Positions 1 through 64,000 of a stretch of 64,000 nucleotides of DNA are shown piece after piece. The translations under genes and the position numbers were made by a program. The stretch's first letter is position 1. Every line of letters begins with the position of its first letter. A model generated the notes under the pieces. It did no database searches. It was not told where the DNA came from and saw nothing but the letters and a program-made list of their open reading frames with translations. Origin of the DNA: Prorocentrum cordatum (taxonomy: Eukaryota; Sar; Dinophyceae; Prorocentrales; Prorocentraceae); NCBI GenBank assembly GCA_963575745.1, contig CAUYUJ010019376.1, forward strand, positions 62,001-126,000, given 5' to 3'.

Positions 1-2145
1 GTCCCCGCCGAGGCGCGGCCGTTAGGGAAACGTGGACACGTAGGCGCACAAGCGGATCAGGACGGACTCGGCGGGGGCGTGGCTGACGGCGAGCAGCGCG
101 AGGCGGGCAACCCGAACATTCTCCGCGACCGCTTTGACCTCGTCGTCCAGCGCCTCTGCGCTGCCAGCGGGGGCGCTCAGGGCGGCGGGGCCTCCGCGGG
201 TCGAAGACGTCGCAGGTGGCGCGCGCGCAGTCGGCGCCCCAGCCGTCGTGGAAGCGGCGCTGCTCTGGCGGGCAAATCAGGCGGCAAGAGCCGTCGGCCG
301 CGCCCTCGGCGAAAGAGCCGCGGGCGCCTCCGAAGCGAGTAAGGCTGGCGTCCAGCGCCCTGAGCCACGGGTCAAGGTCCGCTGGCCGGACGAATGCCCG
401 CCCGTCGCCCACGCGCCACTCCTCGCGCGCCCGCGAGCCAGCGGCGGCGGGAGCGCCTCCCGGGGCTGAGGCAGCAGCAGGGGCAGCGGCGGTCGCCGGA
501 GCGGGCGGGCCCACGGCGGCGGCCGGGGGCGTCGCCGGGGGCGGCCGGGAGAGCGGGCCCGGGTCGGCGGCCGCGGGCGCACCAGCGGGCGCGGGCGCTG
601 CGGCGGCGAGGGCGGGCGCGCGCGCGGCCGCATGCGAGGCCAGCCTGGACGGCGACAAACCCGTCGCCTTGCTCGGCCCCGCGGTCGGCATCGAGGAGTT
701 CGCCAGAAGGCAGCTCGGTGGTGGAGGGCTCGCGGTGGCGCCAGTGCGTCCAAGCGGCGATCCCCGCAAAGGCGCGGGGCCAATCCCGTCGCGCGTGGAG
801 CCCCACTCCACAGAGCCGGGCACGTGAACCAGATCGACATCGAGGGCGACCAGAGCGGGGACGGCCCCGGCGGCAGCCAGCCCCAGCGCGCCATCGCCTC
901 ACAAGCGCCGGGGACGCCGACGCCCCACTGGCGAGCCTGCCAGAACACCGCCCGCAGCTTGTGCAAGCGTTTCTTGGTGTTGCGTTTGGCGAAATAGCTG
1001 CGGAGGACTTCCCCCGTTTTGATGAGACGTGGCTTCCTGCCGCGCATTGTCTGCCACGCGAGGCGGGCCTGGGCAATCTATCGCACGGACGCGCAGAGGG
1101 CGCCGTCGCGCACGGCAGCGCGGAGGCGCATCAGCGCGCGACGCAGGCTGGCAGCCTCGCGGCAGCGCTGCACAGAGAAGTGCCCCTCGAGGTGCTCTGG
1201 TCGCGCGCCCGCGGGGCCCGCAGCAGGCAGCTTCGACCACCGGACGCCGTCGAGGGGATTGTCGTCGGTTTTGTCCTGGTCGTTGTCGTCGCCGTCGCGG
1301 TTGCCGTCGCGGGCGACCGACGCGCCAGAGTCGCCGGGCAGGGCGGCCGCCGCCGAAGGGGCGGCGCGGGGGGGGGCTGCGGCCCTGGGCGGGGCGGCCT
1401 CGGGAAGCGCACTGGAGGGGCCCAGCTGAGCGGCAGCGAGAGCGCGGCCCGGGCGGCCAGTCCGAGGGAGGAGCGGGCGCGCGTGGCGGAGGTCCTCCTC
1501 GGCGCTGGTCTGCAGGGCGTCGCTCGCGAGGGTGCAGGCGGCCTTGTGGAAGGCCCCTTCGGCAGCGAGGTGATTCGCGCGCCGCTGCTTGCCCTCAAAG
1601 TCGACGGCGCCCCCGCGTCGCCGTCGCTTGGCCCCGTTGGCCAGGGCCCGCCGCTGCTCCAGGCGGCCCAGCAGAGCAGCGAAGTTTCTGGACCCCCGGA
1701 GCCCCGGGCGCAGAGTAACCTCCCAAGGGGCAGGCGAGCCCTCGGGAATGGGCCCAAGCAGGAGCTTGGAGCGCGCCTCCTCTAGCTGCGACGAATCGGG
1801 GGCGCCGTCGGCGCAGCGGTTCCAGCATTGCTGGGTGGAAAGGAGGAAACGGGAGCGGCAGCTGAGGGGCACGTGGACACAAGCGCAGTGGTTCAGGGCG
1901 CGGACGCGGCGCGCGAAGTCGAGCGGTAAGGCGGGCGCGCCGACCAGATGGCCGTCATCGATGGCGACGGCGTCGTCGGCGGATTGCGCGGCATCCGGGG
2001 CAGCTGCGGTAACGTCGCGGCATTGCGCGCAATGCGCTGCTGTCGCGGTGCCCGCGATGATGCCGCCGACGACGGGGAGCGTCGAGGCGTTGGCTGCCGG
2101 CAGCGGGCGCACGCGCGTTGGCCAAGAAGCCAGAGGCCGCCGCAA
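1..2145 (-). pseudogene. Decayed RT polyprotein of a non-LTR (RLE-type) retroelement, cut by the window edge
   Basis: On the minus strand several frames must be joined to follow one protein. From about 2100 down there is a Cys-rich stretch (HCAQCRD, then CACVHVPLSC and QQCWNRC), then an arginine- and alanine-rich helical region (about 1750-1480), then the entry to the RT domain near 1230 (LDGVRWSKLPAAGPAGARPEHL). Near 1045-900 comes FAKRNTKKRLHKLRAVFW then RQWGVGVPGACEA. In another frame near 870-800 lies VPALVALDVDLVHVPGS, which fits RT motif A (x-D-hhh-hF). Near 380-200 follow RFGGARGSF and CRLICPPEQRRFHDGW, fitting the region after the fingers and palm. At least two frameshifts separate these blocks, so it is not translatable. 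I associate this block order with a dinoflagellate RT family from memory; the endonuclease half would lie before base 1. Confidence 0.6.
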
Positions 2146-3690
2146 GTGGAGTCGTCGCAGACGCTGCGCTGGAGGGCAACAACCGTGTCCCGCGCATGTT
2201 GGCGGTCATGGCCTGGCCTGCGCGCGTCGCCGTTAAGTGCCACACGAAACCGCCAGGAGTGCAAAAAAGCCACGGTCTGGGCACCATGGGCACCAGTGGT
2301 GCCCATTGCGGAAGGGCACGCGCGGGGTGGCGCCTTCTGGAAGTAGGAAAAAGGCGCGGAATAAAAGGGCGCGGTGCCAATGATGGATCCGGCGAGGTTA
2401 TCCACGATTGGCATCACACCCCTTCATGCCACACCCTTTCCCAATCTCCAGGCGTTTGGGTCTGCGGCAGTGCTTCTCCGGCGTGATCGGGCACGGCGGA
2501 AGCCCGCGCGGCGGCGCGCGCCCTGGCGAAGGCGGGGGGCGCGCCGCGGGCCGGCCGGCCACCGGCCACAACACCTGGCGGCGGCGGTGGCGGGCGGGCA
2601 ACAGGCGCCCGCTGGGCCCGGAGGGTTCAGGCGCCCGGGGGGGGCGGCGGTTCGCGAGCACCTGCACCACGTGAGAACGGAGCACGACGTCAGGCAAACG
2701 TCCTCGGCGTTGCTGGCCCCACGTTGCTGGACGCCGGCGTCGATCGCCATTCGCGCAGGGGCAGCGCTGGCGCTGGAAGACGCCGCGCCAGCGGCAGCGG
2801 CGGCAGGGGGCGGCTCTTGCGCAGCAGAGCCCCGTGCTTCTGCTAGGGCAGCGGCGCGGCGGGACTCCTCAGCGGGAGTGCGGCATCGATCTCAATGTTG
2901 CGCTCTCTGTCCATTGTCAGCTTGCCCATGCGGAGCTCGAGCGACGGTTCGTCGCCGTCCGCGCGGTTGCGCGGGAGTTGGCGCCCTGGCGAGCAGCGGG
3001 CCCACGTGCCATCGTTGACCTCGACACACGCGTTGCGCACTGTGACGTTCCGCCGCGGGTCCCTTCTGGTCGGCGCCTCCGCGGGGAAGGCGGGTGCAAG
3101 AATAACCTTCGCTATCAGAGCCGTCTGCACGGACACCGTCAGCCAGAAAGACGGCACACCATACCACGCGGTGCCGAGCCCAGAGGGTGACCGTGATGCA
3201 GATGGGAGGGAGAGAGAGAGAGAGAGAGAGTCGGCCTGACGCGGGAGAAGCTGATTCAGACCCTCCCGAAGTGGTGCTGGGATGAGACCGCGGAGGCGCC
3301 TGAAGATCTGCGCGGCGCACATCAACTGCACCTACGACGTGGAGGGCCTTTGCCACCAACTGCCGTCGAGGGTGCAGAAACCAAACCGCCCCCAAGGGAG
3401 ACCGCCTTGCCAAGTGATGCGGCTCGCGCTGAAAATGGCGCCTTCACAAGAAACGTTCGCACCCGTCTGATGGGGCCACGAAACGCTGTACTGGCTAGGG
3501 TTATGTTGCCCCCTATCGTGCTAAGGACCACATCCCAGAAATGATTTCGAGCACCCAGACAAGTATCGAAAGAGTGTCGAACGAGTATCGCCTCCCAGGG
3601 CCCGACACGTGAAAATAGTATATTTTCGGTGCGTTCTTGGTGCTCGGAAATCTCTCTGGTGATCAAGACTAAAGTGGTTGGAACATCAGC
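2146..3690. other. GC-rich spacer without a recognisable gene
   Basis: I see no convincing gene. A minus-strand open frame at 2843-3331 reads LGTAWYGVPSFWLTVSVQ and then a charged tail, which could be a decayed exon, but no family is recognisable. A (GA)n microsatellite lies at 3205-3230 inside that frame. Overlapping open frames here reflect high GC rather than coding. Confidence 0.35.
3205..3230. repeat. (GA)n microsatellite
   Basis: An uninterrupted run of about eleven GA dinucleotides follows GATGGGAG. On the minus strand it encodes a Leu-Ser run inside an otherwise mixed-composition open frame, which argues against that frame being a real exon. Confidence 0.9.
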
Positions 3691-4045
3691 CTTCGGTGGG
3701 GCTCCCTTTGGGGCCACGAAACGCAATATTCGGTGGGGGGGCGGGGACGCCTTCGGCCGCGGCCGCTGGGGCCTTCGGTGGAGCTCCCGATGGGGCAACG
3801 AAACGGTGTCCTGGGTGGGGTGGCACGCATGCGGCCGTGGCCTTTGGGGCCTTCGGTGGATCGCCTTGTGGGCCACGAAACGCTGTACTGAGTAGGGGAG
3901 CCGCATGCGGCCGCGGCCACTGAGCCTTCGGTGGAGCTCCCCATGAGGCCACCAAACGCTCAAACGCTGTAAGGGGTGGGGGAAGACGAATGCGGCCGCG
4001 GCCACATGGACCTTCGGTGGACCTCCCTGTGGGTCCACAAACGAT
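3690..4045 (+). repeat. Minisatellite block 1 (CCTTCGGTGGAGCTCC family)
   Basis: About five imperfect units of roughly 75-90 bp, each starting near CCTTCGGTGGRGCTCC and continuing GGGGCCACGAAACG. This block has unit-specific inserts rich in GCGGCCGCGGCC that are absent from the main array. It ends at GTCGTGCGGAGAGCAG followed by a GGGAGG purine tract, the same kind of boundary that ends the second block at about 6650. Confidence 0.85.
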
Positions 4046-4084
4046 GTGAGGAGTTTACCGCAATCGTCGTGCGGAGAGCAGACG

Positions 4085-4195
4085 CAGGCATGGGAGGAGG
4101 GAGGAGGGAGGAGGGAGGAGGGAGGAGGAGAGAAGAGGAGAGGAGGGGAGGAGGGGAGGAGGGGAGGAGAGGAGGAGAGGAGGAGAGGAGACTCT
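4085..4195 (+). repeat. (GGAGG)n purine tract
   Basis: About 110 bp of almost pure G/A on the plus strand (GGAGGAGGGAGG and GGAGGAGAGG units). It separates the first minisatellite block from a degenerate CCAAG-type segment. Such homopurine-homopyrimidine tracts are prone to length change and assembly error. Confidence 0.85.
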
Positions 4196-4199
4196 GGCG

Positions 4200-4735
4200 C
4201 GATCTTTTCGAGTCGCCAAGCGTCTGGGCCCCCCAAAGTTTCCAAAGGTCCCAGGACCTCCCCGAAGCCCCAGGAGATCCTGGAGGATCCACAAAAACCC
4301 CAGGTTTGTCGAAGCCAAGATCCTGGCAAGCACGTCGCGTGCAAATGTCCGTCGGCTACCGGAGCCTCCGGCGCGACCGGCCCTACGTGGCCGCCCCCCG
4401 TGGGCATACTGGCCTGACCAGACCTGACCTCCACAGAAGCCCCGTGTCGGCTCGGACGGAAGGGGGGGATAGCAACGAGGGGGGTTGCGAATCAGCTCCC
4501 GCAGCTGAGTCTCCCTGCGCCTCCCAGCGCTGGAGGCGCCCCTGCATCAGGGAAAGGCGCACGGCGGCGGGGCCGATGCCGGCGGCACGCAGCAGATGTC
4601 ATACCCCTCTGTACCCCTCTTTCTCTGTCCCCCTTCCGCACAACACGAAGATTTGGACGCCCGAAATTGATACGGGAATGATCCTGGCGAGGTACCCCAA
4701 ACATATGCATGTGTGAATAACGGAGCTGTGAGAGT
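4200..4735. other. Spacer between the two minisatellite blocks
   Basis: No gene found. At about 4225-4320 there is a short degenerate stretch of CCCCAAAG/CCCCGAAGCCC units related to the dispersed CCCAAGA repeat seen elsewhere in the window. The remainder is unique-looking sequence that switches to the 90-bp array at 4738. Confidence 0.5.
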
Positions 4736-4737
4736 TG

Positions 4738-6640
4738 CCTTCAGTGGAGCTCCTTGTGGGGCCACGAAACGTCTGAGGGGTGTGCCGAAATGGGTCGGGC
4801 GGGCGCATGTGGACTCTGCCAACGGACCCTTCGGTAGAGCTCCCCATGGGGAACGAAACGTGTGAGGGGTGTGCCGAAGTGGGTCGGGCGGACGCATGTG
4901 GACCCTCCCGCTGGGTCCTTCGGTGGAGCTCCCCATGGGGCCGCGAAATGTGTGAGGGGTCGGGCGGACGCATGTGGACCCTCCCACCAGGGCCTTCGGT
5001 GGAACTCCCTACGGGGCCACGGAACCTGTGAGGGGCGTGCCGAAATTGGACGGGCGGACGCATGTGGACCCTGCAACTGAGGCCTTCGGTGGCGCTCCCC
5101 ATGGAGCCACGAAACGTATGAGGGGGGTGCTGAAATGGGCAGGGCGGACGCATGCGGACCCTTCGACTGGGGCCTTCGGTTGAGCTCCGTATGGGGCAAT
5201 GGAACGTCCGAGGCGTGTGTCTAAATGGGTCGTGGGTCGGGAAGACGCATGTGGACCCTGCCACCAGGGCCTTCGGTGGAGCTCCCTGTGGGGCCACGCA
5301 ACGTGTGAGCGGTGTGCCGAAATGGTGCAGGGAGACGCATGTGGACCCTCCCACTGGGGCCTTCGGTGGAGCTCCCTGTGGGGCCACGAAACGTGTGAGT
5401 GGTGTGCCGAAATGGTGCGGGGGGACGCATGTGGACCCTGACACTGGGGCCTTCGGCGGAGCTCCCTATCGGGCCACGAAACGTGCGAGAAAGGTGCCGA
5501 AATGGATCGGGCGAACGCATGTGGACCCTGCCAACGGGGCCTTCGGTGCAGCTCCCTGTGGGGCCACGGATCGCGTAAGGGGTGTACCGAATTGGAGGGG
5601 GGCGCATGTGGACTCTACCACTGGGGCCTTCGGCAACGCTCCCTATGGAGCCACGAAACGCATGAGTGGTGTGCCGAAATGGGTCGAGCGGACGCATGTG
5701 GACTCTCCCACTGGGGCCTTCGGTGGGGCTCCCTGCGGGGCCACGGAACGTGCGAGGGGTGTACCGAAATGGGCCGGGCGGACGCATGATGACCCTTCCA
5801 CCGGGGCCTTCGGTGGAGCTCCCCAGGGGGCCGCGAAATGTGTGAGGGGTGTGGCGACATGGGTCGGGTGGACGCATGTGGACCCTCCCACTAGGGCCTT
5901 CGGTGGAACTCCCTATGGTGCCACGGAACCTGTGAGGGGCGTGCCGAAATTGGACGGGCGGACGCATGTGGACCCTCTCACTGGGGCCTTCGGTGACGCT
6001 CCCCATGGAGCCACGAAACGTGTGAGGGTTGCCGACATTGGGTCGATCCGGCGCTTGTGGATCCTACCAACCAACGGGGCCTCCTGTGCAGCTCCCAGTG
6101 GGGCCACGGAACGTGCGAGGGGTCTGCCGAAACAGAACATGTGGACGCTGCCACTGGGGCCTTCGGTGGAGCTCCGAAACGTGTGGCGGGTCTGCCGGAA
6201 TGAGGTTGGGACGCATGTGGACCCTGCCACTGAGGCCTTCGGTGGAGCTCCCTGTGGGGCCACGGAACGTGCGAGGGGTGTGCCGAGATGGGTCGGGCGG
6301 ACGCATGTGGACCCTCCCACGGGGGCCTTCGGTGTGGCTCCCTTGTAGGGCCACGAGGCGTGCGCGGGGTGTGCCGAAATGGTGCGACGGGACGCAGCTG
6401 GGGCCTTCGGTGGAGCTCCCTCTGAGGGCACGAAATTTGTCAGGGGTGTTCTGACATGGGGCGGGGGAACACGTGTAGACCCTGCCCCTGGGGCCTTTGG
6501 TCGAGCTCCCTCTGGCGGCACGAAACGTGTGAGGGGTGTGCCGAAATGGTGCGGGGGGACGCATGTGGACCCTGCCACTGGGGCCTCGTTGGAGCTCCCG
6601 ATGGGGCCACGAAACGTGTGAGGGTTGTGCCGACATGATG
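4738..6640 (+). repeat. Main 90-bp minisatellite array (about 21 units)
   Basis: Tandem units of 90 bp; starts of CTTCGG at 5451, 5541, 5628, 5718 and 5808 give spacings of 90, 87, 90 and 90. Consensus parts are GGGGCCTTCGGTGGAGCTCC, CTGTGGGGCCACGAAACGTG, YGAGGGGTGTGCCGAAATGG and TCGGGCGGACGCATGTGGAC. Because 90 is a multiple of 3 and the unit is GC-rich, long frames stay open on both strands, for example 5152-6348 (plus) with a 30-residue repeat and 5221-6006 (minus). Openness on both strands speaks for composition, not for a gene. Some units carry 3-nt or larger deletions. It ends at TGTGCGGAGGGCAGGG, mirroring the end of block 1. Confidence 0.92.
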
Positions 6641-6649
6641 CCGAAATGG

Positions 6650-8426
6650 TTGTGCGGAGGGCAGGGGGAAGGATGGAAGGAAGGAGGAGAGGGACGCGGA
6701 GCGCTCTCTCTTCAAAACGACGACCCAACACCACAGGATGGCTGGGAAAAACGAATCCGTCGTCGTCGTGAGCGCCGCGCGGACTTCCTGGGCTGCCCTC
6801 TGGAGGGCCTTCGAGGGCGCACGCGGCGCCGAGCGGGCGGAGCGCTGAACGGAGCAGCCTGCGAAAGCATGCCGGTCACCGTCATGGGCTTGTGCGTGCA
6901 GGCCATGAGCTTGGCCTTCGCAGAGGGGGATGAGGCGAAACAAGCTACGTGCTACGTATTCGCCCATGGGCCCCCTTGTCACCTATCAGCCGAGCCTGAT
7001 GGATAGTGAGTCAGGTAGACAGTTCGCAATGTGCAATATGGAAAATGATCTATTGGACGACTGACAGTGAAACAGATGGTTGGTTTAATCTGTAGATCGA
7101 GAATGAGATATAGAAATATATTGAGATTGGTTAACAGACAGTAGGACCCATAGACGGCTAGATCGATACATGGAGCATGGCCTCGCTGGGAATATTAAGA
7201 GCGACACCCGTAAACACATAGCGAGACCAATAGCGAAAGTGATCGATTGATACATAGTGATTATGGTAGATGCAGCGACAGTGAGATCCGCGAGCGCTTT
7301 GCGCGAGCTTAGGTTTCAAAGTGGAAGAGGGCAACGTCTGAAAACATCGGGCTCATGAAACAAAACTCTGCAATGAACACGGAGCATGGATTCAACGGCA
7401 CACGCGCAGAGATACGAGATGCGATCCTCGATCGAATATCATTCTAGCGGAGAGGATCAGGAACGAGAGGTTGGGAGGTTGGAGGAGGGAGGGAGGAGGG
7501 AGGGGGGAGATTGGAGGAGAGAGGGAGCGGGGACGCGCGCGCAAAGGCGCTGGACGTTCCAACGAAGCCACGCGTGCAGCGTGAAAGCAGTCGAGACAAT
7601 GCCGTCAGGTCCTCGTCGCTGTCCGTATCCTTTCCTCGTTGTCACTATCCGTTTTTCCCGTCATGTCATCCTCCTTCTCCTTCTCCGTGTCCTCCGCGCG
7701 CGCAAGAAAAGCGGAGAGAAGCACATCACTTGCCGAGAAGATGGGGGCTAGCAGGCACCTTTCTCTGGCCAGTCACCCCAGCGTGTGCGCGCTGTGGGGG
7801 GCGAGACAAACTGCCTACCTATGGACAATGGACAAAAAAGAGCGGAACACCCGTCTGGTCGGTCGACCAGCGGCGCAGGGCAGAACGACACGCGATGCCC
7901 TGGACTGGGAAGGGTAGGCATCAGGTTGGCGCAAACTTATCTAGTCAGTCGCCAAAGGGTGCGCGCGCAAAGGCGAGCGAAACGACTTGCCCTAGAGTGA
8001 AGGAAGAAGGAGTTCGCCTTGGGCACACACACACACACACGCACTTGTCTAGTCGGTTGCCCAAGGGTGTGTACGAATGACTGAGCGAGACTGGTCTCTC
8101 GCCTACAGAATAAGAAGAGCAGACAAGCGGGACAATGAGAATTCGTCACTGGCTTCCTACGTAAATGCGTAAGGTATGCCATGGTCGGCGGCGGCCGCGC
8201 ACTTCGCGAGCGCGCCTCTGTTCTAGCGTAACACATGGCGACTTCGTCATAGCACAGCGAGTGCATATCTCGATGCGTCTCAAGGTTGGGGCTGCTTTTG
8301 CTTATCTTGAGCCGTCCTGGGGTCGCCAACAACTCATCATTCGTCCCTCCTCGCTCCTCTTTGGATCTTGAGGTCCTCTTGGGTTCCTCATGGGATGGTT
8401 GGGAAGGCGGCTATCTACTATTTTAT
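6650..8426. other. Intergenic stretch with no recognisable gene
   Basis: I find no gene. The part 7000-7300 is clearly AT-richer than its surroundings. A GGGAGG purine tract lies at about 7468-7530 and an (AC)n microsatellite at 8023-8041. Small open frames on both strands lack any recognisable motif. Confidence 0.5.
8023..8041. repeat. (CA)n microsatellite
   Basis: About nine CA units between GGG and GCACTTG. Nothing else is attached to it. Confidence 0.9.
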
Positions 8427-8589
8427 CTAACAGCGAAGACTGATAGGTTTCTAGTGGGCTCAAAAGAAAGCATCTTGACTCCCCAGGGGGGTCTGGGCGG
8501 GTGCCGGGAGAAGCCGGGGAACCCGGGGACTCCCCAGGACTCCTATAGATTCCCATAGTTTCCGATGCATTCCTACAGATTCTGTTCCC

Positions 8590-8920
8590 AGAATACCATT
8601 CCCAGGCCACATTTTGAATGCCCGGAGCCAACTGTAGGCCACTTCGTGTTCTTCGTCTTCCCAGAACACCATTCCCAGGCCACATTTTGAATGCCCGGAG
8701 CCAACTGTAGGCCACGTCGTGTTCTTCGTGTTCCCAGAACACCATTCCCAGGCCACATGTCGAATGCCCGGAGCCAACTGTAGACCACTTCGTGCTCTTC
8801 ATGTTCCCAGAACACCATTCCTGTACCATCTTCTGATTGCCCGGAGCCAACTCTGGGCCACTTCGTGATCTTCGTGTTCCCAGAACACCAGTCCTGTGCC
8901 ATATTTTGAATGCCCGAGCT
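8590..8920 (+). repeat. 73-bp minisatellite in copy A
   Basis: Units of 73 bp; CCCAGGCC recurs at 8601, 8674 and 8747. Key parts are CCAGAACACCATTCCCAGGC, CACATTTTGAATGCCCGGAG and CCAACTGTAGGCCACTTCGT. The same unit, with CCCGGG in place of CCCAGG, is found in copies B, C, D and E. Confidence 0.93.
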
Positions 8921-8932
8921 GAGGCAGGCTGA

Positions 8933-9597
8933 GGCCGAGGCAGGCTGAGGCCGAGGCAGGCTGAGGCTGAGGCTGAGGCACGCCGAGGCAGGCTGAGGCT
9001 GAGGCTGAGGCAGGCTGAGGCTGAGGCAGGCTGAGGCTGAGGCTGACGCAGGCTGAGGGCTGAGGCTGAGGCTGAGGCAGGCCGAGGCTGAGCTGAGACT
9101 GAGGCCGAGGCAGGCTGAGGCTGAGGCTGAGGCAAGCAAAGCAGGCTGAGGCTGAGGCTGAAGCTGAGGCAGGCTGAGGCTGAGGCTGAGGCTGAGGCTG
9201 AGGCAAGCTGCGGCAGGCAAGCTGAGGCTGAGGCATGGCTGAGGCTGAGGCTAAGGCTGAGGCAGGCTGAGGCTGAGGCTGAGGCCGAGGCAGGCTGAGG
9301 CTGAGGCCGAGGCAAGCCTAGGCAGGCTGAGGCCGAGGCAGACTGAGGCCGAGGCAGGCTGAGGCTGAGGCTGAGGCAAGCCGAGGCAGGCTGAGGCTGA
9401 GGCTGAGGCTGAGGCTGAGGCTGAGGCAGGCTGAGGCTGAGGCAGGCTGAGGCTGAGGCTGACGCAGGCAAAGGCCGAGGCAGGCTGAGGCTGAGGCTGA
9501 GGCAGGCTGAGGCTGAGGCCGAGGCAGGCTGAGGCTGAGGCTGAGGCAAGCCGAGCCAGGCTGAGGCTGAGGCTGAAACTGAGGCAGGCTGAGGCAT
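8933..9597 (+). repeat. (GAGGCT)n/(GAGGCAG) hexamer array
   Basis: About 660 bp made of GAGGCT with interspersed GAGGCAGGCT and GAGGCCGAGGCAGGCT. On the minus strand it gives long Leu-Ser/Pro-Gln/Ala-Ser frames without stops. These are compositional and not counted as genes. Confidence 0.95.
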
Positions 9598-9738
9598 CCG
9601 TAGGAATCCATAGGAATCCTTAGGAATCCCTAGGAATCCTTAGGAATCCGTAGGCATCCTTAGGAATGCGTAGGCATAGTTAAGCATCCTCAGGAATCCT
9701 TAGGAATCCCTCGGAATCCTTAGGATTCCATTAGATCC
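9598..9738 (+). repeat. 10-bp TAGGAATCCT tandem repeat
   Basis: About 13-14 decamers with variants TAGGAATCCC, TAGGCATCCT and TAGGAATCCG, directly after the hexamer array. It occurs only in copy A within this window. Confidence 0.9.
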
Positions 9739-9867
9739 TAAGGCCGTTGCCACTGCGACTGTCATTGCGAATGCGACTGCGACTGCGAGAACAGCAGAAT
9801 TCTACAACTGGATTCTCATGCACATCGCTGTTAGGTTGCTTTGCCGGGATAATTTCGTTTTACGCCC

Positions 9868-9995
9868 ACGGGTGAAACAACGATCCCTCTGGGTCAAAAA
9901 CAACCCCCGGTCAAACAACCCCGTGTCAAACAACCACCGGGTCAAACAGCCGCGTGAAACAGCCCAGGTAAAACAAGCTCTGGATCAAACGGCCC
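9868..9995 (+). repeat. GGTCAAACAACC tandem repeat (15-17 bp)
   Basis: About eight degenerate units such as GGTGAAACAACGATCCCTCT, GGTCAAAAACAACCCCC, GGTCAAACAACCCCGT, GTCAAACAACCACCG, GGTCAAACAGCCGC and GTGAAACAGCCCAG. It begins right after the right end of copy A and is not seen elsewhere in the window. Confidence 0.85.
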
Positions 9996-10109
9996 TGGGA
10001 AATCCGCCGATACGGCGTGTGAATTTCTGAGAGCGTGGGCTTGAGCTCGCTCAAGCTTCGCTCTGCAGGGGGGCGGGGGAACTTTTTTCCGACGTGTTAT
10101 GTGAACACA

Positions 10110-10967
10110 ATGGTCCCGGCTCCCCTGGCCGGCCCCATCAGCTCCCCCCGACTCCGCTCCCGGTCCCGGCCCTGGCCCCAACCCCGGCCCTGCAGGGCTC
10201 CAGATCCCGGCACCGGCCCTGGCCCCGGCCCCGACCCTGACGGGGCCCCAGGCCCAGCCCTGACCATGGCTCCCGGTCCAACCCCAGCCCCAGCCCGCGG
10301 CCCCAACCCGGCCCTGGCCCCGCTCCCAATCCCGGCCCTGGCCCTGGTCCCCGATCCCGCCAGCCCTGGCCCTCGGTCCCAGCTCCCGGTCCCGGTCTCA
10401 GCCCCAGCCGCTACTGGTCCCAGCCCCGGTCCCACGGTCCCGGCCCCGATCCCCGTTTCTGGCCCCGGCCCCGCCGGCCGAAGCTGGTCCCAGCCCCAGC
10501 CCCAGCCCCGACACCAGTCCAGCCGCAAGCCCGGACGGGCTCCGGCCCCGGCCTCAGCCGGGCCCTGGCCGCGGCCCCAGCCCCGGCCCCAGCCCCGGCC
10601 CCGGCCCTGGCTCCAAGCCCGCTCCGGCCGCTCCGGCCCCGGCCCCAGCCCTGGTCCCGGCCACGGCGCCGGCCCCGGCCCCGGCTCACGGTCCCGGCCC
10701 TGGCCCCGGCTCCGTTTCCGGCCCTGGCCCCGGCTCCCGGTATCGGTTTTGGCCCCGGCCCAGGTTCAGGCTTCGGCTCCAGTCCCAGTCCCGACCCTGG
10801 CCCCCGCCACGACCCCGACCTTGGCCCCCAGTCCCCGCTCTCCGACTCGGTCCCGACCTCCTCCTCCTCCTCCTCCTCCTCCTCCTCCTCCTCCTCCTCC
10901 TCCTCCTCCTCCTCCTCCTCCACCTCCTCCTCCCCCTTCTGCTCCTCCTCATCCTCCCCATTCCTCC
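10110..10967 (+). repeat. (CCNGGC)n hexamer tract passing into (CCT)n, ending at the gap
   Basis: From 10110 to about 10855 the plus strand is built of CCCCGGCC/CCCTGGCC/CCCCAGCC hexamers. From 10857 to 10967 it is (CTC)n. The tract is open on both strands (Pro-Ala on plus, Gly-Ala on minus), which is a compositional effect. It runs directly into the N gap, so its true length is unknown. Confidence 0.93.
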
Positions 10968-11067
10968 NNNNNNNNNNNNNNNNNNNNNNNNNNNNNNNNN
11001 NNNNNNNNNNNNNNNNNNNNNNNNNNNNNNNNNNNNNNNNNNNNNNNNNNNNNNNNNNNNNNNNNNN
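10968..11067. other. Assembly gap (100 Ns)
   Basis: Exactly 100 N characters, a conventional scaffold spacer of unknown true size. The left side is a CCT tract and the right side is CACACGGGGGGGGGG, so the break is inside low-complexity DNA. Confidence 0.99.
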
Positions 11068-11569
11068 CACACGGGGGGGGGGGCCTCCACTGGCGGCACT
11101 GCGCCCGCCATCCAGTTCAAAGCCTCACACGCCCCCCCCCCACCACCACCCTCTGCTGCATCCTGCGGGCCTGGACACGCCGAACACAGCTCTGGGAGAG
11201 ACTGGAACGAGGCGGGGGCTCGACGCCAGGAAGTCGCAGAGGGAAGACTTCGCCCGGGAACCAGGGGCCCAAGCTATCGCACCCACGCCTCGCCAAATCC
11301 GCCGACCCTGTCGGCGTGTGCGAGGGGCTTGGCTGTTCGAGTCGTCGTCTCCGTCGGTCGTCGCCTCCGTCGCCCCCTTTCCCTGCAGCTTCCTTCTCAA
11401 GCTCGTGAGCGAGAGAAAAATCTAGCAGTGTCGTAATCGAGTCGAAGGGAAGCCCCTTCCCTTTGATCCTTTCCCAAGGGGGGGGGGTCCCGGGGGGGGC
11501 CCGGGGGAGGGGTGGGGGGGCAGATTCGTTTTTCCTCAGGCGGCCTAGGAACCTCGAAAACACTCCAAA

Positions 11570-11811
11570 CGAGGTCCGAATGCCCAAGATGGCCCCCGAG
11601 ACGGCCCAAAAGGGCCCCGAGTCGCCCAAAGATCGGCGGAAAACGCCCAAGATAGCCCCAAGACCGTCCAAGAAGCCTCCAAGACGTCCCAGGCCCCCTC
11701 CAAGAGACCCCCAGGAAGCCCCAAGAGGCCCCCACGAGGCTTCCAAAGCTGCCCCTAAGAGCTTCCCAAAAGGCCCACAAACTACCCCCAAGAAGCCTCC
11801 AAGAGCGCTCG

Positions 11812-11812
<1 letters not shown>
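11570..11812 (+). repeat. Dispersed CCCAAGA-type repeat, locus 1
   Basis: About 240 bp of degenerate 10-13-bp units around CCCAAGANGGC (GCCCAAGATGGCCCCCGAGA, GGCCCCGAGTCGCCCAAAGA, GCCTCCAAGACGTCCCAGGC). The minus strand translates to a repeating Leu-Gly-x-Ser-Trp-Gly pattern. Related loci are at 13985-14120, 15055-15185 and 29020-29330, with short traces at 4225-4320 and 21780-21900. Confidence 0.85.
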
Positions 11813-11814
<2 letters not shown>

Positions 11815-11843
<29 letters not shown>

Positions 11844-11850
11844 GCCATTC
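11815..11850 (+). repeat. (GTC)n trinucleotide run
   Basis: About eleven GTC/GTCATC units at the right edge of the CCCAAGA repeat. It encodes a poly-Asp run on the minus strand at the end of the decayed retroelement ORF. Confidence 0.85.
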
Positions 11851-12028
11851 AGGGTCGGCGGCACCGGCCGCATGGCCTTCGCAATCACGCCCCATCTCAG
11901 GCCCGCGACCGGAGATCGACTGGAGATAAGCCAAAACTGCGTCGGCACTGCGCGCCAAGTCAGAGCGCGTCTGGCCCCTCGCCCTTGATTGGAGTAGAGG
12001 CCGGGCGGCTCCTCCACTCCTCCGGAGG

Positions 12029-13893
12029 CTACCCCTTGTCGCCGCCGAACCTCCACCCACAAAGCTTCCGGGCCTCTCGCGCGTTGTCGCGCTGCTGCTC
12101 GACCTCTGCCTCGCCCTTGAATCTGGCGGCCACGTGGCTCTGCAGAGCCGGGGCGATACCTCTCGCCCTGCGCCCGAACCCCATGAAATGCTCGGAGCCC
12201 TCCCAGACGGCGGCGCCCCCGCCTGAGCTCGCGCCCATGATCGGCTGGACCCTGCGGCCCACGAGCTCCATGCAGGACAGGTTGCCCATACTCAAATGGT
12301 CAACAGTGCCAGGTAGTTCAATGACGTTGAGTAGTGACTCGAGCTCGCAGGCGCTGCGATCGTTCTCGGCCATCTCCACGTCCCGCACCACACGCGTGAA
12401 AGAAGGCGGTCGGGCCCCCTCCGTCGAGACAGATGCGACGGCAGAGCCGCGGAGTGGCCCTGGGTCCCATCAACGGCCAGTCCGAGAAGCTCTTCTCGCT
12501 GAGGCTCGCCACCACGCTGTCCCAAGAGCGGCGGCGCTCGTTCATGCGGCCCCACACCACAGAGATCGTGCGAAGGTCGTCCTCGTCGTCATCTCTCTGA
12601 TCTCCCTCAACGGGGCGTCCCAACGTCAGGGCCACGAAACGCGCCGCGCTCCAGCTCCTCCTCCTCCTCCAGCACCAGCATCAGCACCGGCGGCTTCCCC
12701 GCGCGCTGAATCAGGACCCGATCGCCGATCACGTTGGCAGCGGGAAGCGCCTCCCATCGTGCCAGCCGCGCGATGCCGTCAGCTCCTCGGGCGGCCCCCC
12801 ACACGCCCAACGGACGACCCACGGCGAGCCCAGTGTCACTGGCGGGCCCAAAGAGGCGTTCCTGCTCCCCTTCCCCGAGGCGTCGGTGGTCCTTCGGCAT
12901 GCGACGGCAGCGGCGGAGGGGCAGCCAGCGCCGCGATCGCCATGCCAACCATCGGCACCAGCGGCAGCCTGGAGGTGGGAGGCCACACTGCCGAGCCGGG
13001 GCGCCCCTGTGGGTTCTGACCTCCTGGGGCAGAGGCACCTGACGGAAGCGGTAGCAGCGGAGGCGTGGATCCCCCAGGTCGCCGCCTAACACGCCGTTTA
13101 GGCCATCGCATCCGGGAGGCCACGTCGGGCAGATCCGACGTCTCCAAATAGCAGTCGCCGCCCGGCGTCAAGACGCCCACCTGCTCTGTCCCGCGGTCAG
13201 GGAGGTAGACCACGCAACGCTCGTGACGCAAGTCGCGCGGCCTGCTGATGAACTCCACCACCACGAAGCCCCCTCTCCCGCAAGCCGAACCCCTCAGCGA
13301 ACGGATACGCCATTGCGTCGAGCTCAACCTTCTCGGGCTGCGCGCGGGCCTCCTCCTCCAGCGACAGCGCCGGCGCTGGCTCCTCACCCGCCGGCGGCGG
13401 CCCGATGGACAGCCGCGCCGCAGGCGCGAGGGGCGGGGCCGCCACGCGGGCCCGCTGCTGGGCGCCGCCCACGCCGAGGATCACCACGGCGAGCGCGACC
13501 AGCAAGCCGCCCATCAGCACGCCGCCGCCGAAAGCGGCCAGCAAGGGGCCCAGCTCGCCAGGGCACCAACGGGCAGGGCGCGGCAGGCGGGCAAGCGGTG
13601 AACCGATCTGGCCCGCACCGCTGGCGCTGCTGGCACAGCAGTTCGAGCACGCCCTCGTCGGGCGCGGGAGGCGCGCAGTCGCACGCGCACGTCGGGCGCC
13701 GCACCGACGACGCCACCTGCGAGCCCACCGCCACGCACCCCAGCTGCAGTGGGCGCTCCGTGCACTGCCCGCCTGGGGGAGGGCGCTCTGTCCAAGCTCC
13801 TGCAGGACGAGCTTGAACAAACACGTGTAAGATAGCATGGAAGGCCAAACACTGCATCCGCCAAGTTTCCTCGGGTTCCTGTACCATTTGCAT
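12029..13893 (-). pseudogene. Decayed upstream region of a dinoflagellate-type retroelement polyprotein
   Basis: Read on the minus strand in several frames. At 13890-13600 there is a Cys-rich leader (CACDCAPP, LLCQQRQRCG). At about 13560-13470 a hydrophobic segment GPLLAAFGGGVLMGGLLVAL fits a membrane helix. At 13270-13130 follow VVVEFISRPRDLRHERC and TEQVGVLTPGGDCYLETSD. At 12510-12400 comes FSDWPLMGPRATPRLCRRI then GGPTAFFHA. At 12390-12030 an uninterrupted frame runs from ELESLLNVIELPGTVDHLS through SEHFMGFGRR to SHVAARFKGEAEVEQQRDNA. The order membrane segment, DGDxY-like block, FSDWPL block and charged helix matches, from memory, a protein found repeatedly in dinoflagellate genomes upstream of RLE-type RT domains. 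Frameshifts lie near 13270, 12850 and 12390. The family assignment is inference. Confidence 0.5.
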
Positions 13894-13984
13894 ATCGTGA
13901 AAGTGGCGAATGCGTCACACTCGCCAGGAAACCAATCATTACAGTGCTCGCACGTACATGCGTTGTGCGTTTTCGTTGTCTCTT

Positions 13985-14120
13985 CCGACGGGCTCTTGAA
14001 GCGCCACGATGGCCCCAAGATGGCCCAACATAACCCCAAGAGAGGCCCAAGAGGGCCCCAAAAGCGCCCAAGAGCGCCCCAAGAGCGGTCCAAGAGGGCC
14101 TAAGACGCCCCTTGTGGGCC
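13985..14120 (+). repeat. Dispersed CCCAAGA-type repeat, locus 2
   Basis: Units such as GGCCCCAAGATGGCCC, CCCAAGAGAGGCCCAAGAGG and GCGCCCAAGAGCGCCCCAAG. It lies immediately left of composite copy B. Confidence 0.8.
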
Positions 14121-14157
14121 TCCGAGGGGGGGACCTAATTGACCCCCCCCCTCTTCA

Positions 14158-15043
14158 CCTAACACAGAAGACTGATAGTTTCTAACGGGGTCAAAAGAAA
14201 GCATCTGATGACTCCCCAGGGGGGTCTGGGCGGGAGCCGGACAGGCGAGAGCCGGGCTCGTTTTAAGCAAACAGTCACACACTTCGTGCTCTTCGACCTC
14301 CCAGAACTCCATTCCCGGGCCACATGTTAAATGCCCGGAGCCAACTGTAAGCCACTTCGTGCTCTTCGACTTCCCAGAACTCCATTCCCGGGCCACATTT
14401 TGGATGCCCGGAGCCATCTGTTGGCCACTTCGTGCTCTTCGACTTCCCAAAACTTTATCCCGGGTCACATTTTGGATGCCCGGAGCCAATTGTAAGCCAC
14501 TTCGTGCTCTTGGACTTCCCAGAACACCATTCCCGGGCCACATTTTGAATGCCCGGAGCCAACTGTAGGCCACTTCGTGCTCTTCCACTTCCCAGAACTC
14601 CATTCCCGGGCCACAGTTTGAATGCCCAGAGCCAACTGCACGCCACTTCGTGCTCTTCCACTTTCCAGACTTCCCAGACTCATCATCTTCATCATCATCA
14701 TCATCATCGTCCCCGTAGCCTTCTTGGCTACAGCCCTGCTCTCGAAGAATTCCTTTCAAAGGAACTACGCAGCGCCTACTGCACACCTTAATGCCAGGAC
14801 ATGCGGATAGTTCTCGGTCTGGCGGCGGTGCTCCTGACCCTGCTGCATTGAACAGCGGTGTTCCTCAGCGTGCGGCAGGGAACATCCCTGCCGCTGATGT
14901 TGCCACTGCGACTGCCACTGCGCATCCGAATGCAACACCGAGAACACCAAAATTCTACAACAGCACTCTTACATGAATACCACAGGCAATGTTTCCAGCT
15001 ATGCTTCTACACATCGCTGTTCGGTTGCTTTGCCGGGATAATT
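14158..15043 (+). mobile_element. Composite repeat family, copy B (deleted relative to D)
   Basis: Left end CCTAACACAGAAGACTGATA, five to six 73-bp units (14283-14665), a CATCAT run, the spliced-leader-like motif at 14712-14733, and an ATG at 14791 opening a short frame that starts MPGHADSSRSGGGAPDPAAL. After GGCAGGGAACATCCCTGCCG it joins directly to the shared right part (GATGTTGCCACTGCGACTGC) and ends TTGCTTTGCCGGGATAATT. Compared with copy D, everything between about 17060 and 19420 is absent, so B behaves as an internal deletion derivative. The right inverted motif has a substitution (TCGCTGTTCGG). Confidence 0.75.
14283..14665 (+). repeat. 73-bp minisatellite in copy B
   Basis: Five to six units at 73-bp spacing (CCCGGGCC at 14314 and 14387), with the last unit grading into the CATCAT run. 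Confidence 0.92.
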
Positions 15044-15054
15044 TAAAGCGAAAC

Positions 15055-15185
15055 GGTCCAAGACGGCCTCAAGAGGCCTCCGACACCCACTAAAACAAAC
15101 CCAACAGCGCCCCAAGACTCCCAAAAAAAAACCACGAGAGCCTCAACAGAGCCCCAAAAGACCCTTAAGAGAGCCCAAGATGGTC
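15055..15185 (+). repeat. Dispersed CCCAAGA-type repeat, locus 3
   Basis: Units such as CCAAGACGGCCTCAAGAGGC and GCCCCAAGACTCCC between composite copies B and C. It is more degenerate than locus 1. Confidence 0.7.
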
Positions 15186-15318
15186 AAATAATAATAAATC
15201 CGATTCTACGACGGGGTCCGCTGCGCCAGAAACGCGTACCACAGGGAACACCCCAGCGCATCTTGCATCCGTTTCTATCTGAAACTTCGCTGAGCGAAGC
15301 TTTGTGTGATCCTTGCTA

Positions 15319-16330
15319 CCTAACAGCGAAGACTGATAAGTTTCTAATGGGGTCAAAACAAAGCATCTGATGACTCCCCAGGGGGGCCTGGGCGAGAGCG
15401 GGACAGGCGAGGGCCGGGCTCGTTTTAAACAAACAGTCACACACTTCGTGCTCTTCGACCTCCCAGAACTCCATTCCAGGGCCACATTTTAAATGCCCGG
15501 AGCCAACTGTAAGCCACTTCGTGCTCTTCGACCTCCCAGAACTCCATTCCAGGGACACATTTTGGATGCCCGGAGCCAACTGTAGGCCACTTCGTGCTCT
15601 CCGACTTCCCAGAACTCCACTCCCGGGCAACATATTGGATGCCCGAAGCCAACTGTAGGCCACTTCGTGCTCTTGGACTTCCCAGAACACCATTCCCGGG
15701 CCACATTTTGAATGCCCGGAGCCAACTGTAGGCCACTTCGTGCTCTTCCACTTCCCAGAACTCTATTCGCGGGCCACATTTTGAATGCCCGGAGCCAGCT
15801 GTACGCCACTTCGTGTTTTTCTGCTTCCCAGACTTCCAAGACTCATCATCTTCATCATCATCACCATCGTCCCCGTAGCCTTCTTGGCTACAGCCCTGCT
15901 TTCGAAGATTTCGTTTCAAAGGAACTGCGCAGCGCCCACTGCACACCTTAATGCCAGGACATACTTCAAGCAGTGTTTCTACTGCTACTACCACTGCTCC
16001 CATCACTCCTACTCGTTCACTCCACACACTACAACTACTACTTCACTGTTACCACTACTACCATCACTACTACATTCTACTGCTACTACTACTGTTACTA
16101 TTACTGCTGCTGCTGCTGCTGTTGCTGCTGCTAGTGTAGCTATTGCTACTGCAAGACTGGCAGTGCCACTGCGACTGCCGCTGATGTTGCCACTGCGACT
16201 GCCACTGCGAATCCGACTGCGACTGCGAGAACACCAAAATTCTACAACAGCACTCTTACATGAATACCACAGGCAATGTTTCCAGCTATGCTTCTACACA
16301 TCGCTGTTAGGTTGCTTTGCCGGGATAATT
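15319..16330 (+). mobile_element. Composite repeat family, copy C (deleted relative to D)
   Basis: Left end CCTAACAGCGAAGACTGATA, 73-bp units (15437-15830), CATCAT run, spliced-leader-like motif at 15872-15893 and an ATGCCAGGACAT start at 15951. It then joins GCAGTGTTTCTACTGCTACT and the (CTG) and GCGACTGCCACTGCGA right part, ending TTGCTTTGCCGGGATAATT. The join removes the segment that in copy D runs from about 16983 to 19203. The right end of C abuts the left end of D with a single G between them. Confidence 0.75.
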
Positions 16331-16891
16331 GCCTAACAGCGAAGACTGATAGGTTTCTAACGGTGTCAAAAGAAAGCATCTGATGACTCAGAAGGGACGT
16401 CTGGGCGGCATCCGGACAGCGAGGGCCGGGCTCAGGGCCAAGCTCGCTTTAAACAAACAATCACACACTTCGTGCTCTTCGACCTCCCAGAATTCCATTC
16501 CCGGGCCACATTTTGAATGCCCGGAGCCAACTGTAGGCCACTTCGTGCTCTTCGACTTCCCAGAACTCCATTCCCGGGCCACATTTTGGATGCCCGGAGC
16601 CAACTGTAGGCCACTTCGTGCTCTTCGACTTCCCAGAACTCCATTCCCGGGCCACATTTTGGATGCCCGGAGCCAACTGTAGGCCACTTCGTGTTCTTGG
16701 ACTTCCCAGAACACCATTCCGGGCCACATTTTGAATGCCCGGAGCCAACTGTAGGCCACTTCGTGCTCTTCCACTTCCCAGAACTCCACTCCCGGGCCAC
16801 ATTTTGAATGCCCGGAGCCAACTGTACGCCACTTCGTGCTCTTCCACTTCCCAGACTTCCAAGACTCATCATCTTCATCATCATCATCGTC

Positions 16892-16913
16892 CCCGTAGCC
16901 TTCTTGGCTACAG
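16892..16913 (+). promoter_or_regulatory. Spliced-leader-like relic in copy D
   Basis: CCCGTAGCCTTCTTGGCT followed by ACAG. It agrees with the dinoflagellate spliced leader (recalled as D-CCGUAGCC-A-UUUUGGCU-CAAG) at 18 of 22 positions. It lies 57 bp before the ATG of the copy D ORF. Identical motifs are at 14712-14733 and 15872-15893. It could instead be a plain GTAGCC-TTCTT-GGCTAC hairpin. Confidence 0.4.
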
Positions 16914-16970
16914 CCCTGCTTTCGAAGATTTCCTTTCAAAGGAACTGCGCAGCGCCTACTGCACACCTTA

Positions 16971-18166
16971 ATGCCAGGACATGCTGATAGTTCTCGGTCT
17001 GGCGGCGGTGCTCCTGACCCTGCTGCATTGAACAGCGGTGCTCCTCAGCCTGCGGCAGGGAACAGCGCTGCTCCTCAGCGTGCTGCATTGAGCGGTCCTC
17101 TGCAAACGCTCGTCGAGCACGCGAAGCAGTTCGGCCGGATACCGAAGCGAAATAAAGGAACGCCCGAACAAGAACGGGCCGAAAACAAGTTGGCCAAACG
17201 TTTCTCGGACCATCGCGACCGCATCCCCAAAGACATTTTGCAAGGCATGCGGGCCCTGGGCTGCGCTGATCAGCAGACGGAGACCGAGGAGCTCAAGCGG
17301 AAGCAGAAGACCGAGGAGCTCACGCAGCAAAAGCGAGACAAGAACGAGGAGCTCATGCAGCAAGCGCGAGACCTCGGCCGCCACCCGAAGGAGCACGCCG
17401 GGCGTAGCCTCGCAGAGCGGCAGCTGGCAGAGAAAGTCCGGAAATCACGGAAGGCCAACCAATTCTCCCCGGAGCAGGACGCCGAGCTCCAGGCCTTCAA
17501 GCAAGCGGAGAGCGAAGCCACCACAAAGACTCGCATCGCGGAGGCGGAGGGCCTTCCAAACCCCATGGAAGGGTTCGCTGAGGAGGCGCAGAACAGGATC
17601 GACCAGGACCCGCCGACGCTCGAGAGCGGCATCCGGACCAAGGCAATCCTGCGGCGCCTTGCCGCCTACAAGGAGCTTGTGTCCAGCCTCTCTGCGCAAC
17701 GCGCGGAATTCGCGCAGCGGTACGCGGAGCGGGTGCGCAAGGCGTCGGCTCGCCCAGACGCCAGACTGTGGGCCGCGACGAAGCGAGCGCCGCTCTCCAA
17801 ACGCTTTTGCACTACCACCATGGCGAGACTGCCCCAAGCGCTGTTGACATCACCGATGGCTCAGCGTTTGACTGGCTTCAATGGGTGGCACAGATCGAGG
17901 GCGCGCGCGACGTCATCCGGAATGGCGCCCACAGGGTCTACGTTGTCCGCTGGAATCCGCACTGGGCCCCAGAGGGCGTCTTCTGCTACGGCAACAACAC
18001 GTACAGCACACTGGTGCCTCGCAACGCGCGATACAATGGCTCATGGAGCCACACGCGCATTGTGAATCACCGACAGGCCACTTGGGTGACCGAGCCGTTG
18101 CTCTCTGCGGCCCCTGTGGCAGCTACGCCGTGGCTGTTGTTGCGGGATCAGGTGACCTGGGAGTGA
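16971..18166 (+). CDS. ORF carried by composite copy D; two-repeat charged protein with one frameshift
   Basis: The frame from ATG 16971 (MPGHADSSRSGGGAPDPAAL) reads through a Pro/Ala-rich leader and two related helical repeats. The first is around LVEHAKQFGRIPKRNKGTPE with AERAENKLAKRF-type helix (about residues 45-98). The second is LMQQARDLGRHPKEHAGRS then AERQLAEKVRKSRK (about residues 126-175). Between them is a Glu/Lys coiled-coil segment. Near 17768 the coding signal jumps frame and continues with ALQTLLHYHHGETAPSAV, then DGSAFDWLQWVAQIEGARDV and VYVVRWNPHWAPEGVFCY, to TGA at 18166. One extra or missing base would join them. I do not recognise the family with certainty. It may be a captured host gene or an element protein. 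The first 25 codons also occur in copy B. Confidence 0.6.
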
Positions 18167-18185
18167 TCTCTGGCAAACAAAATGT

Positions 18186-18480
18186 GGTGCTTCTCAGCCT
18201 GCGTTCATGTGACACGCAATACCGTGGCATGCACTCGCGTAGTGCTTCTCAGCCTGCACTCGCGCGGTGCTTCTCAGCCTGCGCCTCCTCGGTACTTGCC
18301 AGCCGCCGGATTGGCGCGATTTCCTGCAATACAAGCGGGAGAAGTGAAGTATCCGAGCCCGCGTGTCCACGGTGCTTCTCGGCGTGCGTACTTGTAATCC
18401 TAGTTCCAGCAGTAGTAGGACTGCGCGGCCGCGGTGCTTCTCAGCCTCCGAGTTTCTGCGGTGCTTCTCAGCCTGCAAGT
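18186..18480 (+). repeat. Six interspersed GGTGCTTCTCAGCCTGC motifs
   Basis: Copies begin at 18186, 18241, 18266, 18371, 18433 and 18460, with irregular spacers of 25-105 bp. Close relatives GGTGCTCCTCAGCCTGCGGC and GCTGCTCCTCAGCGTGC occur at 17037-17085 in the 5' part of the ORF, so the motif brackets the ORF. It has the look of a short dispersed insertion or a decayed minisatellite. Confidence 0.85.
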
Positions 18481-18694
18481 TTTGCCGACTGTCCGCTTCA
18501 CACGCCGCTCCTCAGTGCGCTCCTCTTCCGTTTGCGAGATGTCTTCCAAGATTTGGTTGGAGGCCGAGAAAGACGGACAGAACAAATCCAAGTAGCGCGG
18601 TCATCATCCCATCATCCTCCTCAATCATCATCATCATCATCAATGGCTTCGCCGAGCACCCCGGTGGAGACTCAGGTCTTACGGGTCCGTGCCC

Positions 18695-19015
<321 letters not shown>

Positions 19016-19064
19016 ACATCACACTAAATCCATTCATGGGAGTGCCTGTTTTGGAGCTACACTC

Positions 19065-19210
19065 ATTGATGCAAGTGTGTCGTTTGAGGCTCAACCCGTT
19101 GATAGCAGTGTCTCGTTTGGAATCACATCCGTTGATAGCAGTGTCTTGTTTAGACCTCAATGCATTTATACAAAGATCTCATTTGGAGATACCGTTATCG
19201 AAAGCAGTGT
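19065..19210 (+). repeat. Degenerate ~33-bp tandem repeat
   Basis: Four decayed units: TTGATGCAAGTGTGTCGTTT, TTGATAGCAGTGTCTCGTTT, TTGATAGCAGTGTCTTGTTT, and TATCGAAAGCAGTGTTTCTA. It sits between the (CTA)n tract and the shared right part of the composite element. Confidence 0.75.
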
Positions 19211-19696
19211 TTCTACTGCTACTACCACTGCTCCCATCACTCCTACTCGTTCACTCCACACACTACAACTACTACTTCACTGTTACCACTACTACCATCA
19301 CTACTAGTTATACTGCTACTACTACTGATACTATTACTGCTGCTGCTGCTGTTGTTGCTGCTGCTAGTGTAGCTATTGCTACTGCAACTACTGGCAGTGC
19401 CACTGCGACTGCCGCTGATGTTGCCACTGCGACTGCCACTGCGAATCCGACTGCGACTGCGAGAACACCAGAATTCTACAACAGCACTCTTACATGAATA
19501 CCACAGGCAATGTTTCCAGCTATGCTTCTACACATCGCTGTTAGGTTGCTTTGCGGGGATAATTTTTCATTGCCCAAGGTGGATACAGCCACCTGCGCTA
19601 GAGACGTTTACAACGGGGAGCAGCACGTCGCATTTTGCACCGAATTCCATCTTAAACTTCAATGCGGGAAGCTACGCTTGACCTTTGTTCTTTTTA

Positions 19697-21652
19697 CCTA
19701 ACAGCGAAGACTGATAGGTTTCTAATGGGGTCAAAAGGGAGCATCTGATGACTCCCCAGGGGGGTCTGGGCGGGAGCCGGACAGGCGAGGGCCAGGCTCG
19801 TTTTAAGCAAACAGTCACACACTTCGTGCTCTTCGACCTCCCAGAACTCCATTCCCGGGCCACATTTTGAATGCCCGGAGCCAACTGTAGGCCACTTCGT
19901 GCTCTTCGACTTCCCAGAACTCCATTCCCGGGCCACATTTTGGATGCCCGGAGCCAACTGTAGGCCACTTCGTGCTCTTCGGCTTCCCAGAACTCCATTC
20001 CCGGGCCACATTTTGGATGCCCGGAGCCAACTGTAGGCCACTTCGTGCTCTTCGATTTCCCAGAACTCCATTCCCGGGCCACATTTTGGATGCCCGGAGC
20101 CAACTGTAGCCACTTCGTGTTCTTCGAGTTCCCAGAACTCATTCCTGGGCCACATTTTGAATGCTGAGGCAGGCTGATGTTGAGCATGAGGCAGGCTGAG
20201 GCTGAGGCCGAGGCTGAAGGCAGACTGAGGCTGAGGCTGAGGCTGAGAGGCTGAGGCTGTGGCTGAGGCAGGCTGAGGCTGAGGCTGAGGCAGGCTGATG
20301 CTGAGGCAGGCTGAGGCTGAGGCTGAGGCTGATGCAGGCTGCGGCTGAGGCAGGCTGAGGCTGAGGCCGAGGCTGAAGGCAGACTGAGGCTGAGGCTGAA
20401 GCAGGCTGAGGCTGAGGCTGAGGCAGGCTGAGGCTGAGGCTGAGGCAGGCTGATGCTGAGGCAGGCTGAGGCTGAGGCTGAGGCTGATGCAGGCTGAGGC
20501 TGAGGCAGGCTGAGGCTGAGGCCGAGGCTGAAGGCAGACTGAGGCTGAGGCTGAAGCAGGCTGAGGCTGAGGCTGAGGCTGAGGCTGAGGCTGAGGCAGG
20601 CTGAGGCTGAGGCAGGCTGAGGCTGAGGCTGAGGCTGAGGCTGCAGGCTGAGGCTGCAGGCTGAGGCTGAGGCTGAGGCTTGAGGCAGGCTGAAGGCAGA
20701 CTGAGGCTGAGGCTGAGGCTGAGGCTGAGGCTGAAGCTGAGGCTGAGGCTGAGGCTGATGCTGAGGCAGGCTGAGGCTGAGGGCTGAGGCTGAGCAGGCT
20801 GATGCTGAGGCAGGCGAGGCTGAGAGGCTGACGGCAGACTGAGGCTGAGGCTGAAGCAGGCTGAGGCTGAGGCAGGCAGGCTGAGGCTGAGGCTGAGGCA
20901 GGCTGAGGCAGGCTGAGGCTGAGGCTGAGGCTGAGGCAGGCTGAGGCTGAGGCAGGCTGAGGCTGAGGCCGAGGCTGAAGGCAGACTGAGGCTGAGGCTG
21001 AAGGCAGGCTGAGGCTGAGGCTGAGGCTGAGGCAGGCTGATGCTGAGGCAGGCTGAGGCTGAGGCTGAGGCTGATGCAGGCTGAGGCTGAGGCAGGCTGA
21101 GGCTGAGGCCGAGGCTGAAGGCAGACTGAGGCTGAGGCTGAAGCAGGCTGAGGCTGAGGCTGAGGCAGGCTGAGGCTGAGGCTGAGGCAGGCTGATGCTG
21201 AGGCAGGCTGAGGCTGAGGCTGAGGCTGATGCAGGCTGAGGCTGAGGCAGGCTGAGGCTGAGGCCGAGGCTGAAGGCAGACTGAGGCTGAGGCTGAAGCA
21301 GCTGAGGCTGAGGCTGAGGCAGGCTGAGGCTGAGGCTGGCAGGCTGAGGCTGAGGCAGGCTGAGGCAGGCTGAGGCTGAGGAGGCCGAGGCTGCAGGCAG
21401 ACTGAGGCTGAGGCTGAAGCAGGCTGAGGCTGAGGCTGAGGCAGGCTGAGGCTGAGGCTGAGGCTGAGGCTGATGCTGAGGCAGGCTGAGGCTGAGGCTG
21501 AGGCTGATGCTGGCCACTGCGACTGTCATCGCGAATGCAACTACGACTGCGAGAACAGCAGAATTCCACAACTGGATTCTCATCTGTATCTTAAGGGGAA
21601 TGCTTCCAGATGCTCCTACACATCGCTGTTAGGTTGCTTTGCCGGGATAATT
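19697..21652 (+). mobile_element. Composite repeat family, copy E (GCTGAG subtype)
   Basis: Left end CCTAACAGCGAAGACTGATA and CTCCCCAGGGGGGTCTGGGC, five 73-bp units (19815-20165), a 1.35-kb GAGGCT array (20163-21510), then GCGACTGTCATCGCGAATGC, a right block slightly different from B-D, TCGCTGTTAGG and TTGCTTTGCCGGGATAATT. It shares the hexamer-array interior and the GAACAGCAGAATTC variant right block with copy A. Confidence 0.75.
20163..21510 (+). repeat. Long (GAGGCT)n hexamer array in copy E
   Basis: About 1350 bp of GAGGCT with periodic GAGGCAGGCTGATGCTGAGG and GAGGCCGAGGCTGAAGGCAG variants. The latter recurs every roughly 170-330 bp, hinting at a higher-order unit. Minus-strand frames of 470-630 codons are Ser/Leu/Pro/Gln/Ala low complexity and not genes. 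Confidence 0.95.
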
Positions 21653-21659
21653 TTAAGAC

Positions 21660-22300
21660 GGCCGCGCAACTGCATACTTCCACCCGTCCCTGACTTACCA
21701 ACTCCCCTGCTGATCGTTTCTGGATAGACTGCTGGGGATTCGCGAAGATTCAAAACTTGTTCGATGAGTTCCGCCTCCGCAGGGCCCCGCGCAGAGCCGC
21801 CTTGGAGCCTCTTGGGGCCACTCTGGCGCTGCCACAGGGCCTCTTGGGCTGGCCGCCCTGGGGCCCTGCTCGGCCGCCTGGGGCAGCTCCTTAAAACTCC
21901 ATGAGGCCGCACTGGTGGTCTCTTGGCGCCCTCTTCAGATATGATGGCACCTCTGATTGGACCTGAAAACAAACGACACCACCCCTGCGGCCCCAGGGGG
22001 CTTAGCGTATACCAAGAAATTTGGCGTGGGTTTTTGCGTGGTATGCGCTGCGGCGCCCGATGGGCCGTAGCACAACATGTAGGACCGCAGGTGGGGTAGC
22101 GTCGTTTGTTTGTTAGTCGACTTATGGCCTCCTGGACCAAAAACTGCCGCCAAGTACGCCGCCCCGACTCTGGCATAATATAGCGCCCCCCAGCCTGCGA
22201 GCCGCGGCCCCTGACCCAGGCCAGAGGGGGGGGGAACCAACCTCTGCTGGTCGTTTCTGGTTGCCTTCGCAATGCCAGGCCACGTCGCAATGCAAAGGTG
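21660..22300. other. Spacer without a recognisable gene
   Basis: Nothing recognisable beyond a reversed trace of the CCCAAGA repeat (CCTCTTGGGGCC, CCTCTTGGGCTGG) at about 21780-21900. Confidence 0.5.
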
Positions 22301-22305
22301 ACAAT

Positions 22306-22522
22306 GGAGGCCTCGTAAATGGGGTCGGAAGATCGCGCCGCATCGCCGATACATCGGCGATGAATCGGCGATGCACCGGCGGTGCATCGTCGACGTGGGC
22401 GATGCATCGGCAACGTCGACGCGAAGCAAATCAGGCTCCACATCGAGCCGCATCGGCGATGCATCGGCGATGCGGCGCGATCCTCCGACCCCGTCTAGCC
22501 CGACCCCGCCTGGGAGGCTTCG
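22306..22522. mobile_element. Fold-back (MITE-like) element, family 1, copy 1
   Basis: Left arm GGAGGCCTCGTAAATGGGGT then GATCGCGCCGCATCGCCGAT; the right arm contains GCGGCGCGATCCTCCGACCC and ends CCCGCCTGGGAGGCTTCG. The arms are inverted repeats. The middle is built of CATCGGCGATG palindromic words and GTCGACG. A second copy lies at 32630-32808. No ORF. Confidence 0.8.
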
Positions 22523-22696
22523 AAACAAGGAACCGGAGCAGGAGGACAGCAGGCGAGACCACGGGGAGGTGCCGCGTCCCCCCCGGGGCCTGGCCCCCCC
22601 ACGCACTGCCGGGGGGGACGGCCCGGCGCTCGGCCGACGGGCCACGCAGGGCGGCCAAACGCCGCCTGGCGAGTACGCCCCGGGCTGGCCAGCGTC

Positions 22697-22918
22697 GGAG
22701 GAGGAGGAGGAGGAGGAGGAGGAGGAGAAGGGGGAGGAGGTGGAGGAGGAGGAGGAGGAGGAGGAGGGGGAGGGGAGGGAGGAGGAGGAGGAGGAGGAGG
22801 AGAGGAGGAGGAGGAGGAGGAGGATGGAGAAGGAGGAGGAGGAGGAGGGAGGAGGAGGAGGAGGAGGAGGAGGGAGGAGGAGGGAGGAGGAGGAGGAGGA
22901 GGAGGAGGGGGAGGAAGT
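22697..22918 (+). repeat. (GGA)n homopurine tract
   Basis: About 220 bp of GGA with GGGA interruptions. The encoded poly-Glu, poly-Arg and poly-Gly runs, and the poly-Ser/Pro runs on the other strand, are compositional. Confidence 0.96.
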
Positions 22919-23108
22919 TCTGGCACGCCTCACCGTGGCGCCCGATCGCTAACCCGGTAAAAAAGACGCTGCCCCCCCTCACATCACCTGCACATCACTT
23001 GATAACAACAGCTGACATATCACTAACCGTAGTGCAGCTTCGGCTCAAGAGCTAAGCCCAAGCTGACCAGCGCGCCCCTGGCGCACCCATTGCCAAGCGC
23101 AGCACACC

Positions 23109-24049
23109 ATGAAGACTCATCTGGATCTACATCCTCAGCGGCTTACTACACCTCAACAAGATCAAGACGAAGACATCTGGATACCGGCAGACGTCTTTGC
23201 CAAGCTACCGAAGTTTATCGACTTCAACGAAGTCAAGCTCCACTGAACCAACGGAGTTAAGGACCTAGACTACGCCAACCAACGACGAGTTGCAGCTATC
23301 AGCGCAGCTCCCCGCAAGACGCGGAGCGAGGCTCCGCAAGAGTGCCAACAAGAAGGAATGCCCGCACTTATGTCCTACAGCAAGGGCTACGACAACAAGA
23401 AGGCGCTCATCTACACTCTTGGAGACCCCGGAGCAGAACCACAAGTAGCTACCACTTGCACAGGCGTTGTCACGCCATCGCAAAAAGTCAACACGTCCGA
23501 CACCCTCACGCGCAACCCCACGTACGTCTACGTCGACCTGGGTTACATCCACGCCCCCGCGGCAATGAAGTGCGGTTTCGTTCGCACCACGTATCGGCAT
23601 CACATTACCATCGCCTACCTCGCCGCAACTGGGGAATGCTGGAAGGACAAAATCAAGAAGAGCTGGGTCACCGTGTTTGACAGCTTCATGGTCTATCCCA
23701 ACAACAGGATGTGGACCGACACAAACCATTGGATTGACCGACCTGATAAATGCCCGCATTGCCGCTCCGCCACAAAGTATCGCACACCAGAAGACGCCGG
23801 TAACGACCACGACCCCAAGAACATACCCGTCCACAACATGGCGTGGCACGACATCCAAAAGCTGGCAAGTACTGACCCACCACTGCTACAAGCACCACCA
23901 TGGAATAACAAGGACGAGGAGCCTTTTTCACGAACCTTCAGACCCTATACATTTTCAAAAAGAAGGACATGGAGAAGCGCCACACTTTCGAAGAGATAAA
24001 ACGCAAAACCATCCACAACAACATCGAGCGATACAGGTCGATGGTATAA
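23109..24049 (+). pseudogene. Single ORF broken by one TGA and one homopolymer slip; unknown family
   Basis: ATG 23109 opens MKTHLDLHPQRLTTPQQ and runs to an in-frame TGA at 23244-23246. Reading continues in the same frame from TNGVKDLDYANQRRVAAI through VYVDLGYIHAPAAMKCGF, HHITIAYL and NHWIDRPDKCPHCRSA. At the five-T run 23924-23928 the frame shifts, and the next frame continues LQTLYIFKKKDMEKRHTFEE and IERYRSMV to TAA 24047-24049. Corrected, this would be about 313 codons. HHITIAYL fits one HxTx motif of 2H phosphoesterases, but I do not see the second, so no function is assigned. CPHC could be half of a zinc site. GC is lower than in the repeats to the left. Confidence 0.6.
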
Positions 24050-24174
24050 ATCGTGGCGGTCACCGACATCTACGGCACCTTGCAACCTACCTCCGAAATT
24101 GGTATACAAGCCGCATATGCAAGAGACATCGTGGAAACCCGCGGAGGAAGAGCACTACGTCCATACACGGGCAA

Positions 24175-25200
24175 CTACATCCTCCCTATCGATCGCCACC
24201 ACATTACTCCACAAACAATGGGTGGACTACATTGTGACGAGACGGACCTCACAGACAGGAGACAGGCACCGATGTGCGCCACAGGGGGCGGCCCTCTAAG
24301 AGCTCGGCGGGGGCGCCGGAGCGCCGAAACTCTGATGTCGCAGTTCATGTTTACTTCACGATCTCGAGTATGTACTATTGGCCCCCTTGTTACAATCCTT
24401 CCCATGAATTTGAACGTGCAGCGTCGTAAAAGGCAGGGGCGCGCTTGCCACACATACGTTTGCGCGAAACCCATCACCTCAGCCATAGTTTGTGTAATTT
24501 GTACATCATGTCCAAAAACCCGTGTGTCTTGCTCAGCGGGTATCCAATCCCAGTGTGAAGTTTGTCGCATACACTCCGCCAGAGACAATGTGGATGCATG
24601 AACCCATAACGCTGCGCCACTCCAACCTTCGATAATATTGTGCGGCTTGGATTGGGAAATGTCGATTGCATTCCACAATTTGGTTCTCAAACGTATCCAG
24701 CACCAGACCTATGTAACAAATCGATTTGTCTGAATACTCGAGATTAGACCGCCAATTGTGGCCTCCGCTTCCTTGACTGCTTCATCTTCTCTAGATACGT
24801 GACTCGCCTCACAAGCAGGGGCGCCGTCCCGACCAATTGCACCACTGCTGGCATTATCACGAGCGCTTGGCATGACAAGTGTCTGCTCTACCATATTTTC
24901 CTCAAACACAACCTTGGGAACTTCGACAACCTTCTGGACGTACTCAAAAATGGTACCTCAACATACCAAGTTGTCCCTTGCATTGCTACAACAGGCTCCA
25001 TTGGAACCGGGCGCTGACAGTATTGATTGGACTGCACTTCTGCACGCAAAGTGTGGGACTCGTTTTCGCCCAGCCGGCGGATTATATCAAACTGGTCATT
25101 CAATATCGCGTCAAGCTTTTCTACGATCATTTCTGCGAACTTTCTACGTTCCCGTCGCGGGTCCGGTCTGTATTGCCATCGCCTTACCAAGCACACATCT
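24175..25200 (-). pseudogene. Degenerate minus-strand coding region, unknown family
   Basis: Coding-like composition is seen on the minus strand in changing frames: RRERRKFAEMIVEKLDAILN and GTTWYVEVPFLSTSRRLSK (25190-24920), then MVEQTLVMPSARDNASSG (24890-24720), then HTGIGYPLSKTHGFLDMMYK or TSHWDWIPAEQDTRVFGH in competing frames (24670-24470). The first block is a charged helix. I recognise no domain. It may be the remnant of a retroelement ORF, but that is only a guess. Confidence 0.3.
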
Positions 25201-25309
25201 TTGTTGCTCGATGTTTCACTCTATTGTTTTGTGGCCCATGCCATGGCGCAGATGCAATGAATGAAGGGGATGTTTGTTGACTGCTTGGGGCTTGAGCCTC
25301 ACTTGAGCC

Positions 25310-26305
25310 TTCCTTGGACTTGAGCCTTGAGACGGACAACAGAGGACAGCGAGTACCAGTATATCTCTTGCCATCAACGGGACATCGCATTCCTATCAGC
25401 ATGGACGGGCACATACCGAACGCCACTACTACCTACAAAGGAGATCGACCACGTGACGATCCTAAAGCTGAGCGCACCCATCAGCGACCTTCTCAAATGA
25501 ACCGCCATCATCGACAACGTCCTCATCGAATACCCAGCTCAGGTGCTGCAGGAGATCACCATTACTTCGGAGACACGCACAACAAGAATCGACGCGGAAC
25601 CACCAACGTCCACCCTGAGGCCACCAAGCGGGAGATCATAGTCCACCAAGTCGAGTTCACCCAACACGAAGATGCACTAACTGAGATAAGACAGCGACCT
25701 GACTACGAAACACCAGAATACAAGCAACCTACCGACATCCTACTTGGCGGCATCATACCGATAAAGGTCACCGACATCGACAACCTACCCGAGCAAGATG
25801 CACACAAAGCAAGGCAATACCTCATCGATGACGAGGAGAGCCACAGTACACGTCACCTGCTTCAACACTACCAAAAACTACGCAACGCAAGCGTTCAGCC
25901 CATCAGCTGGACCCAGAGCTACTTCCCCGAGTGGCACACGGCTTTTTCAGAAGCTCGACCACAACAAGCACAACGGCCAGCTCGCACTACTCCCACAAAT
26001 AGCGAACTACAGCTCATCCAGCGAAGATCTACACCACAGGTCCGACAAACCATCCCACTACCTATGCCGATCGTCTTCCAGCTCATATACAACCAGAACG
26101 CGCCCCGACACCGAACCAGCCGCCACCGCCGCCTGGCCCTCCCCCGGGCAGAGCCCCCACACAAATCACTACAACGACGCCAAGGACCAACCGATACTTC
26201 CGCAGCCCATGCGCCCCACCAATTTACAAGCAAGGTGACACGCTACGACCTGACCCATCTCACCACGCTAAACTGCCGCCAGGCTGGACCGCGCACGCTG
26301 ACGTG
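25310..26305 (+). pseudogene. Broken coding region with three alternating frames, unknown family
   Basis: Coding character moves between frames. YQYISCHQRDIAFLSAWTG and DHVTILKLSAPISDLLK (25350-25497) end at TGA 25498, followed in the same frame by TAIIDNVLIEYPAQVLQEIT. A second frame carries IIVHQVEFTQHEDALTEIRQ and ILLGGIIPIKVTDIDNLPEQ (25630-25800). A third carries a Pro-rich linker and PPIYKQGDTLRPDPSHHAK then LPPGWTAHADV (about 26215-26300), which resembles the start of a WW domain without its second Trp. No family is assigned. It may be the downstream part of the same gene as 23109-24049. Confidence 0.35.
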
Positions 26306-26346
26306 ACAAGAAGCTGGATCATCGTCGTCGTCGTCGCCGTCATCAT

Positions 26347-26391
26347 TCTCAGTATCACCATGACCACTACCACCACCATCATCATCACCAC

Positions 26392-26446
<55 letters not shown>

Positions 26447-26505
26447 GTCGTCGTCGTCGTCGTCATCATCATCATCATCCTCACCATCATCATCAGCATC
26501 AGTGG
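26347..26505 (+). repeat. (ATC)n/(GTC)n microsatellite
   Basis: About 160 bp of CAT, ATC and GTC trinucleotides. It separates the broken ORFs on its left from a zinc-finger fragment on its right. Confidence 0.95.
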
Positions 26506-26510
26506 CACAA

Positions 26511-26960
26511 AAGATTTCTTTGAAGAGTGGGCGTTGGTGGGCAGGGCTTGGCAGGAGTTATGGAGCTGCGAGGAGGTTGCCAATACTTTCCTGAAAGTTG
26601 ATGCGAAGCTGCTGGAGGTGTCACTCATGAGGGAGGACCAGCTGTGGGACAAACTTGCACCCAAAGCCAAGGAGACGGAGGAGCCGGAGGGAGAGGTTCG
26701 TGTGCGACTTGCTGGATGCGCAGGGCGACGTTTGCGGCCTGTGCGTTGACTCCTTGAAGAAGCTGGTGGTGCATATGACGAAGGCCCGCGGCGGGTCTCA
26801 CGGCGTTCTGTGCCCGCTTAGATGCTGCGCGTTTGCGAACCAATGCCTGAACTTTGGCAGTCTGGTTGCTTCAAAAGATAATGCAAAACAACACGTGCAA
26901 GCTTCATGGAGTCTCGGGAGATGTCGGCCTCGTGGGAGCCATCAAGCATGGGAGTTGTAG
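26511..26960 (+). pseudogene. Fragment of a non-LTR retroelement ORF: helical leader plus zinc fingers
   Basis: One frame reads TKDFFEEWALVGRAWQELWS and SLMREDQLWDKLAPKAKE. After a frameshift near 26690 another reads RFVCDLLDAQGDVCGLCVDS, HMTKARGGSHGVLCPLRC and ASKDNAKQHVQASWSLGRC. The last two blocks match, from memory, the CPxC...SKxxAxQHVQxAxxxGRC finger found before RT in dinoflagellate non-LTR elements; here the first Cys pair is damaged. The fragment ends at TAG near 26960 and no RT follows. Confidence 0.45.
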
Positions 26961-27033
26961 GTTCCTTCGGAGATAATATTTAAAATATGTGGGCTCGAGT
27001 TTGACTGCTTAACTGAATATTACACACACGCTC

Positions 27034-27735
27034 GTGAAGAACACTTGCCGCGCCCCGCTCCGCGCATTGTGGAGCGTCACCTTTTTCGCCATGCCCGCGC
27101 TGCTGGCGGCCGTCGACGACAAGAAGGATGGCGCTCCAGACCAACGCCGCGTCAAGCCACGCCAGGATGGAGGCAAGGACAAGAAGCTCAAAAACGTCAG
27201 CGATCAAGGGCTTCGTCGGTTCCTGCTGGTGATGGTCAAGCAGCTCTTGAGGGTTGCCCAGGGCATGCGCGAACTCGGAGGATGCCTATTCGACACTTTT
27301 CTCTGCCCGTCGGACGGGGTCGAGGCTCTGAAGATGGCGGAACAGACACACTACTACGCGGAGGCGGTGAAGAAGGACGGGAAAGGTTACCCTCACGGAG
27401 CTCCCTACATATGGGCGTTCGCGGGCTTGATCGTGGGCCTACACGGTCGAGGCGAGCCGGTGGGAGCACAGAACGGGAAGCACCTCAACGAGATGATGGA
27501 GTGGCTCAACGACCACAACGTGGAGGACAAGATGGAGACGATACGAATGTGCCGTCTGGACAAGACGTACGACAAAGAGAAAAAACGGATCACCTTTGTG
27601 CTACGAGACGATCGTTGGCGCCAGACGGTGATCGCGGCCTGCGTTCAGGTGGGGATGGAGCGCAAGCAGGGCAAGGCTCCAGCGTCTTTCATGGAGCGCG
27701 AGCTTCAGGAGTACGTTGCACAGCTGGTGTCGTGA
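27034..27735 (+). CDS. Intact hypothetical ORF (233 codons or less)
   Basis: The frame runs from ATG 27034 to TGA at 27733-27735. A second ATG at 27091 (MPALLAAVDDKKDGAPDQRR) gives a more natural start, because the first 19 residues are Cys- and Arg-containing and atypical. Content: a basic leader KPRQDGGKDKKLKNVSDQGL, an amphipathic helix RFLLVMVKQLLRVAQGMREL, the block HGAPYIWAFAGLIVGLHG, and CRLDKTYDKEKKRITFVLRD near the end. No membrane or enzymatic motif is evident. I believe related multicopy ORFs exist in dinoflagellates, but I cannot name a domain. It follows a retroelement zinc-finger fragment on the same strand. Confidence 0.5.
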   Translation: MKNTCRAPLRALWSVTFFAMPALLAAVDDKKDGAPDQRRVKPRQDGGKDKKLKNVSDQGLRRFLLVMVKQLLRVAQGMRELGGCLFDTFLCPSDGVEALKMAEQTHYYAEAVKKDGKGYPHGAPYIWAFAGLIVGLHGRGEPVGAQNGKHLNEMMEWLNDHNVEDKMETIRMCRLDKTYDKEKKRITFVLRDDRWRQTVIAACVQVGMERKQGKAPASFMERELQEYVAQLVS

Positions 27736-27774
27736 GAGCTCGACAAGCTAGAGTACCTGCCCGACAATGTTACT

Positions 27775-28289
27775 TGGGCATGGATTTGTGTGAGCCTGCT
27801 GGTGTACCTGAGAGTGTACGCGAGCCTGCTGCTGATGTACCTGAATTTGTACGTAAGACTGCTGCCGTACCTGTGCGGGTTCGTGAGCCTGCTGCTGCAC
27901 CTGTGGCGCTACGTGCGCCTGCAGCTGCAGGCCACCTTGCAGTTGCTCTGCCTGTCGGCACCCCCGCCGTTGTGCAGAGTGTTTCGCCTGAGAATAGCTC
28001 TGTCTCCTCCCCTCCCTCGACCTCGAGGCCCACTGAGACTCTTCCTGACCAGCGTCGCGCCGCGTCTCGCTGTGGCTCCTCGGTCCTCGCCTCTTCCTTG
28101 TCCTCCTCCAATGCGTTGGGAACCCAGGGGAGTTCGGTGCACTCCGCGACTGTTGCGGAAGCCCCGAGGATACCCACGACTCCCGAGGCTTTGTTGATTT
28201 CTCTTGGGATCGAGCGGGGCAGCCCCCGCTGGAACACTCTGATACATAGTGATAGATTGCGCTCGATGTTGAAACGCACGAGGCTCTGA
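27775..28289 (+). CDS. Downstream Pro/Ala/Val-rich open frame with 10-11-residue repeats
   Basis: A frame different from that of 27034-27735 is open from 27045 to 28289. Its part after 27775 looks coding: tandem units PAGVPESVRE, PAADVPEFVRK, TAAVPVRVRE, PAAAPVALRA, then a Ser-rich linker, and a compact end EALLISLGIERGSPRWNTLI, RLRSMLKRTRL. The DNA repeats in units of about 30-33 bp at 27788-27930. It could be the C-terminal part of the preceding ORF joined by a frameshift or short intron near 27720-27770, or an unrelated gene. Confidence 0.35.
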
Positions 28290-28539
28290 TATCGTTTTCT
28301 CCAGTCGGCCGTAACTCTCGAGTCGGTCGGCGGGGCCAGCCGTGGCCCACGGTCGGCCTTAGGTGCGGCCCCCTCGCCCTGCGTTCTTCGCTGGTCGTCT
28401 GGGTCGAAGTTACCGCACGCCGCCTCTTCTTAAAGTCATTGTATATCAGAGTGATGAGTCACGATTCCTCGGCAGACGTTTCGCAGGAGCAACCTTCTCA
28501 CAAAGACAAGACACACACAGGGGTCCACGGCGCTGAATG

Positions 28540-28675
28540 AAGAAAATCATCGGTATCATCATTATCATCCGTCTCATCATCAACATCATCAGCAGAAGCA
28601 TGGGCGTCATCAGCAGCAGCATTAGCATCAACATCATCATCCACAACCATCCTCCTCTGCATCATCATCATCATC

Positions 28676-28721
<46 letters not shown>

Positions 28722-28735
28722 CCACCACCACCACC

Positions 28736-28769
<34 letters not shown>

Positions 28770-28840
28770 TCAACAATCATCATCATAATCACCATCATCG
28801 TCATCAATATCATCAGTATCCTCGTCCTTATCATCATCAT

Positions 28841-28872
<32 letters not shown>

Positions 28873-28930
28873 TCACCATCACCATCATCAGCATCATCAC
28901 CATCATCATCAGCATCATCATCATCACCAC
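28540..28930 (+). repeat. (CAT)n/(CAC)n microsatellite
   Basis: About 390 bp of CAT with a CAC core at 28720-28750 and interspersed CAGCAT and CATCGT. Both strands are open in places (poly-His, poly-Asp, poly-Met), which is compositional. Confidence 0.96.
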
Positions 28931-28944
28931 GCCGCGCGCCTGGG

Positions 28945-29005
28945 TCGCGGGCGCGCCAACGCCTTCGCCGGCGTCGCTGGCGCGGCAACGCCGCATGAAC
29001 CTACC
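28945..29005 (+). repeat. Solo end of fold-back family 2
   Basis: CGCCTTCGCCGGCGTCGCTG then GCGCGGCAACGCCGCATGAA and CCTACC. This corresponds to the right arm of the complete fold-back element at 32971-33178; the left arm is missing here. Confidence 0.7.
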
Positions 29006-29019
29006 GTAGACGGCCGAAT

Positions 29020-29330
29020 AAGGCCATCAAGACCTGCTTGCCCAAGAGAGCCGCCAAGGCCTCCAAGAGGGAGCCAACAAGCACACCAGAGGCACCCAAG
29101 AAAGGCCCGAAATTGAGGTCAGTATGTGGTTGCATGATTTCCCGCGTTCTCATATTCCTACAACCAGAAAGCGACCCCACATGCCTCCAAGATAGCTCCA
29201 AGCTAGCCCCAAGGTGGCCACGCGACGGGCCAAAAAGGGCTCCAAGACGCCCCCAAGGTGGCCCCAAGATGGCCCAAGAGACTCCCGAGACGGCCCCACG
29301 GCGTCCCAAGGGGGCCCCAGCACGTCCCTC
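29020..29330 (+). repeat. Dispersed CCCAAGA-type repeat, locus 4
   Basis: Units such as GCCCAAGAGAGCCGCCAAGG, CTCCAAGATAGCTCCAAGC and CCCCAAGGTGGCCCCAAGAT, with an unrelated insertion at 29110-29180. Minus-strand frames show the Leu-Gly-x-Ser-Trp-Gly pattern typical of this repeat. Confidence 0.8.
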
Positions 29331-29539
29331 TCTGTCTCCTCTCTCTCCCCCAGAGTTCCCCAGAGGATTCTACAACGGCTGGGAGAACACGTAGTCCGAT
29401 ACCTTGGCCAGACTGTGGTCCCAATGTTTTGACATATTGGCGTTTCCAAAGGCAGGAGGCGGCGGTTGTTGGCCGTAGGCGTCTCCTGTAGTTTTCAAGG
29501 GGTCTGGACCCACGAGCTCTGGGAATCCTCGGGCGGTGG

Positions 29540-31086
29540 TCACATCAGGTTCTGCCGCCTGAGGTATGGAGCATTCAGGCTCTGCGCCAATGTCCTCCGA
29601 CGCTCTGGATGTGGCACGAGCAGCCACGAGCAAAGCAGTATCTTGAAGCGGCTCTCTCCTGGCATCGGAGGCGAGGTGGTCGCCACAGCCCCGAGCCACT
29701 TCAGGAAAAAGATATTCCCCGCGTGGCGCGACTGCCCATCGCTGACCTCGTGAAACTGCGCCCACTGCATCGACAGCAAGGGGCATAAAATGACCAGTTC
29801 AACAAGCGTGATGCCCACGCTCCACACGTCCATGCTTGGTTTCAGAACCACGCTCCCGCCTTCGACTACGAAACGGGCAAATTCGGGCGCACAGTACAAA
29901 GGCGAGAACGAGATATGACTGCTCAGCTTTACTTCTGTGCCTGCAGGCAAGCAGCTATCCATGTCGATGAGTTTCCATCGCCCGCCGCACATCATTATGT
30001 TATCTGGTTTGACATCGAGATGCACGTAGCCTTTCGCGTGCAACCAAGCCACGGCCAGCACAATCTCTTTGGCGATCTTGCGCACAATGTCGCTGGACAG
30101 CGGGGTCTTCGTCTCGCTCCTCTGCCGCAACATGTCCCTCAAGGTGCAGTCAGCCAACTCAGTCACGATGTACATGCGGCCGTCCTCTGGGTCAGGGGCT
30201 GGCTCCCCGCTGGCATCCTTGAGCATCGTTTATCCGACCCCCATCCCCAGCGGCGTGGCCTGGGCTCCACTGGCCGATTTACCCCCCATAGATGGGGATA
30301 TAGGCCGTTCCCTTCGGGTATCGAGGGGTCTGATGGGGATGGGGGTCGGTTAAACGATACCGGATCCTTGGAGAAACCCAGGAGCCTCAAGAAGAGGTCA
30401 GCGGGATCGGTGCGGGCCAGCTCTTCGCACCACAGCGCGTCGTCGACTGGCTTCTCCAGAGGCCTGTGCACCTCCTGAAGCACTTCGACCTGCCGTCTGA
30501 ACTTGGCGAGCGTAGAAGAGACTCCCCCCCTGGATCGGGGGCGGCCAAGAGGGGGGTGTCCAAGAGGAGGGGGTGCAAATCATGACCGGCGGCATGTGCG
30601 CGGCCCACGGGGGAGCCAGGGACGTAACAAGAAGAGGCGCCATGAAATCTGGGGAGATCTCATGGACCCCGCCATGATATCCACCCCCCCTAATCATCAC
30701 CCCCCTCTTGGCCGCCCCCGAATGGAGGGCTTGTACACCTTGATCGCCACGGCCTCGCCGGTCTCAACGTTGCTTCCGAGATAGCATACACTCGAAGTGC
30801 CCTCGCCCAACCGAGTGCTGTCCCCATCCGCGAGGGCAAACTTGCCAAAGATACTGTCCCCAGACTGCGCGGATACCAACGAGGAGCTCGAGGTCATGAC
30901 CTGAGCTGCCGTGCTCGCTGGAGAATGCACTGTTGCATTGAAGCTAGATGCCAAAGAAGAGAATGGCACAGTGCTCTGCGTCGAGACCCCTGGATTCGTG
31001 GAGGTAGTTTTGCTGCGTGGTTCAAGCTTGACGTGGATCCTGTTGGACTCGCTCGCCAAGATCGCCTTGGATTCACTGCACCCCAT
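29540..31086 (-). CDS. Protein kinase, three exons, acylated N-terminus
   Basis: Exons on the minus strand: 31086-30701, 30529-30361 and 30217-29540, giving 410 codons in frame. The start MGCSESKAILA is a textbook N-myristoylation/palmitoylation context, so membrane attachment is likely. After a Ser/Thr-rich linker come the glycine loop RLGEGTSSVCYLG, VAIKVYK with the ATP-binding Lys, and a helix-C region KFRRQVEVLQEVHRPLE. Exon 3 has MYIVTELADCTLRDML (hinge), HLDVKPDN (catalytic loop, HLD for HRD), LIDMDSC (DMD in place of DFG), YCAPEFAR and DVWSVGITLVEL. Catalytic Lys, Asp and Asn are present, so activity is plausible although DFG is altered. Both introns carry terminal inverted repeats. 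An upstream ATG at 31423 could add residues if 31219-31378 is spliced. Confidence 0.85.
30218..30360 (-). other. Kinase intron 2, introner-like with 25-bp inverted repeats
   Basis: GTATCGTTTAACC...GATGCTCAAG, 143 bp, phase 0. The arms (ATCGTTTAWCCGACCCCCAT then CCCCA) at 30225-30249 and 30334-30358 agree at 24 of 25 positions. CAAGGAT occurs on both sides (30215-30221 and 30364-30370), so the 3' AG seems to come from a duplicated target. Joining gives FSKDP-DASGEP in frame. Confidence 0.85.
30530..30700 (-). other. Kinase intron 1, introner-like with 24-bp inverted repeats
   Basis: GTGATGATTAG...GATCCAG, 171 bp, splicing in frame. The inverted repeats TCGGGGGCGGCCAAGAGGGG (plus GGTG, 24 bp, perfect) lie at 30535-30558 and 30698-30721, so the outer 21 bp on the exon 1 side would be exonised. 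TGGA flanks both sides (30531-30534 and 30723-30726) as a possible target duplication. Exact splice sites are inferred from reading frame. Confidence 0.7.
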
Positions 31087-31218
31087 GTCGCCCAAGCTCG
31101 CGCCCGGTGGCTCGTCCACCAAAAATGTGGTCGCAGACGCGGGGTGGCGGGCCCACAACCCACCCAGAGTCAAACCAAACGGCTTCAAGGAACGTGTAGG
31201 GTCCGTTTTGGACTTTCC

Positions 31219-31378
31219 TTAGGTCGGGCCTGTTCCCCTACAGGGGGATATTGGGCGAAAAATTCAAAAATAGTCAAAAAAATACTCTACTCAAAACTAG
31301 TCGAAAAATCGTCCCCAGACTAACTATTTTTTTACTATTTTTGAATATTCCTCCTGTCAACGGACAGGCCCGACTTAA
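31219..31378. mobile_element. Fold-back (MITE-like) element near the kinase 5' end
   Basis: A 160-bp element whose ends are TTAGGTCGGGCCTGT and ACAGGCCCGACTTAA. The inner arms also pair (AAATTCAAAAATAGTC against ACTATTTTTGAATATT). It is much more AT-rich than its surroundings. On the minus strand its edges read TTAA-GTCGGG...CCTAAG-G, so it could be spliced as a GT-AG intron, which would link an upstream ATG at 31423 in frame with the kinase. Confidence 0.85.
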
Positions 31379-31399
31379 GACTACCTCGGTATCGCTCCG

Positions 31400-32440
31400 A
31401 GGCATCTGGGGCGTGGCCCCCATTGGGCCGCCGAGGGTGCGCAGGGCTGCAGGTCCGCTCCGTGGGCAGCGAGTCTGAGATTCGGTCCACGCATGTCATT
31501 GCCCTAGTAAACCCACCACCGTGCCTTATGCACCGAATGGGAGTGTCCTCAGGTCGCTTGGAATCCTACGGGGTGCTGACCCCCAATTGACGCGATTTCC
31601 GGCCGCTGCTGAGCGTTTACGGTCGTTCATTTCTTTCCCCGTGTGACGTTTCCACGGGTCATGGGAACGTGGTGGGAGGCCTCATACCCCAAGGTGTCCG
31701 TGCTGGAGCCCTCTTCAGGGCATCCTGGGCTGCACTGAGGCCATGAGGGCGGGCCCAAGAGACCAGCAAAAGTGAAACGCAAAAGGTCTCTACGTGAATT
31801 GACCATTATCTGTTGTTCAATCCTGGGAGCGTCCAAGACGGCCCAACCCAAGAGATGTTGCTTCACTGCGCGAATCGATTCTCTTGAAAGACGAGCACCC
31901 CATGGGCCCGCAGAAACGGCGGGAGCTCTTTTTTGTTAGAAATGTCCCTCCGTCTTCGAACCACCGGACCACCAGATCACTTCGGAAACGTCCAACTGAA
32001 CTGACGCCACCCCTGAGATGGCAGTGGCAGTGGGGAGGGTTCTGCACGGGTCCTGAGAGCGTCACCCGATGAACTACAATAAGCGAGGCGCCGGCTCGAG
32101 ACGTCCCCACAACTTACACAATAACGAGCCTCCCTCTCGAGACTTCCTTGCAATAATAACGGCAGTAACTGCTCCAGGAACCGTCCGGATGCTGTCCAGG
32201 TGCTGCTAGGACCCACCATAGGAGAGGAGATGTGTTTAACATGCGTGCGTTAAACCTCTGAAGCGAGCCTGAGTATGAATGTGACATCTTCGAAACAAAC
32301 GCATGGAAACAAATCCCGTGAGAGATTGGGCACCATCAAGAATGTGGGTGTCTGCACATCTTATCATCCTATTCCTACCTCCTTTCCCTGCTCATCATCC
32401 CCATCTCCATACTGATCGTCTTCTCTGAGAATTAATCTAG
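31400..32440. other. Spacer without a recognisable gene
   Basis: No gene found on either strand. Only weak traces of the CCCAAGA repeat (GGGCCCAAGAGACC, GTCCAAGACGGCCC) are seen at 31750-31850. Confidence 0.5.
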
Positions 32441-32629
32441 TTACATGCTTTATTGTCCTTCTGATCGCCCTGCTCCCTTGTGCTGCTTCTGCTGCTCCTC
32501 ATCATCCTTCTCCCTCATCCTCATCCTACCCCTGCTCCTCATCTGTCTTCCCTTTCTTTCGAAGGGGCCGCTATGTCCCTTCCTTCGTGCTTCATTGCGA
32601 AAAGATACATGTCCCTCGGCCAAGCTAGC

Positions 32630-32808
32630 GGCCTCCTAGATGGGGTCGGAGTAGATGGGGTCGGAGGATCGCGCCGCATCGCCGATGCATCGGCGACGTC
32701 GACGTGAAGCAAATCGGGCTTCACATCGAGCCGCATCGTCGATGCGTCGGCGATGCGGCGCGATCCTCCGACCCCATCTACTCGGATCCCATCTAGGAGG
32801 CCTAGATT
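32630..32808. mobile_element. Fold-back (MITE-like) element, family 1, copy 2
   Basis: Ends GGCCTCCTAGATGGGGTCGG and CCCATCTAGGAGGCC. The inverted arms extend about 65 bp, including GGATCGCGCCGCATCGCCGA. The centre carries GCGACGTCGACGTGAAGCAA, which is also present in copy 1 (22306-22522). A 40-bp imperfect direct repeat flanks it: TTCATTGCGAAAAGATACAT at 32592 and TTCATGGCAACAGGATACCT at 32808, each followed by GTCCCTC. This suggests an older duplicated context rather than a simple target duplication. Confidence 0.88.
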
Positions 32809-32970
32809 CATGGCAACAGGATACCTGTCCCTCAGCCGAGCAACTCGCCCGATGCATCCGGATGCAGCCTGGGCCTAGGGCCTGGCGTCCCGAGCCCTGC
32901 GGCTATGGCACGGGGCCCGGGGCCCGGCGGCCAGGGCCTGGGGTCTGGGCTGGGGTACGGGCATGAATAA

Positions 32971-33178
32971 GGTAGGTTCGTGCGTCGTCGGCGCGCGCAA
33001 AGGGCTTTGACACCGCGTCGATCGTTCAACCTTGAACCGATCGCGGCCGCGATCGTTCAAGGCTGAATTCAGTCGGGTCCAGTGGCGTTACCGTGCACCT
33101 AGGTGCTTCCGCGTCGCAGAATTCAACCTTGAACACCTTCGCCAGCGTCGCCGGCGCGCCAACGCCGCATGAACCTAC
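32971..33178. mobile_element. Fold-back (MITE-like) element, family 2
   Basis: Left GGTAGGTTCGTGCGTCGTCG and right CGCCAACGCCGCATGAACCT AC are inverted repeats. The interior is made of TTCAACCTTGAAC, GTTCAAGGCTGAATTC and a GATCGCGGCCGCGATC palindrome. A solo right arm lies at 28945-29005. No ORF. Confidence 0.8.
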
Positions 33179-33394
33179 TCACCGTAGTCCTCCACAGTGC
33201 GTTTGAAACGGAAGCGCGCGGCGCAAAGCCAAGAGCCCCATGTTGCAAACGGACCGCCCTCCATCCGCGCAACTGTTGGAAATGACAAGCTCCAAGACTG
33301 CAAACTGAATGAAAGATCAGGCAAAACGTCTGGCCCCCCCTGACGCCACGCCTGGTGGTACGGCCAGGAGGAGTGGCTGTTACTTATCCGGCAC

Positions 33395-33615
33395 AGGGAT
33401 GGAGGAAAGGGAGGAAGGGGAAGAGGAGGAGGAAGAAGAGGAAGGAAGAGGAGGAGATGAGGAGGAGGAGAGGGAAGAGGACGAATAGGAGGAGAAGGGA
33501 GGAGAAGGGAGGAAGGGGGAGGGGGGGAGGCGGGGAGCGAGGAGGAAGGGAAAGAAAAGAGAGGGCACGCGGAGGAGGAGGCACAGGAATGAGGAGGAAG
33601 GAAGGGGCAAACGGG
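33395..33615 (+). repeat. Homopurine (GGA/GAA) tract
   Basis: About 220 bp of GGAGGAAG-type purine sequence. Open frames here are Arg/Glu/Gly low complexity. Confidence 0.92.
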
Positions 33616-33737
33616 CAGGAGGACAGGAGGCGCGGCCGCAGCATGGCCTGCTCCTCCTCCGACAAGATCTTGCCCAGCTTTTTGTTTGATCACCTGCCCG
33701 CCAAGCGCTTCCTCCTCTTCCTACTCCGTTTTCAACA

Positions 33738-33740
33738 TAC

Positions 33741-33785
<45 letters not shown>

Positions 33786-33810
33786 TCGTCCTGATGTTGC
33801 TGGTGCTGCT
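33738..33810 (+). repeat. (CTG)n trinucleotide run
   Basis: About 14 CTG units followed by imperfect CTGGTGCTGCTGGCT. It encodes poly-Gln on the minus strand or poly-Leu/Ala on the plus strand. Confidence 0.93.
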
Positions 33811-33849
33811 GGCTCTGGGACCGTCCAACGGCACAGCCATCACCCATGC

Positions 33850-34225
33850 ATCCTTCTCCTCCTCCTCCTCCTCCTCCTCGTCCTCCTCCCTCCTCCTCCT
33901 CCCTCCTCCTCGTCTCCTCCTCCTCCCTCCTCCTCCTCCTCCTCCTCCTCCTCCTCTCCTCCTCCTCCTCCTCCTCCTCCTTTTCCTCCTCTCCCTCCTC
34001 CTCCTCCTCCTCTCCTCCTCCTCCTCCTCCTCCTCGTCCGCCTCCTCCCTCCTCCTCCTCCTCCTCCTCCTCCTCCTCTCCTCCCTCCCTCCTCCTTCCT
34101 CTCCTCCTCCTTCCTCCTCCTCCTCCTCCTCTCCTCCTCTCCTCCTCCTCCTCCTCCTCCTCCTCCTCCTCCTCCTCCTCCTCCTCCTCCTCCTCCTCTT
34201 CCTCTTCCTCTTCCTCTTCCTTATC
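33850..34225 (+). repeat. (CTC)n homopyrimidine tract
   Basis: About 375 bp of CTC/CTCC with occasional G, ending in (TTCCTC)4. Together with the purine tract at 33395-33615 it brackets the CTG run with opposite strand bias. Confidence 0.96.
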
Positions 34226-34449
34226 CTCACGGACAAGCACCCGCGAACGGGACCCCTGGTGCGGCCGGAATGGTCGATCCGATCGCTCCCTCGCGCCCGC
34301 CGCATTCGGCGAGGGGCCCCACATGAATTATACATTAATTAATTACTGGGAGGAGAAGGAGGGGGAGCATAAGGAGGGGACGGCCGCGCAAAAGGCGCAG
34401 CGGCACGGGCGGCCCGACAGGGGAAAAGGAGGAAGAGGGAAGGGAGAGG

Positions 34450-34722
34450 GGGACGGGGGGCGGAGGAGGTCGTCGGCGTGGTCGTGGTGGTCGTGTTGGT
34501 GGTGATCGAGGTGGTCGTGGTGGTCGTGCTGGTGGTGGTCGTGGTGGCCGTGATGGTGGTGGTCGTTGTGGTACTGCTGTGGTGGTCGTGCTGGTGGTGG
34601 TGATACTGGTAGTCAGTCAGCTGGCGGCTGTGGTGGCCGTACTGGCGGCGGTGGTCCTGAAAGTCGGCCGGGCTGGTAGTGGTCGTGCTGGTGGTTGGTC
34701 ACGTGGTGGTGGTGGTCGGCGC
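34450..34722 (+). repeat. GGTGGTCGT 9-bp minisatellite (RGG-coding phase)
   Basis: Units GGTCGTGGTGGTCGT with GGTGGCCGT, GGTGGTGAT variants. In one frame it reads GRGGRVGGDRGGRGGRAGGG, an RGG-box-like pattern, and after a frame slip near 34575 GGRAGGGDTG. It directly abuts the 3' end of the retroelement at 34723, so it is most likely a minisatellite and not an RNA-binding gene. Confidence 0.85.
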
Positions 34723-36425
34723 CTATCTCACCAGGGCGCTCAGGATCATCTCCGCGCTCCCTTGTTGTAGGGTGCGTGAGATGTCCCGCCACTCCGGTCG
34801 GCATCCTCAAGAGAGGCGCCGTAGCTCCGAACGAAGCTTACGGCCTCGTCGGACGGCCGCCCCCCGGTCTCGAAGACCATCGGGACGAGGTCTAGGCCCT
34901 CCCGGGGGGGGTACCGACCGCGTTTGTCGTCGACTATCTGGGCTGCTGCGAGTCCGTCTCGTTCGGCTCGGGCGCGCCTGCGCGGGACGCAGGTCACCGC
35001 CCAATCGACAAAGATGGGTCGACAGGTGATGGGGTCGTGTGTCCGGGTGTCCAACCTTGCTTCCTGGATGACCCTGGCGCGGGGACGGCGGCGATCCCAC
35101 GCTGGAACGCGTTGTTCCGTCGGAGCAACATGACCCGTGATATCCATGGATGCTTTCGGTCACGGAGGCGGTCGCGCCGGGCGGCGGGGGATTGGCCCAC
35201 CTCGCACGGCTTGGCATGGAACCCGCGTGGGTCGAGGGGCTCTCCGCACAGCGCGCCGTCTTGTCGTCGGTGTTGGCAGCGCGACCCGGCGGGGCAGACT
35301 GGCGCTCGCAGCCGGCACATGAGGTTCACCTCGAAGTGGTCGTCTGGCTGCAAATGGTCTCCTGGTTGTCGGGGTTGGAGAAACGCCCCTGCGCCAACGC
35401 CGCCGCACTCCGGGAGCGCCGGCTGGTCGTTCTCAGGGAGCCCCCGCAGCAATCTTTCTCGGTTTTTCCCCGAGGCCGCCGTGCTCCACACGCCCTGGAG
35501 CTCAGTACGGGATTCCTGAAGACTGCAGGCCCAGTCGATGGGCTGTCCGTCTGTCGCCCCCGAGGCTTGTAGCGCTTGCTCACCTTGGGCGAGCGCTTGG
35601 AGGGTCCGCGGGCACAGCGTCCGGAACCTCTCTGGCGTGCTCACGCCCAGGCACTTCGCCACGTCGTGGAAGCAGAGCGCCCAGCCCGCGGCGTAGGCTG
35701 CCGGTGCGGCTTGGGCAGCGGAGGGAACGGCGCACCCTCCGTCTGCGAGGCGCATGGTGGCCTGCACCCTCTGGAGCTCGTCCAGGTGACTTCCGCGCAG
35801 AAGGTGTTCTAGGGCCGAAAAACACCACCGCGTCGAGCTGTTATACCCAGTTGCCCTGCACATTGGCTCGCAGGTGGCGGGTGACGCAACCTTACGCGAA
35901 GGTCCGTAGCAGGGTGAGGTAGGCCTCGGCGGAGAGCCCAGCCGCTCGGAGGTCTCGGAGCGTCTGGGTGAAGGCCTGCGCCCGTCGCACTGCCGCCGCG
36001 CCGTCTTCCCCTGCGCGAACCAAAACCCGCTTCTCCTGTTGGTCGAGCCAGGGCGCCGTGTTGCCCAAGCACTTTAGGTGGTCGACTCTGTGTGCACGGA
36101 CAGCGTCTGGGAGGTCACCTGCTCTGTCCGCTGACCATGCCTGGTTTTTGCTCTCGTTGACCGTCAGGCCGTGATTGGCGAGGGCGTCGGCAACGAATTG
36201 TTTCGCCCCCGCTGCGTGCTCCGGGGGCGCAAACACCATAATGTCGTTCAGATAGGAGAACACGCAGCAGGCGGTGGAGAGGTGCTGGAGGCCCTGGTAA
36301 ATCTCATCCAAACAGGCAGCCACGGAAATTGCGAAGAACGCCAGCGAAAGCGGGCAGCCCTGGCCCACGCCCGTCGCGGAGGAGACGCGGGTGAGACGCG
36401 GAAGGGAAGAAAACCAAAACCCCAC
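34723..36425 (-). pseudogene. 5'-truncated RT plus restriction-like endonuclease retroelement
   Basis: Minus strand. From 36425: SATGVGQGCPLSLAFFAISV (RT motif B), FSYLNDIMVFAPPEHA (motif C, YLND in place of YxDD), GLTVNESKNQAW (motif D region). After a frameshift near 35880: thumb-like helices AVPSAAQAAPAAYAAGWALC, then CRLRAPVCPAGSRC, HRRQDGALCGEPLDPRGFHA and KPCEVG (Cys/His knuckle), RRDRLRD (RHD in active relatives), and in another frame APTEQRVPAWDR, IFVDWAVTC, RDGLAAAQIVDDKRGRYPP and SFVRSYGASL. The terminus WRDISRTLQQGSAEMILSAL ends at TAG 34725-34723. This is the RT-knuckle-RLE order of R2-like elements. Truncation at about 36425 is typical of incomplete reverse transcription. Confidence 0.75.
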
Positions 36426-36639
36426 GAAGCATGTGGGGAAAAAACTGTTCGTACTCTATTAATTTTTCAGGGATGACAATGCCTTTCTTGATCATTCCCC
36501 TTCTTCTCCTCCTGCTGCTCCTCCTCCTCCTTCCTCCCCCCCTTCCTCAGCCTCCTCCATCTCCTTCCTCCTCGCCCCTTCTTCTCCTCCAGTCCCCCTG
36601 CATCAGACCGCGCCCTCGCGCGCGCGGAATGCGAGGATG

Positions 36640-38063
36640 CCGCGCCAACGTTGCGCGAGGAAGCTCTACGAGTTCCCGGCGGTGCCCAAGGTTGACGGTT
36701 TACCGCCGGCTCCCAGTTGGCAAAAAAATATCGACGGAAGTTGTGCGTTTTTTGGCTCGGTGTAAATTCGATTCTCGAAATTTGAACATTCGTTAGAGCT
36801 CTAGTATTTCCCCCATCTTCGATCTTATTCCCGCTCGCCATCTTAATATCAGGTCGATCGGGTACATATTACTGCCAAAAAGCATCCAGGCGGGATCGGC
36901 TGTTTAGTGTCGTCTTGATAGGTGCTGTCGGTTTTCTTGACTGCAATCGAGCTGTAGAAGAGCTACAGAGCTGGTAGGCACACCTAACGCATCTAGAATC
37001 GTCAGGCGCGCTAGGCTTCGAGTATCTAGACGTCTGAACTCGGTCTGCTACCAGAGCTGGGTCCGCGCAACTATTTGTACTCTGCTATGTTTTTTGGCGA
37101 TGATAAGTTTCTTGACTTAACTCGAGCTGCAGATAGGCTACAGAGCTGTTTGGCACAGCAGTTGAAAGAGCATTATCAGGCGCGCTAGTCTAAAGTATCT
37201 AGATGCCTGAACTCGGTCTGCAACCAGAACTGGATCGGAACAAACTATTGGTACTCTGTTTTTTTCTCACAGAGATTGTGCTGGTTTTCTTAACTGAACT
37301 GGAGCTGGAGATGAGCTACAGAGCTGCTTGTCACAGCAGTCGAAAGGAAACAATCAGAAGCGCAAGTCTAGAGTATCTAGACGCCCGAACTCGGTCTGAT
37401 GTCAGAGCGGGGTCCGGAAAACTATTCGTCGGTAGCCGAGGTTGACGGCTTACCGCTGGCTTCCAGTCTAAAAAATCCGCAGAGCACGAAAAGCTCGTTG
37501 GTCCTAGCTTTGGTCGCATACCGAGTTCGAACACATGGATACTTCAGACTAGGAGGCCCGACGGTTCTTAATATATGTTATGTGCCGATCAGCTCTGCAG
37601 CTCTTCCACGGCTCGAGTTAAATTCAAAAAACCGACAGCACTTGCCATGGCAACACTCGACAGGGGGTCCTGCCAGAGAGCTTTTTGTCAGTAATACCTC
37701 GTAGAGCTCGTCGGTATACCTCGTAGAGCTCTGCGGCGTCGATGAGCTAGAGGAATTCCGGGCGCGGGGTGGAGCTAGTCGGCCCACCCGGCCTGGGCAG
37801 ACATAGTGGGAACTTTGGGTCGGTTTTCGGAAGATTGTGAGAGATTGGAACATTTTGTTGGAGCCCAGATTTTTATTCCCTGCAGTCGATCATGGCGCGT
37901 TCAACGTTGCACTTCTCAGGGCTGTAGGTGCAGTATTTCGATTAAAACACTACTAGGAGGAACCGACGTCGCATAAAACCCTGAAAATACATCTTGCGAG
38001 TTTTCAAGCTCACATTCGAGAACGCACTTCCCCTGTAATCTGGGCACTGATTTTGTGTGTTGG
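36640..38063 (-). repeat. Satellite block in reverse orientation
   Basis: The same words as the large array to the right appear here in reverse complement: ATCTTATTCCCGCTCGCCAT, CGATCGGGTACATATTACTG, and palindromic-motif copies at 36662-36720 and 37430-37467 (GGTTGACGGTTTACCGCC). TACCTCGTAGAGCTC occurs twice at 37694-37735. Right of LINE-C the satellite is in forward orientation, so LINE-C lies at an orientation switch. No genes. Confidence 0.8.
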
Positions 38064-38499
38064 GAGCTCTGCGAGGGCCCCGGCTCAAGAACTCGGCCCA
38101 GGTCAGTCGACTAGGTCAAGTTTGTGGGGCGCCACCGGGGGCTCGGCGTCGCCAGCGCGCCATAGCGAGCACATCCTCTTCGGGGAGAGCTCCACCGACA
38201 GCCGCCAGCCGCCGCCTCTCTTTGTTGTTGTGTGCTTGTATTGTGTCACGTGCTTGTTCTGTGAGACGGATTCAGAGACAGGTTTCATTCTTTCTTTGGG
38301 TTGTATCAAAATGCTGATAACGTGACTTTTGACGGAGGCGCCCCCCCCTGCGAAGCGAAATCGCGAGGAAGTGCTGGCTGAGAGAAAGGATGCCTTGGAG
38401 GGGGGGGGGACGACGTGCAGTGTTTACTACCTCAGGTGATGCACAACATTGATGACAATAGTGGGAGGATTCAGGAATCCATAAGAGCTTAGGGAACGA

Positions 38500-39387
38500 A
38501 CATCGACAATGTTCAGGCCCAGGTTCAGGAGCAGGGTGTTGCGTTTTCCAGCTTGGAGGTCAAACAAAACCAACTGGAGAATATCGTCCGGGGACTCCAG
38601 GGACAGGTTCGAGCAGGTTCTGTGGCGAGTGACGCTTCTACGAGGCCTGCTGATACTAGAACGGGTACATACCAGGCTCCTGGAGGTTCTAATTCCTATC
38701 CCTCATATATCGAACTCAAGGGATGGGCCACTGACTGGAGTGACAGGGATCGTAGGTATCAGGAGATGCTCGCGTGGGAAGATGTGAAGGTGCTCATCGA
38801 TAACATCACAAACCAGTGTCTTTCAGAGAATGATCGCGTGCGTGTGTTGACGGTACGGAGCGGATCAACGCTGGTCGCTACATGTTCGGATCGGCTAACG
38901 TGAAATTCAAGCCAGGGACGGACAAGGATATCATATGGCGTGCCAAGCGCTGCATCGACCTTTGAGGGTACCCCCTGCCAGACGTCCTGCGCCTCCTCCA
39001 GGTATCCAGATTGCGTCACCACAGTGCCTCATCGAGAATACGGTACATAATTTCAATCCTGAGCTGCTCAAAGTCAGTGTCGAGTGCCCAGCGTGGAAGC
39101 GAGGCCACGTCAAGGCAGTCAAGCGCTTCCGCGGCACGCTTCGGAGCATGTGTACACATATTGGTATCGATGTCATCGCTGTTAGAGGGGAAATTGAGCC
39201 GCCTAAATCTTCTATATGGACTGTACCCACTGTTGCTGGTCAAAGGCCTTTTCTCCTGGCCGAGTGTACCACGACACAGTCGACATGGGAGGTATCGAAT
39301 GAGAGCGTCGAGAGATTGCATCAGCTCGTTCCTGCTTTTACAAAAACTAAAACTGATACCGATATGGAAGTCAACAGGAAGATGTGA
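38500..39387 (+). pseudogene. LINE-C ORF1, degenerate
   Basis: Three frames must be joined: LEVKQNQLENIVRGLQGQV (coiled coil) and SYIELKGWATDWSDRDRRY in one; INAGRYMFGSANVKFKPG and WRAKRCIDL in a second; and LKVSVECPAWKRGHVKAVKR then MCTHIGIDVIAVRG in the third, ending NRKM at TGA 39385-39387. The ELKGWxTDW and V-E-C/A-P-x-W-K blocks match LINE-A ORF1 (FVELKGWVTDWRDAEKR, VHVEAPPWKKPHLDAAG). Confidence 0.7.
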
Positions 39388-40110
39388 CGACGACGACGCC
39401 GTACACCGTTCAAGCGGGTGCGACTGGGCAGCTGGAATCTCAATCGCGCGGGGTCGGCCAATTTCAAGAGGAATCAAGTCCTGAGGAGCTTCCGCATGCG
39501 GGATAGCATCTGGGGTGTTCAGGAATGCCAGAATCTTTTCGGAGGCAAATCCGACGCACATATCAGGCGTTGTGGCTTATCATATCGTGTGAGTTGCGAC
39601 GGTAAGTGTCGGTAAGGAGTGGAGTACATGTGTGCGTGAATCACTGTGTCAGTACGAACGATTATGTGTGGTGGTCTTCGGTAGTGGGAGTGCTCTTGTG
39701 ATTGTGGTCTCTGCGTATCTTCCCGACCCCAGTGTCGAGAACGCAGTATCGTGCAGTGTGGGGTCATGGACTCGAGGCAGCCATTTTCAGTAGGCGCAGT
39801 CGCTGGACAGGTGCGACTGTCTCTGTGCTGCTCGATGCCAGTGTTGAGCTACCTTCATCGACTTAGCTCCAGTGCTCACGCACGGGGACGGTCTATGAGG
39901 CGGTGGCGTGTTCTAGCAATGAGGAGAGGAGGAGCTGCGAGGGAGGTGCACAACGGGAATGGAGGGATGTACGACAGCATCTTCGCGAGCGTGTTCTCTG
40001 CTTTTTTGGGCGCCTGGGGATGAAAGCTGCCATTTCGTTCTTGCCACGACGACTACACACGTTGGAGGGTTTCGGAACCTCTCGTGGGGGACATGTGAAC
40101 GTTGGCCGCG
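39388..40110 (+). pseudogene. LINE-C ORF2 fragment: APE-type endonuclease, degenerate
   Basis: In the same frame as the end of ORF1, directly after TGA 39385-39387, the reading is RRRRRTPFKRVRLGSWNLNR with no ATG. SWNLNR and GVQECQNLF are the first two APE endonuclease motifs. Later, in shifted frames, come VVVSAYLPDPSVE, LLDASVELP (the DANVE-type motif) and REWRDVRQHLRERVLCFFGR. The sequence is lost before the SDH motif and the RT. Confidence 0.65.
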
Positions 40111-42450
40111 TGTTCCTGCCCAGCTTGCCGGCGAAACTGGAAACCCGCGGCAAACCGTCAACCAGGTTACCGCCGGGGCCCTCGTAGAGCTCTTTTCTCG
40201 CAAGGCCTTCTCGCTACACAGGAAGAAAGCGTCTGGAGGAAGACCCGAAAAACTCGGAAAATCGCGTTTTTATGTTTTTATCTGAAGATAGTTCGACCTC
40301 AGAATTTAACTGACAGACGCGACGCAACGCACTACAGGTGCGAAAAATATCAATTCTTAAAATAAATACTCAAATATCCGACCAAAGTTATCACCTTGTC
40401 CTTTCTGGCCGGCTCGCCCAACTAGCTCCATCCCGCGCCCTAATTCCTCTAGCTAATCGATGTCCAAGAGCTCTACGAGGTAAGTGCGTCAGAGAGTCAA
40501 GCATCTTATTGTGCAGGTACGCATGCCAGAGGACAGAGAGGAGTGGCTGAAGGAAATCAGAGCTTACACCAGAGATATTCTTCGGAGGAGGTCAGAGGAA
40601 GGGATGTGGAGATGTTGGCGGATCAGAACCATGTGACGGGCACTGCACAGAGGCACTGGCAATGGCGGTGGTGTGCCAGGCACGGTCACGCCTCAAGTCC
40701 ATGCGCGCCAGGTCCCGCAGGCTGCCTTGCGAATTACTCAAGGCACTTCCATAGGCGACTTTGCTCAGCAGCTTGAATATACGATCATATATTTCGTTTG
40801 ACACAAAACAGTTCCCGCGTGACTGGAGGCAGATATTGACTGCAGTCAGGCACAATGCGCCGAGCTTGACATCAGAGCCGCTCGTACTGTGCTTATGTGG
40901 TGATCTTCGCCGGCGGTGAACCGTCAACCTGGTCAACGCCGGAAACCTCGTAGAGCTCCTTTCATGCATCAGAGTCCTCAGAATCGAAAGATAGAGCTTC
41001 TGAAATCATTTCTGGGAGACATCTAAATTGATGATTTTCATGTCGATATGATGGTGCCGCTAAATGTTTTGATCGTAAAAATGCGTCTAGAGAGCTCATA
41101 TTAGACGCAGATGCCCTCAGAAGCGTTTACAGGTGCGGGAGATCTGCTCTCTTAAAATCAAGAGTGAAATACCTTTCAAATGTGCGCAAAACCACCCAGA
41201 AGTATCATATTGTCCTTTCTGGTCGGGTCGGGAACTGGCGCAGGCGGTGAACCGTTAACCTGGTCACCGCCGGGAACCTCGTAGAGCTCTTTTGACGCGT
41301 CAGAGTCGAAAGAGAGAGCTTCTGGAGGCATTTCTCGAAAAAAATCAACATTATTTTTTTTTTTCATGTCGACACGAAGTTGGTTCCCCCAAGTGTTTTG
41401 ATAGTGAATGGTCCTACAGAGCTCATATTAAGACGCAGAGGCCCTCATAGTCATTTACAGGTGGGAAAAATCTGGTTTCTCAAAATGAATTGTCAAATAT
41501 CTTCAAATCTTAGCAAAACCGACCCAAAGTAACCACATTGTCTCTTTTGGTCGGGTCGGCCGACTAGTTCCACCCTGTGCGCAAAACCACCCAAAAGTAT
41601 CATATTGTCCTTTCTGGTCGGGTCGGGAACTTGGTAGCGTCCAAACCCCGGAAAGCGATGGCGCCGGCGGTGAACCGTCAACCTGGTCACCGCCGGGAAC
41701 CTCGTAGAGCTCCTTCCACGCGTAAAGTGCTCAGAGTCGAAAGAGAGAGCTTCTGGAGACATCTCGAAAAAATTAACATTCATCTTCTTCATGTCGGAAG
41801 AAGTTGGTTCCCCCCAAGTGTTTTGATAGTAAATTTCCCCCTACAGAGCTCATATTACTGGCGCCGGCGGTGAACCGTCAACCTGGTCACCGCCGGGAAC
41901 CTCGTAGAGCTCCTTCCACGCGTCGGAGTGCTCAGAGTCGAAGGAGAGAGCTTCTGGAGGCATCTCGAAAAATTCAACATTGATTTTTTCCATGTCAAGA
42001 TGAAGTTGGTTCCTCCAAGTGCTTTGATAGTGAATGTGCGCCTACAGAGCTCATATTAAGACGCAGAGGCCCTCATAGTCGTTCACAGGTGCGAAAAACC
42101 TGGTCTCAAAATAAATGGTCAAATATCTTTCAAATATTCGCAAAACCACCCAAAAGTTGTCACTTTGTCCTTTCTGGTCGGGTCGACCAACTAGCTCCTC
42201 CCCGCGCCGGAATTCCTCTAGCTCATCGATGACGAAGAGCTCTACGAGGTAAGACGGAGAGGCCCTGGTAGTCGTTTACAGGTGCGAAAAATCTGCTTTC
42301 TCAAAATAAATGGTCAAATATCTTTCAAATCTTGGCACAACCGACCAAAAGTTAACACTGGGCGCTGGCGGTAAACCGTCAACCTTTCTTACCGCCGGGG
42401 ACTCGTAGAGCTCCCTGACAATATATAATGTCGAAAAAATGGCAGAGAAC
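40111..42450 (+). repeat. Satellite block with five palindromic-motif copies, type 1 units
   Basis: Motif copies at 40144-40193, 40908-40959, 41237-41290, 41661-41711 and 41861-41911, each ending CTCGTAGAGCTC. Units after the motif carry GTCGAAAGAGAGAGCTTCTG, CCCAAGTGTTTTGATAGT, CTACAGAGCTCATATTA and TTGTCCTTTCTGGTCGGGTC. The repeats at 41237-41660 and 41661-41860 differ mainly by deletions. No gene. Confidence 0.85.
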
Positions 42451-43177
42451 GAATAGTTTTTCAGCCAAAGCGATTTCAGTCCTCTCGATGAAACAGTCGA
42501 ACGCCCCCGATGCTTCTGGATTGTCTTCTGCACGAGCTCTGTAGCCTCTACAGCCCGAGTTACGTGCGTAATTCGACAGCAGCTCTCAAAATGACTCGAG
42601 AAAAAAAAAAAAACAAAAAAAAAAAAAAAAAGAAAGTTTGGCAAACCCAGCTCGACTATCAGACCAAGTTCAGACCTCTGAATGCGACAGGCGGACGCGT
42701 CTGATGTCTCCGATTCGATTCCTGTGATTACCAGCCCTGCAGCCCCGCTACAACCCGATTTAAGGGGAGAAAACCGACAGCACCTCTCAGGATAACTCGA
42801 ACAATACGAATAGTTTCGCGGACCTAGTTCGGGCAGCAGACCGAGTTCTGAGCTCTGGATTCGACAGGCGGACGCGCCTCATGTCTTCAAATCAATTCCT
42901 GTGGCCACCAGCACTACAGCCCCCTACAGCTCGAGTTGAGTGCAAAAAACCGACAGCACCTCTCAAGATGACTCGAACAATACAAATAGTTTCGCGGTTC
43001 TAGATCGGGCAGCGGACCGAGTTCAGAGCTCTGGATTCAACAGACAAACACGACTGATGATTCTGAATCGGTTTTTGAAAGCATCAGCTCTGTAGCTGTC
43101 CTATAGCTCGAGTTAAGTACAGAAAACCGAGAGCGCCTGTCAAGATGACTCGAATAGTACGAATAGGTTTGCCGACC

Positions 43178-43757
43178 TAGCTCGGCTAGCAGACCGAGTT
43201 CAGACCTCTGCATGCAACAGACGAACGCGCCTGATCATTCTAAATCGGAGAGATGAGCTTACCAGCTCTGTAGCTGTCCTGTATCTCGAGTTAAGTCCAA
43301 TACACCGACAGCGCGTATCAAGATGACTCGAAACGGCCGATCCCGCCGCAGTGCTTTTTGGCAGTAAAAGGTACCCGATCGAGCTGAGATCAAGATGGCG
43401 AGCGGGAATAAGATCGAATATCACGGGAAAAAATACTAGAGCTCTAACGAATATTTCGAGAACAAAATTTTTTGCGTCGACCTAGCTCGGCTAGCAGACC
43501 GAGTTCAGACCTCTGCATGCAACAGACGAACGCGCCTGATCATTCTAAATCGGAGAGATGAGCTTACCAGCTCTGTAGCTGTCCTGTATCTCGAGTTAAG
43601 TCCAATACACCGACAGCGCGTATCAAGATGACTCGAAACGGCCGATCCCGCCGCAGTGCTTTTTGGCAGTAAAAGGTACCCGATCGAGCTGAGATCAAGA
43701 TGGCGAGCGGGAATAAGATCGAATATCACGGGAAAAAATACTAGAGCTCTAACGAAT
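43178..43757 (+). repeat. Near-perfect 305-bp tandem duplication inside the satellite
   Basis: The segment from TAGCTCGGCTAGCAGACCGA to ATACTAGAGCTCTAACGAAT occurs at 43178 and again 305 bp downstream at 43483 without visible differences over at least 250 bp. Other monomers in the array differ by several percent, so this duplication is recent or an assembly artefact. Confidence 0.88.
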
Positions 43758-46700
43758 GGTTGAATTTCGAAAACAAAATTTTCAACCGACCAAAAGTCAC
43801 CAAAAGGTCCGTCGAGATTTGTCTTGCCAACTAGCTCTCCAGCGCGCCGGAATTACTCTTAAGCTTCCAGCAACAACTGGGCGCCGGCGGAACCGTCAAC
43901 CTTTCTTACCGCCGGGGGACTCGTAGAGCTTCCTGATAATATATAATGTCGGAAAAATTGCAGAGAACGAATAGTTTTTCAGCCAAAGCGATTTCAGACC
44001 TCTCGATGCAACAGCCGAACGCCCCCCGATGCTTCTGGATTGTCTTCAGCTCTGTAGCTCTACAGCCCGAGTTACGTGCGTTAATCGACACACCTCTCAA
44101 GATGACTCGAACAAAACGAATAGTTTGGCAAACCCAGCTCGAGTATCAGACCGAGTTCAGACCTCTGAATGCGACAGGCGGACGCGTCTGACGTCTCCGA
44201 ATCGATTCCTGTCCGAGTTAAGTGCAGAAAGTCGACTCGAACCATACGAACAGCTTCGCGGACCTAGTTCGGGCAGCAGACCGAGTTCCGAGCTCTGGAT
44301 TCCACAGGCGGACGCGCCTGATGTCTTCAAATCGATTGCTGTCACCACCAGCACTGTAGCCCCCCTACAGCCCGAGTTAAGTGCAGAAAACCGACAGCAC
44401 CTCTCAAGATGACTCGAAGAATACGAATTGTTTCGCGATTCTGGATCGGGCAGCAGACCGAGTTCAGGGCACTGAATTCAACAGAGAAAAGCGACTGATG
44501 ATTCTGAATCGATTTCTGTACGTATCAGCTCGAGTTAAGGACAGAAAACCGAGAGCGCCTGTCAAGATGACTCGAATAATACGAATAGGTTTGCGGACCT
44601 AGCTCGGCTAGCAGACCGAGTTCAGACCTCTGGATGCAACAGACGAACGCGCCTGATCATTCTGAATCGATTAGCTGTGCTTACCAGCTCTGTGGCTGTC
44701 CTATATCTCGAGTTAAGCCCAACACACCGACAGCGTGTATCAAGATGACTCGAAACGGCCGATCCCGCCGCAGTGCATTTTGGCAGTAAAAGGTACCCGA
44801 TCGAGCTGAGATCAAGATGGCGAGCGGGAATAATATCGAATATCACGGGAACAATACTAGAGCTCTAACGAACGGTTGAATTTCGAAAACAAAATTTTCA
44901 ACCGACCAAAAATCACCAAAAGGTCCGTCGAGATTTGTCTTGCCAACTAGCTCTCCAGCGCCCCGGAATTACTCTTAAGCTTCCAGCAACAACTTGCTAA
45001 GGGAAGCTCTACGAGTTACTTGCTAAGGGAAGCTCTACGAGTTACTGGGCGCCGGCGGTAAACCGTCAACCTTTCTTACCGCCGGGGGACTCGTAGAGCT
45101 TCCTGATAATATGCAATGTCGAAAAAATGCAGAGAACGAATAGTTTTTCAGCCCAAGCGATTTCAGACCTCTCGATGCAACAGCCGAACGCCCCCCGATG
45201 CTTCTGGATTGTCTTCTGTACGAGCTCTGTAGCTCTCCTACAGCCCGAGTTACGTGCGTCAATCGACAGCACCTCTCAAGGTGACTCGAACAAACCAAAT
45301 AGTTTGGCAAACCCAGCTCGAGTATCAGACCGAGTTCACACCTCTGAATGCGACAGACGGACGCGTCTGATGTCTTTGAATCGATTCCTGTGATTACCCC
45401 CCCTGCCGAGTTAAGTGCAGAAAGCCGACAGCATCTTTCAGGATGACTCGAACAATACGAACAGTTTCGCGGACCGAGTTCGGGCAGCAGACCGAGTTCC
45501 GAGCTCTGGATTCCACAGGCGGACGCGCCTGATGTCTCCAAATCGATTGCTGTCACCACCAGCACTGTAGCCCCCCTACAGCCCGAGTTGAGTGCAGAAA
45601 ACCGACAGCACCTCTCAAGATGACTCGAACAATACGAACAGTTTCGCGATTCTGGATCGGGCAGCAGACCGAGTTCAGAGCTCTGGATTCAACAGACAAA
45701 CGCGACTGATGACTCTGATTCGGTTTCTGTAAGTATCAGCCCTGTAACCCTATAGCTCGAGTTAAACACAGAAAACCGAGAGCGCCTGTCAAGATGACTC
45801 GAATAATACGAATAGGTTTGCGGACCTAGCTCGGCTAGCAGACCGAGTTCCGACCTCTGGTTGGAACAGCCGCACGCGCCTCATCATTCTGAATGGATAA
45901 GGTGTGCTTACCAGCTCTGTAGCTGTCCTATATCTCGAGTTAAGTTCAGTATACCGACAGCGCGAATCAAGATGACTCGAAACGGCCGATCCCGCCGCAG
46001 TGCTTTTTGGCAGTAAAAGGTACCCGATCGAGCTGAGATCAAGATAGCGAGCGGGAATAACATCGAATATCACGGGAAGAAATACTAGAGCTCGAACGAA
46101 TGGTCGATTTCCGAGAACAAAATGTTCAACCGACCAAAATTCCTTAAAACTGGGCGCCGGCGGTAAACCGTCAACCTTTGTTACCGCTGGGGGACTCGTA
46201 GAGCTTCCTGACAACATATAATGTCGAAAAAATTACACAGATAAAATAATTTTTCAATTTTAAACCTCTCGGATGGCCGAACGCCCCCAATGCTTCTGGA
46301 TTCTCTTCTGTACGAGCTCTGTAGCTCTCCTACAGCCCGAGTTACATGCGTAAACCGACAGCACCTCTGAAGATGACTCAAACAATACGAATAGTTTGGC
46401 AAACCTAGCTCGAGTATCAGACCGAGTTCAGACCTCTGCGACAGACGGACGCGTCTGCTGAATTGGTTCCTGTGATTACCAGCCCTGCAGCCCCCTACAG
46501 CCCGAATTTTGTGCAGGAAACCGAGAGCACCTCTCAGGATGACTCGAACACGAAAAGTTTCGCAGACCGAATTCGGGCAGCAGACCCATTCCGAGCTCTG
46601 GCTTCAGAAGCCGGACGCGCCTAATGTCTTCGAATCGATTCCAGCGATGACCAGCCACGCAGCCCCCCTACAGCACGAGTTAAGTGCAGAAAACCGACAG

Positions 46701-47479
46701 CATCTCTCAAGATGACTCGAACAACACGAATAATTTCGCGATTCTAGATCGGGCAGCAGACCGAGTTCAGAGCTGTGGATTCAACAGACAACGGCCACTG
46801 ATAATTCTGACCTAGATTATGTACGTATGAGCTCTGCAGCTGTCCTGTAGCTCGAGTTGAATACAGAAACCGAGACCGCCTGTCAAGATTACTCGAATAA
46901 TACGAATAGGTTTGAGGACCTAGCTCGGCTATCAGACTGAGTTCAGACCTCTGGAGTTAACAGGCGAACGCGCCTGATTATTCTGAATCGATTAGCTGTG
47001 CTTACCAGCTCTCTAGCTGTCCTGAAGCTCAAGTTATCTTGAGAAAACCGACACCGCGTATCAAGATAACTCGAAACGGCCGATACCGCCTGGACGTTTT
47101 TTGGCAGTAAAAGGTACCCGCTCGAGCTGAGACCCAGATGGCAAGCGGAAATGAGATCGAATATCACGGGAAAAAATACTAGAGCTCTAACGAATAGTTG
47201 AATTCTGAGAACAAAATGTTCAACCGACCAAAAGTCACCAAAAAGTCCGTCGAGATTTTTCTTGCCAACTAGCTCTTCAGCGCCCCGGAATTACTCTTAG
47301 CTTCCAGCAATAACTTGCTAAGGGAAGCTCTACGAGTTATGTCTGTCGAGATTTTTCTTGCCAACTAGCTCTGCAGCGCCCGAGAATTTCTCTTAACCTT
47401 CCAGCAATAACTTGCTGAAAAAGATGTTATACGAGTTACTTTGTCCTTCCTGGCCAAGTCTAGCTGCACCCGCGCCAGA

Positions 47480-47775
47480 ATTCCTCTAGCTAACCGATGC
47501 CGAGACAGGAAATCTTTCCCGGTGAGCTCTGGGAGCCCCCGGGGCGCTGGGAAAGCACTGCCAGGCACGCCCCCGTGCGTGCAGGCACGCGTGGACGCGT
47601 GCCTTCCTGCAGAGCTCTGTCACACACCCCTGGGGCGCCTGCAGAGCTCTGCCGAACCCTTCCGAGGCGATCCTGCGTTGCTGCAGACCCGCTGCCGGGC
47701 TGGGCGAGGCGCTGCGGGGATCGTGGACCGGCGAAGATGGGCTGCTGGCGGGCACCACCACCGTCCTGCTTCTAA
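47480..47775. other. GC-rich island inside the AT-rich satellite
   Basis: About 290 bp of clearly GC-rich, non-satellite sequence between GAATTCCTCTAGCTAACCGA and TCTAATCTAAAACCC. It contains GGCACGCGTGGACGCGTGCC (47584-47603), an 18-bp palindrome with a GG spacer, and three GCAGAGCTCTG words. It looks like an insertion or conversion tract; no gene is recognisable. Confidence 0.7.
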
Positions 47776-49423
47776 TCTAAAACCCTTCAGCTGAGAGCTC
47801 TCCGGGAACAAGCTCCACCCCGCGCCAGACTGGGCGCCGGCGGTAAACCGTCAACCTTCGTTACCGCCGGGGAACTCATAGAGCTTCCTGACAACATGTA
47901 ATGTCGAAGAAAATTACACTGAAAAAATAGCTTTTCAGCCCAAGCAATTTCAGACCTCTCCGATGTAACAGCCGAACGCCCCCGATGCTTCTGGATTGTC
48001 TTCTGTACGAGCTCTGTAGCTCTCCTACAGCCCGAGTTACGTGCGTCAATCGACAGCACCTCTCAAGGTGACTCGAACAAAACGAATAGTTTGGCAAACC
48101 CAGCTCGAGTATCAAACCGAGTTCACACCTCTGAATGCGACAGACGGACGCGTCTGATGTCTTTGAATCGATTCCTGTGATTACCAGCCCTGCAGCCCCC
48201 CTACAGCCCGAGTTAAGTGTAGGAAACCGACAGCACCTCAGGATGGCTCGAACAATAATAGTTTCGCGGACTCGGCAGCAGACAGAGTTCCGAGCTCTGG
48301 ATTCGAAAGGCGGACGCACCTGATGTCTTCGAATCGATTCCAGTGATTACCAGCCATGCAGCCCCCCCACAGCCCGAGTTCAGTGCAGAGAACCGACAGC
48401 ATCTCTCAAGGTGACTCGAACAATACGAATAGTTTCGCGATTCTAGATCGGGCAGCAGACCGAGTTCAGAGCTCTGGATTCAACAGACAAACGCAATTGA
48501 TGATTCTGAATCGGTTCCTGCGCATCAGCTCTATAGCTGTCCAGTAGCTCGAGTTAAGTACAGAGAACCGAGAGCGTCTGTCAAGATGACTCGAATAATA
48601 CGAATAAGTTTGCGAACCTAGCTCGGCTAGTAGACCAGTTCAGACCTCTGGGTTCAACAGACGAACGCGCCTGATCATTCTTAATCGATTAGCTGTGCTT
48701 ACCAGCTCTGTAGCTGTCCTAAAGCTTGAGTTATCTTGAGAAAACCGACAGCGCGAATCGAGATGACTCGAAACGGCCGATCCCGCTCGATTAAGTACAG
48801 AAAACCCAGAGCGCATGTCAAGATAACTCGAATAAAACGAATAGGTTTGCGGACCTAGCTCAGCTAGCAGACCGAGTTCAGACCTCTGGGTTCAACAGGC
48901 GAACGCGCCTCGTCATTCTGAATCGATTAGCTGTGCTCACCAGCTCTGTAGCTGTACTGAAGCCCGAGTTATCTTGAGAAAACCGACAGCGTGTGACAAG
49001 ATGACTCGAAACATCCGATCCCGCCCGTGTGCTTTTTGGCAGTGAAAGGTACCCGATCGAGCTGAGATCAAGACGGCGAGCGGGAATAAGATCGAATATC
49101 ACGTGAAAAAATACTAGAGCGCTAACGAATGGTTGAATGTTGAAAACAAAATTTTCAACCGACCAAAAGTCATCAAAAGTTCCGTCGAGATGTTTCTTGC
49201 CAACTAGCTCTCCAGCGCCCCGGAACTGGGCGCCGGCGGTAAACCGTCAACCTTGGTTTTTGTTTTGCGGTTTGCGGTCCGCCACTAGAATCCGAATCCG
49301 AATCGGCGGAGCAGTGCAACTGAGCCCCCACCATCTTAGGTAGGTCGTAGCAGAGCGCACGCCACCTTAGCAGCAGCTCTCGTCAGGGCAGCGCAGGCAG
49401 CTAGTTCACAGCAGGTTACCGTG

Positions 49424-52400
49424 CTACCAGGAGGCAAGCTCATCGCCTCCTCGGCCACATCGTGCCAATGGAAGCTGTGCGAGCTGGTGCAGGAGGGAGG
49501 AGGAGGAGGAGGAGGAGGAGATGGGAAAATCAACCTGCACGCTGGAACCCCTACCTACAACGCCAATCTGAAGCCACCACCCACCTCCACATCCTTCATT
49601 ACTGACACCCCCATCGAATGCACCACGGAGAGCAGTCTTACGAGTACTGAGGAACTTATCATATGCAAACCAGCGAGTAATAGTTTGGCCACCTCTGGCC
49701 TCCCACGACAATTTATCCGCACGCTCATTACCCTCACGAAAGAAATGCTTATACAGATTCTGTCCCGATGCAGGTGAGGTCAGTCCCCATCCAGACAGCA
49801 TCGATACCGTATTTTGTAGTGTTCCCACCAGTCGTACATACTGCTTGTTGCGAATCTGCCACTCACCACACATCCAGTTTACAACAGTCTTACTATCTCC
49901 CAAGATCTCCATCCCAAGACGCTCAATATTCTCACACCTCCACTCCGTTTCATTCTCAAAATTAGCGGCAATACGTTTGCTCATCCTCTCATTCATCTCA
50001 CTCTCCTCCTCCTCCTCTGCCTTCACATGTCTCACACCAGGCGGCCTGGGTAGAACAAACAAGTCGAACAAGTGTTGCATACCAATCACAGTCAGCAAAT
50101 GCTTGCAGTATTTCTCACGGGACCCAGCGGAACTGTCGAATGAGAGGTACCACTCACAACCAAAGAGATCGCACAAGCACCAGTCCCACGCAGTATGTCC
50201 ACGGGGGCGGCCGCCTATGTTCATGCGCGTCAGCTGCTTCCTATCTTTTACAGGCAATGCTAGAATACATGTGTCACGATGTTCCGTCCACTTCCCCCTT
50301 CCATGTAACATGGCCAGCCTAGATATCATCCATTCACGTGACATGTCCGACTCCTCAGGTATGGCAGGCTGATCATCTGGTGTACGCCGGCGACAGCCAC
50401 TCGACATCTGGGATATCTGAGATACATGATATGTTTGAGAAGTCGCCGCCGCCGCCATCGCCCGAGTTTTCCTCTGACGCCGATTTGGTACCGTCTCTCC
50501 CTCCTCCTCCTCTGTGTGTGTTGTGTATCTCCTCATACGAATACTTGCAGCAACTGAGACATCCTTAGCCCAATCCCAACAACGAAATATCCATATCTGC
50601 ACCGCACTTCGGAATCCAAGTCCAGCAAAACTCTGTCGTCCCGCTTTGTATCGCCTACGTTGAAACTCAGACCAGCCTTCAGTTCTCCGCTTGCGTATAC
50701 CTGACATTATAGCTAGACATCTGCCTTCAAAATAGTGAACAGCAGCAATGGTAGAATAGTCGGGCGTTCTGCCCTCACAGTTGAATAATAATGCAGCAAT
50801 CACTTTAGCTTGATAGCGAGTAAATCTTTCAGCCAAGTCAATCCCAGAACAGCGGTAATACGCGATTTCCCCAAAGAACATCCTCTGGGCTTTCTGGAGC
50901 ATGGCCTCTGAGTCCGAGTGGTCCTTCCAGGTCTCCTCCAGAGTGGCTCCCAGGATCTCAAACGCTTGAACACGCGGTAGGACCACTTCTCGGGTCCCAA
51001 GAGCGGCGTCACTAGACGGCACCAGCACACGGATATCCTGCTCAGGGGACGGCGGGATGCCAGGCGGCGCACCAAAGTAAATATACATCAAAGATTTCGG
51101 CTTCCAGGTCATTCCTGCATTCATCAGGGGGATACTCATGTCACGCACCATCAACTCAAGGTCAGTGCGGGTCTTCGCATACAACAAAAGATTATCTGCC
51201 CAGAAACTGTGGGTCATACGCTCACCATTGAACATGCGCTCATCATTTTCCAATTTGATGCCGTACTGCGTTTCTTGCCTCCATCTGTCGATAACATCTC
51301 TCCAGAGTACAATAGAAACTGCCAGAAAAATCATAGGTCCCTCTACTCCTCCCGTTCGAATAGATTTGTCCCAATAGACCGCTGACGATGCCTCGATGCC
51401 CTCGAAGCTGGCCACGCACTGATTATCCATCATGGGTTCAATCAACGCCACAATGAGATCAGCAGGTATGTCAAGAGCACGAAGACAGCGCATGGCGAGG
51501 CACGGAGTAACATTATCGAAAGCTTGTAAGATATCAAGATTGGCAAGCCACAAACTGTCTCCTTTGCCCCAGACAGCGGAGTGCTGGCTGAGCCTCTTGG
51601 CAACGCTGGTGATTTCCGATGTTTTACGTCCCGATCTGAATCCGTACAGGCATACATAGTGTCGGTGCTCCTCAATCCTCTTCTCAATCAACATCACAAT
51701 ACATGTCATGTACCATTTCATAAGACACGACTGTAGACATAGCATACGTGTATCTGTCAAATGTTGTATGTCCATTTCTTTTGGCATGAGTGTGGCAGCT
51801 AGTTGACGCCAACTGTCGGGACAACATAACCTTCTGGAATACACACCTTGGAAGCTCACCAGAACACGTCGCACAGATGCCCACGAGAGCTGTTTCAACA
51901 TCGTGACAGTCACGTTGTCGGGACCTGGGGCCTTTCCCGTGGACAGCTTCGCCCTCGCCCGCAGCAGGAGCGACATCGAGAACACCTCTGAGGATCCGCT
52001 TCCCGAACATAGACCACGCAGCGACTGAAGCTCACGCAGGGTCACCTCTCTGGCCTCGGGGTCCTCCACCTTAGACTTCATGTGCCCCAATATCTCGTCC
52101 CCCCACTCCTCGCGGTTCTGAGACTCCATCCCGTTGGCAAGGATCAACGTCTCCGTCTTGGCCCTCCTCCTCCTCCTCGTGTTCATTTCCGTCCTCCACC
52201 TCTGTACTCTTGCCTCTAGCCTCCTTCTTTCTCTCCTCACAATCTTTGAGCACCGTTTAGCCTCCTCTCTATCCCCCCGACGAAGAGCTTCACGTTTACT
52301 TGCCTGGGCGGCCCAGTGGATCTCGGATTTCTTTGGCACATTATTCCTGGGATTGATATCTTTCTGGGGGGTCTCCTCGGCGGCCTTTATGAGGTCAGGT

Positions 52401-53509
52401 CCCAGCGTATCCAACATCTCCTGTCGATCCTCTGGGTCAGCATTTTCCTGGCACAGAGCACGGTAACGACTGCCCCGATCGTCCATGTTCTTCGCAAACT
52501 CCAGCTGTGACACCGGTTGCAAGTGGATGAATTTTCGAGCAGGCTGGGTCCGTCTCTTCGCAGACGGTGCACAAGACAAGCGAACAACTATGCAGGCGTG
52601 GTCAGACAGCGCACGCTCGTATCTGCTGCAAGGGTGCTCCGTCCAGGCGTGGCCGACTTCCGAAGGCAGCATCCAGCCAACGGTGAGCTCCTGCCTGTGT
52701 AAACGACGGCTGACACCAACATAGTCGAGTACCTTCTCCACCCCCGTACCTGATTTGAAAGTAACCCTCCTCTGCCCGAATGTGTTCTCCATCCTGATGC
52801 CCCAGAGCCCGCAGAAGTCCAGTAGGGCCCTCCTCATCGATTGCAACCTAGACGCCCGTCGAATTTCGAAGCCCGAGACAAGCCTATGAGGTCTGGCTTT
52901 GCGTGCACCACGTTTTGTTTGAGTCATATACGGGTTGCCGTCATCCGCTCCCTCCTCCATCCCAGTATCAATCTCCGTAGACTCCCCAGCAATCCCAGAC
53001 GCCTCCAGAAGCCCTGATCCAGTAACTCTAAAGCCGTTGACCTCCGAATCTGGCTCGAGTTCGACGTTAGCATCTGTCAAGAAGACCAGGTCCTGCGGCT
53101 GCTTCGGGAACTTAGACCTATGTGTGCGAAGCACTTGGGATATATCAAACAATATCTGCTCATACACATCATGCTCATACTGTTCTTCCGTAAGGGCATT
53201 GATACTCTCATGTGGCATATATGCAACAATAACCGTAACACTAGAATAACTACAAATGACAAAACCTTTGCCACGATATGTGGCTCTGAGCGAGTCTCTC
53301 CAAGACTTAGACATAATCACCGCAGCCTTCCGACAAGTACTCCGAAAAATTGTGTAACCTCGCATGCTGAGATCACGAACTGAAAGGAACTGACACTCGC
53401 ACAACCCCGCGAGTCCCACATCTAAACGACGTAGTGAATTAATTATGTCATGGCCGTTCTCTGCACCTGCCCGACGCACATTCCATGACGCAATGGTGTC
53501 GTGGCACCT
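49424..53509 (-). CDS. LINE-A ORF2: APE endonuclease, RT, permuted RNase H
   Basis: The frame continues directly from the ORF1 TAG: RCHDTIASWNVRRAGAENGH, with no ATG before SWN. Numbering from the GTG at 53479: endonuclease motifs SWNVR, LCECQF, LTDANVE, LDYVGV and LSDHACIVV; RT motifs YGFRSGRKTSEI, LDILQAFDNV (A, about 51520), RTGGVEGPMIFL (B), FWADNLLLYA (C, about 51195; ADN for ADD) and EILGAT. The RNase H region has GDSKTVVNW (Asp 1195), REGNERAD (Asp 1255), then AFDGG (Asp 1289). The helix with the catalytic Glu (TVTCCELAACAALTR, Glu codon 49407-49405) is in another frame ending at 49336, so one frameshift near the (GGA)n at 49496-49521 breaks the end. Confidence 0.88.
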   Translation of the reverse strand, partial: RCHDTIASWNVRRAGAENGHDIINSLRRLDVGLAGLCECQFLSVRDLSMRGYTIFRSTCRKAAVIMSKSWRDSLRATYRGKGFVICSYSSVTVIVAYMPHESINALTEEQYEHDVYEQILFDISQVLRTHRSKFPKQPQDLVFLTDANVELEPDSEVNGFRVTGSGLLEASGIAGESTEIDTGMEEGADDGNPYMTQTKRGARKARPHRLVSGFEIRRASRLQSMRRALLDFCGLWGIRMENTFGQRRVTFKSGTGVEKVLDYVGVSRRLHRQELTVGWMLPSEVGHAWTEHPCSRYERALSDHACIVVRLSCAPSAKRRTQPARKFIHLQPVSQLEFAKNMDDRGSRYRALCQENADPEDRQEMLDTLGPDLIKAAEETPQKDINPRNNVPKKSEIHWAAQASKREALRRGDREEAKRCSKIVRRERRRLEARVQRWRTEMNTRRRRRAKTETLILANGMESQNREEWGDEILGHMKSKVEDPEAREVTLRELQSLRGLCSGSGSSEVFSMSLLLRARAKLSTGKAPGPDNVTVTMLKQLSWASVRRVLVSFQGVYSRRLCCPDSWRQLAATLMPKEMDIQHLTDTRMLCLQSCLMKWYMTCIVMLIEKRIEEHRHYVCLYGFRSGRKTSEITSVAKRLSQHSAVWGKGDSLWLANLDILQAFDNVTPCLAMRCLRALDIPADLIVALIEPMMDNQCVASFEGIEASSAVYWDKSIRTGGVEGPMIFLAVSIVLWRDVIDRWRQETQYGIKLENDERMFNGERMTHSFWADNLLLYAKTRTDLELMVRDMSIPLMNAGMTWKPKSLMYIYFGAPPGIPPSPEQDIRVLVPSSDAALGTREVVLPRVQAFEILGATLEETWKDHSDSEAMLQKAQRMFFGEIAYYRCSGIDLAERFTRYQAKVIAALLFNCEGRTPDYSTIAAVHYFEGRCLAIMSGIRKRRTEGWSEFQRRRYKAGRQSFAGLGFRSAVQIWIFRCWDWAKDVSVAASIRMRRYTTHTEEEEGETVPNRRQRKTRAMAAAATSQTYHVSQISQMSSGCRRRTPDDQPAIPEESDMSREWMISRLAMLHGRGKWTEHRDTCILALPVKDRKQLTRMNIGGRPRGHTAWDWCLCDLFGCEWYLSFDSSAGSREKYCKHLLTVIGMQHLFDLFVLPRPPGVRHVKAEEEEESEMNERMSKRIAANFENETEWRCENIERLGMEILGDSKTVVNWMCGEWQIRNKQYVRLVGTLQNTVSMLSGWGLTSPASGQNLYKHFFREGNERADKLSWEARGGQTITRWFAYDKFLSTRKTALRGAFDGGVSNEGCGGGWWLQIGVVGRGSSVQVDFPISSSSSSSSLLHQLAQLPLARCGRGGDELASW

Positions 53510-54556
53510 CTAGTTCGTACTGGAAATCCTCGCTCGCAACTCATCAATGTTGATCCCTGGCTCAAGCTGATTCATTGCACGAGTAATCTCCCAGCCATTC
53601 TGCAGAGAGAACTTGGCCACAATCTTCCCTGGAGGTGGTAAGTGGTCACTGGAGCCCCACATGAACGTAATCGGTGGTCCCGTCTCAGCCCTGAGATTCG
53701 AATGATGCTTCTTGAAACTCTTGAACTTGGCCTGAAAGATCCCAGCGGCATCCAGATGGGGCTTCTTCCAGGGGGGGGCCTCCACGTGGACCTTGAGGGC
53801 CCTGGGAGCGTGCTGGAGTTTGTTGTCGGCGATCGCGGCAACGAGTCGACGACGAAGATCCCACAGCTGGTCACTGGTAACCCCATTCTGGAAATAGAGC
53901 CGAGCACGCGAATACCCCCACGCCTCTCTACCTGTGTTGAACCTCTTGGATTGGTTCAGGTCCAGAAACTCCTTCACACCACTGAACCATTCTCCAGCCA
54001 GGACCTCATTCAGCAGTGAATTCAACGCCTGCTGTGATAACATCTCCTCCTGACGCTTCTCTGCATCCCTCCAGTCCGTCACCCATCCCTTGAGCTCGAC
54101 GAACGATGGGGTGAAATTCTGCACTGACTGCCGAGTTTCCGCCGAGGACGCTGTCGTAGAGGTGCCTGCTCTGGGGGCCCCACCTGCAGGAGCCTGCTGG
54201 AGCTGGATTATCTGGAGCCTCTGATCCTCAACCTTCTTAGTAATAGCATCTATGTCCGTCATCGCCTGCTGTACATTTTTCTCCACCGAATCAACACGAG
54301 CATTGAGCTGGGTGCCGAGATCCGTGATGCTTCGATGTGTTGATTGGAAGCCCTCCGTCATCTTACCTCCCAGAGATGCAACAAGCGTCGTGATCTTGTC
54401 CATCCCCTTTGTCATGGCCTCCTCGAGGCCTTCAACCGTCTGAATTTTGACCCGTTTTCCCTCTGGGACCTCCTCCTCCTTGGCTCCTGGAACGGGCATA
54501 TCAGTGGCGTCCATAGCGAAAACCTCGGGGACCGCAGCAGCTGATGAGGCAGCCAT
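53510..54556 (-). CDS. LINE-A ORF1 protein
   Basis: 348 codons from ATG 54556 (MAASSAAAVPEVFAMDATDM) to TAG 53512-53510; the frame is open upstream of this ATG into the flank, but that part is untranslated leader. Residues about 45-105 form a coiled coil (GMDKITTLVASLGGKMTEGF, VDSVEKNVQQAMTDIDAITK), expected to trimerise or oligomerise as in other LINE ORF1 proteins. Then follow FVELKGWVTDWRDAEKRQEE and a C-terminal RRM-like or otherwise folded region with LKVHVEAPPWKKPHLDAAGI and KIVAKFSLQNGWEITRAM. No CCHC knuckle is seen. The likely role is RNA binding in the retrotransposition particle. The stop codon is in frame with ORF2. Confidence 0.85.
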   Translation of the reverse strand: MAASSAAAVPEVFAMDATDMPVPGAKEEEVPEGKRVKIQTVEGLEEAMTKGMDKITTLVASLGGKMTEGFQSTHRSITDLGTQLNARVDSVEKNVQQAMTDIDAITKKVEDQRLQIIQLQQAPAGGAPRAGTSTTASSAETRQSVQNFTPSFVELKGWVTDWRDAEKRQEEMLSQQALNSLLNEVLAGEWFSGVKEFLDLNQSKRFNTGREAWGYSRARLYFQNGVTSDQLWDLRRRLVAAIADNKLQHAPRALKVHVEAPPWKKPHLDAAGIFQAKFKSFKKHHSNLRAETGPPITFMWGSSDHLPPPGKIVAKFSLQNGWEITRAMNQLEPGINIDELRARISSTN

Positions 54557-55001
54557 CTTGCCGTCTGAGATATTACAAGGGATATTCCACTTCGCACAGA
54601 ACGATCGATCTTCTCGAGTACGTTTGAGATGTGCACTCAACTGATGAAAGTTATATGGGGCAACAGGATGGTGAGGTAAAGTGGGAGAGAGATCAGGTGG
54701 CCCAGATGGTATGTCGACTAGAGAATCCTTATCGTCGTGTCGAGCTCTACCAACCTGTCTGGCAAGATACTCCCACTCCCAATGTCCGAAGTTGGCTCCC
54801 CAGCGGTCCAAATCGATCGATTGACTCTGGCTCGTCCCGTCCAGCTCGACGCGGCAAAATGCCGCAACAATGCACACAAACAAATACAAACAAATGCAGG
54901 CGGCCTGCTTGCCTCGGACTCGCCGAAGTCGCCGAAGTGGCCCGATCGCCACGCGCCCCCCGCGCGGCGGGCCAGGGGCAGTCTCCCGGCGGTAACCTTG
55001 G

Positions 55002-56869
55002 TTACCGCCGGGAGACTCGTAGAGCTTCCTAGCTCGACTTACGTTGAGAAAACCGACAGCACCTACCAACATTCCGACTTATAGTGAATATTTTCATCTC
55101 TGAATGCGACAGGCGGACGCGTCTGATGTCTGCGAATCGACTCCTGTCATTACCAGCACTGCAGCCCCCCTACAGCCCGAATTAAGTGCAGAAAACCGAC
55201 TGCACCTCTCAGGATGACTCGAACAATCCAATGGTTTCGCGGACCTAGTTCGGGCAGCCGACCGAGTTCCGAGCTCTGGATTCGACAGGCGGGCGCGCCT
55301 GATCTCTTCAAATCGATTTCTGTGACAATAAGCACTGTAGCTCCCCTCAGCGCGAGTTCAGTGCAGAAAAACTCTGAAGATGACTCGACCAATACGAATA
55401 ATTTCGCGATTCTAGATCGGGCAGCAGACCGAGTTCGGAGCTCTGGATTCGACAGACGAACGCAACTGGTGATGTTGAATCCGTTCCTGTAAATATCGGC
55501 TCTGTAGCTGTTCTGCAGCTCGGGTTAAGTACAGAAAACCGAGAGTTTCTGTCAAGATGACTCGAATAATACGAAAAGGTTTGCGGACCTAGCTCGGCTA
55601 ACAGACCGAGTTCAGACATCTCGATTCAACAGGCAAACGCGCCTAATCATTTCACATCGATTAGCTGTGCTTACCAGCTCTGTAGCTGTCCTGAAGCTCG
55701 AGTTATCTTAAGAAAACCGTCAGCGCGTATCAAGATGACTCGAAACGGCCGATCCCGCCACCGTGCTTTTCCAAAGTAATATTCACCCGATCGAGCTGAG
55801 ATCGAGATGGCGAGTGGGAATAAGATCGAATATCACGGGAAAAAATACTAGAGCACTAACGAAGGGTCAAATTTCGAGGACAAAATTTTCAACCGACCAA
55901 AAGTCACCAAAAGTTCTGTCGAGATTTTTCTTGCCAACTAGCTCTCCAGCGCGCCGGAACTGCGAGCCGGCGGTAAACCGTCAACCAGGTTACCGCCGGG
56001 AGCCTCGTAGAGCTCTTATCTGCACGACGCTGCTTGGAACACATAGGAGAAGCTTTGTTACGTTTGAGCTGAAAAGCCTTTCAAATTACGCTTTTCAGCT
56101 CTCACCGAAAGTCGCTTGATTCAAGTGGGAACCGACAGCACCTCTCAGATGACTCGTGCAATACGAATAGTTTCGCGGATCTATGGATCATTCTGAATCG
56201 GTTCGAACTACAGAAAACCGTCAATGCGTGTCAAGATGCTCGAAACGGCCGATGGTTCCCTCAAGTCTTTTGATAATAAAATTGCAGCTACAGACCTGAA
56301 AATTTCACTGGCAGACCCGGCACAACCCACTACAGGTGAGAAAAATACCGGTTCCCAAAACGAGCTTTAAAATGTTGCACAAAGATTGCAAAACCGACCC
56401 AAAATTACCACATCGTCTCTTAAGGTCGGGTCGGCCAACTAGCTCCACCCTGCGCCCGAATTCCTCTTATCTCATCTTGCCGAAGAGTTCTACGAGGTAT
56501 TACCCTTAAGCTTCTAGCAACTGGGAGCCGGCGGTAAACCGTCAACCAGGTTACCCTCGTAGAGCTCTTTTCTTGCACGGCGCTGCTTTAAAACACGTTG
56601 CAGGGGCGTTTCTGAAAAGTCGAGAAACTAAGTTTTTAGTTGTCACCGAACGATGGTTCCGCCAAGTGTTTTAATAATAATACTGCAGCTACGGACCTGA
56701 GTATTCATTGGCAGACGCGACAAAACCCATTACAGGTGCAAAAAATACCGGTCCTCAAAACGAATGTTCAAATCTCTCACAAAGCTCGTCCAACCGACCC
56801 AAAGTTCGCACATTGTCCGTCGGGGCCGGGTCGGCCAACTGGGCGCCGGCGGTAAACCGTCAACCTTGG
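55002..56869 (+). repeat. Satellite block between LINE-A and LINE-B
   Basis: Begins TTACCGCCGGGAGACTCGTA, the second half of the motif split by LINE-A, followed by monomers of the 177-bp type (55030-55960). Motif copies are at 55964-56013 and 56523-56566, type 1 units lie between, and a half-motif at 56840-56869 touches LINE-B. The segment after the motif (CTAGCTCGACTTACGTTGAG, CCTACCAACATTCCGACTTA) has a close counterpart right of LINE-B at 62769. Confidence 0.85.
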
Positions 56870-56912
56870 TTTTTGCTTTGCTCGGAGCCCACAGGGACAA
56901 AGGAGCCCCCGC

Positions 56913-59900
56913 TCAGGATTCAGGTCCGCAGCAGAGGAGCAGCAGGTGCTCGACACCTTCAGCGAGGCGCTTGCTGGCCAAGAGCTCAGCTTGACTAACC
57001 GTGCAGGTCGGCGGGATGGCGGCAGCCTCGGAGGCTATGTTGAATAGCCAAGAGCCTTGAGAGTGTTGAAGAGCAGGGAGGGGGAGCACGAATAAGTCAA
57101 TAACCCAACCAATGCCAACACCGTGGGAGGAACGACCACCATCGAAGTAGCCGCGAATCCCCTTTATTTGTTCCCTTCTGAGAGTATGAATGCACGGGTC
57201 GAAAGTACGATGGTTCTGGCCCGCGCGGGCCTTCCAAGTTTCAGCATCAGCACGCTCGTTTCCCTCACGATAAAACCACTTCCAAGGATCTAAACCCCAA
57301 GACGGCGGCCTCAGATTCACGCGGTAGTTCAAGTGTAATCTGTATAATATACTTTGAATGTGTGCAATGGTCTCACAATACACTTCCGTCGTACATACAT
57401 ATTGTCCCACCAGCCAGTTCACTACCACCTGGGAGTCACCACAGAGCTCGACGGGAATCCCTTCAGCCTCGTAGTTCCAGACGCTGGCATTCTCGAAGTT
57501 AAAGGCGAGCCGCTTTGCAATCTCATTTTTTCTCTCCTCCGTCCCCTCCACCTCCTCCTCGTCGATTTTCGGCCTCCAGGGTTTTGGTTCAGGCAGGTGA
57601 GCATATTCTAAAACATGTGGTAGGTCCCATTCCGATAGCAACGTACGGATAAAACATCTCCACCCTGCCTGAGTCCACTCAAGAGTATCATACCAAGCAT
57701 CTCCACCCACCGTTTCAAATGGCAAGCCCCACGGACGAAGTCCCACCGTTTTTCCACCTTCCCTTCGACGTGTAAAGGATCGTGCTTCCTGCGAGTTATA
57801 GGTGCGAATAACGGCATCCATCTGCTGTGTCCACGGGCTGGCGGCATGCATCATCGTGTAACGAGCCTACAAGAAAGGGTCATCCGCACTCGCCCCCACC
57901 ATATCACTTCGAAACCTTCTTCGCATGGCTGCTGGCGCTGGTGTAGGGGCTGATGATGATGATGGCGTTGCTGATGTGGGAGCAGTCTTGCTCCTTTTGG
58001 CAGCAGCACGGGACGCCTGAGAGATAAGCCGTCGTCGGTTCTGACTCGTGGCGCTGTTCTCCTGACCCTCTGGCAGAGCAACGGTGAGGTCCCCTCGGGC
58101 AGTAAGGACAGGGGCCGCAATAACAGTCACCCTCCGTCGTTTCAGATCTCTGGTAATCGGTGCAGCAGCACCCGCATTCAAAGACATCGAACCCGTGGTA
58201 ATCGGTACGACCGCGCCCGCATTCTGAGACATCAAGTCCGTGGTAATCGGTACAGTAGTACCCGCATTCTGAGACATCAAATCCATATCAAGAGACACTG
58301 CACCACCCATTTCCATTGGATCAATTGTAGGCTGGGCGTCATCAACTTGGCGGATCCCGTTTTGAGCAGTTGTCGTCGCCACATCCTTTGCCCAACTCCA
58401 CTGTTTGAAAAGAAAGAGCTGAACCGCACTCGGCATCTGAGCTGTCCTGAGTGCTTTCCGCCCCGTCAAGTACACGCTCTGAAAAAAAACTGTGGCCAAC
58501 TCTCGGTGTCGCGTTTCCGTCTCCATACCATCTTCGAAAGTAAGCGGCCTTCAAACGCATGAATCGATTCAATAGCATTTTTGTCAGCTGTCATCCCTTC
58601 CACTGCAAACAATAATCGGCTTCTTACACGTGAGTCGTATCGCAGCAATCTTTTCTTCAACTTAATACCCTGGCACATGTAATACTTCTTATCTTGCCAA
58701 AACGCCTTTTGAGCGAGAGAAATCCGATGATTCAAGTCCTCATGTTGTCGCATGCTGTTTTCAAGAATCGTGCCAAGTATTTCCAAACGATCTGTCTGCT
58801 GCAACGTTATAGTCACTCTCTGACGCTTGTCCTGGGAATTCGGCAACGCAAAAGAGACATCCAAACTCTCAGTCCCAGGCTCATCATAGCCAAAGCGAAT
58901 AAACTGCAAGCTACTCGGTTTCCATCTGTACTTTCTGTGATAAAGTGGGACACTGATCTCCGCAATCATGGTCGTCAACTCGCTCTGATCTCTGGCACAC
59001 AACAGAACATTGTCGGCCCAAATCGCATGTGTAAGATGACGAGTCCCTGCCTGCTGCGTCAACTGCACTCCCATCCCCCGCTCCTGCCAACTCAAGACCA
59101 CAGAACGGAACATGAGCACACTCTCACACAGCCAAAAGAGCGGAGCCTCAACACTACCTGTGCGGATACAACTATCCCAAGCTATGTCCGAGACGTCCAC
59201 CTGCTGGAAGGATAAATCGGCCCTGTTCTCAGCTAGGCCCTCCATGAGCGCATAACTAAGTTCAGGTGGAAACCTCAACTCCTCCAGGCAGTCAGCAACG
59301 TCGGCCACCTGTACGTTATCAAAAGCACGATACACGTCTAAACTCGCCGTGTGCATACAATATGACTTCCCCCATTCCGTCGCGTGCTGGGCAACTCTCT
59401 TCAAACCACCTGTAATCTCGTGTGTCCGTCTTCCAGCAACAAACCCGAAGAGCATGACCTCGGGGGCAACACTCCGTTTGAGATGGTCCACGGCCAACAA
59501 GGTGAGACATGACATATACCATTTTGACAGGCAAGATAATAATGATAAAGCTCGTGTGTCATTGAATTCGCAAGTCTTCACAGACTTCGGCATCAGCTGT
59601 ATACATATATGGCGCCATGCTGTGGGTGTGCGATACTCGCGCATAAACAGCTGCTGAAAGCACCGCAAGACTTGAAGGCAACCTGACCAAGGGATGTGCT
59701 TAAGCATGGAGACGCTGATGTTGTCCTTACCTACGGCCTTTCCTGAACGAAGACGAGACCTAGCACGCATGAGCAGGCCGATATCGATAGGGTGGTACTC
59801 CTGCATATTCACCTCCTGCAACCTCTTCCTCATCTCCTCAAGCTTACTGTTTGTGCGTGCACGCTCATGTTCATCAGTGTACATGGCCAAGCCGTGCGCT

Positions 59901-61286
59901 CTGAGGGCCTTCTCCCACTTAGACTTGTCCCAAGTGTGCACTCCCTCAACTTTGAGCGTCTTAAGGTATGTTCGATGCTGTAGACCTGGACGGAACTCAT
60001 ACTCCAAGATATTCCTCCCATGCTTCCTCCTCTCATATCTGTACCTCCTCCTCGCCTTCTTGAACTCCTCCTCCGTACATTCACCCTTATTTCTCTTCCT
60101 CCTCATCTCAAGTGCAGCCTCCCGAGCGGCAACATACTGCTCAGATACTTTCGGGGTGATGTCGGCTTTGGTGGGGACCTCGCCGATTTCCTCACAAGGC
60201 TGTCGAATCTTGTCACCTAGCTCCGTGGGCGAGAGACCCGTATGTCCACTCCAATCGGTCTGTTCTGTCTGGCTGTTGCCAGACACCAGGGCTGCATCAA
60301 CCGCATAGCGCAAAAGAGGTACACGATGAGACTGAACGTGCCAACGTGTTCTGCGGACAGGATTGGGACGCACAACTCGACGAGGCAAGACACGAGCAGG
60401 GATACGCAAGTGTAACAGACCATGATCACTCCAAAAGCTCGAGGCCGAGCTCCCAGACATATGTGCTGCCCCCCGGCTGTGGCCACAAGACGGAGACCTC
60501 AGGAGCTCCCCAAGACGAAGGTACACCTATGTAGTCGTAGACGTGAGAGTACTGCTGTTCTTGAGGTAGGTGCCTGTAGTGAGCCCATTTAGCAGAGCGC
60601 CAGGTAGGGAGCCTCGCAGGGTTGAAGGTGTTGGCCAACTGGAGGCCCAGGGTGCCAATAGTGAAAGTAAGAGCCTCACTGAGTTCCAAAGCAAACTCCT
60701 TAGATCGCCTCTGAAATCCGCCATCCCTCGTACGAGGGACAATAGGTACACCTACAACACTATGACCCGAGACAGCCTGAGACATGTGGAAAACCTGAGG
60801 CTCTACCTCTACATTAGCATCAGTTCCTAAAACAACATCCTGAATTCGAAACTGCTTTTTCAATCTGGCAACATTGAGCGCTGCATCCCTCAGCACTTCT
60901 TGGTATACACTAAGCGTACGCAAAAACTGCTCACGAGACTTCCCATGCAAATACTTATGGGGCAAGTAAAGAGAGAGAAAGATGGCATTAGAGCAAACAA
61001 CGGCAACCCAACGGTCGCCTCTGGCCTCGTGTTGGACATCATCCTTCCAAACACCTCGGAGGCCCACGCAAGCTCGCTCACAAGAGGAGCGCCAAAGATT
61101 CCAACCGTGCTCCTCAGCAACACGATCGGAGACAAACTGGCACTCTTGAAGGAGAATCACATTGCTTGAATTGAAGACCTGGGCGAAAATCTCGTGGCAT
61201 TGTGCAATCCCTAGCAAACGAACGTTCCAGCTGAAAATTGAGCGATCAACCTCAGCCAATTGTTCGTGCCACTTGCCAGGGCACCG
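56913..61286 (-). pseudogene. LINE-B ORF2: APE endonuclease, RT, permuted RNase H
   Basis: It follows the ORF1 TGA in the same frame: RCPGKWHEQLAEVDRSIFSW then NVR, with no ATG. The endonuclease has SWNVR, LLQECQF, GTDANVE, VYDYIGV and, after a shift at 60434-60437, WSDHGLLHL. RT: LFGFVAGRRTHEI, LDVYRAFDNV (A, about 59330), RTGSVEAPLFWL (B), IWADNVLLCA (C, about 59010; ADN). After a shift at 58482-58489 comes a linker with three 15-residue repeats (MSQNAGTTVPITT type, 58137-58290). After TAG 57867, an uninterrupted 313-codon part holds, numbered from 57854, CGDSQVVVNW (Asp140), REGNERAD (Asp203), GYFDGG (Asp238) and TVSQAELLASKRL (Glu290), ending at 56913. The RNase H motif order is permuted relative to the usual fold. 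Confidence 0.85.
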
Positions 61287-62458
61287 TCAACTCATGAGAT
61301 CAGCTTTGAAATTCCCCAGTTTGAAGTTTGGATCGACTTCCTTGATCATATCCTCATCAATCTTCCAACCCACTGCACGATCAGGCTTCCATGAGGCAAC
61401 ACACTGTCCCTTTTGCAGCTGCTGCTCGGACGGGTAAGCCAATAGAAACGTGGCGGGGGGTCCATATTTTCCACCTTTACAAAGGCGCTGGCACACGAAC
61501 GATGTTTATAAAATAGGGCCTTGAATTTGCCAGCAGCTTTGATGTGCGGTTCTTGCCACGGAGAGGCCTCCACCGTAACCGTGATCCTTTCATCACAGAT
61601 GTGGTTATACGTGGTCGCGTCGTGTGGATCCTCAAAGATGGCTTTCTGCTCGAAACATTGAATGAACGCTGTGCGAAAGACCCACATCATATCCTTCGTC
61701 GCCGTGGCTTTGAAGCATATCTTGAGCTGATAACATCCCATGGGGTTCTTACTGTTCTCATCATTCGTTTTTGTCTCATCCACGTGCGCCAAGCAATTCG
61801 CTTTTTGAAACAGAGTCGCAAGGAGGCGCTGGGCCACCGCTCCAGGGAGTAAAGCCTTGGATCTTTTATGAAGCTCTTCTGACGCTGTGCGTGCCCATCC
61901 TTTTATAGTTATCATCGTTGGTTGAAAGTTTGGCCTCGGACCCTTGAAGCCAAACTCCCCACGCGTACCCTGGAACTGGAAGCCAGGATTCCCCGAACCA
62001 GTCCCACGTGATGAAGCAACTGTTGAGGCATCGGCATTCGTTTTACTTTGGAGGGCTTCTAACTGTCTCTGCTGTGACTGCACCTGTGCATTGAGGCGTT
62101 GCAAATCGGTACTGTGTTCTTCCAACTTCAGTTTGATCGGCGCAACTTCACCTTGCATGATAGACTGAAAATTCCCCTTTTGCGTGGCAAACTTCGAATC
62201 GAGCAGCTGCGAGAGTGCCGCCAACTGAGGATTCAGCTGCTGTTGTTGTTGTTGAATCAATGCCTGCTCACGCTGCTGCCGTGCCAACTCACTCTGACGA
62301 CGACGTTTAGCATCCAATTCTTCCTCCAAAAGTCCACCTGCTGCTCCCGCTGCTGCATCCAAGAGACCTGGCGGTATACCCCCACGGATCTTGCTTTGAA
62401 GATCATCCCCTCCCATACCTTCGATGTCCAACTCCTCTAATTTTGTCATTTCCTCCAT
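61287..62458 (-). pseudogene. LINE-B ORF1 protein, one frameshift
   Basis: ATG 62458 (MEEMTKLEELDIEGMGGDDL). A Gln-rich segment IQQQQQQLNPQLAALSQLL and a coiled coil KLEEHSTDLQRLNAQVQSQQ are followed by GPRPNFQPTMITIKGWART and a folded part with ITVTVEASPWQEPHIKAAGK, matching the KGW and VEAPPWKKPH blocks of LINE-A. At the G6 run (plus 61452-61457) the frame shifts after MDPP; the other frame gives ATFLLAYPSEQQLQKGQCVA and KLGNFKADLMS to TGA 61289-61287. About 390 codons when joined. The single homopolymer lesion may be a sequencing error. Confidence 0.78.
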
Positions 62459-62763
62459 AACTGCAATGTGAAAGAGAACGAGGCAAGGAACAAAATACAA
62501 GTGCAACTGAAGAAATTGCCACAACCAAGTTGAGCATGCTATCTGTAACGCGTCCTGAGTGCACAACAAGATTCAGCTGATTGAAAACTGGCAAGAGGGA
62601 AGCTATGAAGCCCACTACCCAAGGGGCTTGATGCGTGTATGCCCTCGCAACGTAAGCGAAACACAACTTTGCTGGCGTAGGGGCTCTAAACTGGAGGCGA
62701 GGTCCAGGCAGAGTTTAAAACCCCTGTCGGATGCGCAGAGCAACCACGCCTTGAGCAACCAGG

Positions 62764-64000
62764 AGCTTCCTAGCTCGACTTAAGTTGAGAAAACCGACAG
62801 CACCTACCAACATTCTGACTTATAGTGAATATTATTTGACCTCTGAATGCGACAGGCGGACGCGTCTCATGTCTGCGAATCGACTCCTGTCATTACCAGC
62901 GCTGGAGCCCCCCTACAGCCCGAGTTAAGTGCAGAAAACCGACAGCATCTCTCAGGATGACTCGAACAATACAATAGTTTCGCAGACCTAATTCGGGCAG
63001 CAGACCGAGTTCCGAGCTCTGGATTCGACAGACGGACGCGCATGATCTCGTCGAATCGATTCATGTGAGAACCAGCACTGTAGCCTGCTCTCAGCGCAAG
63101 TTGAGTGAAGAAAACCGAGAGCATCTCACAAGATGATTCGACCAATACGAATAATTTCGCGAGTCTAGATCGGGCAGCTGACCGAGCTCAGGGCTCGGGA
63201 TTCGACAGACAAACGCAACAGACGATTCTCAATCAGTTTCTGTAGATATCAGCTTTGTAGCTGTCATACAGCTCGAGTTAAGCACAGAAAATCGAGAGTT
63301 CCTGTCAAAATGACTCGAATACTACGGATAGGTTTGCGAACCTAGCTCGGCTCACAGACCGAGTTCAGACCTCTAACTTAGACAGGCGAACGCGCCTAAT
63401 CATTCTACATCGATTAGCTGTGCTCACCAGCTCTGTAGCTGCTCTACAGCTCGAGTTATCTTCAGAAAACCGTCAGCGCGTATCAAGATGACTCAAAACG
63501 GCCGATCCCGCCAGAGTGCTTTTCGATAGTAATATTCACCCGATCGAGCTGAGATCAAGATGGCGAGCGGAAATAAGATCGAATATCACGGGAAAAAATA
63601 CTAGAGCTCTAACGAATTGTTGAATTTCGAGAACCAAATTTTCAACCGACCAAAAGTCACCAAAAGTTCCGTCGAGACTGGCGCCGGCGGTGAACCGTCA
63701 ACCTGGTCACCGCCGGGAACCCCGTAGAGCTCCTCTCACTAGTAAGAGTGCAGAGAATCGACACATAATCAAAAAATTAAGATTTTTCGAAAATCTTCAA
63801 ATTCGATTTTTTCAATGTTTATATTCGCTCAGTTCCTGGAAGTCAACTCATGCAAAAATGTATCGAGAGAGATGAGCTGCTGTCAGAGAGGAGTTTATAT
63901 GCCAATGCTCGGCGTAAAAATCTGCTTTCTTAACATAAATGGTCAAATATCTTTCAAATTTTCGCAAAACCACCCAAAAGTTATCACATTGTTCGCCTCG
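62764..64000 (+). repeat. Satellite block right of LINE-B
   Basis: CTAGCTCGACTTAAGTTGAG then 177-bp-type monomers to about 63670, a motif copy at 63681-63731, then the start of a type 1 unit (AAAATCTGCTTTCTTAACAT, AAAACCACCCAAAAGTTATC). It continues beyond the window. It aligns segment by segment with 55025-56015. No gene. Confidence 0.88.

Follow-up and report, generated by a model that had tools for sequence, protein, structure and literature searches.

In the type II readthrough of tobraviruses, furoviruses and alphaviruses, as passages of PMC3542737 describe it, the stop codon stands in the context UGA-CGG or UGA-CUA, UGAC being a leaky context, and an extended stem-loop usually lies ∼8 nt downstream. 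The LINEs described here, which we sort into families A to N (our own naming), resemble these viral sites in having a leaky UGA-C in 10 of 14 families, in the logic of a product ratio and in placing a replication enzyme past the stop, but no shared stem-loop was found in the seven families folded. Gammaretroviral Gag-Pol is alike in that one in-frame stop separates an RNA-binding, self-associating protein from a polymerase polyprotein. There the signal is UAG-G with a pseudoknot (PMC3542737, in the same passages), whereas in the LINEs it is mostly UGA-C, and an endonuclease takes the place of the integrase. The LTR retrotransposon Tca2 of Candida albicans also has a stop between gag and pol for which readthrough was proposed; the reporter study of Tca2, as far as an excerpt of PMC7175516 relates it, did not find readthrough, so an in-frame stop by itself is no proof of it. 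The non-LTR elements SART1 and LINE-1 likewise carry ORF1 ahead of an ORF2 for endonuclease and reverse transcriptase. Excerpts of PMC2881922 and PMC5009743 ascribe their ORF2 translation to stop–start reinitiation or AUG-independent initiation, whereas ORF2 of LINEs A to N lies in the ORF1 frame and is start-less. Zorro3, a fungal L1-type LINE, also holds ORF1 and ORF2 on one transcript, but multiple stop codons lie between them (PMC7175516, excerpt), which makes single-stop readthrough inapplicable there. Within the open-licence literature, a scope outside which most subscription papers fall, we found no recognisable report of ORF1/ORF2 stop readthrough in a LINE. A scan of viral contigs with the ORF2 of LINE-A gave no match, and none of the 7987 candidates scored in a protein-database search reached E ≤0.001.

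The window, the whole stretch of 64,000 nucleotides of Prorocentrum cordatum DNA that was analysed, contains three such LINEs. LINE-A (49.4–55.1 kb) and LINE-B (56.9–62.8 kb) lie head to tail on the minus strand, and the decayed LINE-C (∼38.4–39.6 kb) is on the plus strand. Their parts are as follows.

53513..55078, minus strand: LINE-A ORF1 open frame, 522 codons from stop to stop, homologous to families B–G
53510..53512, minus strand: LINE-A junction stop TAG, context AAC TAG AGG TGC CAC
49424..53509, minus strand: LINE-A ORF2 (endonuclease, reverse transcriptase, C-terminal region), 1361 codons, RVT_1 E 8.8e-12
61346..62572, minus strand: LINE-B ORF1 body, put in another frame by an indel ahead of the junction
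61287..61289, minus strand: LINE-B junction stop TGA, context AGT TGA CGG TGC CCT
60426..61286, minus strand: LINE-B ORF2, endonuclease part, in the same frame as the end of ORF1 across the stop
58466..60526, minus strand: LINE-B ORF2, reverse transcriptase part, in a different frame, copy decayed
56913..57866, minus strand: LINE-B ORF2, C-terminal part, homologous to the LINE-A ORF2 C-terminus
38899..39384, plus strand: LINE-C end of ORF1, 162 open codons
39385..39387, plus strand: LINE-C junction stop TGA, context ATG TGA CGA CGA
39388..39612, plus strand: LINE-C start of the ORF2 endonuclease, 75 open codons, decay beyond

The divergence between LINE-A and LINE-B is deep: their reverse transcriptases are 34% identical, their endonucleases 27% and their ORF1 sequences 21%. 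An earlier note on this DNA had claimed that all three LINEs hold ORF1 and ORF2 in one frame over a single stop, with no ATG between the stop and the catalytic motif of ORF2. Both claims were confirmed. In LINE-B the ORF2 frame is open through the 72 codons leading up to the stop, and this part can be aligned with relatives. None of the three has an in-frame ATG before the catalytic Asn, and the first in-frame ATG in ORF2 of LINE-A is codon 49.

The elements have the features of APE-type LINEs, a reverse transcriptase in ORF2 and an APE-like endonuclease at the ORF2 N-terminus. The reverse transcriptase domain of LINE-B matches RVT_1 with an E value of 3e-06 at 27.6 bits, slightly below the curated 29.6, beside the stronger match in LINE-A. 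When the families are aligned, the segment directly after the stop shows an Asn and a Glu that never vary and a DxNVE motif that reads DANVE in most families and DFNVE in G. A profile built from the endonucleases of six families matches ExoIII at 2.1e-05; its matches to LINE-1 endonuclease chains are weak (0.015 and 0.016). Exo_endo_phos matches three of the six members (best 3.1e-04). Because the profile match begins near the N-termini of ExoIII and the LINE-1 endonucleases, the stop can be placed at the boundary of the endonuclease domain. The Asn has a catalytic role in LINE-1 and APE enzymes, and it lies so near the start of ORF2 that initiation at an ATG further in would drop it. The upstream ORF1 is homologous across families by sequence comparison.

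We consider it likely, on sequence grounds, that the endonuclease–reverse transcriptase of these LINEs is made by programmed readthrough of the stop that ends ORF1. Most ribosomes would terminate at the junction stop and release the ORF1 protein, while a few would pass it and yield a scarce ORF1–ORF2 fusion, much as in Gag-Pol. The fusion would be the working product, and its low level may be under selection. The main stimulators would be the leaky UGA-C and the recurrent CGG/CGA or NGG-TGC that follows the stop.

Junctions were sampled across the assembly, which comprises 4,128,499,153 bases (4.13 Gb) in 21,875 contigs. Families D, E, F and G were found among the neighbours of A copies. The B endonuclease, used as a query against the genome, led to H, I and J and to two B subfamilies, and the E endonuclease led in the same way to K, L, M and N. 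Ten A copies were also sampled blindly on their upstream side, which yielded a single junction, in a diverged A copy (L036), and a hint that led to F (L043). The arrangement of one frame and one stop is certain in the copies read: taking the best usable copy of each, a single in-frame stop lies between ORF1 and ORF2 in all 14 families, although no two families share more than 44% identity at the ORF1 C-terminus. ORF1 is open up to the stop in the pieces from ten families (A, D, E, G, H, J, K, L, M and N), and the ORF1 reads of B, F and I are interrupted farther upstream of the junction; a further I copy (L051) has the whole ORF1 piece in frame with one extra stop. The families share ancestry, so these are not 14 independent events; after collapse to seven lineages, simple models give the frame result a P of ∼1e-3.

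Individual copies depart from the pattern. A decayed K-like copy (L063) is a misfit: its ORF1 and ORF2 are in different frames, and against K it shows an 8-nt gap at the junction. In two copies a sense codon stands in place of the stop (AAG in L050, GGA in L066), and another (L049) has an indel just after the stop. An in-frame stop in L032 was rejected as the family F junction, the copy having lost 61 nt there; the true junction is seen in L045. The pieces read of L031 and L034 showed no junction, and that of L064 ends short of it.

Larger numbers were obtained by searching the genome with a query spanning the E junction, for which 150 of 1057 candidates were scored and listed; this search covers the E-K-L-M-N side only. 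Among the matches listed, 144 of 150 cross the junction in one frame and six do not span it. A frame-broken copy would give two matches, and hence these six bound the frame-broken class in the listed set. Exactly one stop is present in 135 of the 144 spanning matches listed, two stops in six and none in three. Divided by identity, a single TGA is found in 60 of the 66 E matches and 62 of the 64 K-like ones, and 13 of the 14 others have one stop (12 TGA, 1 TAG). The three spanning matches without a stop are isolated fused copies. Among the matches listed, 12 E copies have a frame of 1860 codons in which the junction stop is the sole interruption, and 20 K-like copies have a frame of at least 1940 codons apart from the stop. 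Elsewhere in the group, TAG is found in 30 of 30 listed A copies carrying the 20-mer that follows the stop, which occurs exactly at 224 places in the genome, and also in the diverged copy L036. The pattern of family G occurs at 157 places, of which 100 were listed (99 TGA, 1 CGA), and that of H at 22, with 10 listed (9 TAG, 1 AAG). Family J has more than 30 near-identical copies among the matches listed, many with an ORF2 of 1422 codons. The intact young families E, G, J and K all carry the junction stop. The earlier note had proposed collecting copies to see whether ORF2 mostly lies in another frame; it does not, and the readthrough that the note proposed, with the fusion it would make, gains support from the junctions of the families and the missing ATG.

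The stop is TGA in 11 families, TAG in three (A, H and N) and TAA in none, and the next codon is CGG in five families, CGA in four, GGG in two, and AGG, CGC and CAT in one each. A C follows the TGA in 10 of the 11 TGA families. In five LINE sequences, with TGA triplets counted wherever they occur, 91 of 438 have a C next; the enrichment at the junctions has a simple binomial probability of ∼1e-6, or ∼5e-4 with related families collapsed. The frames at the end of ORF2 close otherwise, those of A, D, E, F and G with TAG and that of B with TGA-G; two other fragments read have TGA-C. Compared with the UGA-CGG and UGA-CUA of viral type II sites, four of the 14 families have UGA-CGG itself (B, G, I and J), whereas five have UGA-CGA or UGA-CGC (C, D, E, K and L), F has CAT as its next codon, M has UGA-GGG, and A, H and N have UAG. 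The earlier note called stop-CGG a known leaky context, and the passages of PMC3542737 name UGA-CGG as type II. LINE-A itself, with UAG-AGG, is, like M, outside UGA-C, and this weighs against readthrough; the UAG-AGG of LINE-A, the first copy noticed, is no listed readthrough motif. The NGG TGC that had been pointed out after the stop in both A and B was borne out and extends to seven of the 14 families (A, B, G, I, J, M and N). Its first codon encodes Arg in five of these and Gly in two, and the conservation of the motif despite this change of residue suggests a constraint on the nucleotides.

In a tree of ORF1 (FastTree, ∼90 residues, supports mostly 0.7–0.99 with one node at 0), the UAG families A, H and N fall in three separate places, each beside UGA families. 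This suggests a minimum of two switches of the stop between UGA and UAG, and probably three, with the stop never lost. As UGA and UAG differ at two positions, the property of being a stop appears to have been maintained through the change.

Beyond the stop, linkers of 10, 11, 12, 15, 17, 18 or 21 codons lead in frame to the catalytic Asn in each of 13 families; K, whose read is too short, was left out of the linker and ATG counts. An ATG for ORF2 upstream of the catalytic Asn, which would have spoken against the earlier note, is found in frame in none of the 13, and all 13 also lack the AUG overlapping or immediately following the stop in the ORF2 frame that is typical of SART1. Folding of 21 windows from seven families found no shared RNA structure downstream of the stop, and hence no common counterpart of the extended stem-loop of type II sites, a point against readthrough; one window, from family B, had a z of −3.0, and the others ranged from ∼−1.9 to +1.5.

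ORF2 might instead start alone right after the stop, by termination-coupled reinitiation or by internal entry at a non-AUG codon. ATG-independent initiation of ORF2 is discussed for mammalian LINEs in an excerpt of PMC5009743, stop–start coupling is established for SART1 according to one of PMC2881922, and in 11 of the 13 families one or more near-cognate codons precede the catalytic Asn. However, J and M have neither an ATG nor a near-cognate codon between the stop and the catalytic Asn, the near-cognates of the remaining families vary in codon and position, and no enrichment of UGA-C would be expected. A restart, moreover, needs no shared frame, yet the frame is kept in 14 of 14 families and in 144 of the 150 matches listed, across linkers of varying length, which favours readthrough. 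Non-ATG initiation was the main alternative in the earlier note; the frame and families J and M have weakened it to an unlikely explanation that still carries some weight.

RNA editing occurs in dinoflagellate nuclei, and the stop could be removed in the RNA, either by A-to-I editing, which would turn UGA or UAG into a Trp codon, or with a small intron. The use of UGA and UAG and never UAA in the 14 families is what editing of a single A predicts; but UAA makes up only ∼16% of the stop triplets in these LINEs, so that none in 14 has a P of ∼0.08. We know of no part that the CGG/CGA and UGA-C bias would play in editing, inspection of the junctions by eye showed no shared splice-like sequence, and we regard removal of the stop as improbable. 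Chance and shared ancestry, by which an ancestral fused ORF gained a stop and its copies inherited a functionless junction, would fit with the LINE ancestors common to all families and with the existence of fused copies lacking the stop (L050, L066 and the three of 144 spanning matches listed). Against this, more than half of the ORF1 C-terminal residues differ between families, and linker length and stop identity vary, yet no family has lost the stop or the frame; the stop is also present in the intact young families E, G, J and K, and a functionless junction is very improbable. That this nucleus reads UGA and UAG as sense codons is scarcely to be expected. Excerpts of PMC6394959, and also of PMC11453091, report that a dinoflagellate relative, Amoebophrya sp. 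ex Karlodinium veneficum, reassigns all three stops, but here intact ORF2 frames of 1361–1480 codons contain neither UGA nor UAG, and ORF2 frames terminate at these same codons (UAG in A, D, E, F and G, UGA in B).

For the dinoflagellate LINE group as a whole, the balance of the evidence tilts towards readthrough at UGA-C or UAG being the inherited and obligate route to ORF2, the logic of Gag-Pol at work in non-LTR elements. The stop would be switchable between UGA and UAG but never lost, and a short 3′ nucleotide motif would set the dose. The thousands of copies would form a natural library of readthrough sites that the ribosomes of this genome tolerate.

How a LINE makes little ORF2 protein and much ORF1 protein is a long-standing problem, for which the previous answers were reinitiation or unexplained AUG-independent starts. 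Whilst the anatomy of LINEs is already known, a switch of the Gag-Pol style within it would be the new part. If readthrough is indeed used, non-LTR elements have also arrived at the Gag-Pol solution, and a fusion of ORF1 with the endonuclease and reverse transcriptase is the predicted active protein. The natural variants of the junction (UGA against UAG; CGG against CGA or GGG) would then offer a means to measure termination by dinoflagellate ribosomes.

Four isolated LINE copies were found to lack the junction stop, the single in-frame stop that lies between ORF1 and ORF2 and is the proposed site of readthrough. In the copy L066 (contig C15122) the stop is replaced by GGA, giving a frame of 1863 codons, and in L050 (contig C4103) AAG stands in its place; the other two lie on contigs C19284 and C89. 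ORF2 frames on C20423 (1717) and C8450 (1706) were also seen to be unusually long.

A different irregularity was found in family F, where both copies (L032 and L045) share a break in the ORF1 frame, ∼30 codons upstream of the ORF1 end and, in L045, adjoining a run of T. This shared break could reflect either common decay or a frameshift site.

The window also holds the following repeats and elements:

34994-36455, minus strand, fragment of a further reverse transcriptase (RVT_1 6.1e-08), apparently belonging to a 5'-truncated LINE
3689-6641 and 8583-21512, tandem-repeat arrays with units of 90 bp, 73 bp and 22 bp
42000-49000, satellite-like repeat with a unit of ∼177 bp

The 73-bp unit forms five separate blocks, each of which adjoins GCTGAG arrays or other repeats.

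LINEs of different families were seen to share an orientation and to stand head to tail, with one immediately upstream of the next, at 49-63 kb of the window and at six further loci (L010, L013, L015, L018, L021 and L022). Family A is young and numerous, the 20-mer directly after its junction stop occurring at 224 exact places, among them several same-orientation pairs spaced 6-8 kb apart (contigs C8028, C3570, C467 and C728).

The starts of LINEs of families A, D and E directly follow one and the same stretch (GAGCTAGGAAGCTCTACGAGTC...) of the ∼177-bp satellite-like repeat (window position 55027; loci L029 and L030), and the start of LINE-B follows a close relative of this stretch. One satellite site thus appears to be the insertion target of LINEs from different families, in a single orientation.
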